The notes under the pieces were generated by a model. That model was not told the DNA's origin and did no database searches. It was given only the letters and a program-made list of their open reading frames with translations. The translations under genes were made by a program, and so were the position numbers. A stretch of DNA of 64,000 nucleotides, taken from positions 1 to 64,000 of the forward strand of contig JAKVCC010000011.1 in the NCBI GenBank assembly GCA_022448265.1. Reading direction: 5' to 3'. Shown piece by piece: positions 1-64,000 of the stretch (within the stretch, counting starts at the first letter, position 1; the number at the start of each line of letters is the position of its first letter). Source of the stretch: Pirellulales bacterium. Its GTDB lineage: Bacteria > Planctomycetota > Planctomycetia > Pirellulales > Lacipirellulaceae.

Positions 1-809
1 TCGCTATTTTGTACGTGCTCGTTACGGTGCCGGTTGAGCCCTTGAATGGATTCTACCAAGCGCCCTTGCATCGCCTCACTGACGCCGGCGGGCGACCGCA
101 CGTAGTGGACCGGATCACCCGTGGCATTGAACTCAACACCCTGATAACGGCTTGGCAGAAAACCGGCCGACCACTGGCGCGACGCAATCGGCTGGGGGTT
201 GCGTCCGCCGACGCTGGTCAAGACCACAAACCCCGGTAGGTCGTCGCGCTCGCTGCCCAGACCATAGTTGATCCAGGAGCCCATCGATGGCCGACCATTG
301 ATAGCGCTGCCGGTGTTCATAAACGTGTGGGCCGGATCGTGGTTGATCTGCTCGGTAACCATGGAGCGGACAATGCAAATGTCGTCGGCCAGCAACGACT
401 GCCAGGGAAGGTAGTCGGAGATCTCTTGCCCACCGGCACCATACTTCTTGAAATGGGTTAAAGGCCCCAGGCATGTCAGAGGCGCGCCTCGCAGTTGGGC
501 TATAGGCTGGCCCTTGGTGAACGACTCCGGCATCGGCTGGCCATCGAGCTCAGTGAGCTTCGGCTTTGGGTCAAATGTTTCCAGATGCGATGGACCACCG
601 GACATGCAGAGAAAGATCACCCTTTTGACTTTGGGCGTATGATGTGGCAACCCGGGCAGCCCTTGGAGGGGCCCACGCATGGCCAGCGCGTCGCGATGAA
701 ACAAGGTCGAGAGTGCCAACGACCCCAGGCCCACGCCGCTCTTTGAGAGAAAGGTTCTCCGGTTACACTGCGCGGCCAGGTTTTCTTTATCACCGTGGTT
801 TAAAAACAT
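1..809 (-). CDS. DUF1501 domain-containing protein (C-terminus runs off the window)
   Basis: Minus-frame translation from ATG at 809 is open to the window edge: MFLNHGDKENLAAQCNRRTFLSKSGVGLGSLALS...VKRVIFLCMSGGPSHLETFDPKPKLTELDGQPMPESFTKGQ...EQINHDPAHTFMNTGSAINGRPSMGSWINYGLGS; same motifs as the DUF1501 protein at 53135..54625. The ORF track does not list it because it has no stop inside the window. Confidence 0.85.
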   Translation of the reverse strand, partial: MFLNHGDKENLAAQCNRRTFLSKSGVGLGSLALSTLFHRDALAMRGPLQGLPGLPHHTPKVKRVIFLCMSGGPSHLETFDPKPKLTELDGQPMPESFTKGQPIAQLRGAPLTCLGPLTHFKKYGAGGQEISDYLPWQSLLADDICIVRSMVTEQINHDPAHTFMNTGSAINGRPSMGSWINYGLGSERDDLPGFVVLTSVGGRNPQPIASRQWSAGFLPSRYQGVEFNATGDPVHYVRSPAGVSEAMQGRLVESIQGLNRHRNEHVQNS

Positions 810-831
810 GTATGTTGCGGCCTTGATGAGT

Positions 832-3273
832 TCAATTGCGCGTAATGGTTTCACTAAGGTTTAAGATGGCCCGGGTTACCGCTACCCACGAGGCCAGCTC
901 TACCTCGTCTAGGGCGCTCTCTTTAGGAGCCTGGCCAATGTTGATAAGAGCACGGGCGGCCTCAGGGTTCGCTGCGTAATGCTGGCGACTAAATTCCAGT
1001 AGGCGGCGGAGCTCAGATTTCTCCACATCGTCGGGCCGCCGGCTAACGGCAATCAAATAGGCGTCGTCAATGCGGTCCGCGTCTCGTTGGGCCCCACCGG
1101 TGGGCTGTTGTAGCTGGATTCGCTCAGCAAACACGCGCGCCGCCTCAATAAACGTTGGATCGTTCAGGAGCGTCAGTGCCGCGACTGGTGTGTTGGAACG
1201 TGGCCGCTGGGCAGTACATTCCTCCCGGCGCGGCCCATCGAAGGCCTTGAGCATCGGATGCAGAAACTGCCGTTGCCAATGCATGTAGAGGCCCCGCCTC
1301 CACTGCCGATTATCTGGGTGGTGTTTGTACACCCGGGTCGGGAAATTTAAATGGCGATAAAGGCCGGCGGGCTGGTAGGGCTTCACGCTCGCGCCGCCCA
1401 CGTCGCTAACCAGTAGCCCACTAATCACCAGCGCCGTGTCTCGCACCGATTCGGCTGGCAGCCGATAGCGCGACTGTCGGGCCAGAAGCCGATTACCGGG
1501 GTCTCGCTCGACCAGTGCCGACGGTTCCAACGACGCCTGTCGATAAGTTTGGGAGCTTACCAGCAGCTTCACCAGCTGCTTGGCGTCCCAACCATTGTCG
1601 ACCAGTTCCAGGGCCACTCGATCGAGTAACTCAGGATGTGAAGGTGGTTCACCCTGGCCGCCAAGATCGTCCATCACGGTCGCAAGTCCGTTGCCAAAGA
1701 ACAGATACCAATAGCGGTTGGCAAACACCCGGGCGGTCAGCGCGCCAGCGCCTCGCTCTGCGTCGACCAGCCAGTTGGCCAAATCAAGACGATTGGCCCG
1801 GCGGCCCTCCACACCCGTCTCCCCTAAAAATTCGGGAACGGCAGGCTCAACGATTGGTCCGCTTTCATCGAGCCAGTTGCCGCGTGGCAAAATCCGCGTG
1901 ACGCGCGGTTTGATGCCGACGGTGATCATCGTCCTGCGAGGGTGACTCGTGGCGCGCAATGCATCTCGCTCGGAGCGAAGCTTATTGAACTGGTCGTAAA
2001 GCTCTGCCCGTTGCACAATATCGTCGGTGGCAAGCTCGATAATTTCCTTCCGAATCGCCACGACCTTATTCTCCAGAGCGTCAAGGGCCTGACGCTGGCG
2101 ACGACTAACGACCTCGATTTCCGGGTCGCGGTCGGTTGGCACGGAGTTGGTACCGCGGGCCAGGTGCGCCGATTCGTCAATGTCGGCAAACATGGCCGCC
2201 ATCGAGTAAAAGTCCTTCATGGTGTAAGGATCAAACTTATGATCATGGCACTGGGCACAACCGAGCGTCGCCCCCATCCACACGGCGGACACGTTACGCA
2301 CACGATCGGCCGCATACATGGCCAGGTATTCCTTTGGCTGCACGCCCCCTTCGTGCGACGTTTGCAATAACCGGTTGTAACCACTGGCAATTTTTTGATC
2401 GATTGTGGAATCTGCAAGTAAGTCGCCAGCAAGTTGTTCACGCGTAAATTGATCGACGGGCATATTGTCGTTGATCGCGTCGATTACCCAGTCGCGATAG
2501 GGCGTGATAGAGTGGTCTTGATCACCATGGTAGCCCACGGTGTCGGCAAATCGCACTAAGTCGAGCCAGTGCGTGGCCATCCGCTCGCCAAAGTGGGGCG
2601 AGGCCAAGAGTTTATCCACCAGCCGCTCGTAGGCGCCCGCGGAGTTGTCGTCCACAAACTGGCGCACCTGTTCGGGCGTGGGAGGCAGTCCCAGAAGATC
2701 GAAATAGAGCCGGCGACACAGGGTGACTCGGTCTGCCTCGGGGGAGGGGGCGATCCCTTCGCGATGCAAGCGTGCGAGAATGAAATGATCAATCCAATTG
2801 CTTGGCCAGTTTTTTGATGCCGTTGACTCGATGTCTGGTGTCGCATGTCGCACCGGCAGTACATGAGACCAGTGCTCAGACCACGGTGCGCCCTGGTCAA
2901 TCCAGAGGCCAATATTTTCGATCTCTTCGGCGGTCAGGTTTTTATGTGATTCAACTGGTGGCATGCGCTCGTCCAGGTCCGTCGTCGTAATTCGACGATA
3001 GAGTTCGCTACTTGCGCGATCGCCCGGCACAATCGGCCGCTCTCCTGAATCAGCCTCGGCCAGCGCGCTGGCCTTCTGGTCTAGACGAAATCCGCCGGCA
3101 CGCTCATCGGCGTCGGGACCGTGACAGCGAAAGCACCTATTCGATAGGATGGGCCGGATCTCTGCGCGATAATCGACCGGCCGTTCGGCTGCGATCGCTG
3201 GGGTCGCCAGCAGTATCGCAAACAGTGTCGGCAGGACAGAAAGTAGACGCGAGTGGCGGTTCTTAGCCATCAT
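832..3273 (-). CDS. PSD1 / planctomycete cytochrome c domain protein (DUF1549, DUF1553), secreted
   Basis: 813 aa; signal peptide; CFRCHGPDADERAGGFRLD haem motif; LDLVRFADTVGYHGDQ, AQCHDHKFDPYT, RVFANRYWYLFFGNGL motifs; upstream of DUF1501 in the usual pair. Confidence 0.93.
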   Translation of the reverse strand: MMAKNRHSRLLSVLPTLFAILLATPAIAAERPVDYRAEIRPILSNRCFRCHGPDADERAGGFRLDQKASALAEADSGERPIVPGDRASSELYRRITTTDLDERMPPVESHKNLTAEEIENIGLWIDQGAPWSEHWSHVLPVRHATPDIESTASKNWPSNWIDHFILARLHREGIAPSPEADRVTLCRRLYFDLLGLPPTPEQVRQFVDDNSAGAYERLVDKLLASPHFGERMATHWLDLVRFADTVGYHGDQDHSITPYRDWVIDAINDNMPVDQFTREQLAGDLLADSTIDQKIASGYNRLLQTSHEGGVQPKEYLAMYAADRVRNVSAVWMGATLGCAQCHDHKFDPYTMKDFYSMAAMFADIDESAHLARGTNSVPTDRDPEIEVVSRRQRQALDALENKVVAIRKEIIELATDDIVQRAELYDQFNKLRSERDALRATSHPRRTMITVGIKPRVTRILPRGNWLDESGPIVEPAVPEFLGETGVEGRRANRLDLANWLVDAERGAGALTARVFANRYWYLFFGNGLATVMDDLGGQGEPPSHPELLDRVALELVDNGWDAKQLVKLLVSSQTYRQASLEPSALVERDPGNRLLARQSRYRLPAESVRDTALVISGLLVSDVGGASVKPYQPAGLYRHLNFPTRVYKHHPDNRQWRRGLYMHWQRQFLHPMLKAFDGPRREECTAQRPRSNTPVAALTLLNDPTFIEAARVFAERIQLQQPTGGAQRDADRIDDAYLIAVSRRPDDVEKSELRRLLEFSRQHYAANPEAARALINIGQAPKESALDEVELASWVAVTRAILNLSETITRN

Positions 3274-3655
3274 TGCTGGGCATCGAAAGTATTAGTACTG
3301 GGCGTAATAACAACCAAAGTCAAGCATTATGGCCAGCCATTTATTATAGTTCAGCGTACATGTGTTTTCCAACCCAGCCTGGGGGTAGACTGTTGGCCAT
3401 ATCTGGCACAAACGAGGCCTATGAACTCGCAGTTTCCAGATGATTTTTGCTATGCACTTTTGCGACAACACTTTAACAAGAAGGATTGGCGCGTTTCATT
3501 CCACACCCGCCGACTTGCCGTAGCGCAGAGAGTTGCTGAGGCGCAGCCAAAGCATGCTTTACAGCGAAGACGCATACTTTACCGCGAAGACATAGCCGAG
3601 GTATCAAACTATCAAGGGCGGAGACAAGCGAGGGGCCAGAAGACTCCGCCGGGGT

Positions 3656-3736
3656 CTGGTACACTGTTGAGGTGTTTACTGGTACACTGTTGAGGTCTTG
3701 GGTGGAGGCCTTGGGCATGGGTGGAGGCCTTGGGCA
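3656..3736. repeat. Two adjacent short tandem duplications (ctggtacactgttgaggt x2; gggtggaggccttgggca x2)
   Basis: ctggtacactgttgaggt at 3656-3673 and 3679-3696; gggtggaggccttgggca at 3700-3717 and 3719-3736. Confidence 0.85.
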
Positions 3737-3809
3737 ATTGGCGCCCAGTCACCAAAGGCCGACCGCTCAACAAGGTCTTCCAGGTTAGGAAAGAAGTTTC
3801 GAGGAAACA

Positions 3810-6284
3810 ATGCCTAGTTGTTTTTCTATTCCAGGTCTGCTGGTTGTTTCTTTTTTGGCCCATGTTATTGCCGGCAGCGCAAGTTTTGCAGAAAACCCGA
3901 TTGTACCCAATGTTGGAATGTCCGATCCACACATCCACATATTTAACGACCGGGCCTATTTGTACGCGAGTCACGATTACTCTGCGAAGAATACGCAGTT
4001 CACGATGTACGACTGGTGGGTGTGGTCGTCCAGTGATTTGATTAACTGGCAATACGAATGTTCCCTGAATCCGGCAGATACTTATGTTGGCCCTATGGCC
4101 GGATGCTGGGCGACAGACGCCGCTTATAAGAATGGTAGTTACTACTGGTATCTGTCTGTTGGCTATACTACGGCAGTTGTCAGGGGCGATTCACCGAGAG
4201 GGCCGTGGCATGACGAATTAGGCAAGCCTATGGGGGCAGGCAGTTATGATCCCGCGATATTTACCGAAGACAATGGCGACTCTTACGTGATTTGCGGCGT
4301 GTATGCCTTTAAGATCGCAAAGCTCAATGACGATATGGTGTCGCTTGCAGAGACACCGCGAGAGATCAAAATTAATAATCCGCAGGGCCCCTATGGGGTC
4401 GGCATATTGGACGACAAGCCCGACCTCCATAAACACAAAGACACCTATTACCTTACGTGGGGCAGTTACTACGCAACTTCAAAGAGCGTCTATGGTCCCT
4501 TTGAGTGCAAGGGGCCGTTTATTGACACAGATCTTGTCTCGCCTCAGTTTCGCCACAAGATGCAATATTTGGCGTGGGGTGGATTGAATTACGACAGGCA
4601 CGGCAAGTTTTTTGAGTGGAACGGCCAGTGGTATTACGCATGCAACGACCAGAGCCAGAGCCATACAACCTCGGTCTACCGGGATACGGTCATCAGCTAC
4701 GCCTTCCACAAAGATGATGGAGAAATCGCGCCGCTTATCATTGATAAGTTTGGCGTCTCCAGAATTGATTCGAAAAGCAAGCAGCTCATCTCGGCATTGC
4801 GTAATAAATCCGACCAGAATTCGACGATGGCGATCATCAAAGAGTTGCCAAGCCAGGATGAGCGTACCCAGGCGCTGCTGCTTTATGCGCTGGCTAACCG
4901 TAATGACAAAATTACCCTACCGGCAATAATCGAATCAACGAAAGCACCCAGCGAACGTGTGCGGACGGCGGCCATGTATGGCTTAGCAGAGTTGGGCGGC
5001 GCCTCGGCAGTTACCACGCTGGCCGAGCTAGCCGCTAATGCCTCACTACACGAGGACGAGCGCGAAACGGCCATGAGGTCGCTCAATCGCATGAAGGGCG
5101 AGGACGTAAATAGCGCTATAGCCAAGAGCCTAGAGCGAGCTAGCGCTGAGGTGCGTGCCGTCTTGGTGCGGTCGCTGGCCGATAGGAAAGCTTACGATTA
5201 CCTAGACGCAATTCTCATCGTGGCACGTGACAATCTCGCCCCGGCCGGTATCGAAGCGGCCAAGTCACTTGCCCGCCTGGCCAAGGGCCAAGATCTACCC
5301 AAGCTAGTCAAACTTCTCACGGAGATTGACGACGATCAAGTTCGACGAGAAGTGGAACTTGCAGTTTTTGGGGTTACCAAAAAAGAGTCTGCCAGCCAGG
5401 AATCCGCAGGACTCCTACTGAACGCCGCTAAGAAGATCTGCAGCACCGCCACAAGAGTTTCACTAATTCACACCATGGGTAGGATTGGGCACAAAAGTAC
5501 GCTTGCTACGTTAGACAAATGCCTCCAAGACGACAATGGTGTGATTAAGGGGGCGGCGCTTTACGGACTGAGTGTTTGGCCAGACGGATCTCCTGCCAAA
5601 ATCCTCAGCGATTTTGCCGCAGACGAGTCTGAGAAAGCTACGGATCGGATGATTGCGCTCCGCGGGTTTATCAAGCTGATTCCCAAGCAGACGCAACGGT
5701 CCGACGCGGCGCTTCTCGATAATTTTGAACTCGCCATGGGCATGGCAGAACGTGCGGAAGAAAAAAAACTTGTTCTCGCACAGTTGGGTGGTTTTCGTTT
5801 TGAAGGGGCGCTGGACTTTGTCGGTCGGTTTCTATCCGACAGCGCCGTCAATGGCGAGGCCAAGGCAGCCATTAAAAAAATTGAGGCACTACTCGCCAAT
5901 AGTGGCAGCGCCACAGCGTCCCACAACAGCGAGCTTGCAAACAAGGCGATCGACGGCGACACGAATACCCGCTGGAGTACCGGAGGAGGCACTATTGGTG
6001 GGGAGTGGCTGCAAGTTGAGTTAGACCCGGAGCAGGTATTAACCGGTATCTCAATTGAGTGCCAGGGGTCGGAAACCGATTATCCCCGCGGCTATGAGAT
6101 TTATGTTTCCATGAACAGCTTTGCTCAGGGAATTCCTGTTGCCACAGGAAAAGGCGAAAGTGCTGTTGTCGACATCACCTTTGCCAAGCCTGTCTCCGGC
6201 CGCAGCCTCAAGATCGTTCAGACCGGCAAGTCAGGTCCCTGTTACTGGACCATCACCGAACTGAAACTTAAGACCAGCCAATAG
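3810..6284 (+). CDS. GH43-like glycosidase fused to HEAT-like repeats and a C-terminal F5/8 type C (discoidin) domain
   Basis: 824 aa; SDPHIHIFNDRAYLYASHD, SYDPAIF, FFEWNGQWYYACND (GH43 signatures); HEAT-like helical repeats from about aa 330 to 690; SHNSELANKAIDGDTNTRWSTGG...GEWLQVELD (F5/8C). Confidence 0.85.
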   Translation: MPSCFSIPGLLVVSFLAHVIAGSASFAENPIVPNVGMSDPHIHIFNDRAYLYASHDYSAKNTQFTMYDWWVWSSSDLINWQYECSLNPADTYVGPMAGCWATDAAYKNGSYYWYLSVGYTTAVVRGDSPRGPWHDELGKPMGAGSYDPAIFTEDNGDSYVICGVYAFKIAKLNDDMVSLAETPREIKINNPQGPYGVGILDDKPDLHKHKDTYYLTWGSYYATSKSVYGPFECKGPFIDTDLVSPQFRHKMQYLAWGGLNYDRHGKFFEWNGQWYYACNDQSQSHTTSVYRDTVISYAFHKDDGEIAPLIIDKFGVSRIDSKSKQLISALRNKSDQNSTMAIIKELPSQDERTQALLLYALANRNDKITLPAIIESTKAPSERVRTAAMYGLAELGGASAVTTLAELAANASLHEDERETAMRSLNRMKGEDVNSAIAKSLERASAEVRAVLVRSLADRKAYDYLDAILIVARDNLAPAGIEAAKSLARLAKGQDLPKLVKLLTEIDDDQVRREVELAVFGVTKKESASQESAGLLLNAAKKICSTATRVSLIHTMGRIGHKSTLATLDKCLQDDNGVIKGAALYGLSVWPDGSPAKILSDFAADESEKATDRMIALRGFIKLIPKQTQRSDAALLDNFELAMGMAERAEEKKLVLAQLGGFRFEGALDFVGRFLSDSAVNGEAKAAIKKIEALLANSGSATASHNSELANKAIDGDTNTRWSTGGGTIGGEWLQVELDPEQVLTGISIECQGSETDYPRGYEIYVSMNSFAQGIPVATGKGESAVVDITFAKPVSGRSLKIVQTGKSGPCYWTITELKLKTSQ

Positions 6285-6458
6285 AGGTTGGAACCTCAGC
6301 GGGCATTCTTTGCGGCCAACCGGAAAATGAATATCTTTTTATCGATAAATAATTAATTGTTGCGCTCTGGGCGCCCAGTTAACTTAGCCGGATTTTCCCG
6401 TATCAGAGTAAATGTGTTACTCAAGGGAAACTGAGGGAAATGTGAAGACCTAAGCTCT

Positions 6459-9400
6459 ATGGCTTCGAAGAACTGTTTCATACTTCTGTTTCTTTGGTGC
6501 CTGTCTTTTCCAAACGGGTCTGTTGCCGATCCGCTTGACAGCGGGTTTGTATCTCCGCCCGATTCGACCAAGCCCTGGGTGTATTGGTACTGGATGAACG
6601 GCCAGGTGTCGAAGGAAGGGATCACCAAAGACCTGGAAGCGATGTCTCACGTCGGGATCGGCGAAGCCTTTATCGGCCATATTGGCGAAACAAACGAGAA
6701 AAGTACGGTTGAAACCCTTAGTGACAATTGGTGGCAGCATGTTGATCATGCGATACGGGAAGGAAATCGCCTGGGGGTGGATATTGGATTGTTTAACGGC
6801 CCGGGATGGAGCCAGTCGGGTGGTCCGTGGACCAAGCCCGAAGACTCGATGAAGTATGTGGTAAGCACAGAACAGCGCGTCAATGGGCCGATGAGGTTCT
6901 CGGATAAACTGCCCGCTCACAAAGATATGATTAAGGATGTTGCCGTCATCGCCTTTCCGGTGCCGCAGGGTGAGGATGACTTCATCGAAAGTCATAAACC
7001 GGAAATTGATTTTACCGCTCAAAAGGAAGAACTCGTAAAATTGGTCGATATCGGCAACGGCAATCTCACCAGGAGCGGTGTCGACGAAGAAAGTATCCCG
7101 GATATAACCCGTGCGAACTGGATCTGGTACCCTGAAGGGGACCCGAAAACATACGTCCCAGAGTGCATGCGCTATTTCCGTCGCGTTTTCACTATCGACG
7201 GCGAGATCCACCGCGCGTATCTGTCTATCACTGCTGACGATGAGCAGAAAGTCTGGATCAATGGCAGCCTGATGGAAGAGGGCGGCAGTGAAAACTGGCA
7301 AAACATCAATACCTATCCGATCGGGAAATTTCTACGACAGGGCGAAAATGTCATCGCCGTGCAGGTCGAAAATAAAATCGGTTGGAGCTGGTCCGCCGGC
7401 CTGATCGCAACAGCTAAGATTGTAATAGCTGACGGCAGAGAGATAATTCTTCAAACAGACAGTAACTGGAAAACTTCCAACACCGAACAGGCCGATTGGA
7501 AAAAAGTAGCCTTTTCGGATGATTCGTGGCAAAGGGCAAAAGAAGTTGCGCCTTGCGGTGAAGGCCCCTGGGGTGATTTCAAGGACAAATTAAATAGTGC
7601 CTGCGTTATAGAGTGGAAACTGGAGCAGCCCTACACCGCCAGAAGCCTTGCATTCCATTTTGAAGGCTATGTTCACCTTGACATCCAGGGCCGGCTAAAA
7701 ATGCTCGATGAGGATGGGATTGTCCGTACTATCGAGAACTTTTACTACAGCGGGCTGAAGGCCGGCGCCCCGAGTCAAACAGCCTTGGATGGTGTAAAGC
7801 CCATCCTTCATTCTTTTGCACCCGCGACCTCGAAGCATTTCCGCCTCGAGATGGATAGCGCACGCGGGATCAGCAAGATAAAACTGGTGAAATCCGCTAA
7901 GGTTGAAAACGCATCCGATAAGCAGCTCGCTATTCTCCACCCGGCGCCGTGGCCGAGTTGGGATTCCTACTTATGGCCTGCCCCCGAAGCGGGTAACGAT
8001 ACTGAGACGGCCATTGCTTCGGCGGCGGTGAAAGATATTTCAAAGTTCTTGGACGATGAGGGCAATCTGACCTGGGATGTACCCGAAGGTCAATGGATTA
8101 TCCAGCGTATCGGCATGGCTCCAACAGGCGCTAAGAACACGCCTGCCGCAAAGGAAGCCACGGGGCTTGAATGTGACAAGATGAGCAAGGTGGCGATTAA
8201 GAAGCATTTTGACGCCATGGTGGGGAAGACGCTGAGCCGAATCCCTGAAAACGAGCGAACGGCCCTGAAACATGTGATAGTCGACAGTTACGAAGTCGGG
8301 GCGCAGAACTGGACAGATGGCTTTGAAACAACATTCAAAAAACGTCTTGGCTATGATCCTTACCCGTGGCTGCCGGTTCTGGACGGTCGAGTCGTCGGCT
8401 CTCCAGATGAGTCCGAACGGTTTTTATGGGATCTGCGACGGCTGGTGGCGGATCTGATTTCCGAAAACTATGTCGGCGAATTGAAAGAGATTTCAAATCG
8501 CAACGGGTTGAGAGTATGGCTGGAGAATTACGGACACTGGGGCTATCCCTGTGAATCCCTGCAATACGGAGGTGCATCCGACGATGTCGGCGGAGAGTTT
8601 TGGATGAGCACCCTGGGGCCCATTGAGGTGAGAATCGCCGCCTCATGTGCGCATACCTATGGAAAAAAAGTTGTCTATGCAGAGGCGTTCACCTGCGGCC
8701 CTACTAATCTATCCGTAATCAAAGCGCGCGGCGACTGGGCCTTTACCGAAGGCGTCAATCATTTCGCACTGCATCTTTACACCCACCAACCCGAAGACCT
8801 GCCTGCTCCGGGCCTGACATCATTCGGCGCTTCTTTTCATCGAAATAATCCTGTCTTTGACAATATGCATTCATGGGTTAAATACTTGCAGCGTTGCCAC
8901 TACATGTTGCAGCAGGGCCATCACGTCGCCGATGTGGCGTACTTCCTGGGGGAAGATTCACCGAAGATGAGCGGCGCCCAACAACCGCCTCTGCCGGCAG
9001 GGTACAACTACGACTATATCAACGGTGAGGTTATCCGCGATCACATGACCATTAGGAACGGTCGCTGGACGCTGCCGGACGGGATGAGCTACCGGATTCT
9101 GGCGCTGCCGCCTTTGGCGACCATGCGCCCGGAGCTGTTGCAAAAAATAGGCGATCTGGTCCAAAAAGGCGGCGTGCTCATGGGCGCCCCTCCCAGGCAG
9201 TCTCCGAGTTTGCAGGGTTATCCGGCCTGCGATACAACCGTCACCGCACTTGCGGAGCAGATCTGGGGTGATTGCGACGGTGTGAAAGTCAAACAACGAA
9301 AATTTGGCGAAGGTGTTGTTTTTAACGGCGTTGATTTGCGGTCGGCACTGGGTACGTTGAAAACAGAACCGGATATCGTTATCGAGCAACCCGGCATCCT

Positions 9401-10226
9401 CTGGACGCATCGCACTGATCAGAACAGTGATATTTACTTTATCAGCAGCCAGAATGCCCAGGCGGTGCTCGCCGAAATGAGTTTCCGGGTAGGTGGCAGG
9501 GCGCCCGAAGTGTGGGACCCTGCTTCCGGCGAAATAATCCGCACGGCTCGTTTTGAACAGGATGGCGGGCGTACCAGACTTACCCTCCCGCTGGATGGTT
9601 TTGAATCCCTCTTTGTCATATTCCGCCAACCGTTCAAGGGCGCCCCTGTCGAGAAGGTATTGCTGGGTGAAAAAGAACTTGACCCGTCTGAAGTGATCGT
9701 ATCGAGAGATGCCAGGGGACGGCTGGAAGCAAGGATTGATCAGGCCGGCAGCTATGACGTGCAATTCAAAAACGGTCGCCGCACACGTTTCGAGATCGAG
9801 ACCATGCCGGAACCTGTCAGTATTGACGGCGCATGGGAGGTGACCTTCCCGCTGGACCGGGGCTCGATAGTCGAGAAATTCCGTAGTTTAATTCCCTGGT
9901 CACAACACGAAAACGAAAAGATCAAAGCCTTTAGCGGTACTGCCACTTACCAGAAGACGTTCTCTTTTCCGAAAGATTATTTTAAAGGAGAGTGCCGCAC
10001 AACGCTCCTTCTTGGAAATGTTGGCGCCATGGCCGGGGTGACTATAAATGGAAAACAGCTTGAGACTTTATGGAAACCTCCGTTTGAATTTGACATAACG
10101 GGCTTAGCCAAACCGGGCGACAACGTCCTCGAAATAAGCGTCACCAACGCTCATGGAGATACGGCCTCGGGGCTAATCGGGCCGGTTATTGTCAGTTCAG
10201 GTAGTGTGGTGAAGCTGACTGAGTAA
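6459..10226 (+). CDS. Glycosyl hydrolase, GH106 / alpha-L-rhamnosidase-like
   Basis: 1255 aa; signal peptide; PPDSTKPWVYWYWMNGQVSKEGITKDLEAMSHVGIGEAFIGHIG, FNGPGWSQSGGPW typical of this large family; C-terminal GH2-like jelly-roll. Confidence 0.82.
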   Translation: MASKNCFILLFLWCLSFPNGSVADPLDSGFVSPPDSTKPWVYWYWMNGQVSKEGITKDLEAMSHVGIGEAFIGHIGETNEKSTVETLSDNWWQHVDHAIREGNRLGVDIGLFNGPGWSQSGGPWTKPEDSMKYVVSTEQRVNGPMRFSDKLPAHKDMIKDVAVIAFPVPQGEDDFIESHKPEIDFTAQKEELVKLVDIGNGNLTRSGVDEESIPDITRANWIWYPEGDPKTYVPECMRYFRRVFTIDGEIHRAYLSITADDEQKVWINGSLMEEGGSENWQNINTYPIGKFLRQGENVIAVQVENKIGWSWSAGLIATAKIVIADGREIILQTDSNWKTSNTEQADWKKVAFSDDSWQRAKEVAPCGEGPWGDFKDKLNSACVIEWKLEQPYTARSLAFHFEGYVHLDIQGRLKMLDEDGIVRTIENFYYSGLKAGAPSQTALDGVKPILHSFAPATSKHFRLEMDSARGISKIKLVKSAKVENASDKQLAILHPAPWPSWDSYLWPAPEAGNDTETAIASAAVKDISKFLDDEGNLTWDVPEGQWIIQRIGMAPTGAKNTPAAKEATGLECDKMSKVAIKKHFDAMVGKTLSRIPENERTALKHVIVDSYEVGAQNWTDGFETTFKKRLGYDPYPWLPVLDGRVVGSPDESERFLWDLRRLVADLISENYVGELKEISNRNGLRVWLENYGHWGYPCESLQYGGASDDVGGEFWMSTLGPIEVRIAASCAHTYGKKVVYAEAFTCGPTNLSVIKARGDWAFTEGVNHFALHLYTHQPEDLPAPGLTSFGASFHRNNPVFDNMHSWVKYLQRCHYMLQQGHHVADVAYFLGEDSPKMSGAQQPPLPAGYNYDYINGEVIRDHMTIRNGRWTLPDGMSYRILALPPLATMRPELLQKIGDLVQKGGVLMGAPPRQSPSLQGYPACDTTVTALAEQIWGDCDGVKVKQRKFGEGVVFNGVDLRSALGTLKTEPDIVIEQPGILWTHRTDQNSDIYFISSQNAQAVLAEMSFRVGGRAPEVWDPASGEIIRTARFEQDGGRTRLTLPLDGFESLFVIFRQPFKGAPVEKVLLGEKELDPSEVIVSRDARGRLEARIDQAGSYDVQFKNGRRTRFEIETMPEPVSIDGAWEVTFPLDRGSIVEKFRSLIPWSQHENEKIKAFSGTATYQKTFSFPKDYFKGECRTTLLLGNVGAMAGVTINGKQLETLWKPPFEFDITGLAKPGDNVLEISVTNAHGDTASGLIGPVIVSSGSVVKLTE

Positions 10227-10506
10227 CGACGTAGGGCAACCAGCGTGTAAAAACTATAACGGCCGTGAAGACCGGCAGCGATCGACGGGTCTCATGGAAT
10301 CGTCAACCACGTAAGCGTGCGGCACTCTTTTGCCGGGGCGCGGAATCTGTGGCAGAAAACTTCAGGATGGCATGCGCGAGACTGAAGCTGACGCCCGGTT
10401 TCTGCGAGACATTCTGCGGATACGTTATTAACAGAAACTTTTTCTCGGAAGGGCTTCAGGAGGGCATTAGTGCTCGGCAGTTGTCCTCAGCTGTAGGCGC
10501 TCGTCC

Positions 10507-10968
10507 CTAATCGAGTTTGAAGCTTAGAGCGTTTTCCTTGCCGGCCTCGATCGTTGCCGTAAGGCCGCTGGTACCAACGTCGCTGTACCGCTCGGGAATG
10601 AGCGAGGGAGGCACCATCTTATCGCGATGCTCCTCGCTGCGATCCCGGGCGTGGATCGCGATCTGGTAGTCGCCCTCGGCAAGCCCGTCGTTTGGCTTAT
10701 ACGTGGTGACGCTCAATATTTTTCCCTCCGAAATCTGGCCGCTGGCGCGTCTGGAATGGGTCGATAGAAAGTCGATCGTGCCATACTCCAGGGGTTTGTC
10801 CTGGTAGGTCACCGTACCGGTGACTTGCGTCAGGCCACCATCTGAACAGCCGCCGGCCACCACCAGCAGCGCCGCCAGCAGTGCGCCTCGCCACCGGCGC
10901 AGGTTGTTTCGCGATAAAGATTTGCAGAGAATTGTCTGCCACATGAAGACTGCTCCTAAGAAGGCCAT
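10507..10968 (-). CDS. Small lipoprotein with carboxypeptidase-regulatory-like fold
   Basis: Lipobox VVAGGCS; VTGTVTYQDKPLEYGTIDFLS pattern common in planctomycete lipoproteins next to DUF1559 genes. Confidence 0.75.
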   Translation of the reverse strand: MAFLGAVFMWQTILCKSLSRNNLRRWRGALLAALLVVAGGCSDGGLTQVTGTVTYQDKPLEYGTIDFLSTHSRRASGQISEGKILSVTTYKPNDGLAEGDYQIAIHARDRSEEHRDKMVPPSLIPERYSDVGTSGLTATIEAGKENALSFKLD

Positions 10969-11069
10969 TCAGTGTTTACGAAATCAGCGTTTGTAATACC
11001 AAACGCCTGGCGACCTGTCGAGGTTTCGCGCCAGGCGCCTTGCTGCATATAGGGGCATTTTGTCACCCC

Positions 11070-12047
11070 TTAAGGATTCGACCCGTTTGCTACTTCTCCG
11101 CAGTCCCGCGTGGCCATTGCCATATAGGAGAAATGATCAATGCTTTCGCTGATGAATGGAGCGGATGCGTCGCACATGAGAAAATTGGCACCTCCCGGGT
11201 GCATGCTACGAAAGGAAACCGCCCAATCCCATAAGAGCTGTTTGGGATAGTTGCGGCGTTCCCCCCACCAGTCGATGTTGCCGGCTTCGAGGTACAGGGA
11301 ATTGGCCGTGTTGATCGGATGCGCGGTAGTTGCAAACGCCTGATAGGGAAAATCCACATTGACCGACCAATGCCCCACAGACTCGCCGAGCGCAAACGTA
11401 TTGGAGAGACCATCGGGGATGTCTTTGAAGCGGGCCGACCAACCGAATCGCGAAATAACGCCTCGCGGTGGGACGTGGCCGTTGCCGTAGTGATGGGCAT
11501 CGGCTCCCTTTGCGTTCTTGCCCCGCCAGCCGGTGCCCGTGGCGTTCTTATAGTCGCCAATGCAGGCGGCATAGCTCGATTGCGCTACTTGCCCGGTGAA
11601 TTTGGTGCGGTGCTGTGGCGTGTAGCCCAGTTCATGGGGGTAAGGGCTGGACGGACAAGTAAGGATATCCTGGGGCGTTTGAACGGCTGGCAAATTGCGA
11701 GGATCGTGCGGCTCCTTCGTAAAGTCGATCAATTCGTGCAGAGCCCTCTGCTCCAGGTAGGGGAGCAGCTGCGGCTGCCAGCCCCAGTATTTGGCAATCT
11801 CCTTATTCGGGTTTGGCAATCTCCTTAGACGGGCATAGTTGCTGACCGGAAATCGGCCTATGGAATCGTGATGGTTGTGCAGCGCCAATCCAAGCTGCCG
11901 GATTTTGTTTACGCAAGAGGTTCGCCTGGCTGCGTCGCGGGCAGCTTGCACAGCCGGCAAAAGCAGCGCCACCAACACGCCAATGATGGCGATCACCACT
12001 AACAGCTCAACGAGGGTGAAGGCGCCGCGCCGATGTCTTAAGCCCAT
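11070..12047 (-). CDS. DUF1559 domain-containing prepilin-like protein
   Basis: [37 protein letters not shown]...IRQLGLALHNHHD; C-terminal FLMCDASAPFISESID. Confidence 0.93.
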   Translation of the reverse strand: MGLRHRRGAFTLVELLVVIAIIGVLVALLLPAVQAARDAARRTSCVNKIRQLGLALHNHHDSIGRFPVSNYARLRRLPNPNKEIAKYWGWQPQLLPYLEQRALHELIDFTKEPHDPRNLPAVQTPQDILTCPSSPYPHELGYTPQHRTKFTGQVAQSSYAACIGDYKNATGTGWRGKNAKGADAHHYGNGHVPPRGVISRFGWSARFKDIPDGLSNTFALGESVGHWSVNVDFPYQAFATTAHPINTANSLYLEAGNIDWWGERRNYPKQLLWDWAVSFRSMHPGGANFLMCDASAPFISESIDHFSYMAMATRDCGEVANGSNP

Positions 12048-12389
12048 TGTCGTAGATCCGATATTTCTAATTGGGGATCCGTCTGAACTGACATTTCCTA
12101 TATGGATCGGCCTGCAACCACTCCAGGCCGGGATTTCCGCCTATTGTAACACCTTCCCCCCCCCCCCCGTGTCGAGTGCATGGTGGTTTCTGGTCTTTTT
12201 TCTGAGTGCGTCCTCCCGGCTTGATTTTGCGGTCCGCCTGATCTCCAAGGCGTGTCGCAAAAGTACATGCCAAAACTGGGCAACTCTTCCTGGAAATGGG
12301 GGCTATTTGTATTGAGCCTACTCACACTGTCTAATGGTGGTCTTACTAGGTGGCTTGTCCGCACAACTCCAAAGAAAAAGAGGCGAATT

Positions 12390-15300
12390 GTGAAGGCTTT
12401 GATGTGGATTGCGCCCGCAATAGGGGTCGTGGCTGCCGGCGCTTGGGCCGACGAACCTGCACTGCCGAAAATGCGCAATTTGGCACTCTCCGCCAAGGTC
12501 ACCGCCTCGTCATCGATGGACAGGGCCCCCGCCGAGGCGGCCGTCGACGGAAAACTGTCGACGCGTTGGTTGAGTCACTCCGACGTTTTGTCGTGGCTGG
12601 ACGTTGATCTGGGCGACCCCGTGCGTATCGGAGGGGTGCACATCTATTCGGGCGCGGCCGAAACGGCCCCCATCAATAACGGATTGCTGCGCTATTGGGC
12701 AGACGGCCGGTGGAACGACATCCCCTCCGGACGGATCCACGGCAACTCCAAGACGGCGACGTGGGTGAAGTTTGCCGATACCGACGTCGTTGTCACTAGC
12801 AAGCTGCGGCTGCTGGTGGCCAAGACGCACGGCGACATCGCTCGCATCAAGGAAATCACCGTTTGGCCCTACCTCGATGAGGGAATCCCGCGGCTGGGGC
12901 AGGGTGTCGAGGGGTGGGTCCGCCCCATCGATCAAACCGACGTGCCGCTCATTTACCTCAACCAAAGCGGATTTAATCTTGATTCTCCCAAGCGTTTTAC
13001 CGCGCCCAAAACTCCAGATGGAACGCCGTTTATCGTGCGGAGAAAGGATTCCAAGCAAGCCCTCTTCTCCGGCCAGATCAGCGGCCATCGGGGTGACTTT
13101 AGTGATTTCAATCCGACCAGCGACCACGAGTACGTCGTCGAAGCAGGCGGCCATACCTCGTTTCCGTTCCGCATTGGGCCCTATTGGCTGGAGCGTGTTA
13201 CCTACCAGAATGCCATCGACTTCATGATCGATAGTCGTCATTACGTTGGCACCTCCCGCACTCCCATCGGCAACTCCATTGGCTGGCGGGACGATTGCCA
13301 TTACGCGTTTGAAGTCAACACGCTGGTGGCGCAATTCCTATCGAACCCCGCGGCCTATCTGCGGATGCCGGTGCAGATCCGATATGAGCCTCCGCCAGAA
13401 GCGACCAAGCCTGGCGAAACTCGCTTGTGGGGCGCGCTCGAGCCCTATCCGGCTGACGCACCCGACATTGTTAAGATGATTCAATGGGGGACCGATCTGG
13501 TAGTTACCCAAGGCCGCACCCACGAATTGCTCAAGGAGCAAGTCGCCTATTTCCTCTACGCCTGGCCGTGGCTGAAACAGTGGCTTCCCCAGCAGAACTA
13601 CCAGGCTGCTTCCGAATTTGCGCTGACCCACTGGGGCGACAAAGAGGCCGATAGCCGCTACGCCTGGGACAAGAGCCCCGAACACGATTTATTTGCCGTG
13701 AAAACGGTGCTGGGAACCACCAAGGGCGAGTTGCCGCCGGGGCACAGTGTGCAGCCCAACCTGCTCATGTATGAGGTAGCTCGGCGTGACGGTCGCCAGG
13801 ACGCCCAGCGATACTTTGATGCCGCCCATGCCCAGGCGACGTGGATGATTGCCCACCTCGACTGGAACAATCCGCAAACCACCAAGGGCCAGCGGATGAG
13901 CGAGCATGTCACGATGACGGGCCTGGGGCATTTTATGACCCAGTACCCGGATCGGGCGCCCCGGGGCCTGAAGCAGAAAATCACCGAGTGGGCGGACGTT
14001 ATGATCCGCCGTTCGGAAAACATGTGGGATTTCCGCCGGCTCACCGACCGAAGCGATTGGGTGCCCTCGGGCAAAGAGCCGACCATGTGGAATGAGCCCG
14101 GCAACGTGGTCGGCTTTCCGGCCTGCGCAGCGGCGGCCATGCCCGTCGTCGACGACGCCGAAGCTCGCGCGCGGCTCCGGCAGCTGGTTTATGCGCACCT
14201 CGACAATGCGTTTGGACGCAATCCCACAGGACGTCACTTCTCGTACGACGCGCCGCGGGAGGTCGAGGGCGTCGAGATCGGCTGGTATTCCGAATACGGC
14301 ACGGGGGTGGGCATGCTGGGAGATGCTCGTTTCGTCTTGGAGGCCTCCCCCAAGCGCGAACACTACCCCTACAACCCGGCGGCTGGCAATATTGGCTGGA
14401 GCGAAGGCTGGGTGAACCACAACACGGCACTGAATGCCAGTCTGGCGGCGATGGCCTATCTGGACACCGAGCTGCAGTTGACCCACCAGGACGACAAGAT
14501 CGTTTTCCAATTGCGAGCGCCGCTTAACTTTAACTATCAGAGTCAGGAGCCTGTGACGCTGCGCGCAGAGGCTAGCAGCGGCGACACCGAGACGGTGACG
14601 GTCGCCGAAGAGCATGCCTATGCCCTGAACTTCACCGGGGCGCTACCCACCGCCGTAGGGCAGCCGAAGCCTGGCGACGGAGTTTTGCAAATTGACAAAG
14701 ACGGACATGTGGAGGCGTCTTACGGGTACGGATACCTCGCGAGGCGAGGCCGAGTTGCCTTTGGACGCATGAAGGCTGCAGAGTTTTCGGACCGTTCTGC
14801 TGCGGACAAGGGCGGGGAGCCGCCTAAAATAGAATATCTGCCGATTGAAGGCGGAGCCACGGCCTCCTCTGCACTTGCCGGGCACCCGGCCCGGCAAGCG
14901 ATCGACGGCGACCTATCGACCCGCTGGATCAGCAAACCGAGTGACTCGGCCATGCTCGAAATAGATTTGGGCAGGCCGCACAGCATCTGCGGGGTCCATA
15001 TTTATTTTGACCACGGCGACACCGGGGCGATCGAGGATTTTCACTTAAGCTATGCGACGGAGACTGGGTGGCAGGATATTTCGATTTATGAGTTACAATC
15101 CGCGCGCTACGACGTCGGAAGCGGGACCACCACTGGCCACGCGCGTTCGGCAATGTGGTTTAAATTAAAAACGATTCACACCGACAAACTGCGAATCTTG
15201 ACAACCAAGACAAGGCGGGATGCCACGGCGATCCGTCAGGTGTACGTTTGGCCCTACGTCGAGGATGCCGTGGGCGGGGGGTTTCCTGGCTTGGGTCATG

Positions 15301-17153
15301 GCCTCCCGGGCGGATGGGACGGCATCACGTCACTTGACGAGGTGCCGCGCATCTATCTCAACCAAAGTGGCTTTAATCTGAACCGGCCCAAACGTTTCAC
15401 CGCGCCAACCTTGGAGGATGGCACGCGATTTATCGTACGGGAAGCAGGTGGCAGCCGGATCCTCTATAGCGGCCAGATTGCTGAGAGCCTGGGTGACTTC
15501 AGCGACTTTAATCCGGCCGGCGACCGCGAGTACGTTGTCGTGGCCGCAGGCGTGGTCTCCGCTCCCTTTCGCATCGGTCCCTACTGGCTCGAGCGGGTGA
15601 CGTATCAGAATGCGATCGACTTTATGATCGACAGTCGCCATTTTGTTGGCACTTCCCGCCAACCGATCGGCAATTCCATCGGCTGGCGCGATGATTGCCA
15701 CTTTGCCTTTGAGGTCAACACGCTAGTGGCCCAGTATCTGTCGAACCCGCGGGCGTATGAGCGGATGCCGCGGCAGGTGCGATACGAGCAGCCGCCCAAG
15801 CCTGGACTATGGGGCGTTCTCGATCCTTACGAAGAGGACGCTCCTGACGTTGTGAAAATGATCCACTGGGGAGCAGACCTGATTGTCAGCCAGCGCCGCA
15901 CCCATGAAATGCTCAAGGAGCAGTTGGCCTACTTTCTCTACGCGTGGCCTTGGTTGAAAGAGTGGTTGCCGGAGCAAAACTATCGGGTTGCAAGAGAGTT
16001 TGCCTTTAGGCACTGGGGCGACGCCACTGCAGACGGTAATTACGCATACGACAAAACTCCCGAGCACGACTTGTTTGCAGTCAAACGCGAGCTGGGTTCT
16101 ACCAAGGGCGAAATGCCTCCCGGTCACAGCTTGCAGGCCAATCTATTGATGTACGAAGTCGCCCAGCGCGAAGCGCGGGATGATGCCGAAAAGTTCTTGG
16201 GCGCCGCCCATGCCCAGGCGGCGTGGATGATTGCCCATCTGGACTGGAACGATCCGCAGACCACCAAGGGGCAGCGGATGAGCGAACATGTGACGATGAC
16301 GGGTCTGGCCCACTTTATGGCCCAGTATCCAGATCGAGCGCCGCGGGGGCTGCAGCAGAAAATTGTCGACTGGGCGGGCGTGGTGATTCGCCGTTCAGAC
16401 AATATGTGGGACTTTCGCCGCCTCACCGACGACGGTGACTGGACCCCTTCGGGGCCGCAGCCCACGATGTGGAACGAGCCGGGTAATGTGGCCGGTTTCC
16501 CAGCGTGCCTGTTTGCCGCCATCGAGGTGATCGAAGACCCGGCCATCAGGGGCCGCCTGCGGCAATTGGCCTACGCGCATCTGGACAATGTTTTTGGCCG
16601 CAATCCGACCGGGCGTCACTTTTCATTCAACGCGCCTCGTGAGGTGGAGGGCGTCGAAGTCGGCTGGTACTCCGAGTACGGTACGGGCGTCGGCACGCTG
16701 CAAAACACCCGTTTCATCCTGGAAGCGGCGCCCAAACGGCAGCATTACCCCTATCACCCCGAGGTCGGCAATATCGGCTGGTCGGAGGGTTGGGTGAACT
16801 TCAATACGGCCTTCAACGCCAGCCTGGCGGCCATGGCCCATCAGGCTACGGAAGTTCGCCTGCTGAAGCAGCCCACAGCGATTGGCGTCGAGCTGCGGGC
16901 CCCGCTAAATTTTGACTACGCCGAGCCAGAGCCGGTCAGGCTGGGGGTTGTCTCAAGCAATGGCGATGCGGAAGAAATCACCCTTGTAGAATCAAGCGAT
17001 TATGCCGAAAATTTTTTCGGAACTATTCCCATGGCGGTTGGCAAGGCCAAGTCTGGCGACGGAATCGTGCAGGTTGATCCGGGCGGAGCGATCGAAACCT
17101 CGTACGGATTGGGTTACCTGAAAAGAAGCGGCCGCCTTCAGCTGGATCCCTGA
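12390..17153 (+). CDS. GH9-like glycoside hydrolase with two complete tandem units (each F5/8C + CelD_N-like Ig + (alpha/alpha) barrel-like region)
   Basis: ORF 12252..17153; likely start GTG 12390 (upstream GAGG) or ATG 12402. YLNQSGFN...PKRFTAP, RIGPYWLERVTYQNAIDFMIDSRH, FGRNPTGRHFS and NIGWSEGWVN all occur twice. Confidence 0.8.
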   Translation: MKALMWIAPAIGVVAAGAWADEPALPKMRNLALSAKVTASSSMDRAPAEAAVDGKLSTRWLSHSDVLSWLDVDLGDPVRIGGVHIYSGAAETAPINNGLLRYWADGRWNDIPSGRIHGNSKTATWVKFADTDVVVTSKLRLLVAKTHGDIARIKEITVWPYLDEGIPRLGQGVEGWVRPIDQTDVPLIYLNQSGFNLDSPKRFTAPKTPDGTPFIVRRKDSKQALFSGQISGHRGDFSDFNPTSDHEYVVEAGGHTSFPFRIGPYWLERVTYQNAIDFMIDSRHYVGTSRTPIGNSIGWRDDCHYAFEVNTLVAQFLSNPAAYLRMPVQIRYEPPPEATKPGETRLWGALEPYPADAPDIVKMIQWGTDLVVTQGRTHELLKEQVAYFLYAWPWLKQWLPQQNYQAASEFALTHWGDKEADSRYAWDKSPEHDLFAVKTVLGTTKGELPPGHSVQPNLLMYEVARRDGRQDAQRYFDAAHAQATWMIAHLDWNNPQTTKGQRMSEHVTMTGLGHFMTQYPDRAPRGLKQKITEWADVMIRRSENMWDFRRLTDRSDWVPSGKEPTMWNEPGNVVGFPACAAAAMPVVDDAEARARLRQLVYAHLDNAFGRNPTGRHFSYDAPREVEGVEIGWYSEYGTGVGMLGDARFVLEASPKREHYPYNPAAGNIGWSEGWVNHNTALNASLAAMAYLDTELQLTHQDDKIVFQLRAPLNFNYQSQEPVTLRAEASSGDTETVTVAEEHAYALNFTGALPTAVGQPKPGDGVLQIDKDGHVEASYGYGYLARRGRVAFGRMKAAEFSDRSAADKGGEPPKIEYLPIEGGATASSALAGHPARQAIDGDLSTRWISKPSDSAMLEIDLGRPHSICGVHIYFDHGDTGAIEDFHLSYATETGWQDISIYELQSARYDVGSGTTTGHARSAMWFKLKTIHTDKLRILTTKTRRDATAIRQVYVWPYVEDAVGGGFPGLGHGLPGGWDGITSLDEVPRIYLNQSGFNLNRPKRFTAPTLEDGTRFIVREAGGSRILYSGQIAESLGDFSDFNPAGDREYVVVAAGVVSAPFRIGPYWLERVTYQNAIDFMIDSRHFVGTSRQPIGNSIGWRDDCHFAFEVNTLVAQYLSNPRAYERMPRQVRYEQPPKPGLWGVLDPYEEDAPDVVKMIHWGADLIVSQRRTHEMLKEQLAYFLYAWPWLKEWLPEQNYRVAREFAFRHWGDATADGNYAYDKTPEHDLFAVKRELGSTKGEMPPGHSLQANLLMYEVAQREARDDAEKFLGAAHAQAAWMIAHLDWNDPQTTKGQRMSEHVTMTGLAHFMAQYPDRAPRGLQQKIVDWAGVVIRRSDNMWDFRRLTDDGDWTPSGPQPTMWNEPGNVAGFPACLFAAIEVIEDPAIRGRLRQLAYAHLDNVFGRNPTGRHFSFNAPREVEGVEVGWYSEYGTGVGTLQNTRFILEAAPKRQHYPYHPEVGNIGWSEGWVNFNTAFNASLAAMAHQATEVRLLKQPTAIGVELRAPLNFDYAEPEPVRLGVVSSNGDAEEITLVESSDYAENFFGTIPMAVGKAKSGDGIVQVDPGGAIETSYGLGYLKRSGRLQLDP

Positions 17154-17237
17154 GTTGGAGTGAGTGCGATCAAGAGCTCCAACAGTACGAATCCATCAAT
17201 AAGACAAACATCAATTTTTCATTCCGAGGTAGCTTTC

Positions 17238-20200
17238 ATGCAACTGCGATCTCTAATAGTTCTGCTCGCCTTTCTCGTCACCCTCGGCAATGTACCGCTC
17301 TGTGCGGCGCGCCAAGAAGTCTCTCTTTACGCCGGGTGGAAATTTTCCCGGGGTGATCAAGAAGGCGCCCAGAAAGCTGGATTCGACGACGCCAGCTGGC
17401 AATCGGTACAGGTTCCTCACGATTGGGGAATCGCCGGCCCGTACTCCGAGGATAATTCCGTCAGTCTTTCAGAGTTCATGCCGTACGTCCGCTGGACGAA
17501 ACCTGGAGCCGGGGGCTTTTTGCCGCGGGGCATTGGTTGGTACCGCTGTGCCATTACGTTGCCTAAGGACTACGCCGGAAAACGAATCTTTGTCGAGTTT
17601 GACGGCGTCTATCGGAACAGCCAGGTCTGGGTCAACGGGCATCCGGTGGGTCAGCAGGAGAGTGGATATCTGGGGTACGTCTGCGACCTGACCGACCACG
17701 TCACGCTCGGTGCCGCCAACACCCTGGCAGTAAAGGTCGATGCGCGGAAAAAAGAAGGTTGGTGGTACGAGGGAGCCGGCATTTATCGGCCCGTCCGGTT
17801 GGTGGTCACCGATCCGTTACACGTTCCGCAATGGGGGACCTCGGTCACCACGCCAAGCATTGATGGCCAGGCAGCGACGGTAAATATGAAGACCGTCGTC
17901 CAAAACGATTCCGCGCGGGCTGCAACTTGCCGTCTCGAGACGCGCATCGTTGACAGCGAAGGCAATATCGCCGGTCGCCACGAGGCCAGCCACGCCATTG
18001 CGGCTGGCGGAAATTTTAAGTTCGATCAAGACATCCAGGTCCAGCGGCCCACGCTGTGGTCGCCGGAGAATCCGTATTTGTACAAAGTCATCTCCCAGGT
18101 CAGCCGGGACGGCGCGGTAGTGGACAACTACGAGACGCCGCTAGGCATTCGCACCTTCTTTTTTGATCCGGAACTGGGCTTCTTCCTCAACGCGAAACGG
18201 TACAAATTGAAAGGCGTCTGCAATCACGACGACATCGCCGGCCTCGGCGTGGCCGTTCCGTGGCGGATCCACCAGCAGAACATCGAATTCCTTAAAGCGG
18301 CGGGAGGTAACTTTTTGCGGAGCGCGCATAACCCGCACTCCCCAGAGACCCTCGACGCATGCGATCGATTGGGCGTGCTCGTGTGGGATGAAACCCGCTA
18401 CTTCGACGATACCGATTCGGCCTTGGAGTCCATTCGCGAGATGATCCGTCGGGACCGCAATCACCCTAGTATTGTCGTCTGGAGCATGGGCAACGAGGAA
18501 ACCAAGGAGGCCACACCTGAGGGAGTGCGAATCCTTAAGCGAATGCACGAAGTCTGCAAGAACGAGGATCCCACCCGCCCTTCGGCCATCGCCCAGGCCC
18601 ACGGCTGGAACAAGCTGGGATTCAGCGACATCGTCGACGTGATGGGCTACAACTGGCGAGCCCCCAAGGTGGCCGACAAGGATCACAAGCTGTATCCCAA
18701 GCGGGTGAAACTCGGTAGCGAGTACGGATTTCATGGTGGGGCGTGGGATCAGTATGCCCTAAGAGATTACTTTGCCGGGGCGACCATGTGGACCGGGTTC
18801 GACTACCGGGGCGAATCGAACTGGCCGAGCGTACTATGGCCAGGAGGCCTGGGCGACCTATGCCACTTTGCCAAGCCGGCGTTTTATCTTGCCCAGGCTT
18901 TGTGGACCCGCGAGCCGATGCTCTATGTTCGAGCCAAGGGCGGCTGGCGCGGAGCCGACGGCACCAACGTGGTCCTGACAGGTTTTACGAGCTGCGAAGA
19001 GCTGCAGATCTATGTGAACGACACCTTTGTTAAAACCATCAAGCCTGCGGGAGACCGGTCCTTCTGGCAAAGCAAGGGCGTGCTCCGCTACGAAGACGTC
19101 CTGTTTAGCGAAATGATGCCCTATCACCAAGACACTAGCGTGAAGGTGGTCGGACTGGTGGGCGGCATGGAAGTTTGCAGCGAAGTGATTCGCGAGCACC
19201 TTACACCGTCACATATTCGGCTCGCACCCATAACCACGACGTTACTTGCCGATGGTCAGGACGTATGCTCGATCGAAGTCGGCATCTACGACGACCACGG
19301 CAATCTCATGCAAGATGCTGATTCCTTGATCACCTTCGCGGTGGAGGGCGAAGGCGAACTGATCGGGGTCGGAAATGGCGAACAAAGCCTGAAAAAGCGG
19401 ATCGGGGGCCCGTGGGCCTCAATGGGGACGGCCAGCGAGTCCGATCAGGGCCATCAGCGTACGACTCTCAAGGGCAAATGCATTGCCATCGTAAGGGCGT
19501 CGGCCACACCCGGACAAATCCGGGTGACCGCCAGCTCTGAGTCGGGGCTCTCGGCGGAGCCTTTAATCATCCGTACCGAGCCCCTTGGCGAAAATACCGC
19601 GGCAAGCTATGCGGGCCAGCGGGCACCGCTGATGAACGTGAATACCCCTAGCAGAGGGCTCACGTTCGGTGAACTGCAGTTGTCCGCGACAACGATCGAC
19701 CCCAATCAATCGATCAGCGCAAACATCGAGATTAAGAACAACAACTGTATCTATCCGGTGGAAGTGACGCTTGACGTGGACGGGCGGCGAATCTCGGCGG
19801 AGAAGTTTGGTGTGGAGCGGAATGGCGAGCGTCGTATCACGATCCCCACTCCCAAGTTGTTTGTCGCCGGAAAGCACACTCTGGAGGTAGCCACAAACGT
19901 CAACGGGAAGCTGGCGAAAGTGTTTTCCCAGGTTGTCTCTGTCGCTTCTCAACCCGCGCGTTTGCAGGTCACCTCGATCGACGCCCCAAACTACGTCTAC
20001 GCGAAAAAGGAGGTCGCCATTCGCGCGGCGGTCAAAAACATTGGCAGCCTCGCAGCAGTTAACGAGAAGGTATCCATTAAGGTAAATGGAGTGGTGTTGA
20101 GCACCGAGTCGCCCAACCTCCAGCCCGGCGAAACCCGGGAGATTTCGTGTACCTACTTCGTGCCTGCGCAAGGCGACTTATTTCAGCTAGAAGCTGGGCA

Positions 20201-20879
20201 AGCCACGTCGGAGATGGCGGTGCTGCGACCCTTCTCAGCTGCCGAAGGCCTGGAAACCGTAGGCGTGCCGAACACGGTGTCCGGCAAGCTCGGCAAAGCA
20301 CTGAAGCTCGGCGGAGAGTCCGACTATCTCAAGATATCGCCCATCGACCTCAAGAACCGGCCCTTCACGCTGACTGCCTGGTTGAGGATCGACGAGTACA
20401 TCGAGCCGCATGATGAGTTTCCGCTCTTTAGCGGCGGCGTGCAGGAAAAGAGCAAGGGCCTGCACGTTGGCGTGCGCGTGAAGAGGCCGTGGTTCGGCTT
20501 TTACGCGAACGACGTGCAGGGCATATCCGAGTTGAGCACTGGCAAATGGTACTTCCTGGCATTCGTCCAGCAGGCGGAGCATCATGAAGCCCAAACGGGC
20601 CCCGACGAAGCCAAGGAAACCGGCACGCTTCAGAAAGCCTACTGGACCGCCAGCCGGGAGATCTACGTCGACGGCGAGCTGGATATGGCCCGCAAATGCG
20701 AACCCTACCAGGCTACGCTCGACTACGTTGGTACGTTTTGGGGAGACCTCAAGGCCAATGGCGCGCTGGACGAAATCCGCCTCTACGACCGGGCGCTCAG
20801 CGCTGAGGAAGTAAAATCGCTCTTTAGCGATGACCAGTCCATCGAAGACCGGCCCAAGCTATGGCTTAGTTTCGACTAA
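17238..20879 (+). CDS. GH2 beta-galactosidase-like enzyme with CARDB-like and C-terminal LamG-like domains
   Basis: ATG 17238 with upstream GAGG and a signal peptide; [50 protein letters not shown] (acid/base), [10 protein letters not shown] (nucleophile); C-terminal [31 protein letters not shown] and [17 protein letters not shown]. Confidence 0.9.
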   Translation: [1213 protein letters not shown]

Positions 20880-20882
20880 AAC

Positions 20883-21785
20883 TTACGATCCACTGGCTTC
20901 GAAATCTGCCTTGGCTTTAACTTCCTGCGCTGCGGAAAGCTCAGGATTTGGCGTCGCGTCGCCTTGCTCCCAACCCATAATCCACTCCACTCCACCCAGC
21001 AGGGAGTCCATGTACATGGGATTGGTCCAAACGTCCTGGCGATGGCCAAGGCTCATGTGCAGCACTTTGCCCTCGCCGTAGTTTTTCACCCAGGCGATCG
21101 GGACGTGATAGGGCTGCTTCAACTTGGTCTTGGCCATATTGAGGCTCATCAGCACCCGCACCTTCTCAGGCTGCCAGTTCCGGAATTTGTAAATTTCGTC
21201 AGTGATGACAAACTCCTGGCCCCACGGACGACTGACCGGATGCTCCGTGTCGTGCACAGTGACGGCGACAGTCTCCAGATGGCTCCAGGGATGCCCGTCG
21301 AAGGTTCCGCCAAGCATATTCCAGTAGGGCTCGTAATTGTTGAACGTGTCGGCCGCCGAATGGGTACCGATCACGCCGTGCCCCTTTTGTTTCAGCCAAT
21401 CGTTGAAAAAGTAATCAAGCGTTTCCTCTGCAATTGGCAGATTGCCGGTGGTGTAGAAGAAGACAATGTCGTAAAAATCGAGGCGCTCCTTGGTAAATTC
21501 AAGCGTGACGTCCTGGGTGCAATCAACACGAAAAAGCCCGCTGGTGATGCCCAGTTCATTGATTGCCCTTTCGGCGGGCGACAATTGTCGAGGTTGGCGG
21601 GTAACCGAACCGTGCCTAAATCCGACGCTTTGCGTCACCATCAGTATGCGACATTTCTTCTTCGCCGGCGCCGACTCCTCCGCACGGCAAAGCGAAGCAG
21701 CGTTCCACGACAAGAGAGTCACGCATATTGTTCCTAGAGTCGTCAGCAAAATCGCGCGAGCGGTTCGGAGTCGTAGCTCTATCAT
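20883..21785 (-). CDS. ThuA domain-containing protein, secreted
   Basis: CRILMVTQSVGFRHGSVTR, FFYTTGNLPIAEETLDYFFNDWLKQKGHGVIGTHSAADTF, MLGGTFDGHPW, YGEGKVLHMSLGHRQDVWTNP. Start chosen by AGGA SD before ATG 21785; longest ORF begins 21845. Confidence 0.88.
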   Translation of the reverse strand: MIELRLRTARAILLTTLGTICVTLLSWNAASLCRAEESAPAKKKCRILMVTQSVGFRHGSVTRQPRQLSPAERAINELGITSGLFRVDCTQDVTLEFTKERLDFYDIVFFYTTGNLPIAEETLDYFFNDWLKQKGHGVIGTHSAADTFNNYEPYWNMLGGTFDGHPWSHLETVAVTVHDTEHPVSRPWGQEFVITDEIYKFRNWQPEKVRVLMSLNMAKTKLKQPYHVPIAWVKNYGEGKVLHMSLGHRQDVWTNPMYMDSLLGGVEWIMGWEQGDATPNPELSAAQEVKAKADFEASGS

Positions 21786-22044
21786 ATTGGATCCTAAATC
21801 TTTCATTAGTATGCAGATGGAGGAACTTGTGCGACGAATAGACAAATAGTAGCGGGCCGCACTTGCAGGTCATATCGTACAGCATGCGACAATCTTCTCG
21901 CCAGGGCGCCCCACGCAACCGAGCGAGCGGGAATACCTGCTCTATGCGATAGCCGGCCCAAATATTGCGATCCCTGGGACCGGCGTCTAGAATCTGGATT
22001 TATCTGTAGAATTCTCCCACACGCACATTTGGTATCGATTCGTT

Positions 22045-23397
22045 ATGCAAAGTACCATGCCATCCTCCCGCCGGAATTTTATCAAGAATGCCACAGCATT
22101 TTCGTCGGCGTTGGCGCTGCCAGGCCGCGTTTTGGGTAAAGGCCGCCAGTCGCCCAACTCCAAGCTGAATATCGCGTGCGTCGGCAATGGAGGTGTCGGC
22201 AGCTACGATACACGGAATATGCGGAAGGCGGGCGAAAACGTGGTCGCGCTTTGTGATGTGGATGACCAGCGCGCCGCTCCGACATTCAAGGAGTTTTCCA
22301 GGGCCAAGAAATACAAAGATTACCGCAAGATGCTCGACGAAATGGAATCCCAGATTGACGCTGTGACCATTTCCGTACCCGACCATATGCATTATCCGAT
22401 CGCCATGCGCGCGATGGAGGCGGGCAAGCACGTTTTTGTTCAAAAGCCGATGGCGCACACCGTGTGGGAGGTCCGCCAGATGACACTCGCCGCCCGCAAA
22501 CACAAGGTGGCGACGCAAATGGGTATCCAAGGGCATGCAGGAGAAGATACACGGGTTATCCGCGAGTGGATCGCCGATGGCGCGATTGGCAAAATCCGAG
22601 AAGTACACTGTTGGACGAATAAGCCGGCCGGCGCCTGGCGACAAGGGATCGACCGGCCCACAGAAACTCCTCCTACGCCGGCAACCCTAGACTGGAACCT
22701 CTGGCAGGGCGTCGCGCCAGAGCGTCCGTACCACCCTTCCTATTGCCCTTTCCACTGGCGAGGGTGGTGGGATTTCGGCTCGTGTGTGATTGGCGATATG
22801 GGCTGCCATGTACTAGACCATCCTTTCACGGCCTTGCAGCTTGGCCCGCCAAAGCACGTTGAGGCCTACACCACGCCGTTCAATGAAGAGACCGGCCCGC
22901 TCTCGTCCCTGGTCCACTATCACTTTCCCGCCCGAGGCGAATTACCCCCAGTGCGGTTGTCCTGGTACGACGGCGGCATCATGCCCCCCTGGCCCCAGGA
23001 GTTGGAACAAGGCCGCCGCCGTGGTAATAACGAGGGAGTCATGTTCCTCGGCGAAGGTGGCATGATTACCTGCGGCTGTTACGGCAACGACCCCCATATT
23101 ATCCCCGAGACGACCCGGAAAGCCTACAAGCTGCCGACCGCGACGATCCCGCGCTCGCCCGGACACTACCAGGAGTGGCTTGACGCCTGCAAAGGCGGAC
23201 CACCCGCCGGGGCCAACTTCGACTTTGCGGGCCCCCTCACCGAAATGGTCCAATTGGGCAATGTGGCCATTCGATCGACCGCGCGCCTGAAACAGAGCGG
23301 CTACGACCATCGGCTGGACTGGGACTCGGAAAACTTGAGAATCACCAACGTGCCGGAAGCCAATGACCTGCTCCGTCTAGAGCATCGAAAATTTTAG
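22045..23397 (+). CDS. Gfo/Idh/MocA family oxidoreductase with Tat-type signal
   Basis: SSRRNFIKNATAFSSALALPG; KLNIACVGNGGVGSYDTRNMRKAGENVVALCDVDD; VQKPMAHTVWEVRQM. Confidence 0.93.
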   Translation: MQSTMPSSRRNFIKNATAFSSALALPGRVLGKGRQSPNSKLNIACVGNGGVGSYDTRNMRKAGENVVALCDVDDQRAAPTFKEFSRAKKYKDYRKMLDEMESQIDAVTISVPDHMHYPIAMRAMEAGKHVFVQKPMAHTVWEVRQMTLAARKHKVATQMGIQGHAGEDTRVIREWIADGAIGKIREVHCWTNKPAGAWRQGIDRPTETPPTPATLDWNLWQGVAPERPYHPSYCPFHWRGWWDFGSCVIGDMGCHVLDHPFTALQLGPPKHVEAYTTPFNEETGPLSSLVHYHFPARGELPPVRLSWYDGGIMPPWPQELEQGRRRGNNEGVMFLGEGGMITCGCYGNDPHIIPETTRKAYKLPTATIPRSPGHYQEWLDACKGGPPAGANFDFAGPLTEMVQLGNVAIRSTARLKQSGYDHRLDWDSENLRITNVPEANDLLRLEHRKF

Positions 23398-23660
23398 ACT
23401 TTGCACCCCCTATGCGCGGTCCTTAGCGACTCTAGTGCCGGCTGCATCCGCATGGCCCGCCTGTTCCCGGCGAAATCAACCCGTTTCCGGAAGGAGTTGC
23501 TCCGCTTGACGCCCAACTCGCCGATGTGATCCACAGGGCCTTGTGTTAGAATTGAGAACTCATCGGGTATATGCGGTGGGAGCGGCGTGCGAGTTTCAGT
23601 CGGAACCCGGACCCGGCCATCCCGCGACTACCAGAAATTGTTTTCAGGGGAAACTACGAC

Positions 23661-24392
23661 ATGAGTATTCGAGCTATCGTCGGCGCAACTGGACTGCTGG
23701 TCGCGTCAACCGAGTTACCGACCGACCAGACAGCTGTTGCCTGGACTGGCGGGACTCCATTTGCCGAAGTGCTGCAGAAACTTCCGAAAACCGAAGATCC
23801 GGTACACCTTTTTAATGGTAAGGACCTCAGCGGCTGGGACGGCGCTGAAGGTTATTGGTCAGTTGACCAGGCGGGCATTCGCGGAGCCAACGACAAACCG
23901 TTGCCGTCGAGCACCTATTTGTTCACCCAGGAAGAGTACCGCAACTTTCGCCTACTCTTGGAAGCCAGACAAACGGTTTCGTCCCAACATTCCGACATGC
24001 ATACGGCGGTTGCCGCGCTGGGCAAACGATTCACCGACACCGGCGACAACGCGCACGGCTTTCGCGGCCCGCTATTAATGTTTTGTCATGATTGGGGCAT
24101 TTGGGACGCCTACAGGCGGAATCGGATCGCTCCCATGGGACCAGGGCCCAAAGTGGAGAACGTAGGCGATTGGAATCTGATCGAGATTCTTGTGATTGGC
24201 AATCGCATTCGTTTGGTGGCCAACGGGACACTCGTATTTGATTTCACCGACGAGCCTGATATGCTACAAGCTTCTCCGATCGGGCTGCAGTTACATTCCA
24301 ACGACCGGCCCCAGCAGCACCATTTTCGTGGCCTAGTACTCACCAAAGACCCCACAGATCAGTTGATCACATCGGGCGGGCCTACTCCTTAA
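23661..24392 (+). CDS. DUF1080 (3-keto-disaccharide hydrolase-like) domain protein
   Basis: VHLFNGKDLSGWDGAEGYWSVDQAGIRG...GPLLMFCHDWGIWD...IGLQLHSNDRPQQHHFRGLVL; ATG at 23661. Confidence 0.85.
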   Translation: MSIRAIVGATGLLVASTELPTDQTAVAWTGGTPFAEVLQKLPKTEDPVHLFNGKDLSGWDGAEGYWSVDQAGIRGANDKPLPSSTYLFTQEEYRNFRLLLEARQTVSSQHSDMHTAVAALGKRFTDTGDNAHGFRGPLLMFCHDWGIWDAYRRNRIAPMGPGPKVENVGDWNLIEILVIGNRIRLVANGTLVFDFTDEPDMLQASPIGLQLHSNDRPQQHHFRGLVLTKDPTDQLITSGGPTP

Positions 24393-24572
24393 AAGACGCA
24401 AGCAGCATCGATGGCTTCCAACCAACGAAACGGGGCAGCTTGCCTGCATAATGATCGCCGCTGGGCTAGCTCTGGCCCCCCTGTACGGAGCGGCACGCCG
24501 GGGGCATGCTATCAGCGGGCGTTTTGGGGACTGGCGGCGGACTACTCGATTCAATTGAAAGGCAGACAATCG

Positions 24573-26516
24573 ATGCGGCTTAGCAATGGGGGTACTGCTG
24601 TAATTTGGGCTGGGTGGGTGTTTCTGTGCCTACTGGGCACCGGCTGTGGAGATACGGACTCGGCCAAAACAGCAGACCCGGATGGCTCTGGGGCGCCCGC
24701 TGCTACTGCGTCGACAGACCACGCTCCATCGCTCAACGGGGTCGAACTTAAGGAACTTCCTGACGGCAGTTTTGCGCCAACAACCGTAATTCCCGTCTCC
24801 GTTTCGTCGGCTAAGGCAACACAGGCTGACCGCTTGGCCTCCAAACGGGAGGCCCACGCAGACGACTGGAAATCGGAAGTTGCCAATGCCGATGTCGCAG
24901 CCCAATTGAAAGAATTAAAAAAACTTATAGAGGCCGTCTCCCAAGGGAAGCCCCTTCAGAGCCAGGGCCTAGTATCAGCTGGATTTGTAGGGACGTCGTT
25001 GCGGCCACAACAGCTCGACATGACGAAGTTGGCCGAAGGGATCGGCGTCCGCACCGCGTCGGCCGCGGGCGGTGAAGTGGCACAAGAATATCGAGGATTG
25101 GACGGGTTTGCGGAACAGATTTCGGATCTCATCACGCCACTGCTTCCCTGTGAAGTCCGGCACATCAAGTTCAAATTGGTGCGAATCGATTCGGTAGAGG
25201 ACGTCGTGAGCACGCGTATGATCTATCAGGCATCCTTCCAGGGGGAAGGCCGCACCATTCAGCAGGCCGCCCAGTGGACGTGCCGATGGCAGCGTAGTGA
25301 TGAGCTGAATCCACCACTGAGGCTTAGCGAATTGCACGCGACCGACTATGAAGAGGCCGAGTGCACCAATCCGTCCGGCTCGCTATTTACCGACTGCACC
25401 AATTCAGTCCTGGGGGCAAACCCGTCCTACCCTCGGCAAACGCTGCCTGGTATCCCCCATTGGTCGAGTCGGATCACACGGCAATTTGTCTCCCATTTTG
25501 GCCACCACGGCATTGCTCTGGGCGACGTCAACGGAGATGGACTGGATGATCTGTATGCATGCGACACGGGCGGTCTGCCCAATCGGCTTTATCTTCAGAA
25601 CCCTGATGGGACCGCAACGGATGCCTCCGCTACTGCCGGCGTCGATATCATGGAAGATTCACTGGGGGCCTTGCTGCTAGATCTCGACAATGACGGCGAT
25701 CAAGATCTGGTGGTCGCTACCGATCCAAATATCTTGATTTACGAGAACGACGGGACTGGCGTATTTGTCCAAAAACAAAGCCACGTCGCCAATAGCGACG
25801 CCTACAGTTTGTGCGCAGCCGATTTTGACCAGGATCGCGATCTCGATGTGTACGTGTGCGGCTACAACGCGCTACGCCCCGACGCTATGGGTGGCGGTCT
25901 GCCTTTTCCGCTGCCCTACGACGACGCGAACAACGGTGGCCGCAACTTGCTATTGCGAAATGAGGGCAGTCTTACGTTTACCGATGCCACGGACGAAACT
26001 GGATTAGATGCCGACAATCGCCGCTTTAGCTTGGCCGCTTCGTGGGAAGATTTTGACAACGACGGCGACCTGGATTTATATGTCGCAAACGACTTTGGAA
26101 GAAACTGCCTTTACCGCAACGACAAGGGCAAGTTTACAAATATTGCTGCAGCCGCCGGTGTCGAAGACCAGGCGTCGGGCATGTCCGTAAGTTGGGGCGA
26201 CTTTGACCGTGACGGTTGGATGGATGTGTATGTAAGCAACATGTTTTCTGCGGCCGGCAATCGCATCACCTACCAGAGCCAGTTTTCCGAAGGTCTGCAG
26301 GAGGGCACGGTGCGCAGCTTGCGCCGTATGGCGCGCGGCAATACATTATTTCGCAACCAGGGGGATGGCACGTTTCGTGACATCAGCCTTGCTGCGGGTG
26401 TCACGTTGGGACGGTGGGCCTGGGCGTCGCGATTTGCCGACCTAAATAACGATGGCTGGCAAGACCTGGTCGTGGCAAATGGCTATGTGACCAACGAAGA
26501 TAGCGACGATTTGTGA
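24573..26516 (+). CDS. CRTAC / VCBS (FG-GAP) repeat lipoprotein, N-terminal part up to in-frame TGA (copy A)
   Basis: Lipobox LLGTGCG; repeated DxDxDGxxD motifs (GDVNGDGLDDLY, DLDNDGDQDLVV, DFDQDRDLDVYV, DFDNDGDLDLYV, DFDRDGWMDVYV); ends VTNEDSDDL-TGA at 26514-26516. Confidence 0.85.
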   Translation: MRLSNGGTAVIWAGWVFLCLLGTGCGDTDSAKTADPDGSGAPAATASTDHAPSLNGVELKELPDGSFAPTTVIPVSVSSAKATQADRLASKREAHADDWKSEVANADVAAQLKELKKLIEAVSQGKPLQSQGLVSAGFVGTSLRPQQLDMTKLAEGIGVRTASAAGGEVAQEYRGLDGFAEQISDLITPLLPCEVRHIKFKLVRIDSVEDVVSTRMIYQASFQGEGRTIQQAAQWTCRWQRSDELNPPLRLSELHATDYEEAECTNPSGSLFTDCTNSVLGANPSYPRQTLPGIPHWSSRITRQFVSHFGHHGIALGDVNGDGLDDLYACDTGGLPNRLYLQNPDGTATDASATAGVDIMEDSLGALLLDLDNDGDQDLVVATDPNILIYENDGTGVFVQKQSHVANSDAYSLCAADFDQDRDLDVYVCGYNALRPDAMGGGLPFPLPYDDANNGGRNLLLRNEGSLTFTDATDETGLDADNRRFSLAASWEDFDNDGDLDLYVANDFGRNCLYRNDKGKFTNIAAAAGVEDQASGMSVSWGDFDRDGWMDVYVSNMFSAAGNRITYQSQFSEGLQEGTVRSLRRMARGNTLFRNQGDGTFRDISLAAGVTLGRWAWASRFADLNNDGWQDLVVANGYVTNEDSDDL

Positions 26517-26547
26517 AGTTTCTTTTGGCGGCAGGTCGTGTCGCCAG
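26514..26547 (+). promoter_or_regulatory. Candidate SECIS-like hairpin immediately downstream of in-frame UGA (copy A)
   Basis: UGA 26514-26516; stem UGGCGGCA (26526-26533) pairs with UGUCGCCA (26539-26546), plus an outer U.G; apical loop GGUCG (26534-26538), 17 nt after the UGA. Confidence 0.65.
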
Positions 26548-28895
26548 CACCACGGACCGTGGATACCGAGGAGTCCAAAGATCGCTACCTGGCTGGCTGG
26601 GACGCGACGATGAAGTTGCTTCGGGAGGGCAAGTCGTTCAGCGGCCGCGAACGCAACTGCGCCTTTATCAACCATGGGAATCAGCACTTTTCAGATGTTT
26701 CGTCCGTAACCGGCCTGGACTTTCCCGAAGACGGCCGGGGACTCATCGCGGTAGACTGGGACCGTGATGGCGACCTGGATCTGTGGATCTCAAATCGCAC
26801 GGGCCCCCGTCTGCGACTGATGCGCAACAATAGCAGCCCAGGGTCGCGGCAATTTGTGCAAGTCAAATTGCAGGGCACGACGTGCAATCGGGATGCGATC
26901 GGCGCGCGGGTCGAATTGGTGCATGCAGACGCGAGCGTAGGAAAATCAATTCGCACCTTGTATGCAGGCGATGCCTACCTCTCCCAATCCAGCAAATGGT
27001 TGCATTTTGGCGTGCCGGACGAGGCAGAAATTGAGTACCTGTCGGTGAGGTGGCCCGATGGAAAAGTCGAGCGATTCCCGCTGGTCGCCCCAGGGAGACG
27101 CGTACTAGTAAAGCAAGGCACGGGCGTTGCTGAGCCAGTACTGGCATCAGGTGATCCAGTCCAGCTACAGCCCAGTAAGCCAAGAGATCCACTTCCATCT
27201 GGCCTAACCCGCACCGTACTGGTGAGCCGCCCGCCGGCACCGTTGCTACAGTACTACGATGCGCAGAACGTGCCGGTGCCCATACGTTTTGGCCAGCGGC
27301 CCGTGCTAGTGAACCTCTGGTCTGCAAACTGCGGAAACTGTCTGGCCGAAATCAAGCATTGGGCGGCGGAGCACGAGGCCCTCTCAGACCTTGGATTGGA
27401 GGTGGTCCTGCTTTCGTTAGATCGGCTGCCAGGGGCCACTGTAAAGCAGCCAGCCCTGTTACAGGGTTTGCCCGCGTCGTTCCGCTGTGGCTATGCCGAT
27501 GCAGCACTAGTCGACAAGCTCAACATCCTCCGCCGCGTTGCCGCCCATCAATCGTCACGGGTAGTTACCCCGATGAGCTTTCTGTTTGACCGCTGGGGCG
27601 GTCTAGCCGCACTATACCTCGGCAAGCTCTCCACGCCCCAACTTCTGGACGATCTACGACAATTCGGCCCCACTTCACAGACGCCCAGGGAGGCTGCGGT
27701 GCCCTTTGCCGGGCGGTGGACAGCTCCTCCCCGCAATCTGCTCCTGCGTTCGATTGCCGACGTATTTCGCGACCATGGGTACGAGGACGACTATCTTCGC
27801 ATTCGGCAGTTTGAGGTCGCACAACTGGCACAGCGGCGGTCCGCCGCCCCTACCGGCCAGGGGCCACGGGACATCGATACCCGGTTTGCCGAGGCGTGTT
27901 TCGGGGTTGCCCTGGAACTGCAAACACATGGGCAGCTAAAACTATGTATCGAATATTTTAAAGTCGGGTTGGGCGCAACCCCAGAAGTTGCCAATGCACA
28001 ATATTACCTGGCCCTGGCCTACGAGAAGGATGGCCAGCAAACCAAAGCAGTCGAGCATCTGCAACTGTGCCTCCAATATGACCCAGGATATACCAAGGCT
28101 AGTCTCAGGTTGGCTGGTCTATTAGCAGGAAGCGACCAGCAGACCAAATCGGTCACTGTGCTTCGTCAAACGACACAGGCCGCACCGGACAGCCCCGAGG
28201 CACATTTCCAACTCGGCATGGCGTTGGTTGCAAATGGGAAGGCCGAGGAAGCGCTGCAATCGTTTTTGCGTGCTGTCGAGCTGAGGCCTGATCACGGAAA
28301 AGCTCTGGCAAACGCGGCCGTGCTGCTGGCACGCGGGCAAGAATTTAGCCAAGCTCGCGAACTGTTTGAACGGGCCTTAGAGATACCGCCCCGCCGGGCT
28401 GAAGTCCTACTGGGCTACGGAGGGGTCTTGATGGAGTTGGAGAAGACTGCTCGTGCGATCGAAGTCTTTAATGAAATTGTCGAGCAGCATCCCAAACGTG
28501 CCCGAGTGCATGTGGCCCTGGCCAACGCGCTACAGCGGGATGGGCATTACCTAGAGGCGGCAGATCATCTCGAGGTCGCCGTACAACTCAAACCACACAA
28601 TGCGACCTCCCTGCTGCGACTCGCTTGGCTGCGGGCAACGGCACCGGAGGCAGCTGCGCGCAACGGCAAGCAGGCATTGCAGATCGCCGAAAAGTTGCAA
28701 GATGCGACCAGTGGCAAACATCCGAAGGTTTGGGACACAATGGCTGTGGCCCATGCGGAGTTAGGCGATTTTGACGCCGCGGTTGCCACTGCCCAGCGCG
28801 CAGTCGAAATCCTGGGAGACTCAAATCCAGAACTTGTGAGCAAAATTCGCAAACGGATCGAGGGATATAAGGCCGAAGTCCCCTACCGCGAGTAG
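26538..28895 (+). CDS. ASPIC/UnbV + thioredoxin-like + TPR part of copy A, same frame as the upstream ORF beyond the TGA
   Basis: FSGRERNCAFINHGN...DWDRDGDLDLWISNRTGPRLRLMRN...NRDAIGARVELV (ASPIC/UnbV); NLWSANCGNCLAEIKHW (CxxC thioredoxin-like); TPR repeats; GTG at 26538 is in the upstream ORF's reading frame. Confidence 0.85.
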   Translation: MSPAPRTVDTEESKDRYLAGWDATMKLLREGKSFSGRERNCAFINHGNQHFSDVSSVTGLDFPEDGRGLIAVDWDRDGDLDLWISNRTGPRLRLMRNNSSPGSRQFVQVKLQGTTCNRDAIGARVELVHADASVGKSIRTLYAGDAYLSQSSKWLHFGVPDEAEIEYLSVRWPDGKVERFPLVAPGRRVLVKQGTGVAEPVLASGDPVQLQPSKPRDPLPSGLTRTVLVSRPPAPLLQYYDAQNVPVPIRFGQRPVLVNLWSANCGNCLAEIKHWAAEHEALSDLGLEVVLLSLDRLPGATVKQPALLQGLPASFRCGYADAALVDKLNILRRVAAHQSSRVVTPMSFLFDRWGGLAALYLGKLSTPQLLDDLRQFGPTSQTPREAAVPFAGRWTAPPRNLLLRSIADVFRDHGYEDDYLRIRQFEVAQLAQRRSAAPTGQGPRDIDTRFAEACFGVALELQTHGQLKLCIEYFKVGLGATPEVANAQYYLALAYEKDGQQTKAVEHLQLCLQYDPGYTKASLRLAGLLAGSDQQTKSVTVLRQTTQAAPDSPEAHFQLGMALVANGKAEEALQSFLRAVELRPDHGKALANAAVLLARGQEFSQARELFERALEIPPRRAEVLLGYGGVLMELEKTARAIEVFNEIVEQHPKRARVHVALANALQRDGHYLEAADHLEVAVQLKPHNATSLLRLAWLRATAPEAAARNGKQALQIAEKLQDATSGKHPKVWDTMAVAHAELGDFDAAVATAQRAVEILGDSNPELVSKIRKRIEGYKAEVPYRE

Positions 28896-29057
28896 GCGGG
28901 AGGAACAGCAAGCCAAGTCTGGGAAGGCACTACGCAATTTCACGTTGTGCCTCTTCTTCTAGCCAGAAAAGACGGCGCGTTCTTATGTAGTTGGTCTAAT
29001 CGCTTTAGTCCAACTACACCAGATGCCCGAGCACCAGCTTTGCCGGTTATCGAAGCT

Positions 29058-29327
29058 CTAGTTGCGCCGATGAACGATGCGGGAAAGGTCCGGTAGCCAC
29101 GCCGATAGGTACATCGCGGAGCACAGGGGACGAGCATCTGACAGGTCGACAACAGCAGTTCCTTCAAGATTGTCCCGCCGCAATCGCTCCGTGCCGAACT
29201 CTCCCCAAAAAATGTGCCCATCTACCGAGCCGACTCGGAGACGGCGTGGATCGACCACGTTTTCCACTCCGGTTTCGTCGAAATTTGCGCAGCGGATTCG
29301 GTAGCTGAACCGATCCGGCCGGTACAT
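29058..29327 (-). pseudogene. Fragment resembling LDL-receptor YWTD beta-propeller repeats
   Basis: IRCANFDETGVENVVDPRRLRVGSVDGHIFWGEFGTERLRRDNLEGTAVVDLSD resembles IxxANLDGTxVExLV...IYWxD...IxRANLDGT; too short for a propeller, no signal peptide. Confidence 0.4.
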
Positions 29328-29365
29328 CTTATTCGATTCCAGGTCTAAACGGTTTAATCACGGTT

Positions 29366-30180
29366 TCACGGCGAGGTTGGAATATCAAGGTTGTAGACGA
29401 CCGCCCCGCTGCCTGCTTTTACCACTAATTCTTTGGCCGGATGGAGATCCTTCGGCAAATAGCTCACGCCAACGGGAGAATTCGGAATGAAGGCGCCGCT
29501 GAAAATGTAGTGCGGGGGGATCGTTTCGCCTGCCATTACCGTATTGCTAAGACCATCGGTAACCTCGGTCAGAGTAACCCCTTTGGGATATCGCCCGAAC
29601 ATTCCCGCCGAAGAGTTGGCCGGAGCGCCGCGGCCAGCACGAGTGCCAAAATTGTATCCTTGGCAAAACCAATTCGTGGCGATCGGCGTCTGATCTGGAC
29701 AAAACCAGCATCGATCGACATGCGTTGGCCCCACACTCCCCGGGTAACTCAGCATCAAGAATTGGCGGGGATTATCTCGCCCTGCGTTGCCTCAATCGTC
29801 GAGAATGGGATCGCCGGATCACAAATCCGACGGACAAAGATACGTCGGCACAATCATGAGGCAGGCGTTGGTATTGGAGTGATCATACAACGGCCCATTG
29901 TGGTTAAACGAGTCGTACTGTGCCTGGCGTTCCAACGGCGGAAAAATCAACTTCGCCCAAGTGGAGCGATTCATCTGCCAATAATCAGAGCCCGCAGGAA
30001 GCGATTTCTGCGCTTCGTGATACATATGCAATGCCAAGCCGATTTACTTGAGGTTATTCGTGCATTGCGTGCGCCGGGCGGATTCTCGCGCAGCCTGTAG
30101 TGCTGGCAGCAGCAGTGCCACCAACACGCCAATGATTGCGATCACTACCAGCAATTCGACTACTGTAAAACCCCGAGCGC
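29366..30180 (-). pseudogene. Degraded DUF1559 prepilin-like gene with multiple in-frame stops
   Basis: Frame reads [61 protein letters not shown]...PTYLCPSDL-TGA-SGDPILDD-TGA-GNAGRDNPRQFLMLSYPGSVGPTH...; no start codon found before an upstream in-frame TAG. Confidence 0.82.
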
Positions 30181-30462
30181 GCTACAAGATGATGTTCCGC
30201 GCTAATATCGAGCGATCCAAGGGCGAATGTGTTCGTCGAAAGCGCGAATCAGCGTTCATCCTTTGGCCTTTGAGTGTCCTACGCGAATACTACTGCGCAG
30301 GGTCTAATACATCTAGCCACACCCCTTACACGTGCCTGCGCACAATCCTACGAGGAGTCGACAGCCTGCTTGCTCACGGGGGACGCGTGCTTGGCTAATT
30401 CACCTCGTCGACGTAGGGCCCTTTTAAATTGGGGATCAAAAAACTCAGAACTCGTGAACACC

Positions 30463-30503
30463 AAAAAAAACAGTCCCCGGAGTCCAGAAGGATCCGGGGA
30501 CTG
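30463..30503 (-). terminator. Rho-independent terminator for the PEP-CTERM gene
   Basis: Perfect 11-bp arms CAGTCCCCGGA / TCCGGGGACTG (30471-30481 / 30493-30503), followed on the minus strand by TTTTTTTT; just downstream of the stop at 30580. Confidence 0.85.
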
Positions 30504-30579
30504 AATTCGTTACACATTTCCGGAAGAGCTACATACGTCACACGACTAGCGACGAATAACCCTCCACGGGATTACGGAC

Positions 30580-31959
30580 TTAGGCGCGCCGCCGGAGCGA
30601 CTTCTTGCGCCGAACAGCCAACAACCCGGTTAGCCCAGTCAGCACCAACAGTGCCGTGGACGGCTCAGGAACAGCCGACGCTGATGCGCCTGCAATACTT
30701 GAACCGAAGTCGCCCAGAAGGATACCGAGGTCAACACTATCGACGATACCGACACCACCGGCACCATCACCGGACAGGTTGCCCTGGAACTGAGCAGTGC
30801 CACTATTGCCAAACACGCCAAGCAACAGACCCAGGTCAACGCTATCTACAACGTTGTCAGAGTTTGCGTCAGCAGCCATGAGCAGAGCAACATTGCCCTG
30901 ATCCTCAATGACAGCAGTCGCCCCAGAGGTATCCTCACCATGGACACCAGCTTGGGAGCTCCAACCAGAGAGCGGGTTCTGTTCGTCAACTAAAATGGGA
31001 TCCAAGCGGAAGTTATAGCCCTCGACAACGTCAGCACGATAATGACCGTCCTGCTCTGTACCGAGGTCGCTGAGCATGACCGCGAGGTCACTATCACCCG
31101 TGGGGTTGGTAGCGTCCCAACGAATCTGGTCCCATGACTGATAGAACTCAACAACCCGTGCACCGCCAGTTGCTGTATTATCAGCAAATCCAGCCTGCAC
31201 GTCCGTGGTTGGGATTTCATTGATCAAAGGAGCAGCCCGGACGCCACCAGCAGTAGCGTGAACTACCGAGTTTGGTCCAATCAACTGACCACCGTCCCAA
31301 ACCCCGCCGTTCGCGGCGTCTGCAGGCCGAAACATGTGATGCGGGTTGCCAGATCCGTTTGTACCACCAGCGTTGTCGATAGCAGCCTGGGTCATCAAAC
31401 CAACCCAGAACGAACCCCATGGGCCATAAGAATTAACATCAGCTTCCGGATTGTCCGGCTGGCCGAACTGGTCGTAAAAACCAACGCTATCGGCACTCCA
31501 AGGAGAAGCACCAGTTTCAGTGACGGCCTCGCAGTCACCACACCAGTCGTCCGCATCAAGGACGGTGGTCGGGTCATCGTCAGGCGCGGCAGCATCTTCT
31601 TCGATCAACACGTAAAGATTGTCATCGTCCCAGGCATAACGGATGTCAACAACCAGCGGGCCGCCGACCGCACCAGCGGCTTCGTTCGACGTCCAGTTCA
31701 GGCGCAGTTTGTTGGAATGGCCAGCCCAGTCGCTTGCATCCCCGTCGATTACCGGCGGTGTTGCAAACTTGTGAGCACCATTGAGAGTACAAGGCGTGCC
31801 AGCCTCCGCCGACAGAGCCCCATCACCATTACATGCCGTGGCGCCATAACCGCCTGTCATGTCGCCGCCCAACGTCGCTCCGAATACCGGAGTCGTCGGG
31901 AAGACGAGTAGGGCCACACATGCCCAAGTTAGAAAAGATTGAAACTTTACAAGATTCAT
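30580..31959 (-). CDS. Secreted PEP-CTERM protein with CBM9-like domain and dockerin-like Ca-binding repeats
   Basis: VIDGDASDWAGHSNKLRLNWTS...DIRYAWDDDNLYVLIEEDA; ADANSDNVVDSVDLGLLLGVFG and NLSGDGAGGVGIVDSVDLGILLGDFG; C-term VPEPSTALLVLTGLTGLLAVRRKKSLRRR. Confidence 0.88.
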   Translation of the reverse strand: MNLVKFQSFLTWACVALLVFPTTPVFGATLGGDMTGGYGATACNGDGALSAEAGTPCTLNGAHKFATPPVIDGDASDWAGHSNKLRLNWTSNEAAGAVGGPLVVDIRYAWDDDNLYVLIEEDAAAPDDDPTTVLDADDWCGDCEAVTETGASPWSADSVGFYDQFGQPDNPEADVNSYGPWGSFWVGLMTQAAIDNAGGTNGSGNPHHMFRPADAANGGVWDGGQLIGPNSVVHATAGGVRAAPLINEIPTTDVQAGFADNTATGGARVVEFYQSWDQIRWDATNPTGDSDLAVMLSDLGTEQDGHYRADVVEGYNFRLDPILVDEQNPLSGWSSQAGVHGEDTSGATAVIEDQGNVALLMAADANSDNVVDSVDLGLLLGVFGNSGTAQFQGNLSGDGAGGVGIVDSVDLGILLGDFGSSIAGASASAVPEPSTALLVLTGLTGLLAVRRKKSLRRRA

Positions 31960-32100
31960 AAGTCAACTCCCCTTATATAGGTGCCGTACTCCGGTCCATT
32001 AACGCATGGAAAATATGAGTTCGGCAGTCTTAAGTTAAATTAATCTTTCAAGTTGATTATACGCCAAAGGTGTTCGCCCAGAAGTCCTGGGCTGCACGCC

Positions 32101-32718
32101 TTAGCTACGACGACGCAAAAACATAGGGATTAAACCCAAGCTTGCCAGCATGAGGCTGGTCGGCTCTGGAACTACTATGGCACCACCTTCAATCCTAAAA
32201 GTTGCAGGACTACCGGCCCAGCCACCATTTTCGACAGCAGATCCAGCAATGGTGCGATACGCAATAGTACCTACCGCGTCACTCGAAAGGGTGATCATGC
32301 CAATATCAAAGGTACCAATGTCGCCGCCAGCGGTTGTAAACCAAGAAGACGAGAAATCCGTGGCACTCTCAACATGAGCACCGGCACTAGAAAAAGTGCC
32401 ATTGAAACCGCCCGTCAGGTCAGCGAGGACCGCCGTAGGCGCCAAGCCGGCCGTGTCGCCCAAGCCATTAACCCCCACTGTGGATCCCAAGAACGCAGGT
32501 GCGACGTGGTTTAACGACCCCTCGGAGAGGCTAATTTCAAGGTCAGCGTTCGTCCAGTCGGTGGTAGACGTAACACGCATTGCGTACGTGCTGAATCCAG
32601 CCAGACCGCCGTTGTCAAAAACACCATTGCTGACCAGTGGAAATGAAGTCGTCGTACCCGCGTGGGCACCTACAGCCATACAAAGTACAGCAAACAAGGC
32701 TAGAAAGTTCTTAAGCAT
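32101..32718 (-). CDS. PEP-CTERM sorting-domain protein
   Basis: Signal peptide MLKNFLALFAVLCMAVGAHA; C-term VPEPTSLMLASLGLIPMFLRRRS. Confidence 0.85.
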   Translation of the reverse strand: MLKNFLALFAVLCMAVGAHAGTTTSFPLVSNGVFDNGGLAGFSTYAMRVTSTTDWTNADLEISLSEGSLNHVAPAFLGSTVGVNGLGDTAGLAPTAVLADLTGGFNGTFSSAGAHVESATDFSSSWFTTAGGDIGTFDIGMITLSSDAVGTIAYRTIAGSAVENGGWAGSPATFRIEGGAIVVPEPTSLMLASLGLIPMFLRRRS

Positions 32719-33538
32719 TAGACCCTACTCCCTTAAAAAGTTACGTGAAACAACAAACTAAATACATTAACACGTGCCAAATCTCCGTCACCGAACTTCC
32801 CGTTCCAATGACATTTATTGGACCCCATAGCAAGGGACCCCCTCAAACGAGTCACTAAGCCCCCCCCCCAGGGCAAATTTATTGGCTTTATATATGCCGG
32901 TACCCGCCAATAACGATTGGAGGATTAAGGCCGACAGACCTAGAACCATGAGGTTCAGTCTCTATGCAGGCAGAGTCCCTGTCAAGGAAAAAGTCAAAGC
33001 AATAGGAAAAATCCCTATCTTCCCCCAGCCCCCCATAGTCATTGAGGAGTAATCAAAAATGTGTTTTTCCCGTAAAACGGCAAAATCATCGGAGAAAACC
33101 TTGGCTACTCCCTCCCTCTAAGGTAGGGCCCAACGGCAAACACTCGAAAAACGTAGGCAGCTAGGCCAAACAACACAGCGTCACGCCATCGCAGAAACAG
33201 TGTACGCATGTGCGCACATTATGCAAAAACAGGCTGTTTTCTCCAAGATTTCTTGGCGAAAAGCGCCGCAGGATGCCAGCTATGCACAGGGCACGACAGT
33301 ATACGAACGAGACACAGATCCTGGAGAGCCCTTTCGGCGACTGCAAAAGCCGGCTGGCGGTCTTTTCATCCATCTGAAATGGTAGCTCCCACGCTTATTC
33401 CTCCCCCCTGCGTAACAAGCTAATATTGGCACCAGCAGACTCCTGGCAACTATTCGTGCCGAAGAGGAAAACCTTCTGATGTTTGGGCACCTCAAGGTGG
33501 CGAACGGGCGATCTGAAAGTGGTAATCGGGAAACTCAT

Positions 33539-36196
33539 ATGAAAGCGAGAGCGACAAAGAGCCTGGGACGGATCATGTTGCCTCTCTGCGTGTTTGGAAT
33601 GGCTTGCCTGAACACCGACGGAGTGGAATCAACGCTGCGGGCAGAAATGCTATTCTGGGACCCGACCCAGCCCCTCGAAATGCGTGTCAACGATCTGGTG
33701 TCACGACTAACCCTACAGGAAAAGATTCACCATTTGGGACCCAATTCAGGAGCCATTGAACGCCTGGGGGTCCAGGCTTACGTGCATTGGAATCATGCGA
33801 CTCATGGCGTGGCGGCCTGCTTGATGTATCCGGACACCGATTCCACAGTGTATCCGGCTCCAATCAACCAGGCGGCCACCTGGAATCCCAGCTTAGTCCA
33901 GCAAATGTGTGTCGCCATATCTGACGAGGCCCGCGCCAAGTTTCACCGCGAAAAAAAACTGATCGGCGGGCTCACCTTCTGGAGCCCGACGGTAAACATG
34001 GCTCGCGATCCAAGATGGGGCCGCACGTCCGAGGCTTTTGGAGAGGATCCCCATCTGGCTTCAGCCATGGCAGTCGCTTTTTCAAGGGGTTTGCAGGGAG
34101 ATGACCCGAAATATCTTAAGACAATTGCCACGCCAAAACATTTCGTCGCCAATAACGACGAGCGGATCCGCGAGCGAGGCAACGCAGATGTGCCTCAGAG
34201 GTCGTTACGTGAGTACTTCATGCGGCCCTATAAAGCTGCCATCCAGAAGGGCAAGGCGTATTCAGTCATGATGGCCTACAACAAGCTCAATGGGGTTCCC
34301 TGCGTGGCGAACACCTGGCTTATCGAAGATATTTTGCGCGGCGAGTGGGGTTTTCGCGGATTTATCGTTTCCGACGCAGGATGCATTGGCAATATGTTTG
34401 CCAAGATGCATTATGTCGATACTCCCGAGGAAGCAGCTGCCTTGGGCCTCCACGCAGGATGCGATGTGAGTATCGCGGGTGGTTATGGCCAGCTTGGCAA
34501 AGCCCTGAAGCGAGGCCTGGTGACCGAACAAGACATTGATGTTTCGGTGCGCCGCATGTTCAAAGCCCGATTCCTGCTGGGGGAATTCGATCCGCCGGAG
34601 TTGGTTTCCTATACCAACGTCTCGCAGGATGCCATCGCCAGCGAGCAGCACCGCGATATAAGCCGGCAGATCGCCCGCGAATCAATCGTGTTGCTCAAGA
34701 ATGAAAAGAACATGTTGCCTTTGAGCAAACATCTAAAAACGGTGGCCGTCATCGGCCCCAACCATGATACGCACGAGTGGGGTGGCTACAACGGAAAATC
34801 GGTGAACCCGGAAACAGCCTTACACGGAATTCGGAACAAGCTGGGGCCTGGGGTCAAAATCCTGACAGCCAAAGGTTGCAGAATCCCTGGCAGCCCTAGA
34901 TTTGATCATCATGGGCCCGAATCCTCGGAGCCCATCTCTGCGCAATACGTAAGGTCTTCCGAGGACGCCAAGGGGTGGACAGCCGAGTATTTTAACAACA
35001 CCAATTGGGAAGGGCCCGTCGTTGCTCGCCGGACAGATTCTTCGATTTCATTTGATTGGGGTGCTAAGAGTCCTGCTGCTGGTGTGAACAAAGATAATTT
35101 TTCTGTGCGCTGGAATGGTGTCCTTAAGCCGCCCGTATCCAGATCATACAAATTGATGATTCGTACCGACGACGGCGTACGTGTTACCCTGAATGGCAAG
35201 AAACTGTTCGATCATCTGCAAGGCGGATTGGAGTCGTCCACGGGCTTACACCTCGATGAGGGCCAAGAGTATGAGATCCTCGTAGAATACATAGAAGTTG
35301 GTGGCGACGCCAAAGCCCGGTTCGCATGGGATTACATCTCGCCCGAGAAAGCCAAGGCGGCTGAGCAGAAATTGGAAACCGCCGACACTCACGAAATTGC
35401 GGCGGCAGTCGCAGTGGCGGCCAAAGCCGAGGTCGCGATCGTTTTGGTAGGCACCTCCGCTTATGTGGAAAACGAGGGATGCGATCGAGTCGAAATTGAA
35501 CTGCCTGGCCGGCAGTGCGAGTTGATCCAGCGGGTCCAAGCAGCGAATCCGAAAACAGTTGTGGTACTAATCAATGGCAGTTCCATGGCGATTCCGTGGG
35601 TTAAGGACAACGCACGGGCGGTTGTCGAGGCATTCTTTGCGGGGCCTGATGTCGGCACAGCGCTGGCCGATGTCTTATTTGGAGACTACAATCCCAGCGG
35701 CAAATTGCCGCTGACCTTTTATCAGTCGACCGATCAGCTGCCGCCGATGGAAAACTACGACGTAATTTCAGGACAAAGAACCTACCTGTACTTCCCAGGA
35801 CCGGTATGCTTCCCATTCGGACATGGTCTGAGCTACACCCAGTTTGAATACAGTAACCTGCACTTGTCGTCGACGACCATTGCAAACGATGGAGAATTGA
35901 CCGCAACCCTGGACGTCAAGAACATCGGCCAGCGCACAGGATCGGAAGTCGTGCAGCTATATGTGAAAGATGTCGAGGCCAGCGTTACTAGGCCAATTAA
36001 AGAGTTGGTGGCATTTGAAAAAATTAGCATCGAGCCAGGCCAACAAATACGGGTAAGCTTGTCTTTAAACGCTAAAGATCTGGCTTTCTGGAATGCAGGT
36101 CTGAAAAGATGGACTGTCGAGCCGGGTGCATTTGAGCTCATGGCAGGAAGTTCGTCGGCAGACATACGATTGACCAAGCAGTTTGCTGTAAAATGA
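33539..36196 (+). CDS. GH3 beta-glucosidase-like enzyme with PA14 insertion and fibronectin-III-like C-terminus
   Basis: WNHATHGVA, TFWSPTVNMARDPRWGRTSEAFGEDPHL, FRGFIVSDAGCI (nucleophile D), PA14 at WTAEYFNNTNWEG...SFDWG...VRWNG, and FPFGHGLSYTQFEYSNL. Confidence 0.93.
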   Translation: MKARATKSLGRIMLPLCVFGMACLNTDGVESTLRAEMLFWDPTQPLEMRVNDLVSRLTLQEKIHHLGPNSGAIERLGVQAYVHWNHATHGVAACLMYPDTDSTVYPAPINQAATWNPSLVQQMCVAISDEARAKFHREKKLIGGLTFWSPTVNMARDPRWGRTSEAFGEDPHLASAMAVAFSRGLQGDDPKYLKTIATPKHFVANNDERIRERGNADVPQRSLREYFMRPYKAAIQKGKAYSVMMAYNKLNGVPCVANTWLIEDILRGEWGFRGFIVSDAGCIGNMFAKMHYVDTPEEAAALGLHAGCDVSIAGGYGQLGKALKRGLVTEQDIDVSVRRMFKARFLLGEFDPPELVSYTNVSQDAIASEQHRDISRQIARESIVLLKNEKNMLPLSKHLKTVAVIGPNHDTHEWGGYNGKSVNPETALHGIRNKLGPGVKILTAKGCRIPGSPRFDHHGPESSEPISAQYVRSSEDAKGWTAEYFNNTNWEGPVVARRTDSSISFDWGAKSPAAGVNKDNFSVRWNGVLKPPVSRSYKLMIRTDDGVRVTLNGKKLFDHLQGGLESSTGLHLDEGQEYEILVEYIEVGGDAKARFAWDYISPEKAKAAEQKLETADTHEIAAAVAVAAKAEVAIVLVGTSAYVENEGCDRVEIELPGRQCELIQRVQAANPKTVVVLINGSSMAIPWVKDNARAVVEAFFAGPDVGTALADVLFGDYNPSGKLPLTFYQSTDQLPPMENYDVISGQRTYLYFPGPVCFPFGHGLSYTQFEYSNLHLSSTTIANDGELTATLDVKNIGQRTGSEVVQLYVKDVEASVTRPIKELVAFEKISIEPGQQIRVSLSLNAKDLAFWNAGLKRWTVEPGAFELMAGSSSADIRLTKQFAVK

Positions 36197-36276
36197 TGGG
36201 CTAGAGAATAATGGACCAGTTTCTACTTCCGGTGCGGTTTTCATAAGCGGCCAGCTATCAAAGTAGTTCTTGTCCT

Positions 36277-39200
36277 TTGCAAGTACGTAGAAGGGCTGTT
36301 GCGGTGACTCAAGAAGTTCGAGCGTGGCGTGAGCCGGTGGTGATTCCCACCTACGGAATCGGCTCGCCTAATCCCAACCCGATGTTCATCGGCGGGCGTG
36401 TTTATCAGGGCAGCAGCGGCAAGGTCTATCCGCTGCCTGTGGTTGACCGCATCGAGGACCAGCGACACGACGAAACTTACGATGCGGTCTTTCTGGAAAA
36501 CGAGTTCCTCAAGATCATGGTCCTGCCGGAGCGGGGCGGGCGCGTGCAGATGGCGCTCGACAAGACCAATGACTACCATTTCGTTTACTACAACCGGGTG
36601 ATCAAGCCCGCGCTGGTCGGATTGGCCGGGCCCTGGGTGAGCGGCGGCATCGAATTTAACTGGCCCCAACATCACCGGCCAACGACATTCATGCCCATGG
36701 CATGCGAAATCGTTGAAAACTCGGACGGATCCTACACGGCCTGGTGCCATGAAATTGACCGCATGTACGGCACCAAGGGCATGCACGGTTTTACGCTGCA
36801 CCCGGGCCGGGCGATTCTAGAGGTCAAGGCCCAGCTTTATAATCGCACCGATCAGCCGCAGTCCTTCTTGTGGTGGGCCAATCCAGCTTGCCACGTCGAC
36901 GAGCACCATCAATCCATTTTTCCGCCCGACGTACGGGCGGTGATGGACCACGGCCGGCGGGATGTGTCGAGTTTTCCTATCGCGACGGGCACCTATTATA
37001 AGGTCAACTATTCACCGGGCACCGACATCTCACGCTACTCCAATATACCCGTGCCCACGTCCTACATGGCCGAGCCCAGCGATTACGATTTTGTCGCCAG
37101 CTACGATCATCGGCGCCAAGCTGGATTGGTGCATGTGGCCGATCACCATATTTCGCCGGGCAAAAAGCAGTGGACTTGGGGGACCGGCCAATTTGGCCAG
37201 GCCTGGGATCGCCACCTAACCGACGAAGACGGACCCTATATCGAACTGATGTGCGGCGTGTATACGGACAATCAGCCGGACTTTTCTTGGATCGACGTCG
37301 GCGAATGTCGGTCCTTCTCTCAAATCTTTATGCCATACAAGGGCGTGGGCGCAATCAAAAACGCAACGACCGAGGCAGCAATCGGCCTGGAGTCCTGCGG
37401 CCGCGAGGCTACGGTGCGGGTCTACGTGACCCGCGAGCAGCCTAACTGTCGCGTCGTATTGTCCCGCGGCGATGGCGTCCTGATGGAGGAAACCTTTGAC
37501 GGAACGCCCCGGAAATGGCTCGAGCGAAAGGTTGATCTGGGTGCAACCCCGGGGCTTGATGGGTGTCGGCTTCGGGTTGCCGATTCGGCGGGACGCACGC
37601 TGGTCGCCTGGCAAGTTGATGAGCCGCGCGAAAAAGAGATCCCCAAACCTGCTCGGGCAATCGCTCCGCCCGGGCAGATCGACTCGACTGAGTCGCTTTA
37701 TCTGGCCGGGCTTCACCTGCAGCAGTATCGACACGCCACCCGCGATCCAGAGGACTACTTTCGCGAAGGGCTGCGCCGCGATCCGGGCGACATCCGCTGC
37801 AACATCGCGCTGGGCGCGCTGCTTTTTGGCCGCGGCCTTTTTGCTGATGCCGAAGCGCTGCAGCGGCGTGCCATCGAGCGACTCACGCGGCACAACCCAA
37901 ATCCCAATGAGGGCGAGGCACACTATCAATTGGGTTTGACGCTGGCAATGCAGGAGCGTTTCGATGAGGCCTATGCCGCTTTTTACAAAGCCGCCTGGAA
38001 CGCTACGCGGCAAGACGTTGCCTACTTTCAACTGGCTCGTATCGCGGTTCGGCGGGGCAACTATTCCGAGGCGGAGCAACTATTGGAACGCTGCCTCGAC
38101 CGTAATGCCCACCACGGGCAAGCGCGACATTTACTGGTCCTGGTACTCGACAAACTAGGGCGCACGGGCGAGAGCCGCGCACATGCCGAGGAGGCCCTGG
38201 CGGATGATCCGTTCAACTTCGGCGTGCTGGCCGAAGTCGGCCGGCTGGACTGCGACTATGGGGCCTTGCACGCGCGGACCGGTGGCGATTGGAACAACTA
38301 CCTGGAAACGGCCATCGATTATGGGGCCGCGGGACTCGCCAAGTGTGCAACGGCTGTGTTGCAGGAATACCTGGATAGTCGCCAGGGCCCGAGCGAGAGC
38401 CCCCTTGTCTACTACTATCTGGCCGATAGTTGCCGTAGCCTGGCGTCTGAGGCCCACCGCTGGTACGCGATTGCCAAAGAGGCCGACCCCAGTCTCTGCT
38501 TTCCAAACAAGCTCACCGACATTGGGGTGCTCGAGCGCGCGGCCGCCGAAAATACCGACGATGCTCGTGCGTCTTACTACCTGGGAAACCTGTGGTACGA
38601 TCGAGGCCAGTCGCAGCGCGCCATTGCATGCTGGGAAGATGCCTGCCGACGTGATCCGACCTATCCCACGGCGTGGCGCAATTTGGGACTGGCCTATTAC
38701 AACGATTCTCGAAATCCCGCAATGGCCTGGGAGGCCATCGAGCGCGCGTTTGAGCTGCGCGCTGAAGACGCGCGGGTACTCTACGAATTAGATCAACTTG
38801 CTCGCCACTTGAATCATGGGGCTGAAGATCGGCTCACCCGGCTCGACGCCCATCGCGCGGCCGTCAATGGCCGCGACGATCTGTACCTTGAGTACGCAGC
38901 ACTACTGAACCTCGTCGGCCGGCACCGCGACGCGCTCGATCATTTACTGGCGCGCCGTTTTCATCCTTGGGAAGGCGGGGAGGGCAGGGTGGCAAGCCAG
39001 TATGTTGTTGCCACTACCGAACTAGCGAGGGAAGCAATTTCGGAAGCTCGCTACGACGATGCCTTGGAGCGGCTCGACCAGGCGCAGGCCTGGCCAGAAT
39101 CGCTGGGCGAAGGGAAACTACCTGGCATCCAGGAGAAGAACATCGAGTACTTCCGCGGTCTAGCCTGCCAGGGAGCCGGCCAAATGCAGGCAAGCCGAGA

Positions 39201-39618
39201 AGCCTTTGCCAAGGCGGCAACCGGCGATGTCGAGCCCACTTCCGCCATGTATTACAACGATCAGCCACCAGAAATGGCCTACTACCAAGGCCTAGCCTGC
39301 CGCGCGCTGGACCGTGAAAATGAAGCGCAGCGCTGCTTTGAAAAGCTGATCGACTATGGCAAGCAGCACCTGTCCGACGAAGTCGTCGTCGACTTCTTTG
39401 CTGTATCGCTTCCCGACTTTTCCGTATTTCGAGAAGATTGGACGCAGCGCAACGTGATTCACTGCCACTTTATGATGGGGCTGGGTTACCTGGGAATGGG
39501 AGAAGAGCACCATGCCGCCAAACAATTTGCCCTGGTACTCTCGCTCAATCGAAGCCACCTGGGGACGATCCTCCACACGCCGCGCGGCGCGGCCAAGAAT
39601 CTTTCTTCTAACGGGTAG
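36277..39618 (+). CDS. DUF5107 domain protein with TPR repeats
   Basis: IPTYGIGSPNPNPMF, LENEFLKIMVLPERGGRVQMALDKTNDYHFVYYNRVIKPALVGLAGPWVSGGIEFNWPQHHRPTTF; multiple TPRs after about aa 470. Start may be GTG 36304. Confidence 0.88.
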   Translation: MQVRRRAVAVTQEVRAWREPVVIPTYGIGSPNPNPMFIGGRVYQGSSGKVYPLPVVDRIEDQRHDETYDAVFLENEFLKIMVLPERGGRVQMALDKTNDYHFVYYNRVIKPALVGLAGPWVSGGIEFNWPQHHRPTTFMPMACEIVENSDGSYTAWCHEIDRMYGTKGMHGFTLHPGRAILEVKAQLYNRTDQPQSFLWWANPACHVDEHHQSIFPPDVRAVMDHGRRDVSSFPIATGTYYKVNYSPGTDISRYSNIPVPTSYMAEPSDYDFVASYDHRRQAGLVHVADHHISPGKKQWTWGTGQFGQAWDRHLTDEDGPYIELMCGVYTDNQPDFSWIDVGECRSFSQIFMPYKGVGAIKNATTEAAIGLESCGREATVRVYVTREQPNCRVVLSRGDGVLMEETFDGTPRKWLERKVDLGATPGLDGCRLRVADSAGRTLVAWQVDEPREKEIPKPARAIAPPGQIDSTESLYLAGLHLQQYRHATRDPEDYFREGLRRDPGDIRCNIALGALLFGRGLFADAEALQRRAIERLTRHNPNPNEGEAHYQLGLTLAMQERFDEAYAAFYKAAWNATRQDVAYFQLARIAVRRGNYSEAEQLLERCLDRNAHHGQARHLLVLVLDKLGRTGESRAHAEEALADDPFNFGVLAEVGRLDCDYGALHARTGGDWNNYLETAIDYGAAGLAKCATAVLQEYLDSRQGPSESPLVYYYLADSCRSLASEAHRWYAIAKEADPSLCFPNKLTDIGVLERAAAENTDDARASYYLGNLWYDRGQSQRAIACWEDACRRDPTYPTAWRNLGLAYYNDSRNPAMAWEAIERAFELRAEDARVLYELDQLARHLNHGAEDRLTRLDAHRAAVNGRDDLYLEYAALLNLVGRHRDALDHLLARRFHPWEGGEGRVASQYVVATTELAREAISEARYDDALERLDQAQAWPESLGEGKLPGIQEKNIEYFRGLACQGAGQMQASREAFAKAATGDVEPTSAMYYNDQPPEMAYYQGLACRALDRENEAQRCFEKLIDYGKQHLSDEVVVDFFAVSLPDFSVFREDWTQRNVIHCHFMMGLGYLGMGEEHHAAKQFALVLSLNRSHLGTILHTPRGAAKNLSSNG

Positions 39619-39624
39619 CCCAAG

Positions 39625-41469
39625 ATGTCTGATGCCACCAACAGCGAACGCGTGATCCACGGTTTGACCGAAGTCGATTATGTTGTGCTGCTGTGCTACC
39701 TGCTGGGCATCCTTGTCATCGGTATCGCATTTTCTGCGCGCAATAAAACGGCCACCGACATGTTTACGGCCGGCGGCCAGTCGCCCTGGTGGGCCAGCGG
39801 GCTAAGCGCATTTATGACGATGTTTTCGGCCAACACCTTCGTCGTATGGGGCGGCATCGCCTATCGGCTGGGGCTGGTCGCCGTAGCGATCAATCTTATG
39901 TATGGCGTGGCGGCCCTGCTGGTTGGGTACTTTGTGGCGGGCAAGTGGAAAGCGTTAGGGGTGAAGACCCCAGCCGAGTTTATCCAATTGCGCTACGGGA
40001 CAGCAGTGCTCCACTTTTATACCTGGACAATGACCGTTTTTCGCATGGTAACCACCGCCGGCGCGCTCTACGCACTGGGTCGGATTCTCGTCACGCTGAT
40101 GCCCTTGGCCGATGGCAACCCCCTACAAGATCCGGCCACGGGAAATTTGTCGCTCTACTGGGGCATTATTATCTTTAGCAGCATCGTCGTGCTGTACACC
40201 ATGATTGGTGGCCTGTGGGCTGTGCTGATGACCGATGTGTTGCAATTTATTGTGCTGAACCTGGCGGTACTGTTTGTTATACCGCTGGTGATCACGCGGG
40301 CCGGCGGGGTAGCCGCCGCACTGGACGCTGCGGGCAAAACAGTGGTTGATGACGCCGGAAACACGATGTTAAGTCCGATTGCCGGCGACTACACTTTTTT
40401 GTTCCTTGCAGGTTGGTGCGCGGTCCACTTTTTTATGATTGGTGCCGAATGGGCCTTTGTGCAGCGCTTCCTTTGCGTACCCGACGCCAAAGCGGCCAAG
40501 AAAAGCACGTACTTGTTTGGCCTGCTCTACCTAGTGAGCCCCCTGTTGTGGTTGTTGCCACCGCTGATCTGGCGGGTCGTCGAGCCCATTCCCGCCGGGG
40601 CAAGCGGCGAGGTGATACTCCGGTTGCAGGAGACGGCCTACATCGATGCCTGCCGTGCCGTGCTGCCCTCCGGCATGGTGGGTCTGATGATCGCGGCTAT
40701 GTTCTCGGCCACCGCCAGCATGGTCAGCTCGCAGCTCAATGTTTTCTGCGGCGTGTTGACGCACGACATTTACCGTCCGCTCGCCGGGGCCAAAACGGAC
40801 GACCGGAGCCTGGTATGGGTTGGTCGTGGGCTGACCATCGTGCTGGGGGCAGTGCTGATGGCTATTGCCGTGGCCTACCAATCCTTGGGCGGCGCCGAAA
40901 AAGTTATTGTCGCGGTTACCGAATTGATTGTCGTGGCCTTGCTGGCACCCACCATTTGGGCCCTGTTCAGTCGCTCGATCACAGCTGCCGCCGTGTGGAC
41001 AACTGCTAGCCTTTCGCTGGCAAGCGGAGCGATTGCCCGGTGGGGTTTGGGGTCAGGAGGATTTTTGAATGCGCGGCTGCCCGAGATCTCTGCCTGGGTG
41101 CAGGACAATTCCACCACCGTTAAGACTTGCACCGGTGTGGTCTTGCCTGTGGTCCTGTTGCTGATCTTCCAGCTCCTATCCAGAGGTACCGCCGCCGGTT
41201 ACCAGCGGGTCGCGGCGCTGGCCGATCGCGAAGCCAAGCAGGAGAGGCAACGCCAAGTGGTAGCGAGTCGGGCGCCGGCCTACACTGTGGCCGTGGCGCT
41301 GGTGGTGTGCGGGCTGATGATGGGCCTGCTGCTATTGTTGGGTGATAGCCAGCGCCCGCTCATCGGGCTGTTTGCCGTCGCCTTATTGGGCATCGCAGGT
41401 ACTATCGTGGCGTTTGCGAGCGGCACGCAACGGAAAAACCGGGGTGATTCTGATCATGCTCAAAAGTGA
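39625..41469 (+). CDS. Sodium:solute symporter family transporter
   Basis: Multiple TM segments; NKTATDMFTAGGQSPWWASGLSAFMTMFSANTFVVWGGIAYRLG; FSATASMVSSQLNVFCGVLTHDIYRPL. Confidence 0.93.
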   Translation: MSDATNSERVIHGLTEVDYVVLLCYLLGILVIGIAFSARNKTATDMFTAGGQSPWWASGLSAFMTMFSANTFVVWGGIAYRLGLVAVAINLMYGVAALLVGYFVAGKWKALGVKTPAEFIQLRYGTAVLHFYTWTMTVFRMVTTAGALYALGRILVTLMPLADGNPLQDPATGNLSLYWGIIIFSSIVVLYTMIGGLWAVLMTDVLQFIVLNLAVLFVIPLVITRAGGVAAALDAAGKTVVDDAGNTMLSPIAGDYTFLFLAGWCAVHFFMIGAEWAFVQRFLCVPDAKAAKKSTYLFGLLYLVSPLLWLLPPLIWRVVEPIPAGASGEVILRLQETAYIDACRAVLPSGMVGLMIAAMFSATASMVSSQLNVFCGVLTHDIYRPLAGAKTDDRSLVWVGRGLTIVLGAVLMAIAVAYQSLGGAEKVIVAVTELIVVALLAPTIWALFSRSITAAAVWTTASLSLASGAIARWGLGSGGFLNARLPEISAWVQDNSTTVKTCTGVVLPVVLLLIFQLLSRGTAAGYQRVAALADREAKQERQRQVVASRAPAYTVAVALVVCGLMMGLLLLLGDSQRPLIGLFAVALLGIAGTIVAFASGTQRKNRGDSDHAQK

Positions 41470-43741
41470 CGCCCAAGCCGACCGCGCGTTGAAATCGATA
41501 GACATCGAATCCGACCTAGTCATTATCGGCGGGGGAATGGCCGGTTCGTGCTGCGCGATAACGGCTGCCCGCCAGGGGCTTCGCGTGGTGCTGGTGCAAG
41601 ACCGGCCCGTGCTGGGAGGCAACGGATCCAGCGAAGTTCGACTCTGGATTCTCGGCGCCACCAGCCACATGGGCAATAACAACCGCTGGGCCCGCGAGGG
41701 CGGAGTGATCAACGAAATTCTCGTGGAAAACATGTTCCGCAATGGGGCTGGGAATCCGGTGATCTTCGATACCATCGTGCTAGAGAAGGTCGTCGCCGAA
41801 CCGAATATTACACTGCTCCTGAATACAGCAGCCTTCGAGGTCACCAAATCAGCCCCGGATAGAATCGCCGCCGTGCGGGCGTTTTGCAGTCAGAACAGCA
41901 CCATGTATGAACTTAGTGCACCGCTATTCTGTGACGCCTCAGGCGATGGTGTGATTGGTTTTCTTTCCGGTGCGGCCTTCCGCATGGGCGCGGAGTCGCG
42001 GGATGAGTTCGGCGAAAAGTTTGCCCCCAGTGCAGACTACGGAGAGCTGCTGGGGCATTCGCTCTACTTTTACACCAAAGATGTTGGCCGGCCCACACGG
42101 TTTGTGCCTCCTAGCTACGCGCTCCGTGACATCGCCAAGATCCCCCGCTATCGCAGCTTCAACGCCAAGGACCACGGTTGCCATCTCTGGTGGATTGAAT
42201 ATGGCGGCCGGCTCGATACCGTCCACGACACCGAAACGATTAAATGGGAACTCTGGAAAGTCGTGTATGGTGTGTGGGACTACATCAAGAACTCTGGGGA
42301 GTTTCCCGAGGCCCTGAACAGGACGCTCGAATGGGTGGGCCACATTCCGGGCAAACGTGAGAGCCGGCGCTTCGAAGGTCCCACCATGCTCGTCCAGCAG
42401 GACGTGGTCGAACAGCGCCCGCACGACGATGCTGTTTCGTTTGGCGGCTGGGCCATTGACTTGCATCCGGCCGACGGCATCTTCAGCGAGAAGCCTGGTT
42501 GCAATCAGTGGCATGCGAAGGGGATCTACCCAATTCCCTATCGGACGATGTTTAGCCGTAACGTCAATAACCTGTTTCTCACCGGACGACTCATTAGTGC
42601 ATCCCACGTGGCCTTCGGCTCCACGCGGGTAATGGCCACTTGTGCTCATAATGGGCAAGCCGTCGCAATGGCAGCGGCCATTTGTCATGAACAACGTCTT
42701 GATCCGCCAGATGTCGCTAAAACAGCGCCGTTGGGCGAACTGCAGCAGCGGCTGCTGTCGACGGGGCAGTATATTCCTGGCGTGGCGCTAGCCGACCCGA
42801 ACGATCTGGCCCGCCAGGCAATGCTCACTGTCTCGAGCGAGCTGCAGCTTGCCGAACTGGTCGACAACGGCCCGCTCCTTCCGCTAGACAACGCCTGGGC
42901 AATGATGGTCCCCCTGGCCGCAGGCCCCGCGCCACGAATAACTTTGGTCGTTGATGTGGACCATCCCGCGGAGCTGGTAGTGGAGCTGCGTATTTGCTCG
43001 CGTTTGGGTAGCTACACGCCGGACATGACTTTGGCAACTCAAACTACAGATCTTGCCGCAGGCAAGAACCAATCGGTGTCGATTCAATTCGATGCCCACA
43101 TTCGAACGCCGCAGTACGCGTTCTACTGCGTGAAAGCGAATCCGCAGGTGTCGGTTCATACCAGCGAGCAGCGCGCAACCGGAGTACTTTCGGTAACCAG
43201 CGGGCACGAGAAAAAAGTCGCCAGCAGCGGCAAACAATCCCCTTCTGCGGATATTGGCGTCGATACTTTCGAGTTATGGCGGCCCGTCCGGCGACCCGGC
43301 GGGAGAAACTTGGCGATCCGCGTCGAACCGCCCCTGGAGGCCTTTGCGGCGACCAGCCTGACAAACGGCATTGCGCGGCCCACGACGGCGCCGAACGCCT
43401 GGGTCGCCGATTGGCAAGATGCCAGTCCCTGCGTCACGCTGCAGTGGCCAGAGCCGCAGCGCGTGGGACGCATCGAGCTCAGCTTCGACACCGACTTCGA
43501 CCACCCCATGGAATCAGTACTGATGGGCCACCCCGAGGACGTGATGCCTTTTTGTGTGCGTAATTACCGAGTTTACGACGATCAAGAAAAGTTACTACAC
43601 GAGCAACAGGGCAACTATCAAACTCGCAACACGGTTCGCCTCCTGCCAGCTGCAGAAACCTGTTCGCTCAGGATTGCCGTGGACGCGCCCCACGACGGGG
43701 TGCCCGCAGCGCTGATGGAGGTCCGCTGCTACGCGGACTAG
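41456..43741 (+). CDS. FAD-dependent oxidoreductase
   Basis: DLVIIGGGMAGSCCAITAARQGLRVVLVQDRPVLGGNGSSEVRLWILGA; internal ATG 41456 preferred over ORF start 41342; overlaps the symporter stop by 14 nt. Confidence 0.9.
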   Translation: MLKSDAQADRALKSIDIESDLVIIGGGMAGSCCAITAARQGLRVVLVQDRPVLGGNGSSEVRLWILGATSHMGNNNRWAREGGVINEILVENMFRNGAGNPVIFDTIVLEKVVAEPNITLLLNTAAFEVTKSAPDRIAAVRAFCSQNSTMYELSAPLFCDASGDGVIGFLSGAAFRMGAESRDEFGEKFAPSADYGELLGHSLYFYTKDVGRPTRFVPPSYALRDIAKIPRYRSFNAKDHGCHLWWIEYGGRLDTVHDTETIKWELWKVVYGVWDYIKNSGEFPEALNRTLEWVGHIPGKRESRRFEGPTMLVQQDVVEQRPHDDAVSFGGWAIDLHPADGIFSEKPGCNQWHAKGIYPIPYRTMFSRNVNNLFLTGRLISASHVAFGSTRVMATCAHNGQAVAMAAAICHEQRLDPPDVAKTAPLGELQQRLLSTGQYIPGVALADPNDLARQAMLTVSSELQLAELVDNGPLLPLDNAWAMMVPLAAGPAPRITLVVDVDHPAELVVELRICSRLGSYTPDMTLATQTTDLAAGKNQSVSIQFDAHIRTPQYAFYCVKANPQVSVHTSEQRATGVLSVTSGHEKKVASSGKQSPSADIGVDTFELWRPVRRPGGRNLAIRVEPPLEAFAATSLTNGIARPTTAPNAWVADWQDASPCVTLQWPEPQRVGRIELSFDTDFDHPMESVLMGHPEDVMPFCVRNYRVYDDQEKLLHEQQGNYQTRNTVRLLPAAETCSLRIAVDAPHDGVPAALMEVRCYAD

Positions 43742-43802
43742 ACCGATTGTAGCCGGCATAATCGCACCTTGCGAAACTCCACCTGCGTGAAGCCGTGAAC
43801 TC

Positions 43803-44954
43803 TCACGGGGCCCAAGTTGCCAAGCAACTATAGTATTCACTTCCGCCATAAACCATGAGCCACCGGCCGTCGTGTCGGGTCAGTCCGTTGAAGAAGACTG
43901 TATCGGGATAGCAGGAAACGAATTTTCCGCGCCCATCCGCACTGAAGCCATCCTCGTAGGGAAATCTTTTTTCAGCCGCCATCACCGGATGCGGAAGATA
44001 GTCCAGAGGAGTCGTGGGAGCCGAGCGGGAAAACAATACCTCTCCGATGGCGTAGAAGTGTCCCGTGTGGTGGCCCCCAGTAAATAGCACGATGTCGTCG
44101 GGCCGATCTGTATTGTGGTCGGTCACCGCAAAGCAGCCCTCCCCACCGGGCCAGCGCGTCGGAATCTCGACCGATTCCCAGCTATGCATGTCGTCGGAAT
44201 ACGCCATGAGGCCGTCGTTGATATACATGATGAAACGACCGCCCACACGGACCGCCTCATTCTGGGGATTCTGCAGCACCACCGGATTGCGATGAATTCG
44301 CTTCGCCTCAGGGAAAACGATCCCCTGCTCGTCCCAGTGCATCAGGTCCGGCGAGGTGGCCAAGAAAACGCCCGACTCGCGTGGATTTTGGCTATCCTCC
44401 CAGAGCCACTGATTGCAAAACAAGAAATAAGTGGTTTCATGTTTTACCAGGCACACGTCTTCGTAACTGTAGCGCCGATTTGGCCCCTTGCGAAACAAGG
44501 GGCTGTGGATATCGTCTTTGGTAAATTGGACTCCGTCAGCACTTACCGCAATACCGATATCGCAAATGTACTTAATGTCGCTTTGAGTTTCGACATCAAT
44601 GGGCTGCTCACCACGGTATACGTAATAGAACTTATTGTCTTTGCGAACAAGCGCTCCATTGTGAACGCCCCCCGCGAGATGCCCCTGGTCCCAGCTTCCA
44701 GCCGTGGGCGCCAAAATCGGGTTGTCGGCGTACTTTTCAAAGGGCCCAATCGCCCACGGATAAGCCTCGAACATATCCTCCGAGACCGTCTGATCCTTTG
44801 GAAAATCGCCCCACCACCGCTCTTTGTTAAAGGCGCGCTCTTGCCAGGCCCGCTGCAATTCCTGGGGAACTAATTGCCCATCAAAGAGGCCGTCGCTAAC
44901 GAAGCTTGTTTTTATCGGTTTGTCTTGCTGCTCGTCTCCCGCTTGTAATGACAT
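43803..44954 (-). CDS. GH130/GH43-type beta-propeller glycosidase or phosphorylase-like protein
   Basis: YADNPILAPTAGSWDQGHLAGGVHNGALVRKDNKFYYVYRGE...DIGIAVSADGVQFTKDD...YEDVCLVKHETTYFLFCNQW; GRFIMYINDGLMAYSDDMHSWE. Confidence 0.75.
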   Translation of the reverse strand: MSLQAGDEQQDKPIKTSFVSDGLFDGQLVPQELQRAWQERAFNKERWWGDFPKDQTVSEDMFEAYPWAIGPFEKYADNPILAPTAGSWDQGHLAGGVHNGALVRKDNKFYYVYRGEQPIDVETQSDIKYICDIGIAVSADGVQFTKDDIHSPLFRKGPNRRYSYEDVCLVKHETTYFLFCNQWLWEDSQNPRESGVFLATSPDLMHWDEQGIVFPEAKRIHRNPVVLQNPQNEAVRVGGRFIMYINDGLMAYSDDMHSWESVEIPTRWPGGEGCFAVTDHNTDRPDDIVLFTGGHHTGHFYAIGEVLFSRSAPTTPLDYLPHPVMAAEKRFPYEDGFSADGRGKFVSCYPDTVFFNGLTRHDGRWLMVYGGSEYYSCLATWAP

Positions 44955-45202
44955 GCTTCAGGCTATTCTCCTGTTCTATCGGGCTTGGCTCCGCACCCCG
45001 GTTTGCTGCCGCATACTGAAAAGGCCGATCGGCCACAGCTGGCGTGAGCCTGACTGGAACGCCGGCAGGTCGCTTATCTTAATCTCAAACGCACAAAACG
45101 CAACCAGACGGCCGGTTGCCGTTGGGCGGACCGGTTGAGTAGACTAACTCTGTGCGTTCCACGCCGTAGTCCTACCCAATACTCAAGCAGGTGACCTAAT
45201 CT

Positions 45203-46117
45203 ATGGATCGTTTGTTTACATCGCGCCGAGATTTCTTACAGTCCTCCGCAATCGCCGGAGCCTTGCTCCCAACGTCTGCCGCGAAAACTTGGGCAGCTGC
45301 GTCAGCTGCCGGCCCGGGAGACCACCAGCCATTTCGAATCGGCCTCTCACAATACTCGCTCCACCGGACCATCAAGGCAGGAAGGCTGGCAACGCTCGAC
45401 TATCCGATGTTTGCCCGCACGGAGTTCGGAATCAGTGAGATCGATGTATGGGAGGGTACGTTTCCCAAGGAAGAAGCTGCGCGTGATCGGCACGCCGTCG
45501 AGTTGCGGAAACGGGCTGAGGACGCAGAGTCGCGGATTTTTCTATTTATGGCAGGCGTGGTAGACGGGTCGCAACCTAACAGCGACATGTCAGAGTTTTT
45601 GCCTTGGCTGGACCGTGCGAAGACGTTGGGCTGCGACTTCTTTCGCGTCTTTCTCCGTTCGGTCGACGAGGATTCCCAGCAGGCGATGGATTGGGCGGCG
45701 TCGGCAATGAAAAAACTTGCCGATCAGGCAAAGCAACGGGAGATCGCTGTAGTGATCGAACCCGGCGCGTCCAAGCTAACGCAACAAGGAGCCTGGCTGG
45801 CAAAACTCATGACGGCCATGGATCATTCGCATTGCAAGCTCATGCCCGACTTCGGTAAATTTGGACCATTCGACATTTACGAGGGCACCCAAGCGATGAT
45901 GCCCCACACGCAGGTCGTTTCGGCCAAGTCGCACGACTTCCGTCCCGATGGCCAGGAGGTGCGATTTGACTATCCTCGGCTGATCAAGATTGCCACCGAG
46001 TCGGGTTTCGACGGAATTGTCGCCATCGAGTTCGAAGGCAGCCGGTTGGACGAGGTGGCCGGAATCAAGGCCACCCTACGTTTGCTGACACAGATCCGCG
46101 ACTCGTTGCCTTCTTAG
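45203..46117 (+). CDS. Sugar phosphate isomerase/epimerase (xylose isomerase-like TIM barrel) with Tat-type signal
   Basis: SRRDFLQSSAIAGALLPTSAAKTWAA; FRVFLRS, LMPDFGKFGP, AKSHDF, GFDGIVAIEFEG. Confidence 0.88.
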   Translation: MDRLFTSRRDFLQSSAIAGALLPTSAAKTWAAASAAGPGDHQPFRIGLSQYSLHRTIKAGRLATLDYPMFARTEFGISEIDVWEGTFPKEEAARDRHAVELRKRAEDAESRIFLFMAGVVDGSQPNSDMSEFLPWLDRAKTLGCDFFRVFLRSVDEDSQQAMDWAASAMKKLADQAKQREIAVVIEPGASKLTQQGAWLAKLMTAMDHSHCKLMPDFGKFGPFDIYEGTQAMMPHTQVVSAKSHDFRPDGQEVRFDYPRLIKIATESGFDGIVAIEFEGSRLDEVAGIKATLRLLTQIRDSLPS

Positions 46118-46139
46118 GCTGTTGCTTTCCTAGCCGCTG

Positions 46140-47999
46140 TCAATCGCTGGTTAATTCCTCAAGAAGCGCTTCCTGCGGCTCAACGTCAAGCCCTTGCTTT
46201 CGCAGTTTGGGCAGTCCGATTTGTTGGGCTCCAGCGCGAAATTGACGTCGATAACGCTCGTCGGCATACGGCTCTCCTTGGAGGGTCGCTGCCTGCTTCA
46301 GGTGTTTAATCCCCGTCTTAATTTCACCGCGAATCGCACAATTCATGGCAAATTCAAAATGTGTCGGGGCGTCGTCAGGCTCCAACTCCAAGGCGCGGGC
46401 CAACTGTGTCTTCGCCTCGTCGATGCGCCCGAGGCGCGAAAGCGTCTTGCCTAATTCTAACCACGTGGGGTGATCGTTGGGCGCCGACTCAGCCGCCAGG
46501 CTGAGATGCATGACCGCAGCTTCAAAGTCCTTCAATAGACGAAAGGTCACACCCAGGTTGAAGTGGGCCGAAGCAAAATCGGGCTTGGCTTCAACGGCCC
46601 GCAAATAGAGCGCAGCGGCAATCCGGTGCTGTTCGGCGCGCGTGTGTTGCTGGGCCAATCCATACAGCAACAAGTGGTAATCCGAGTCTTGCGCAAACAC
46701 ATCCTCAAAGCGATTGGTGAATTCTAGTGTTTCTTTGACCCAACCCTGATCCATCATGGCCATCGCGAGCGAGGTAGACCGATGCCGTGTGGTTGAGCCG
46801 GACCACTTGCCTGGGAATAGCGGTTTCAGACGTCGCCGTGTGGCAGGCGGCAAGTCAACGGACTGGACATCTTCGAGCAATTGTTCCAGATCCAACGCCC
46901 CCTTATAAATAACCGAAAGCCTGCCCCGCTCGTCAATCAAAAAGCTGCAGGGCACCGGTAGCTGGTCGTGCAAGTCAAATATCTCATCATGGATTACTTG
47001 GAGCTGGTCCTCCAGTTTGGCGGTGCTGAACCGGGCGGGTTCCTTCCAAAGGTAATCGCGTAGCACCTGGTCAGCTTCTGCCCGCTCTTTAGCAGGATCG
47101 TTCGTGCAAAACAGCTGGACACGAAGCGAGTGTTTCTCGAAGGCCACGCTGCTGGTCCCCATCTCTTTGAGCTCACGCCGGCACGTGAGGCATTTGGTAT
47201 TCCAAAGCGTCACCAGCGTGGGCCCCTTACGTACCCCTCGGCCGTCCGAGGTATTGTTCATTCCATCCAAAGCAGGAATGGGCATGGGATAGTCCAACAC
47301 GGTCCGCATGCTCGTCACCTTCTTCGCAGCGCTAGCTACGGCAGCCTGTGAGCCCACCATCGACTCGGGCCGGGGCGCAGCAGTTGACGCGGCAGTCGCT
47401 GCAACTACTGGCGGATGCATCTCCCGGATGATGTAACGCCCGCCGGCTGCCAGAGAAGAAACTTCTTGCGCATTTCCGCTGGGCCAGCGAATCGAGAGGC
47501 CGTCGAAATGCTCATCAGCGCCGAGTCCGAAATGCAGCCACTTGGTTCTTTGCGATAAGTATCCGTCTCCAGCGCGCAACGTGCGCAAGATTTTATGTGT
47601 TCCCTCTCCATTGCGAACGCTAAGCGTTACGCGAGCCCCCACGGCATCTCGATTGGAATCGGTCCCCTCCAGACGCACCTGGATCGACCGGTTCGCACCG
47701 CGGTACTGGTTGCGAAGAAAACGTATCTGGGGGCCGCTTCTATTCAACACGCAGAGATCCAGATCGCCATCCTGATCCCAATCCAGCGGGACCGCTGCCC
47801 GCCCATCATCCGGAAAATCAAGTCCTGTGACAGCCGACACGTCGGCGAATTTTCCGTTGCCCATGTTCAAAAAGCAACAATTGCGTTCGCGACCACTAAA
47901 CGAACCACCGTTGCGCAAAAGCTCTTGCAGGACTTGGGTCAACCCGCGTTCGGCTCCCATCCTCCACCGGCCTTGAACAGACCCACTCGTAAGCGGCAC
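46140..47999 (-). CDS. ASPIC/UnbV + thioredoxin-like + TPR part of copy B, same frame as ORF 48021..50108
   Basis: FSGRERNCCFLNMGN...DWDQDGDLDLCVLNRSGPQIRFLRN...NRDAVGARVTLS; TLWNTKCLTCRRELKEM (CxxC); TPR repeats; GTG start at 47999 lies 8 codons after the TGA in the same frame. Confidence 0.85.
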   Translation of the reverse strand: MPLTSGSVQGRWRMGAERGLTQVLQELLRNGGSFSGRERNCCFLNMGNGKFADVSAVTGLDFPDDGRAAVPLDWDQDGDLDLCVLNRSGPQIRFLRNQYRGANRSIQVRLEGTDSNRDAVGARVTLSVRNGEGTHKILRTLRAGDGYLSQRTKWLHFGLGADEHFDGLSIRWPSGNAQEVSSLAAGGRYIIREMHPPVVAATAASTAAPRPESMVGSQAAVASAAKKVTSMRTVLDYPMPIPALDGMNNTSDGRGVRKGPTLVTLWNTKCLTCRRELKEMGTSSVAFEKHSLRVQLFCTNDPAKERAEADQVLRDYLWKEPARFSTAKLEDQLQVIHDEIFDLHDQLPVPCSFLIDERGRLSVIYKGALDLEQLLEDVQSVDLPPATRRRLKPLFPGKWSGSTTRHRSTSLAMAMMDQGWVKETLEFTNRFEDVFAQDSDYHLLLYGLAQQHTRAEQHRIAAALYLRAVEAKPDFASAHFNLGVTFRLLKDFEAAVMHLSLAAESAPNDHPTWLELGKTLSRLGRIDEAKTQLARALELEPDDAPTHFEFAMNCAIRGEIKTGIKHLKQAATLQGEPYADERYRRQFRAGAQQIGLPKLRKQGLDVEPQEALLEELTSD

Positions 48000-48023
48000 G
48001 ACCTGCCGCCAAAAGAAACTTCA
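47992..48023 (-). promoter_or_regulatory. Candidate SECIS-like hairpin immediately downstream of in-frame UGA (copy B)
   Basis: Minus strand UGA 48023-48021; GGCGGCA (48010-48004) pairs with UGCCGCU (47998-47992); loop GGUCG (48003-47999), 17 nt after the UGA. Confidence 0.65.
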
Positions 48024-50108
48024 CAAATCTTTGGTGTCTGTGTTGGTGACGTACCCGTTCGCCACATACAGGTCGTCCCACCCGTCATTATTCCAGTCGC
48101 CGGAGACGGTCGACCACGCCCAGCGGGCGTGCTCGACGTGTGCGTCGCCGCTGACTTCCAAAAACCGACCGTCTCCAAGGTTTTTGTACAGCGTGTTTCC
48201 TTTGGCAAATCGATTGAGCAGCGCCCCGATCTCCGCGCCCGTTTCTTTTAGAAAATTGAGCTGCGTGGTGATGCGGCGTCCGGCCGATGAAAACATATTC
48301 GCCACCATCAGATCCATCCGTCCGTCGCGGTCATAATCGAGCCAGTCCACCGACATACCACCGCCATAGTCTACCGTCCCTGACAGCTCGGCAATTTCGG
48401 TAAAGCGCCCCCCGTCGTTGCGGTAGAGACAATTTTGGCCATAGTCGTTGGCCACGTAGAGGTCCTGGTCACCATCATCGTCGAAATCTTCCCAGGCGGC
48501 CGCCAAGCTGTGGCGGCGGTTGTTTACATCCAGACCCGACTCGACAGTTACATCGGTGAATTTCCAGTCGGCAGGAGTGATGTCGTTTTGAAACAGAACA
48601 TTGGCGCCGCCATCATTAGCATTGTAATAAATGAATTCCGGACGTTCTTCATCGGGGCGCGCGCGATGGTCGGCGAACGCAATGGTTAAATAGATGTCCA
48701 AGTCGCCGTCCGAATCGTAGTCTGCCGCAGATAATCCCTTGACATTGCGGTCGGCAAACGGAAGCTTGTTTCGCACCTCGAAATGGCCGCTGCCATCGTT
48801 CTCCATCACCAGCATGTACCGCGACGAAGTGGCCAAAACAAGATCTTGGTCACCATCATTGTCGAGATCGATCAACAGCGCACTGGAAGTCTGGTCCTTC
48901 CAATCGGTGCGCGATTCAGCCGAAACATCTCGCACAGTGCCGTCTTCCATCTGCAGAAAAAGGCGATTTGGCAGCCCGGCCGGCTGGCATACGTACAGAT
49001 CGTCGCGATGGTCGCCATTGACGTCGCCCACGGCAATTCCAAACTCAGCAAACAGGTACATTCCATCTACGGTGTCGACGCGCCGCAGCCAATGATTGAG
49101 GCCGGGCACAAGCTGTGATTGGTAGCTGGAACAGCTTCCGAAGACCGCAGCCGAGTCGTCTTGAAACCAGCCACCGCTTCCGCCGGGTGAATCGATATAC
49201 TGCACCTCCTCCACATCGGCCGCCTCAAGGGTCAATAAATACATGCCCTGCTGCGGAATTTCTTTCCAACGGCAGTTCCAGGTGGCGTGGTACGAGCCCC
49301 TGCGCCCGGCATGCGACCAAAACAGGGCAACGATGTGCTGGGTCGCGGTGGTGCGGGTCTCCCCAGTCTGCCCATCCCCGGCCGCGCCATCTGACTTGAT
49401 TTCAATTGTTTTTACGTGGGTCCGCGTCGTGGCCCCACTCGGAAACCACTCGACAATCGCCCCAAAGACTTGTGAAAACCGCGTCTTCCCCCGCGCCTCG
49501 CCGCCGGCAACCACGGTGGGATGCCGCACTTCCAGCTGGGGTGCCTGAAAAACGACCTGGCCGCCAGCGGCATAAAGATCGCCCGCTGTGAATTCTGGAT
49601 CGACCCATTCAAACGCTTGCAGCTGCTCAGCGCCGGCACCACTGGCTACGGCTGTCGCAATCTCGTCTAGCTGTTTTTGAACGCGCTGGGAAATCACCTC
49701 GGAGTCCCAGCCGTCTTTTTTGGGATCGATCAGATCACGGCCCTTTCGATGGCGCTCGTCGATCAATTTTGAGGGAACATGGAACACGGCCTGTGATACT
49801 TCCGAAGCTTCACAAGCTTCGAGAGCTTTCGTCGGCGCACCGGCTAATTGATGGGAGGACTCAGAACTTGGATCTGCAGGTTGCGCACCCGAATAAACAA
49901 CTGGCGGTTCGCCGCCGCCCGACCCAGGAGCATCGCCGTCCGGCGGTGGGCCACACGCGGTCAACATAATCGCCGCGCCACACAGCAGTAAGGCAAGCGG
50001 GCCCACACATATCGCCTGACACCGCTCGAGCCAAAAGGCCCGATTTCTGGGCGCAGCGGGCGGAATGTTTGTCTGGACGGATATCGACATGGTGCGGCGA
50101 TCCCTCAC
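48021..50108 (-). CDS. CRTAC / VCBS repeat lipoprotein, N-terminal part up to in-frame TGA (copy B)
   Basis: Lipobox MLTAC; GDVNGDHRDDLYVC, DLDNDGDQDLVL, DYDSDGDLDIYL, DFDDDGDQDLYV, DYDRDGRMDLMV; ends VTNTDTKDL-TGA at 48023-48021. Confidence 0.87.
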   Translation of the reverse strand: MRDRRTMSISVQTNIPPAAPRNRAFWLERCQAICVGPLALLLCGAAIMLTACGPPPDGDAPGSGGGEPPVVYSGAQPADPSSESSHQLAGAPTKALEACEASEVSQAVFHVPSKLIDERHRKGRDLIDPKKDGWDSEVISQRVQKQLDEIATAVASGAGAEQLQAFEWVDPEFTAGDLYAAGGQVVFQAPQLEVRHPTVVAGGEARGKTRFSQVFGAIVEWFPSGATTRTHVKTIEIKSDGAAGDGQTGETRTTATQHIVALFWSHAGRRGSYHATWNCRWKEIPQQGMYLLTLEAADVEEVQYIDSPGGSGGWFQDDSAAVFGSCSSYQSQLVPGLNHWLRRVDTVDGMYLFAEFGIAVGDVNGDHRDDLYVCQPAGLPNRLFLQMEDGTVRDVSAESRTDWKDQTSSALLIDLDNDGDQDLVLATSSRYMLVMENDGSGHFEVRNKLPFADRNVKGLSAADYDSDGDLDIYLTIAFADHRARPDEERPEFIYYNANDGGANVLFQNDITPADWKFTDVTVESGLDVNNRRHSLAAAWEDFDDDGDQDLYVANDYGQNCLYRNDGGRFTEIAELSGTVDYGGGMSVDWLDYDRDGRMDLMVANMFSSAGRRITTQLNFLKETGAEIGALLNRFAKGNTLYKNLGDGRFLEVSGDAHVEHARWAWSTVSGDWNNDGWDDLYVANGYVTNTDTKDL

Positions 50109-50130
50109 TTCTGATTCCCGGGCCCAGGAC

Positions 50131-50553
50131 TCATATCTTCAACTTGATCGCAAAGACATTTTCCTTACCAGGTTGCACCTCAAAGGTGCGTTTCACATCT
50201 ATTATCAAGGGAATGGGGTTGCCGGGACGAAACACGGTGACCATCGCGCTGCACGGCCCCTCGACGCCACCCGCCATATTTTGCTGTTCATGCAACGTGT
50301 TCAGTTTGAAGCTACCATCCTTTTCAATGTTGGCCGACATGGAGATCCTCTGATCTCGCTTCGACTTAAACTCTATGAACCCAGAGGAGAGCAGATCACC
50401 ATTATTGAACTGCACCGTTCCACGCACGGCATGTGTCTCTATCGCGGGCGGCGGTTCTCCTTGACAGCCCAACAAGAGCAACAGCGATGGTAGGGTAACC
50501 CACCTAGGAGACAGAATACCACAGATCACGTGAAAACCATTGTACCCGGCCAT
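50131..50553 (-). CDS. Small lipoprotein, carboxypeptidase-regulatory-like
   Basis: LLLLLGCQGE lipobox; VRGTVQFNNGDLLSSGFIEFKS; start overlaps the upstream DUF1559 stop (TAATG). Confidence 0.75.
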   Translation of the reverse strand: MAGYNGFHVICGILSPRWVTLPSLLLLLGCQGEPPPAIETHAVRGTVQFNNGDLLSSGFIEFKSKRDQRISMSANIEKDGSFKLNTLHEQQNMAGGVEGPCSAMVTVFRPGNPIPLIIDVKRTFEVQPGKENVFAIKLKI

Positions 50554-51581
50554 TACCAGTCTCCTCCTATTACTTGTTCGTCGCTTTTATCGCACACCAG
50601 GGCCCACACGTTTTCGTCAATGTCGCCGCTCACAAAACGGACGCTGGCGTCTGCCAAACAGACATTCATACCGCCCGAATGGGGCGATTGGGCCCGACTA
50701 GCATCGCAGGTTTCCGACCAATTGGGCTGCACTTGAAACTTAGCACACGGCGGGTGACCAGGCAGGTAGGAACCGTCTTCTGGGGTACCCTTTTCAAAGC
50801 CCTCGCCAAAGACGGCACGGGACATATTATTAAGACAAAAAACCGGTCTCCAGGCTGAGGTGGCGTCGCTCCACAACGTGGTCCGCGGGTTGTTTGGTCC
50901 GTTGCTCGAGCAGTTCGCGTAACGCTCGCCAAACATGACCGTATTGGAAGTGCCGTCTACAATAGAAGCCCACTTGTTATTACCCTCGACATTGCCCATT
51001 CTACCATTGCGCGGATCAACCGCTTCTACATCTCCAAACACAAAATAGTTTGCTGCGTAGCTGCCAATGCCCCAACAGGTGGGGCCACCATATCCATCCC
51101 GTAGGCCGCGTCCCCACGCGTTCTGGCCCATCAGGTTGGGTTCGTCTGGACAAAGATACGCCGCTACCGCGGTGCCATTGCCTGTACCGTCACCGCAACT
51201 TCTAAAGCCGCTCTCCGCTTCCGTTTGGCTTACGCAAAGATCGAATAACTGCTGGTGCTCGATGTAGGGGAGCATCCAGTTAAATACCGTAAATCCGAAC
51301 GCGCCTTGATAGGGTCCACTGACCGTGATCTCTTTTACTTGGGTCTGCGCGGTAAGCGGCGGAAGAACACCATTGGCTGATTCAAGATTGTGAATCGCCA
51401 AACCCAACTGACGGATTTTGTTCTTGCACTGTAGCAGTCGGGCCGAGGCGCGGGCCGCTTGCACGGCTGGCAGCAGCAGGGCGACCAGCACGCCGATGAT
51501 GGCAATTACGACCAATAGTTCGACTAGAGTAAAACCACGGCCAAACAACGGACAACGCTGAATAAATCTACACCTTAACAC
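50553..51581 (-). CDS. DUF1559 prepilin-like protein (tandem copy 1)
   Basis: [73 protein letters not shown]. Confidence 0.93.
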   Translation of the reverse strand: MLRCRFIQRCPLFGRGFTLVELLVVIAIIGVLVALLLPAVQAARASARLLQCKNKIRQLGLAIHNLESANGVLPPLTAQTQVKEITVSGPYQGAFGFTVFNWMLPYIEHQQLFDLCVSQTEAESGFRSCGDGTGNGTAVAAYLCPDEPNLMGQNAWGRGLRDGYGGPTCWGIGSYAANYFVFGDVEAVDPRNGRMGNVEGNNKWASIVDGTSNTVMFGERYANCSSNGPNNPRTTLWSDATSAWRPVFCLNNMSRAVFGEGFEKGTPEDGSYLPGHPPCAKFQVQPNWSETCDASRAQSPHSGGMNVCLADASVRFVSGDIDENVWALVCDKSDEQVIGGDW

Positions 51582-51677
51582 ATTCCCGCCTTTCGACTTG
51601 CTTATAAAATTGGGTTGGCAAGAACTTTAACCAAGCTCTTTTTCTTAATAGATGCGGGTACTGGCAGGCACGCGGCA

Positions 51678-52724
51678 CTACCAGTCTCCTCCTATTACTT
51701 GTTCGTCGCTTTTATCGCACACCAGGGCCCACACGTTTTCGTCAATGTCGCCGCTCACAAAACGGACGCTGGCGTCTGCCAAACAGACATTCATACCGCC
51801 CGCATGGGGCGATTGGGCCCGACTGGTGTCACAGGATTCCTCCCAATGCGGCTGCACTTGAAACTTAGCACACGGCGGGTGACCAGGCAGGTAGGAACCG
51901 TCCTCTGGAGTACCCTTATTAAAGCCTTCGCCAATGGTGTCACGGCTTATATTGTTGAGACAAAAAACGGGTCTCCACATGCTTGTGGCGTCACTCCACA
52001 ACACGGTGTAGAGACTCCGACCCTCACCGGCGTTTGTACAGTTGGCGTACCGCTCACCAAACATGACCGTATTGGAAGTGCCGTCTACAATAGAAGCCCA
52101 CTTGTTATTACCCTCGACATTGCCCATTCTACCAGTGCGCGGGTGAACCGCTTCTACATCTCCAAACACGAAATAGTTTGCCGCGTAGCTGCCAGTGCCC
52201 CAATTGGTAGGGCCGCCGATACCGTCTCGCACGCCCCGCCCCCACGCTTTCTGGCCCATTGGGTTAGGTTCGTCAGGACAGATATATCCGGGTACCGCGA
52301 CGGCATTGGGCGCGTCATCAACAGTAAGCGCGGAGAAGCGAAAACCTTCCACCGCGTTTGTTCGCTCCACGCAAAGATCGTATAGCCGTTGGTTTTCAAG
52401 GTACGGCAACATCCAGTTAAACACCGTAAACCCGTAGACACCCTGATAGGGGCCAGGCACTGTGATCTCCGCCACTTGGTTTTGTGCGCAAAGTGGCGGA
52501 AGAACACCATTGGCTGATTCGAGATTGTGAATCGCCACACCCAACTGACGGATTTTGTTCTTGCACTGAAGGAGTCGGGCCGAGGCGCGGGCCGCTTGCA
52601 CGGCTGGCAGCAGCAGGGCGACCAGCACGCCGATGATGGCAATTACGACCAATAGTTCGACTAGAGTGAAACCACGAGCATTTGCCGCGCGGTGATATGG
52701 GCTGCGCAAAAACTGCAAATACAT
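51678..52724 (-). CDS. DUF1559 prepilin-like protein (tandem copy 2)
   Basis: [53 protein letters not shown] track start 52760 runs through a G9/T9 homopolymer; ATG 52724 more likely. Confidence 0.92.
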   Translation of the reverse strand: MYLQFLRSPYHRAANARGFTLVELLVVIAIIGVLVALLLPAVQAARASARLLQCKNKIRQLGVAIHNLESANGVLPPLCAQNQVAEITVPGPYQGVYGFTVFNWMLPYLENQRLYDLCVERTNAVEGFRFSALTVDDAPNAVAVPGYICPDEPNPMGQKAWGRGVRDGIGGPTNWGTGSYAANYFVFGDVEAVHPRTGRMGNVEGNNKWASIVDGTSNTVMFGERYANCTNAGEGRSLYTVLWSDATSMWRPVFCLNNISRDTIGEGFNKGTPEDGSYLPGHPPCAKFQVQPHWEESCDTSRAQSPHAGGMNVCLADASVRFVSGDIDENVWALVCDKSDEQVIGGDW

Positions 52725-53134
52725 ACCCCCCCCCAAAAAAAAACAGCCTGAACTACACAAAACACTTAAAGCTATTGCCCATCCGATCGCTCACCACGCA
52801 AGAGGCGCCCACAATTATAGACTAAAACTACGCCTCTGAGGAGTTGCGATTCTGGACACGTTGTTGCTGTATCCGGTCGCACGTGTCAGGGATTGGCACC
52901 CCAAATCGCACCTGGGTCCGGTTCAGCGGTCAAGTGGGGCAGATGTACTAGCGTATCGAACATTGGGTGGTCAGGTGGCCATATCTATTTCACTTTTTTT
53001 GCTTCAAGTGGCTGTTAAAGCTGGCTCGCAAATCGTCGTTTTTGGCGTCACTTAGTGGGTTTCTTTACACTTTGGTATAAATTGCGCGCTAGGGCGAACC
53101 GTGTCCTTACATGTGGATAAATGCGGGAAAGCTT

Positions 53135-54625
53135 TCAGGCCAATATCTCTTGAACCACCCGTGCCGGCTCGACGCCGGTCAGACGCTGGTCGAGGCCCTG
53201 AAATTTGACGGTCAGGCGGTGGTGATCTACGCCCATCAGGTGCAGGATGGTGGCATGGAGGTCGCGAATGTGGGTTGTGTTTTCCACGGCCTTATATCCA
53301 AGCTCGTCGGTGGCGCCATGGCTCACGCCGCCGCGAACGCCCCCTCCACAAAGCATGTAGGAAAATCCAAGCATGTGGTGGTCGCGACCAAAATCGCCTT
53401 GCGACATCGGACTGCGTCCAAACTCGCCGCCAAACACAATCAGGGTCTCCTCAAGCATCCCACGACTTTGAAGATCTTCGACCAGTGCCGCGGTCGCCTG
53501 ATCCACTTCCCGCGCGGTAATCTCCATCGAGCGTTTCACCCCACCGTGGTGATCCCACGCGCGATGAAAAACCTGAATGAAGCGCACGTCGCGCTCAGCG
53601 AGCCGGCGGGCCATCAGGCAATTGGCGGCATAGGTGCCGTCTGCGCCCTGGGTGCCGTAAAGATTAAGCGTGTGCCGAGATTCGTCGGAAAAGTCCATCA
53701 GCCCGGGCACGCTCATCTGCATGCGGTAGGCCAATTCATACTGGGCGATCCGATTGAGCGTTTCCGGATCGTCATAAACTTCGTGATGCAAGCGGTCGAG
53801 CCTCGCAATCGCATCGATTGCCTGCCGCTGGCGAAACCGATTAACGCCAGGCGGGGAGCCCAAGTAGAGCACCGGATCGCCTTCAGCGCGAAATTCGACC
53901 CCTTGAAAACGTGAGGGCAGGAACCCGGCACCCCAATGACGAGACGCGATAGGTTGTGCCTGGCCCCCCTTTCCAACTGAAGTCAAGACAACGTAGTCGG
54001 GCAACTGCTGGGCAGAATCGCCCAGACCATAGTTGAGCCACGCGCCCATCGATGGTCGGCCTGGCAAAGCGTTGCCCGTGTTGCACATGGTATGTGCCGG
54101 ATCGTGGTTAATCTGCTCCGACTGCATAGAGCGGATGACCGACAGTTGGTCCGCCAGTCTCCCGAGATGAGGAAATAATTTGCTGATCCATTGCCGCGAC
54201 TCCCCCCACTGGGCAAAGGGCCACTGCGGGGCCAGGCACAACAGGCGCTGGCCGAGCAACTGTGACAATTGTTGCCCCTTGGTGAACGACTCGGGCATCG
54301 GTTGGCCGTCCATCTCGCCCAACTTCGGTTTGTAGTCAAACGTTTCCAGATGGGACGGCCCGCCCGCCATGTAAAGATGAATCACTCGCTTGGCTTTTGC
54401 CGGAATGTGCAAAGGGCGAACTACACCCCGCCACCTTGGCAGCGCCTCATCTAGGGGTGGCGCCGAATCCTCAGCGGCCACCGCATTTCGCCCCAGCAGC
54501 GATCCCAGCGCCATCGCCCCCACTGAGGCGGTGCCCCGCGCCAGGAAGGAGCGCCGCAGTAGCTGCAACTGGTGACTGGTTGTTTGGTTGAAGTGGTGGC
54601 CCAAAGGAATCGCCCCTGTTATCAC
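53135..54625 (-). CDS. DUF1501 domain-containing protein
   Basis: LLRRSFLARGTASVGAMALGSLLG; KRVIHLYMAGGPSHLETFDYKPKLGEMDGQPMPESFTKGQ; EQINHDPAHTMCNTGNALPGRPSMGAWLNYGLG. Confidence 0.93.
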   Translation of the reverse strand: MITGAIPLGHHFNQTTSHQLQLLRRSFLARGTASVGAMALGSLLGRNAVAAEDSAPPLDEALPRWRGVVRPLHIPAKAKRVIHLYMAGGPSHLETFDYKPKLGEMDGQPMPESFTKGQQLSQLLGQRLLCLAPQWPFAQWGESRQWISKLFPHLGRLADQLSVIRSMQSEQINHDPAHTMCNTGNALPGRPSMGAWLNYGLGDSAQQLPDYVVLTSVGKGGQAQPIASRHWGAGFLPSRFQGVEFRAEGDPVLYLGSPPGVNRFRQRQAIDAIARLDRLHHEVYDDPETLNRIAQYELAYRMQMSVPGLMDFSDESRHTLNLYGTQGADGTYAANCLMARRLAERDVRFIQVFHRAWDHHGGVKRSMEITAREVDQATAALVEDLQSRGMLEETLIVFGGEFGRSPMSQGDFGRDHHMLGFSYMLCGGGVRGGVSHGATDELGYKAVENTTHIRDLHATILHLMGVDHHRLTVKFQGLDQRLTGVEPARVVQEILA

Positions 54626-54663
54626 ACTGAAAAACTTTATTCCGTTACTAGCTTTGTTTACTG

Positions 54664-57099
54664 CTAATACCTGGTAATGAACTCGTGGGAGTTAAAGATC
54701 ACCCGCACCAAACCAGTCCAGGCCGCCAGTTCGGCGGTGTCCAACTCGGCAGTCACCGGTGTGACCCCGACCGCGACGAGCTCGCTCGCCGCATCCGGAT
54801 CGTCACGAAATTGGCTGAGATACTCTTGTTCGAGCGCAGCGAGTACCTCCAGCTCCTGCCCTCGCGGCTCCCGGCCGAGGGCCTGCCGGTAGGCGTAAGC
54901 GATGCGGCCGGCCGACTCGGGCGGCCCATCTTGCAGAATGCGCTCGGCAAACCGCCGGGCGGCCTCGACATAGATTGGATCGTTCATGAGTACCAGCGAC
55001 GCGAGCGGTGTGTTGGATCGTGATCGCTCAACCGTACACTCTTCGCGCGCCGGCGCGTCAAATGCCATCAACGAAGGGTGAAGGTACAGACGCTGCCAAT
55101 GCGTGTACAACGTGCGTCGCCAAAGATCCTCGCCCTCGCTGGTAGGATAGGTGCGCACGGGAAAATTGAGATGCCTGTAATAGCCGGCCGGCTGGTAAGG
55201 AAAGACGCTGCGGCCGCCCAACTTTCTGACTAGCAAACCGCTTACCGCCAGCGCGTTGTCCCGCACAAATTCGGCATCCAGACGAAACTGGCCCTGGCGC
55301 GAAAGAAGGGCGTTGTAAGGGTCGCGCCCGCGCTGGGCCTCGTCGGAAATCGAAGACTGACAGTAGGTCGCCGAGGTAACGATCAGCCGAATCATATGCT
55401 TCACGTCCCAGCCGCTCTCGACTAGCTCTGCCGCAAGCCAGTCGAGCAGCGCCGGATGCGACGGGGCCTCGGCTTGTTGGCCAAGGTCGGCCAGAGATGC
55501 GGACAGCCCACGTCCAAAGAACATATGCCAAAGCCGATTCATGGCCACTCTTGCCGTCAGCGGATTATCGCGAGACACCAACCAATCGGCGAGATCCAGG
55601 CGTGTGGCTCGGCCTGGCACGTCGAGCACGCCGAAATAACGTGGGATCGCGGGTGCGACAATATTACCGCTGGTATCCTGCCAGTTTCCGCGAGCCAGAA
55701 CCCGCATCTCCCGAGGTTCGACCGCCACAGTCACATTGGTTTTGGTCACGCTCTTGGCGACCGCTTCGCGCTCGGCGGAGAGCCCTTCCAAACGCTCGTT
55801 CACATTGGCTTCCGAAGAATCCTTGATGCTGTCAATTTCCTTGTCGAGTCGCTTTAATGCCGCCTCCTCGTGGGGTGTTGGCACCTGAATCGACGGGCCC
55901 CAGTCGCCGAACGAAAACGGCTGCCCAACGACCCCCCCGCCAGGCTTGTACACACCTTTCTCTTTAATGTCCGCAAAAAAACTGGCCAGCGAATAAAAGT
56001 CCTCCGCCGTGTAGGGATCAAACTTGTGATCATGGCATTCGGCGCAGCCGACCGTGGCTCCCATCCACACCAGCGACACGTTCCGCACCCTTTCTGCCGC
56101 GTACTTGGTCAGATTCACTTTTGGCGGCACTATGTTGGCGCTCATCATTCCCAACCGGTTATAGCCAGAGGCGACTTGCAACCGCAGTGCTTCGGTGGAG
56201 TCGACACCTTCCTCGGCCGCCAACAGATCCCCTGCCAGCTGTTCCCGCGTGAACTGGTCGAAGGGCATATTCTCGTTAAAGACGCGAATCACGTAGTCGC
56301 GAAATGGTGAAACGCTGACCGACAGATCGCCGTGATAGCCCACCGTGTCGGCGTAACGCACCAGATCAAGCCAGCGCACGGCCATCCGCTCGCCGTAATG
56401 GGGTGAGGCCAACAGCTGCTCGACCTTGCGATCGTAGTTTTTTGGGCTGGGATCTGCTGCTAGGTTCTCGACGAGTTCGTACGACGGCGGCAGACCCGTG
56501 AGGTCAAAACTGACGCGGCGCATCAGCGTCGTGGGTGCGGCGACCGGCGCGGGCGCAAGTGCTTCCCGCTCCAGCCGCAAAAAAATAAACTGGTCGATGG
56601 GGTTACGGATCCAGGGACTGTCTGCAGCAGGAACCTTGGGTCGCCGAATGGGACGAAACGCCCAATGCTGCTGATACTCGGCCCCGCTTTCGATCCACTC
56701 ACCAAGTCGTTTGATCTCTGCTGAAGTTAGCTGCCGGTTGCTGTCCAAGGGCGGCATCCGCTGGTCTTTATCCTCCGCGACAATCCGCTGCCAGAGGACG
56801 CTGGCGTCCAGGTCGCCCGGCACCACGGCCCGCCCTTCGCCCGACTCCAGCCTTGCCGACGCAGAGGCGAACGAATCGAGGCGCAACTCCGCCTCGCGCG
56901 CCTCTCCATCCGGTCCGTGGCAGGCGAAGCACTTGCTCGCTAGGATCGGTAGAATATACCGATCAAAATCTACGGCGTCGGGCCGCCCGTGCTCCACCTC
57001 GTTTGGCGCATCGTCAGCCCTGCCCACCATAGAGGCGGCAAACCAAACGCAGGCAAAAATATAGATTTTAAATCGAACCATCTGATTAGAAGTCACCAA
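54664..57099 (-). CDS. PSD1 / planctomycete cytochrome c domain protein (DUF1549, DUF1553)
   Basis: CFACHGPDGEAREAELRLDS; LDLVRYADTVGYHGDL; AECHDHKFDPYTAEDFYSLASFFADI; RVAMNRLWHMFFGRGL. Start may be internal ATG 57081. Confidence 0.93.
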   Translation of the reverse strand: MVTSNQMVRFKIYIFACVWFAASMVGRADDAPNEVEHGRPDAVDFDRYILPILASKCFACHGPDGEAREAELRLDSFASASARLESGEGRAVVPGDLDASVLWQRIVAEDKDQRMPPLDSNRQLTSAEIKRLGEWIESGAEYQQHWAFRPIRRPKVPAADSPWIRNPIDQFIFLRLEREALAPAPVAAPTTLMRRVSFDLTGLPPSYELVENLAADPSPKNYDRKVEQLLASPHYGERMAVRWLDLVRYADTVGYHGDLSVSVSPFRDYVIRVFNENMPFDQFTREQLAGDLLAAEEGVDSTEALRLQVASGYNRLGMMSANIVPPKVNLTKYAAERVRNVSLVWMGATVGCAECHDHKFDPYTAEDFYSLASFFADIKEKGVYKPGGGVVGQPFSFGDWGPSIQVPTPHEEAALKRLDKEIDSIKDSSEANVNERLEGLSAEREAVAKSVTKTNVTVAVEPREMRVLARGNWQDTSGNIVAPAIPRYFGVLDVPGRATRLDLADWLVSRDNPLTARVAMNRLWHMFFGRGLSASLADLGQQAEAPSHPALLDWLAAELVESGWDVKHMIRLIVTSATYCQSSISDEAQRGRDPYNALLSRQGQFRLDAEFVRDNALAVSGLLVRKLGGRSVFPYQPAGYYRHLNFPVRTYPTSEGEDLWRRTLYTHWQRLYLHPSLMAFDAPAREECTVERSRSNTPLASLVLMNDPIYVEAARRFAERILQDGPPESAGRIAYAYRQALGREPRGQELEVLAALEQEYLSQFRDDPDAASELVAVGVTPVTAELDTAELAAWTGLVRVIFNSHEFITRY

Positions 57100-58141
57100 C
57101 CAAGCTTTCGCCGGCCACCGCCTCCGGGGTGGAGAGCGCGTGCCAAATATTCAAGCTAATCGATTCAGAAACAAAGCGCACGCTGCCGTCAGCCAGCAGC
57201 AGATTGACACCGCCACCATGATTACTGCGGGCCGTCACGACGAGCTTCCGAGTATTCCAGGAGGGGAACGTTCCTATGCAGGGGGCCTCGGGCGTCGTCA
57301 CGCACCAGGAAGTACGAATCTCGTCGGGTACCATACTGTTGGGAGAATGATTGTGTTGGTAGAGAGGGCCCTCCGGATAGTGCATGATGCCGCGGCCGTC
57401 CATATATTTATTATCCTCCGAGCGTGCGTTGGTCGTGACAATCTCGCTGACCATCGCCGTCTTGGAAGTGCCATCAGGAATTTCGGCCATCGAAAGCCAA
57501 CTATTAATGAAGAAGACGCCTGCTGCCTCTTGCCCCCCCTCGCGCTTCCAGCGAGATCGGTGGCCAGGCCCCCAATGCCATTCCCTCATGGGCCCGATCC
57601 CATTGTTGCCCAGGTAATTGCCCCGAGCGTAGGTTTGGTGTTCCACATCTCCCCACCGCGCGGGTTCGGGCTGGATGTCCGACGGGCACTGAAAGAGCGG
57701 GATGCTAAGGTGAAGAACGTTGTGTCCCGCGTTGTTGCCGGGACCGGGCGGCCAGTTAAAGTGATAGAGGCTCCAATCGATCGCATTTTCCAGCCCCAGT
57801 TGCTCGATGTAGGGGAGGACAAACGAAATCCAAGACGCAGACATGGGAACGGAGGGCCCCCTGGAAGCAGTTCCACCCTCATCGGTAGAACTGCCGGGTG
57901 GAAACTGCTGGTGGGCCGAATAGCGCAGATGCAATCCCAGCCCGATCTGTTTGACGTTATTAGTGCACGTAGTCCGACGGGCCGCCTCGCGCGCCGCCTG
58001 GACGGCCGGCAGCAGTAGCGCGACCAAGACGCCAATGATCGCGATCACCACTAGCAGCTCGACCAAAGTAAAAGCCGACGTTGCTGCCCGGCCTCGTTTT
58101 CTCAAAAATGTAGTCATTGGTTTAGCAGACTTTCTAGCCAT
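57086..58141 (-). CDS. DUF1559 prepilin-like protein
   Basis: [69 protein letters not shown]. Confidence 0.93.
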   Translation of the reverse strand: MARKSAKPMTTFLRKRGRAATSAFTLVELLVVIAIIGVLVALLLPAVQAAREAARRTTCTNNVKQIGLGLHLRYSAHQQFPPGSSTDEGGTASRGPSVPMSASWISFVLPYIEQLGLENAIDWSLYHFNWPPGPGNNAGHNVLHLSIPLFQCPSDIQPEPARWGDVEHQTYARGNYLGNNGIGPMREWHWGPGHRSRWKREGGQEAAGVFFINSWLSMAEIPDGTSKTAMVSEIVTTNARSEDNKYMDGRGIMHYPEGPLYQHNHSPNSMVPDEIRTSWCVTTPEAPCIGTFPSWNTRKLVVTARSNHGGGVNLLLADGSVRFVSESISLNIWHALSTPEAVAGESLVGDF

Positions 58142-58168
58142 CCCCTGGTGTGCGACATTGTGTATTGC

Positions 58169-58212
58169 ATTAAGCAGGAATTAAGCAGGAATTAAGCAGG
58201 AATTAAGCAGGA
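58169..58212. repeat. Four perfect tandem copies of the 11-mer attaagcagga
   Basis: 58169-58179, 58180-58190, 58191-58201, 58202-58212, directly upstream of the minus-strand DUF1559 start at 58141. Confidence 0.95.
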
Positions 58213-58407
58213 ATTATTATAGCATTCACTATTTTCTAAACCAACTACAGGCCTGTTTTAGAGCCATTTGTAGTTCGATGGCTCCCAGCCCGATAAGTCA
58301 GGGCACGGAATGCCAATCGTTGATCGGATCCGCTGATCGGCGTTGTGGCCGAGCTGCAAGCTCAGACCGGCGCGAGCCTTTGGTGACGCTGATTTCGGTA
58401 GAACCTT

Positions 58408-61400
58408 ATGCAACCTAAACTTCCTCGACTGTACGTCCACCCTGCTGTTGTAGTGATGTTAATTGCATTGTCTGTTCTCGCGCCGCAGGCCGTGGCCCAA
58501 GACGATGCCATTCGCGCTGCGCTCGATCAACGGTTCGCCCGCAATATTGCACCGCTGGTTGAGAAATATTGCCACGACTGCCACAGCGGCGCCGAGGCGG
58601 AGGCTGAAATTAACCTGCAGGCGTTTAAGTCGCTAGAAGACATGCGACGGCAAACAAATGTTTGGCAGAAGGCTGCAGCGATGCTAAAGAGTCGCCAAAT
58701 GCCTCCCACCGGCAGCGAGCAACCCACCGAGGACGAGCGCACGCAACTCGAAAATTGGCTGCATTCATTTCTGATGGCCGAAGCGCGCGCATTCGCGGGC
58801 GACCCCGGTCCGGTCGTGTTGCGGCGGCTTAGTAACGCTGAGTACACCTACACGGTGCGAGACCTTACCGGAGTGAAGTCGCTCAACCCAACACGCGAAT
58901 TCCCAGTCGATGGCGGGGCCGGCGAAGGCTTCACCAATACGGGCGCGTCGCTAGCCATGTCGCCCTCGCTCGTACAAAAATTTCTTGCCGCTGCCAAACA
59001 AGTTTCGGAACACGCCGTCCTGGTTCCTGATGGTATTCGCTTCTCACCGTTCACGAGCCAGCGCGACTGGACGGACGAGCTGTTAGCAGACATTCAGGAG
59101 ATTTACGCAAAGTGGACGGTTGCAGGCAGCAACCGCAAGGCCGTTTGGGATGGGCTGGCAATCGAAACCGATCAAGGGGGCCGCTTGCCCCTGGAAAAGT
59201 ACTTGTCGGCAACCGTCGTCGAGCGCGACGCGCTTAGCAGCGGCCGGACAACGATTCCTGGGGTTGCCAAATCGCATGGTTTGAATCCCAAGTACCTCGG
59301 CCTTTTGTGGCGGACCCTCGGCCAAGGCAGGCGTGCCAACGAGTCGTTGTTACTGGGACCTATTCGCGCCGCCTGGCGCAGCGCCAAGGCTGAACATCTG
59401 AAAGAGCTGCTTGACGAAATCAGCAGCTTGCAGAACCTGTTTTGGAAATTCAATTCGATCGGCCATGTTGGTGCAGAACATAGTGCGAGCGATTGGCTGG
59501 AGACAAAGTTTCCACTAGTCGCCGAACAGGAGTTCCGCCTCAGGCTGGTCCCACCGACTGATGGAAAACAAGAGGTGGTGGTGTATCTGGCAGCCCTCGA
59601 AGCGAACCAAGTTTCGCACAACCTAAACTCGACGGGCGAACATCTTGTCATTTGGAAAAATGCTCGACTTGTCGGCGGTGACGGTCCACCCATCCCCCTT
59701 CGCGACGTGGCCGGTTTGCAGACGAGTATCCAGCAGCAGCACCAGGTGATTCTTTCGAAGACCGCGGCATACCTCGCCGCGGCGGCCCAGGCCACGCCAA
59801 AAGCAAACATCAGCGATCTGGCAAAACAGCACGACCTCGATGAAGGGATGCTACGGGTTTGGCTGGAATATCTTACGATTCCGGAACTGCGTGAGGTTGA
59901 GGTTACTGGGCATTTCACCGAAAAGATGCCCGATCACCTGGGCAACAAAGCGCTTGCCGGTTGGGGCACCGCCCAAACGCCACTGATTGTCGCCAACTCG
60001 TCGGAGAACGCCTTTAGTATTCCGGGCAACGCGCCAGGGCGCTCGGTAGTCGCCCACCCTTCGCCCACGTTGGCGGCAGTCGCCGCCTGGCAGAGTCCCA
60101 TCGAAGGAATCGTCAACGTCGAGGCAACTGTCGCCGATGCACACGCTTGCGGCAACGGCCAAGAGTGGGTCGTCGAATTTTGTAGCCGGCGCGGCACGCG
60201 GCACCTGGCGCGAGGCGTATGCGAGGTGGCGGGGAGAGCCTCGATGGCGCCAACAACGATCGCAGTTCGCAAAGGCGACGTGGTATCCTTTGTACTCGGC
60301 CCACGCGACGGCAATCATATTTGCGACCTGGCACACTTCAATCTAGTCGTCCGCCAGCTCGACGGTGCGCGGCCCGTTTGGGACCTCGCGGAGGATGTCT
60401 CTGCCGACATTCTCCAGGGCAACCCGCATGTCGACGCTCACGGCAATAGCGACGTGTGGCACTTCTGCCGACGACCCGTTGATAAACAATTGGTCGACCA
60501 TCTTCACATAGCCGAAATCCCTGCTACGTCCGTTCTTGGCCAGTGGCAGACCGAAACTGACGATCGGCGACGCTCGCAACTGGCGCGTCGCGTGCAGGCG
60601 CTTGCCGTAGGTCCGCGTCCCGAGGTGGCCAACTCAGCGGATAGCCTTTTGTACCACCAATTGTACAACCTAGAAATGGAAATCGACGTCCCCGGGCTTC
60701 TCGCCGATGTCGATCCCGATCCGCGTTTCGGCCAGCCGCCAGGCGGCAACGATGCACCGCCTCTGGCGAACATCGATTCGGTAGACCTCGTCGCTCCGCT
60801 GGGCGAAACGACGAAGCTGAGCGTAGAGAGCCAGCTTGCTGCCGGACGCACCCTCGTAGTCACTGGGCAAGTTATGTCACCCCGAGTGAGCGCCCACTTA
60901 AAGGTGGCAACCCGCAAGCCAAGGATGCATCAGCCGGAGGTCAGCGAGATCGTCGCAGAAGCTCCCTTTATCGCGATCAAAGATGGACAAGCTCATCGCG
61001 ACGTGGCGGCGACACTTAACGAGTTTCTTGACTTGTTTCCCCCGGCCCTTTGTTACGCACCGATCGTGCCCGTTGACGAGGTTGTGACACTGACGCTTTT
61101 TTATCGGCAGGACGAGCACCTAAAACGACTGATGCTCAACGACGCGGAGAGCGCAGAGCTGGATCGACTGTGGGAGCAATTATTGTACGTGAGCCAAGAA
61201 CCGCTAACCTACGTGGTGGCGCTCGAACAGCTCCGCGAGTTCGCCACACAGGACAGGCCCGAGTGGATAGAAACGCTCAAGACCCTGGTCGAACCCGCCA
61301 GTAAGCGGGCCGAGGCATTTCGCCAACGGCTACGTGACACCGAGCCGCGACACGTCGATGCGGTCGTAAATTTGGCCCAGCGCGCTTGGCGCCGGGCGCT

Positions 61401-62580
61401 TACCACAGGTGAGCAACAGCAATTGCGGAATATATATCAGCAACTCCGCGCCAGCGAGATTTCCCATGAGGAGTCGGTTCGCCTGATGATTGCCCGGGTG
61501 CTAACAGCCCCCGCTTTCCTCTACCGACTTGAACGAGCAGGGCCTGGCGAAGCGGCGACGCCTGTTTCGAGTACCGAACTGGCCAGTCGGCTTAGCTATT
61601 TTCTGTGGTCGTCGATGCCGGACGACGAGCTGCGACGCGCGGCCGATAGTGGCGATCTACTCAGCGAGCCGACACTACTAGCGCAAGCCACTCGCATGCG
61701 TACCAAAGGGCGCATGCGCCGCATGGCAATTCACTTTGCGTGCCAAATGTTACACATCCGCGACTACGACCAAAATGACGAAAAAAACGAAAAACTCTAT
61801 CCACAGTTTTCCGCCATGCGCGGTCTCATGTACGAAGAGTCAGTGCGGTTTTTCGAAGACATGTTTCGTAACGATGGCTCCATACTCGATTTGATCGAAG
61901 CCAACCACACGTTTTTGAATGAATCTCTGGCGGACTATTATGGTATAGACGGAATAACTGGCGACGCCTGGCGCAAGGTTCGCGGTGTGCGCGATTATGG
62001 GCGTGGCGGCGTGCTCGGGATGGCCTCGGTACTGGCAAGCCTGTCGGGTGCGTCGCGGACCAGCCCAATTCTACGCGGCAACTGGGTGTCGGAGACCTTG
62101 CTCGGCGAGCGCCTTCCCCGTCCGCCGGCCGATGTCCCCCAATTGCCCGAACAGGTTCCCGGCGACTTAACCGCGCGGAAATTGACCGAGCAACATACCT
62201 CAGCACCCGAGTGTGCCAAGTGCCATTTGCGTATCGATCCGTATGGTTTTGCATTGGAGCAATACGATGCGATCGGGCGACTGCGACATGAATCCGCCGA
62301 CACCAAGACAACACTTTTCGAGGGCAAAACGATTGAGGGAATCGAAGGCTTGCGCGACTACTTGGCGAGCAACCGGCGGATTGATGTCGTACACCAGTTC
62401 TGCAAAAAACTGTTAGGATACGCGCTCGCCCGCGAAATACAATTATCAGACGAGCCACTTTTGCTTGCGATCGAGGAAAAACTTGCGCAAAGCAACTACC
62501 GATTTAGCGTAGCGATGGAGGAGATCGTCAAAAGCCCACAGTTTCGCCAGATTCGTGGCAGACAGTATGGTGGTGAGTAG
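58408..62580 (+). CDS. DUF1592/DUF1588/DUF1587/DUF1585 planctomycete protein with cytochrome c-like CxxCH
   Basis: VEKYCHDCHSGAEAEAEINLQAF; LRRLSNAEYTYTVRDLTGV; ELASRLSYFLWSSMPDDEL; ANHTFLNESLADYYGI; RTSPILRGNWVSETLLGERLPRPPADVP; CAKCHLRIDPYGFALEQYDAIG. Confidence 0.92.
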   Translation: MQPKLPRLYVHPAVVVMLIALSVLAPQAVAQDDAIRAALDQRFARNIAPLVEKYCHDCHSGAEAEAEINLQAFKSLEDMRRQTNVWQKAAAMLKSRQMPPTGSEQPTEDERTQLENWLHSFLMAEARAFAGDPGPVVLRRLSNAEYTYTVRDLTGVKSLNPTREFPVDGGAGEGFTNTGASLAMSPSLVQKFLAAAKQVSEHAVLVPDGIRFSPFTSQRDWTDELLADIQEIYAKWTVAGSNRKAVWDGLAIETDQGGRLPLEKYLSATVVERDALSSGRTTIPGVAKSHGLNPKYLGLLWRTLGQGRRANESLLLGPIRAAWRSAKAEHLKELLDEISSLQNLFWKFNSIGHVGAEHSASDWLETKFPLVAEQEFRLRLVPPTDGKQEVVVYLAALEANQVSHNLNSTGEHLVIWKNARLVGGDGPPIPLRDVAGLQTSIQQQHQVILSKTAAYLAAAAQATPKANISDLAKQHDLDEGMLRVWLEYLTIPELREVEVTGHFTEKMPDHLGNKALAGWGTAQTPLIVANSSENAFSIPGNAPGRSVVAHPSPTLAAVAAWQSPIEGIVNVEATVADAHACGNGQEWVVEFCSRRGTRHLARGVCEVAGRASMAPTTIAVRKGDVVSFVLGPRDGNHICDLAHFNLVVRQLDGARPVWDLAEDVSADILQGNPHVDAHGNSDVWHFCRRPVDKQLVDHLHIAEIPATSVLGQWQTETDDRRRSQLARRVQALAVGPRPEVANSADSLLYHQLYNLEMEIDVPGLLADVDPDPRFGQPPGGNDAPPLANIDSVDLVAPLGETTKLSVESQLAAGRTLVVTGQVMSPRVSAHLKVATRKPRMHQPEVSEIVAEAPFIAIKDGQAHRDVAATLNEFLDLFPPALCYAPIVPVDEVVTLTLFYRQDEHLKRLMLNDAESAELDRLWEQLLYVSQEPLTYVVALEQLREFATQDRPEWIETLKTLVEPASKRAEAFRQRLRDTEPRHVDAVVNLAQRAWRRALTTGEQQQLRNIYQQLRASEISHEESVRLMIARVLTAPAFLYRLERAGPGEAATPVSSTELASRLSYFLWSSMPDDELRRAADSGDLLSEPTLLAQATRMRTKGRMRRMAIHFACQMLHIRDYDQNDEKNEKLYPQFSAMRGLMYEESVRFFEDMFRNDGSILDLIEANHTFLNESLADYYGIDGITGDAWRKVRGVRDYGRGGVLGMASVLASLSGASRTSPILRGNWVSETLLGERLPRPPADVPQLPEQVPGDLTARKLTEQHTSAPECAKCHLRIDPYGFALEQYDAIGRLRHESADTKTTLFEGKTIEGIEGLRDYLASNRRIDVVHQFCKKLLGYALAREIQLSDEPLLLAIEEKLAQSNYRFSVAMEEIVKSPQFRQIRGRQYGGE

Positions 62581-62693
62581 ACTTTACGGAAACCGTGGAA
62601 TAGAGTGGCATTGGGCCTAAGGCCTGAGTGCCATCGGCTCAGAACAAGAAACTGTTATGATACTGGTCGAGTCAACCTTTCTTTGCAAATGCA

Positions 62694-63998
62694 ATGAACA
62701 ACTACCGACTTAGCCGCCGGACGATGCTCCGAGGTCTGGGTGTTTCGATGGCCCTGCCATGGATGGAATCTACCTGCGTCTGGGGCGATGCGGCTTCTTC
62801 TAAAGAGCCGGCCAGTCAAGCGCCGACCCGCATGGCAATTTTGTTTGCCGGCTGTGGCTTTCATGCGAAGGAGTGGTATGCCAAAGGCCAGGGCGAGTCC
62901 ATGGAACTTGGCAAGGTCCTGACACCGCTTACCGATTTTCGGGACCGCATGGTGTTTGTCCGCGGACTGTATAACGCCGAGGCACTCAAGGGCAACATCC
63001 ACAGTTCCCAAACAGGCAATTTATTGTCAGGAGCTCCGCTTTCCTCGGGAGGCACGATCCGGTCTGGCACAAGCCTAGACCAAGTTGTCGCGCAGCGGAT
63101 TGGGCATCAGACTAAACTACCCAGCCTGGTGCTCGGATGCGAAAAGTCGAATCCGTCTGTGCACAAAAACTATTCAATGCTTTACAGCTCACACATTTCG
63201 TGGAGCAGCCCCACAACGCCAACACCGCTTGAGGTGTATCCTGCCCTCGCATTTGACCAATTATTCAAAGACACCACCCAACTAGGTGATCAAAGCATAC
63301 TGGATGCCGTCTTAGAAGACGCCACAGACATCCGCCGTGACATTAGCCGCTTGGATCGGCAGAAGCTTGACGAATACTTGAACTCAGTCCGCGAGGTTGA
63401 GCAGCGAATCGAACGTGCCGGCATGCGGGGCGAATTACAAGGCTGGCGTCCCACCACGACCGAGCCCCAGATGCCCCGGCCCCACGACGGTTTTCCCCAG
63501 GACATCGTCGAGCACATGCGGCTGATGAGCGACATTTTGGTACTGGCCTTTCAAACCGACACCACACGGGTTTGCACGCTTAAGCTAAACAACGATCACG
63601 GCACGCTCCGCTTTCCGCACCTGGGCGTCGACTACATGATCCATCACCTGCTCTCCCATGGTGAGACGGACGACTGGCTGAAGGTCAACCAGTTCTTCCT
63701 GGAACAAGTCGCCTACATTGCCCGCCAACTCGATGCGATTCAAGAAGGTGATCGCACGTTGCTGGACAACTCGATGCTCATGCTTTGCTCTAGCATGCTC
63801 ACCGGTTCGCACGACGCATCGCGATTGCCGGTGGTCGTGCTAGGTAGTGCGGGCGGCCAGATCCAAGGCGGTCAAAACCTCGACTACTTCGAAGACACTA
63901 ACCGCCAGATGTGCCGGCTTTACTTGAGCATGATGGACAAAATGGGCGTGCATCTTGATAAGTTTGGCGACGCGGATCAGCGGCTCGCAGAAATCTGA
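62694..63998 (+). CDS. DUF1552 domain-containing protein
   Basis: LSRRTMLRGLGVSMALPWMES; IHSSQTGNLLSGAPL; SLDQVVAQRIG; DNSMLMLCSSMLTGSHDASRLPVVVLGSAGG; follows the DUF1592 gene as is typical. Confidence 0.9.
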   Translation: MNNYRLSRRTMLRGLGVSMALPWMESTCVWGDAASSKEPASQAPTRMAILFAGCGFHAKEWYAKGQGESMELGKVLTPLTDFRDRMVFVRGLYNAEALKGNIHSSQTGNLLSGAPLSSGGTIRSGTSLDQVVAQRIGHQTKLPSLVLGCEKSNPSVHKNYSMLYSSHISWSSPTTPTPLEVYPALAFDQLFKDTTQLGDQSILDAVLEDATDIRRDISRLDRQKLDEYLNSVREVEQRIERAGMRGELQGWRPTTTEPQMPRPHDGFPQDIVEHMRLMSDILVLAFQTDTTRVCTLKLNNDHGTLRFPHLGVDYMIHHLLSHGETDDWLKVNQFFLEQVAYIARQLDAIQEGDRTLLDNSMLMLCSSMLTGSHDASRLPVVVLGSAGGQIQGGQNLDYFEDTNRQMCRLYLSMMDKMGVHLDKFGDADQRLAEI

Positions 63999-64000
63999 TT

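Follow-up and report, generated by a model that had tools for sequence, protein, structure and literature searches.

Reading frame and UGA codon

How a bacterial gene can remain open for 792 codons beyond an in-frame stop is the question raised by a locus on contig JAKVCC010000011.1 of a Pirellulales bacterium, of which a stretch of 64,000 nucleotides, referred to below as the window, was analysed. The ORFs 24411-26516 (plus strand) and 26538-28895 share one frame, and within the whole open frame (24393-28895, plus strand, with 707 and 792 codons on either side) the TGA at 26514-26516 is the only break. Read from the ATG at 24573 the gene encodes selenoprotein A, a protein of 1440 residues with a lipoprotein signal MRLSNGGTAVIWAGWVFLCLLGTGC (Table 1). 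It is proposed that this UGA very probably directs the insertion of selenocysteine (Sec); the insertion is inferred from sequence and Sec has not been detected chemically. The complete explanation, a single selenoprotein gene whose product combines Sec with a fused thioredoxin domain, is likewise regarded as very probable.

The window contains a paralogue on the minus strand, selenoprotein B, which has the same UGA motif and hairpin and ends at an ordinary TGA. Its hairpin carries a G-C pair where that of selenoprotein A has G-U. A third frame with an internal TGA (12150-20876) was rejected as a candidate, being two ordinary neighbouring genes of which one ends and the other starts in the same frame.

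The original prediction, made without database searches, had described two same-frame ORFs split only by this TGA, a lipoprotein of about 1440 residues and an identical interruption in a distant paralogue, all of which held. Its preferred reading, recoding of UGA to Sec, is strongly supported by every computational test that it named.

Table 1 Features of the selenoprotein A locus and of its paralogue in the window
Feature	Position	Strand	Basis
Selenoprotein A, single read-through CDS, 1440 residues, lipoprotein	24573..28895	+	Unbroken frame apart from one TGA
Lipoprotein signal peptide, lipobox LLGTGC	24573..24647	+	Sequence; inferred
FG-GAP/VCBS beta-propeller, spans the UGA	25509..26786	+	Pfam PF13517/PF01839; AF2 model
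In-frame TGA, very probably read as selenocysteine, DL-U-SFFWRQVV	26514..26516	+	143/143 distinct UGA-type sites have TGA; distant paralogues have Cys
SECIS hairpin, stem 26525-26533 with 26539-26547, loop GGUCG 26534-26538, 17 nt after UGA	26525..26547	+	Sequence, covariation, synonymous constraint
ASPIC/UnbV domain PF07593	26895..27104	+	Pfam, UnbV_ASPIC 3.4e-16, 59.3 bits vs cut-off 23.4
TlpA/ResA-like thioredoxin domain, CGNC codons 27330-27341, active-site Glu is model residue 629	27210..27668	+	Fold match
TPR repeats	27918..28799	+	Pfam
Selenoprotein B, paralogue with same UGA and SECIS, terminates at ordinary TGA	46140..50090	-	Sequence
TGA (putative Sec) of paralogue B	48021..48023	-	Same motif DL-TGA-SFFWRQVV
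SECIS hairpin core of paralogue B, GCGGCA-GGUCG-UGCCGC	47992..48010 (bounds approximate)	-	Sequence

Conservation of the UGA in homologues

TGA occupies exactly the same column in 143 distinct homologous sites from Planctomycetes, Verrucomicrobia, Acidobacteriota and other bacteria, with up to about ten family copies per genome, and TAA or TAG are never found there; no correction for shared ancestry was applied to these counts. A nonsense mutation, pseudogene or sequencing error has nothing in its favour beyond the stop itself and is all but excluded by the recurrence of the same codon at so many sites in many assemblies, never as another stop, and by the long open frames that flank it. The earlier judgement that ordinary nonsense decay is unlikely thus stands, on the strength of conservation.

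In a further 23 homologues a sense codon at the site keeps the frame open. The aligned residues are Cys, Glu, Asp, Gln, Ala, Asn and Gly, and Trp or Arg never occur. Cys is found in a paralogue on contig C16 of the same genome and in eight other distinct homologues of a distant subfamily. The residue check proposed with the original prediction therefore gives Cys in distant homologues, which supports Sec, and TGA in close ones, but the prediction had overlooked the homologues with Glu, Asp, Gln, Ala or Asn. Replacement by these residues instead of Cys is unusual for a Sec that is purely catalytic.

SECIS hairpin

The original prediction also overlooked a hairpin downstream of the UGA, whose GGUC loop and spacing agree with the published bacterial SECIS rule. 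All six pairs of the hairpin are complete in 123 of the 143 UGA sites and in none of the 23 sense-codon homologues (Fisher 1e-16), the remaining UGA sites having an alternative or a 5-pair hairpin, and variant hairpins are found in subfamilies II and III. An automated bSECIS rule is passed by 117/143 UGA sites as opposed to 7/23 of the others. Among the first 64 sites the hairpin is complete in 56, compared with 3.3% under synonymous resampling. Wobble positions within it are frozen and its pairs covary: column 30-40 is A-U in 69 sites, G-U in 42, G-C in 21 and C-G in 5, with no A-C; column 32-38 is A-U in 109 and G-C in 21, the latter altering the protein (Q to R, V to A); and column 28-42 is C-G in 124 and A-U in 9.

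The total folding energy after the UGA, compared with synonymous shuffles, was not below that of control windows. As the energy of the folded region as a whole carries no signal, position-specific pairing was tested, and the support for the hairpin is positional. RNAalifold applied to all subfamilies pooled returned only a weak, register-shifted helix, probably because the hairpin of subfamily II is shifted, and the named structure was counted instead. The SECIS of E. coli fdhF has a GGUC-type apical loop. The hairpin described here resembles it in having such a loop soon after the UGA and differs in its stem sequence, which is set by the WRQVVS protein motif. Given this loop, recognition by E. 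coli SelB is conceivable, though by no means assured.

The hairpin also bears on the possibility that two proteins are made, the first ending at the TGA and the second restarting at GTG 26538, an alternative that the original prediction had allowed and that is now disfavoured as very unlikely. In its favour the codon at this position is GTG in 108/143 sites. Against it, the codon is GCG, CTG, GGG or ACG, and so not a start codon, in 32/143, the stretch from TGA to GTG shows conservation at the protein level, and the 23 sense-codon homologues continue across the site. The GTG is frozen because it sits inside the hairpin.

Selenium machinery and the meaning of UGA

A search for selA, selB, selC and selD, named as a check with the original prediction, found all four. 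The genome carries a complete sel cluster on contig C19 comprising tRNA-Sec (70.6 bits), selB (353 bits), selA (528.6 bits) and an NDH-selD fusion, selD being identified by reading its ORF. Genome-wide reassignment of UGA, for example to Trp, would explain how a stop codon can encode an amino acid, but it is all but ruled out since UGA still terminates translation: TGA closes 7/22 large ORFs of the window, paralogue B among them, and prfB (RF2) is present (465.8 bits).

Among relatives the presence of the family tracks that of selA (23/26 vs 24/92, p 1e-8), and tRNA-Sec was found in two of the three relatives that have the family and lack selA. In one genome with the family, G069, neither selA nor a convincing tRNA-Sec was found (a MAG that is 81% complete).

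Another rival holds that the UGA is a programmed stop read through by a near-cognate tRNA that inserts an ordinary amino acid (Trp, Arg or Cys), or that it regulates whether a short or a long product is made. The first half could stand alone as a truncated propeller lipoprotein, and the context TTG-TGA-AGY is frozen among homologues, conserved 3' context being known to promote read-through. However, the hairpin has the loop and spacing of a bacterial SECIS, covaries and disappears together with the UGA, the family tracks selA, and the aligned sense residues are never Trp or Arg. This rival is therefore considered very unlikely.

Domain organisation and inferred coupling of Sec to the thioredoxin domain

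The original prediction had placed VCBS repeats in the first half and the ASPIC/UnbV region, a CGNC thioredoxin-like domain and TPRs in the second. This held, with the addition that Pfam detects FG-GAP repeats downstream of the TGA, next to UnbV_ASPIC and the TPRs, as well as upstream. For the propeller, the AF2 model (pLDDT 88.8) has murine CRTAC1 (9etn) as its best PDB match (E 1e-26, TMt 0.70), a protein that is also the sole PDB hit by sequence (E 5e-18), and Sec is predicted by the model to begin a short helix within the propeller. The predicted thioredoxin domain matches the folds of ResA (1st9, TMt 0.80) and TlpA.

A link between Sec and the thioredoxin domain had escaped the original prediction. 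The CxxC motif is kept in 110/111 Sec homologues and in 0/10 of those in which Glu, Asp, Gln or Ala replaces Sec; one locus, L146, has the UGA and no CxxC. Sec and non-Sec homologues are told apart most clearly by four columns: Sec 351, Cys 623, Cys 626 and Glu 629. Only a small number of independent events (1 starred, 3 in all) underlie the link between Sec and CxxC. Homologues that combine a thioredoxin-like domain with Glu, Asp, Gln, Ala or Asn at the site all belong to one planctomycete family and lack the CxxC, and they therefore look functionally changed. Because Sec, CxxC and the active-site Glu are conserved jointly, the thioredoxin domain is inferred to serve the selenol, and on balance a relay between Sec and thioredoxin is favoured, if only modestly.

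A less likely possibility is that Sec is real but binds a metal or has a structural role, and is no redox centre that the thioredoxin domain recycles. In paralogues its place is taken by Glu, Asp, Gln and Asn, as happens at ligand positions, and the propeller contains many DxDxDG metal sites. Against this, replacement of Sec accompanies the loss of exactly the CxxC and Glu of the thioredoxin active site, and subfamily II, which has no thioredoxin domain, carries U-x-C instead.

In the preferred reading, SelB would bind the SECIS hairpin that starts 17 nt past the UGA and bring Sec-tRNA-Sec to the ribosome, which would read on to complete the 1440-residue lipoprotein. The lipoprotein signal would export the product, which is predicted to fold into a CRTAC1-like FG-GAP propeller, with Sec at the start of its short helix, and an ASPIC/UnbV domain. 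The fused TlpA/ResA-like domain would probably reduce or resolve the oxidised selenol after each turnover of a substrate that is unidentified. The putative result is a self-contained extracytoplasmic selenol oxidoreductase, an inference drawn from the fact that Sec, CxxC and Glu are conserved together.

Relation to known proteins

With more than 140 related genes in several bacterial phyla this appears to be an unreported and unusually widespread selenoprotein family. None of the 119 prokaryotic selenoprotein families in a 2026 inventory (PMC13188914 Table 1, which includes those of Haft and Tolstoy 2025) is listed with this architecture, in keeping with the original prediction, to which the family was unfamiliar as one of selenoproteins. 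In the literature searched no paper relevantly joins selenoproteins with UnbV, CRTAC, VCBS or FG-GAP. Known selenoprotein families are mostly thioredoxin-like, and this one brings in an unexpected fold. It also provides bacterial ASPIC/UnbV proteins with a redox chemistry that can be tested and offers a candidate purpose for selenium use in Planctomycetes and Verrucomicrobia. Annotation based on stop codons would split such genes at the UGA, and large surface proteins of common environmental bacteria are therefore likely to be mis-annotated.

A bolder reading, which is as likely to fail as to hold, is that these are multi-copy giant extracytoplasmic selenoenzymes in which the propeller Sec is reactive and the fused thioredoxin is its dedicated reductant. 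If true, this would be the first selenium chemistry assigned to the FG-GAP/ASPIC fold and possibly a main reason for the retention of selenium machinery in these Planctomycetes and Verrucomicrobia.

Like the CRTAC1/ASPIC-UnbV family, selenoprotein A has a propeller followed by ASPIC/UnbV (PF07593 with FG-GAP repeats). It is set apart by the propeller Sec, the fused TlpA/ResA-like domain and the TPRs. Neither the motif nor the UGA occurs in other ASPIC proteins that this genome encodes (C3:68922, C16:1878, C10:96493). The thioredoxin domain matches NF041054, the model of the ResA-like WAxxUGC selenoproteins, only weakly (44 bits vs a cut-off of 300), and its motif is Cys-Cys, so that it does not belong to that family. 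It shares with TlpA/ResA-like domains the CxxC and the Glu that follows it, but unlike in the selenoproteins of this group (the UGC-containing TlpA proteins and the WAxxUGC family) the motif keeps both Cys, and Sec is located in another fold at a distance of about 270 residues.

Gene A and its paralogue

Gene A is the candidate selenoprotein gene of the window, and its frame is open throughout apart from a single interruption by TGA (coordinates are collected in the table). Counted from the ATG, its product is 1440 residues long and comprises a lipoprotein signal, FG-GAP repeats that flank the TGA on both sides, an ASPIC/UnbV region, a thioredoxin-like domain with a CGNC motif, and TPRs. The original prediction of two same-frame halves, split by a lone TGA and together forming a lipoprotein of about 1440 residues, is borne out by the open frame and the lipoprotein signal. 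Its claim that a distant paralogue is interrupted likewise also held, as the TGA of paralogue B lies within the same motif as that of A. A strict DNA pattern of the site matches the 3.64 Mb genome at the A and B places only.

B is regarded as a second selenoprotein gene belonging to the family of A. It has a SECIS of its own, the hairpin after the UGA that directs selenocysteine (Sec) insertion, and its thioredoxin motif differs, reading WNTKCLTC. Directly 5' of A and in the same direction are genes for a Gfo/Idh/MocA oxidoreductase and a 3-keto-disaccharide hydrolase. Elsewhere in the window, a TGA separates two large genes that share a frame; recoding was considered there and rejected, the TGA being an ordinary boundary.

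Coordinates of the features discussed (window positions unless a contig is named)
Feature	Location	Strand	Remark
Open frame of A	24393-28895	+	ATG at 24573
TGA of A	26514-26516	+	single interruption
SECIS of A	26525-26533 with 26539-26547	+	loop GGUCG, 26534-26538
Oxidoreductase and hydrolase genes	22045-24392	+	5' of A
Paralogue B	46140-50090	-	ends at an ordinary TGA stop
TGA of B	48023-48021	-	
Rejected recoding candidate	12150-20876	+	two large genes
NADH dehydrogenase-SelD fusion (L020)	contig C19, 8849-11053	-	neighbours selC, selB and selA

Sec machinery and UGA as a stop codon

The original prediction left the presence of selA, selB, selC and selD to be checked, and a search of the genome found all four. 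Contig C19 carries, adjacent to one another, a tRNA-Sec (70.6 bits, UCA anticodon), SelD, SelB (353 bits) and SelA (528.6 bits). The SelD of this cluster is fused to a NADH dehydrogenase-like domain. UGA remains a stop codon in this genome: TGA terminates 7 of the 22 large window ORFs and release factor 2 is present.

The SECIS hairpin

Codon choice near the UGA is constrained well past what the protein would demand: at 64 subfamily I and III sites (described below), TTG is used in 64/64, CAG in 55/55, GTG in 59/59 and TCG in 55/55 cases, against background codon frequencies of 0.24-0.59. The GGUC loop of the hairpin and its 17-nt spacing from the UGA agree with the rule published for bacterial SECIS elements (PMC13188914). 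All six hairpin pairs are complete at 56 of the 64 sites, compared with 3.3% expected by synonymous resampling, and at 123 of 143 in a larger set of UGA sites. The remaining 20 consist of 13 with five pairs and seven with an alternative hairpin inside the spacing window. In the 23 homologues where a sense codon takes the place of the UGA, the six pairs are never all present (Fisher 1e-16).

The pairs also covary. Columns 30 and 40 hold A-U, G-U, G-C or C-G and never A-C; columns 32 and 38 show 21 double changes from A-U to G-C, which alter two amino acids; and columns 28 and 42 change from C-G to A-U nine times. Shared ancestry was not removed from the hairpin and covariation counts, and the overall folding energy after the UGA shows nothing unusual.

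Homologues and the residue at the site

Across 118 related genomes, every close homologue covering the site (46-60% identity) contains exactly one TGA, and a genome may have up to about ten copies. Phylum-wide, a homologue is found in 158 of 392 genomes, with one TGA in most of those listed, and a scan of public genomes added Verrucomicrobia (Akkermansiaceae, Roseibacillus) and Acidobacteriota MAGs. Clusters of several copies on a single contig occur at L078-L079 (G097:C14) and at L069, L080 and L082 (G117:C105), all loci of related genomes.

Profile alignment places TGA at the site column in 161 hits, representing 143 distinct sites, and no TAA or TAG was seen there among the aligned hits. 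As to which residue aligns with the UGA, a check put forward in the original prediction, ten hits (nine distinct, including the paralogue on contig C16 of the genome that carries A) have Cys and fourteen have Glu, Asp, Gln, Ala, Asn or Gly. The UGA-containing sequences form three subfamilies: I, DL-U-SFFWRQVV; II, PDG-U-xC-xW, which lacks the thioredoxin domain; and III, DL-U-SxFWRTVV. In the subfamily II loci L053, L054, L093, L095 and L145 the motif reads U-x-C and the SECIS is displaced by 3 nt (GGCUGU-CGUGUC-ACAGCC).

Among relatives, presence of the family tracks selA: 23 of the 26 genomes that carry the family have this gene, versus 24 of the 92 that lack the family (p 1e-8). Of the three family genomes without selA, two contain a tRNA-Sec and the other is a MAG of 81% completeness. 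Near the homologous site, locus L143 (G137:C78) has three TGA codons in a stretch of about 26 residues, its frame being otherwise open into a CxxC thioredoxin domain; this could represent either a multi-Sec protein or an assembly problem.

Novelty of the family

The 2026 inventory lists 119 prokaryotic selenoprotein families (PMC13188914), none of which is an FG-GAP, VCBS, CRTAC or ASPIC/UnbV family, in keeping with the original prediction, to which the family was not known as one of selenoproteins. None of the NCBIfam models fits it either. We conclude that the A family is a new selenoprotein family, unusual in fold and size.

Structure and proposed function

The conserved UGA, the SECIS, the machinery, the Cys homologues and the domain make-up are shown at the level of sequence; insertion of Sec at the UGA is inferred. 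The A product would be exported to the cell surface or periplasm, where the fused thioredoxin domain may recycle the selenol of a protein whose substrate has not been identified. The occurrence of Glu or Asp in place of Sec means that it may also act as a metal ligand.

The AlphaFold2 model, which covers 745 residues (pLDDT 88.8, pTM 0.90), matches murine CRTAC1 (9etn, E 1e-26), and its C terminus matches ResA/TlpA. In the model Sec is residue 351, at the beginning of a short helix. The thioredoxin CxxC is retained in 110 of the 111 Sec homologues with enough sequence and in none of ten Glu/Asp/Gln/Ala homologues, in which thioredoxin-like sequence is still there. In an unbiased comparison of columns the top four places go to Sec 351, Cys 626, Cys 623 and Glu 629, the last of which is the counterpart of the ResA active-site Glu. 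The tree holds only five label changes and one to three independent pairs; with so few events, the link of Sec to the thioredoxin CxxC is suggestive but lacks secure statistical support. Paralogues that lack the CxxC and have Glu, Asp, Gln or Ala for Sec are found at loci L130-L139 and L149 of the planctomycete family f51.
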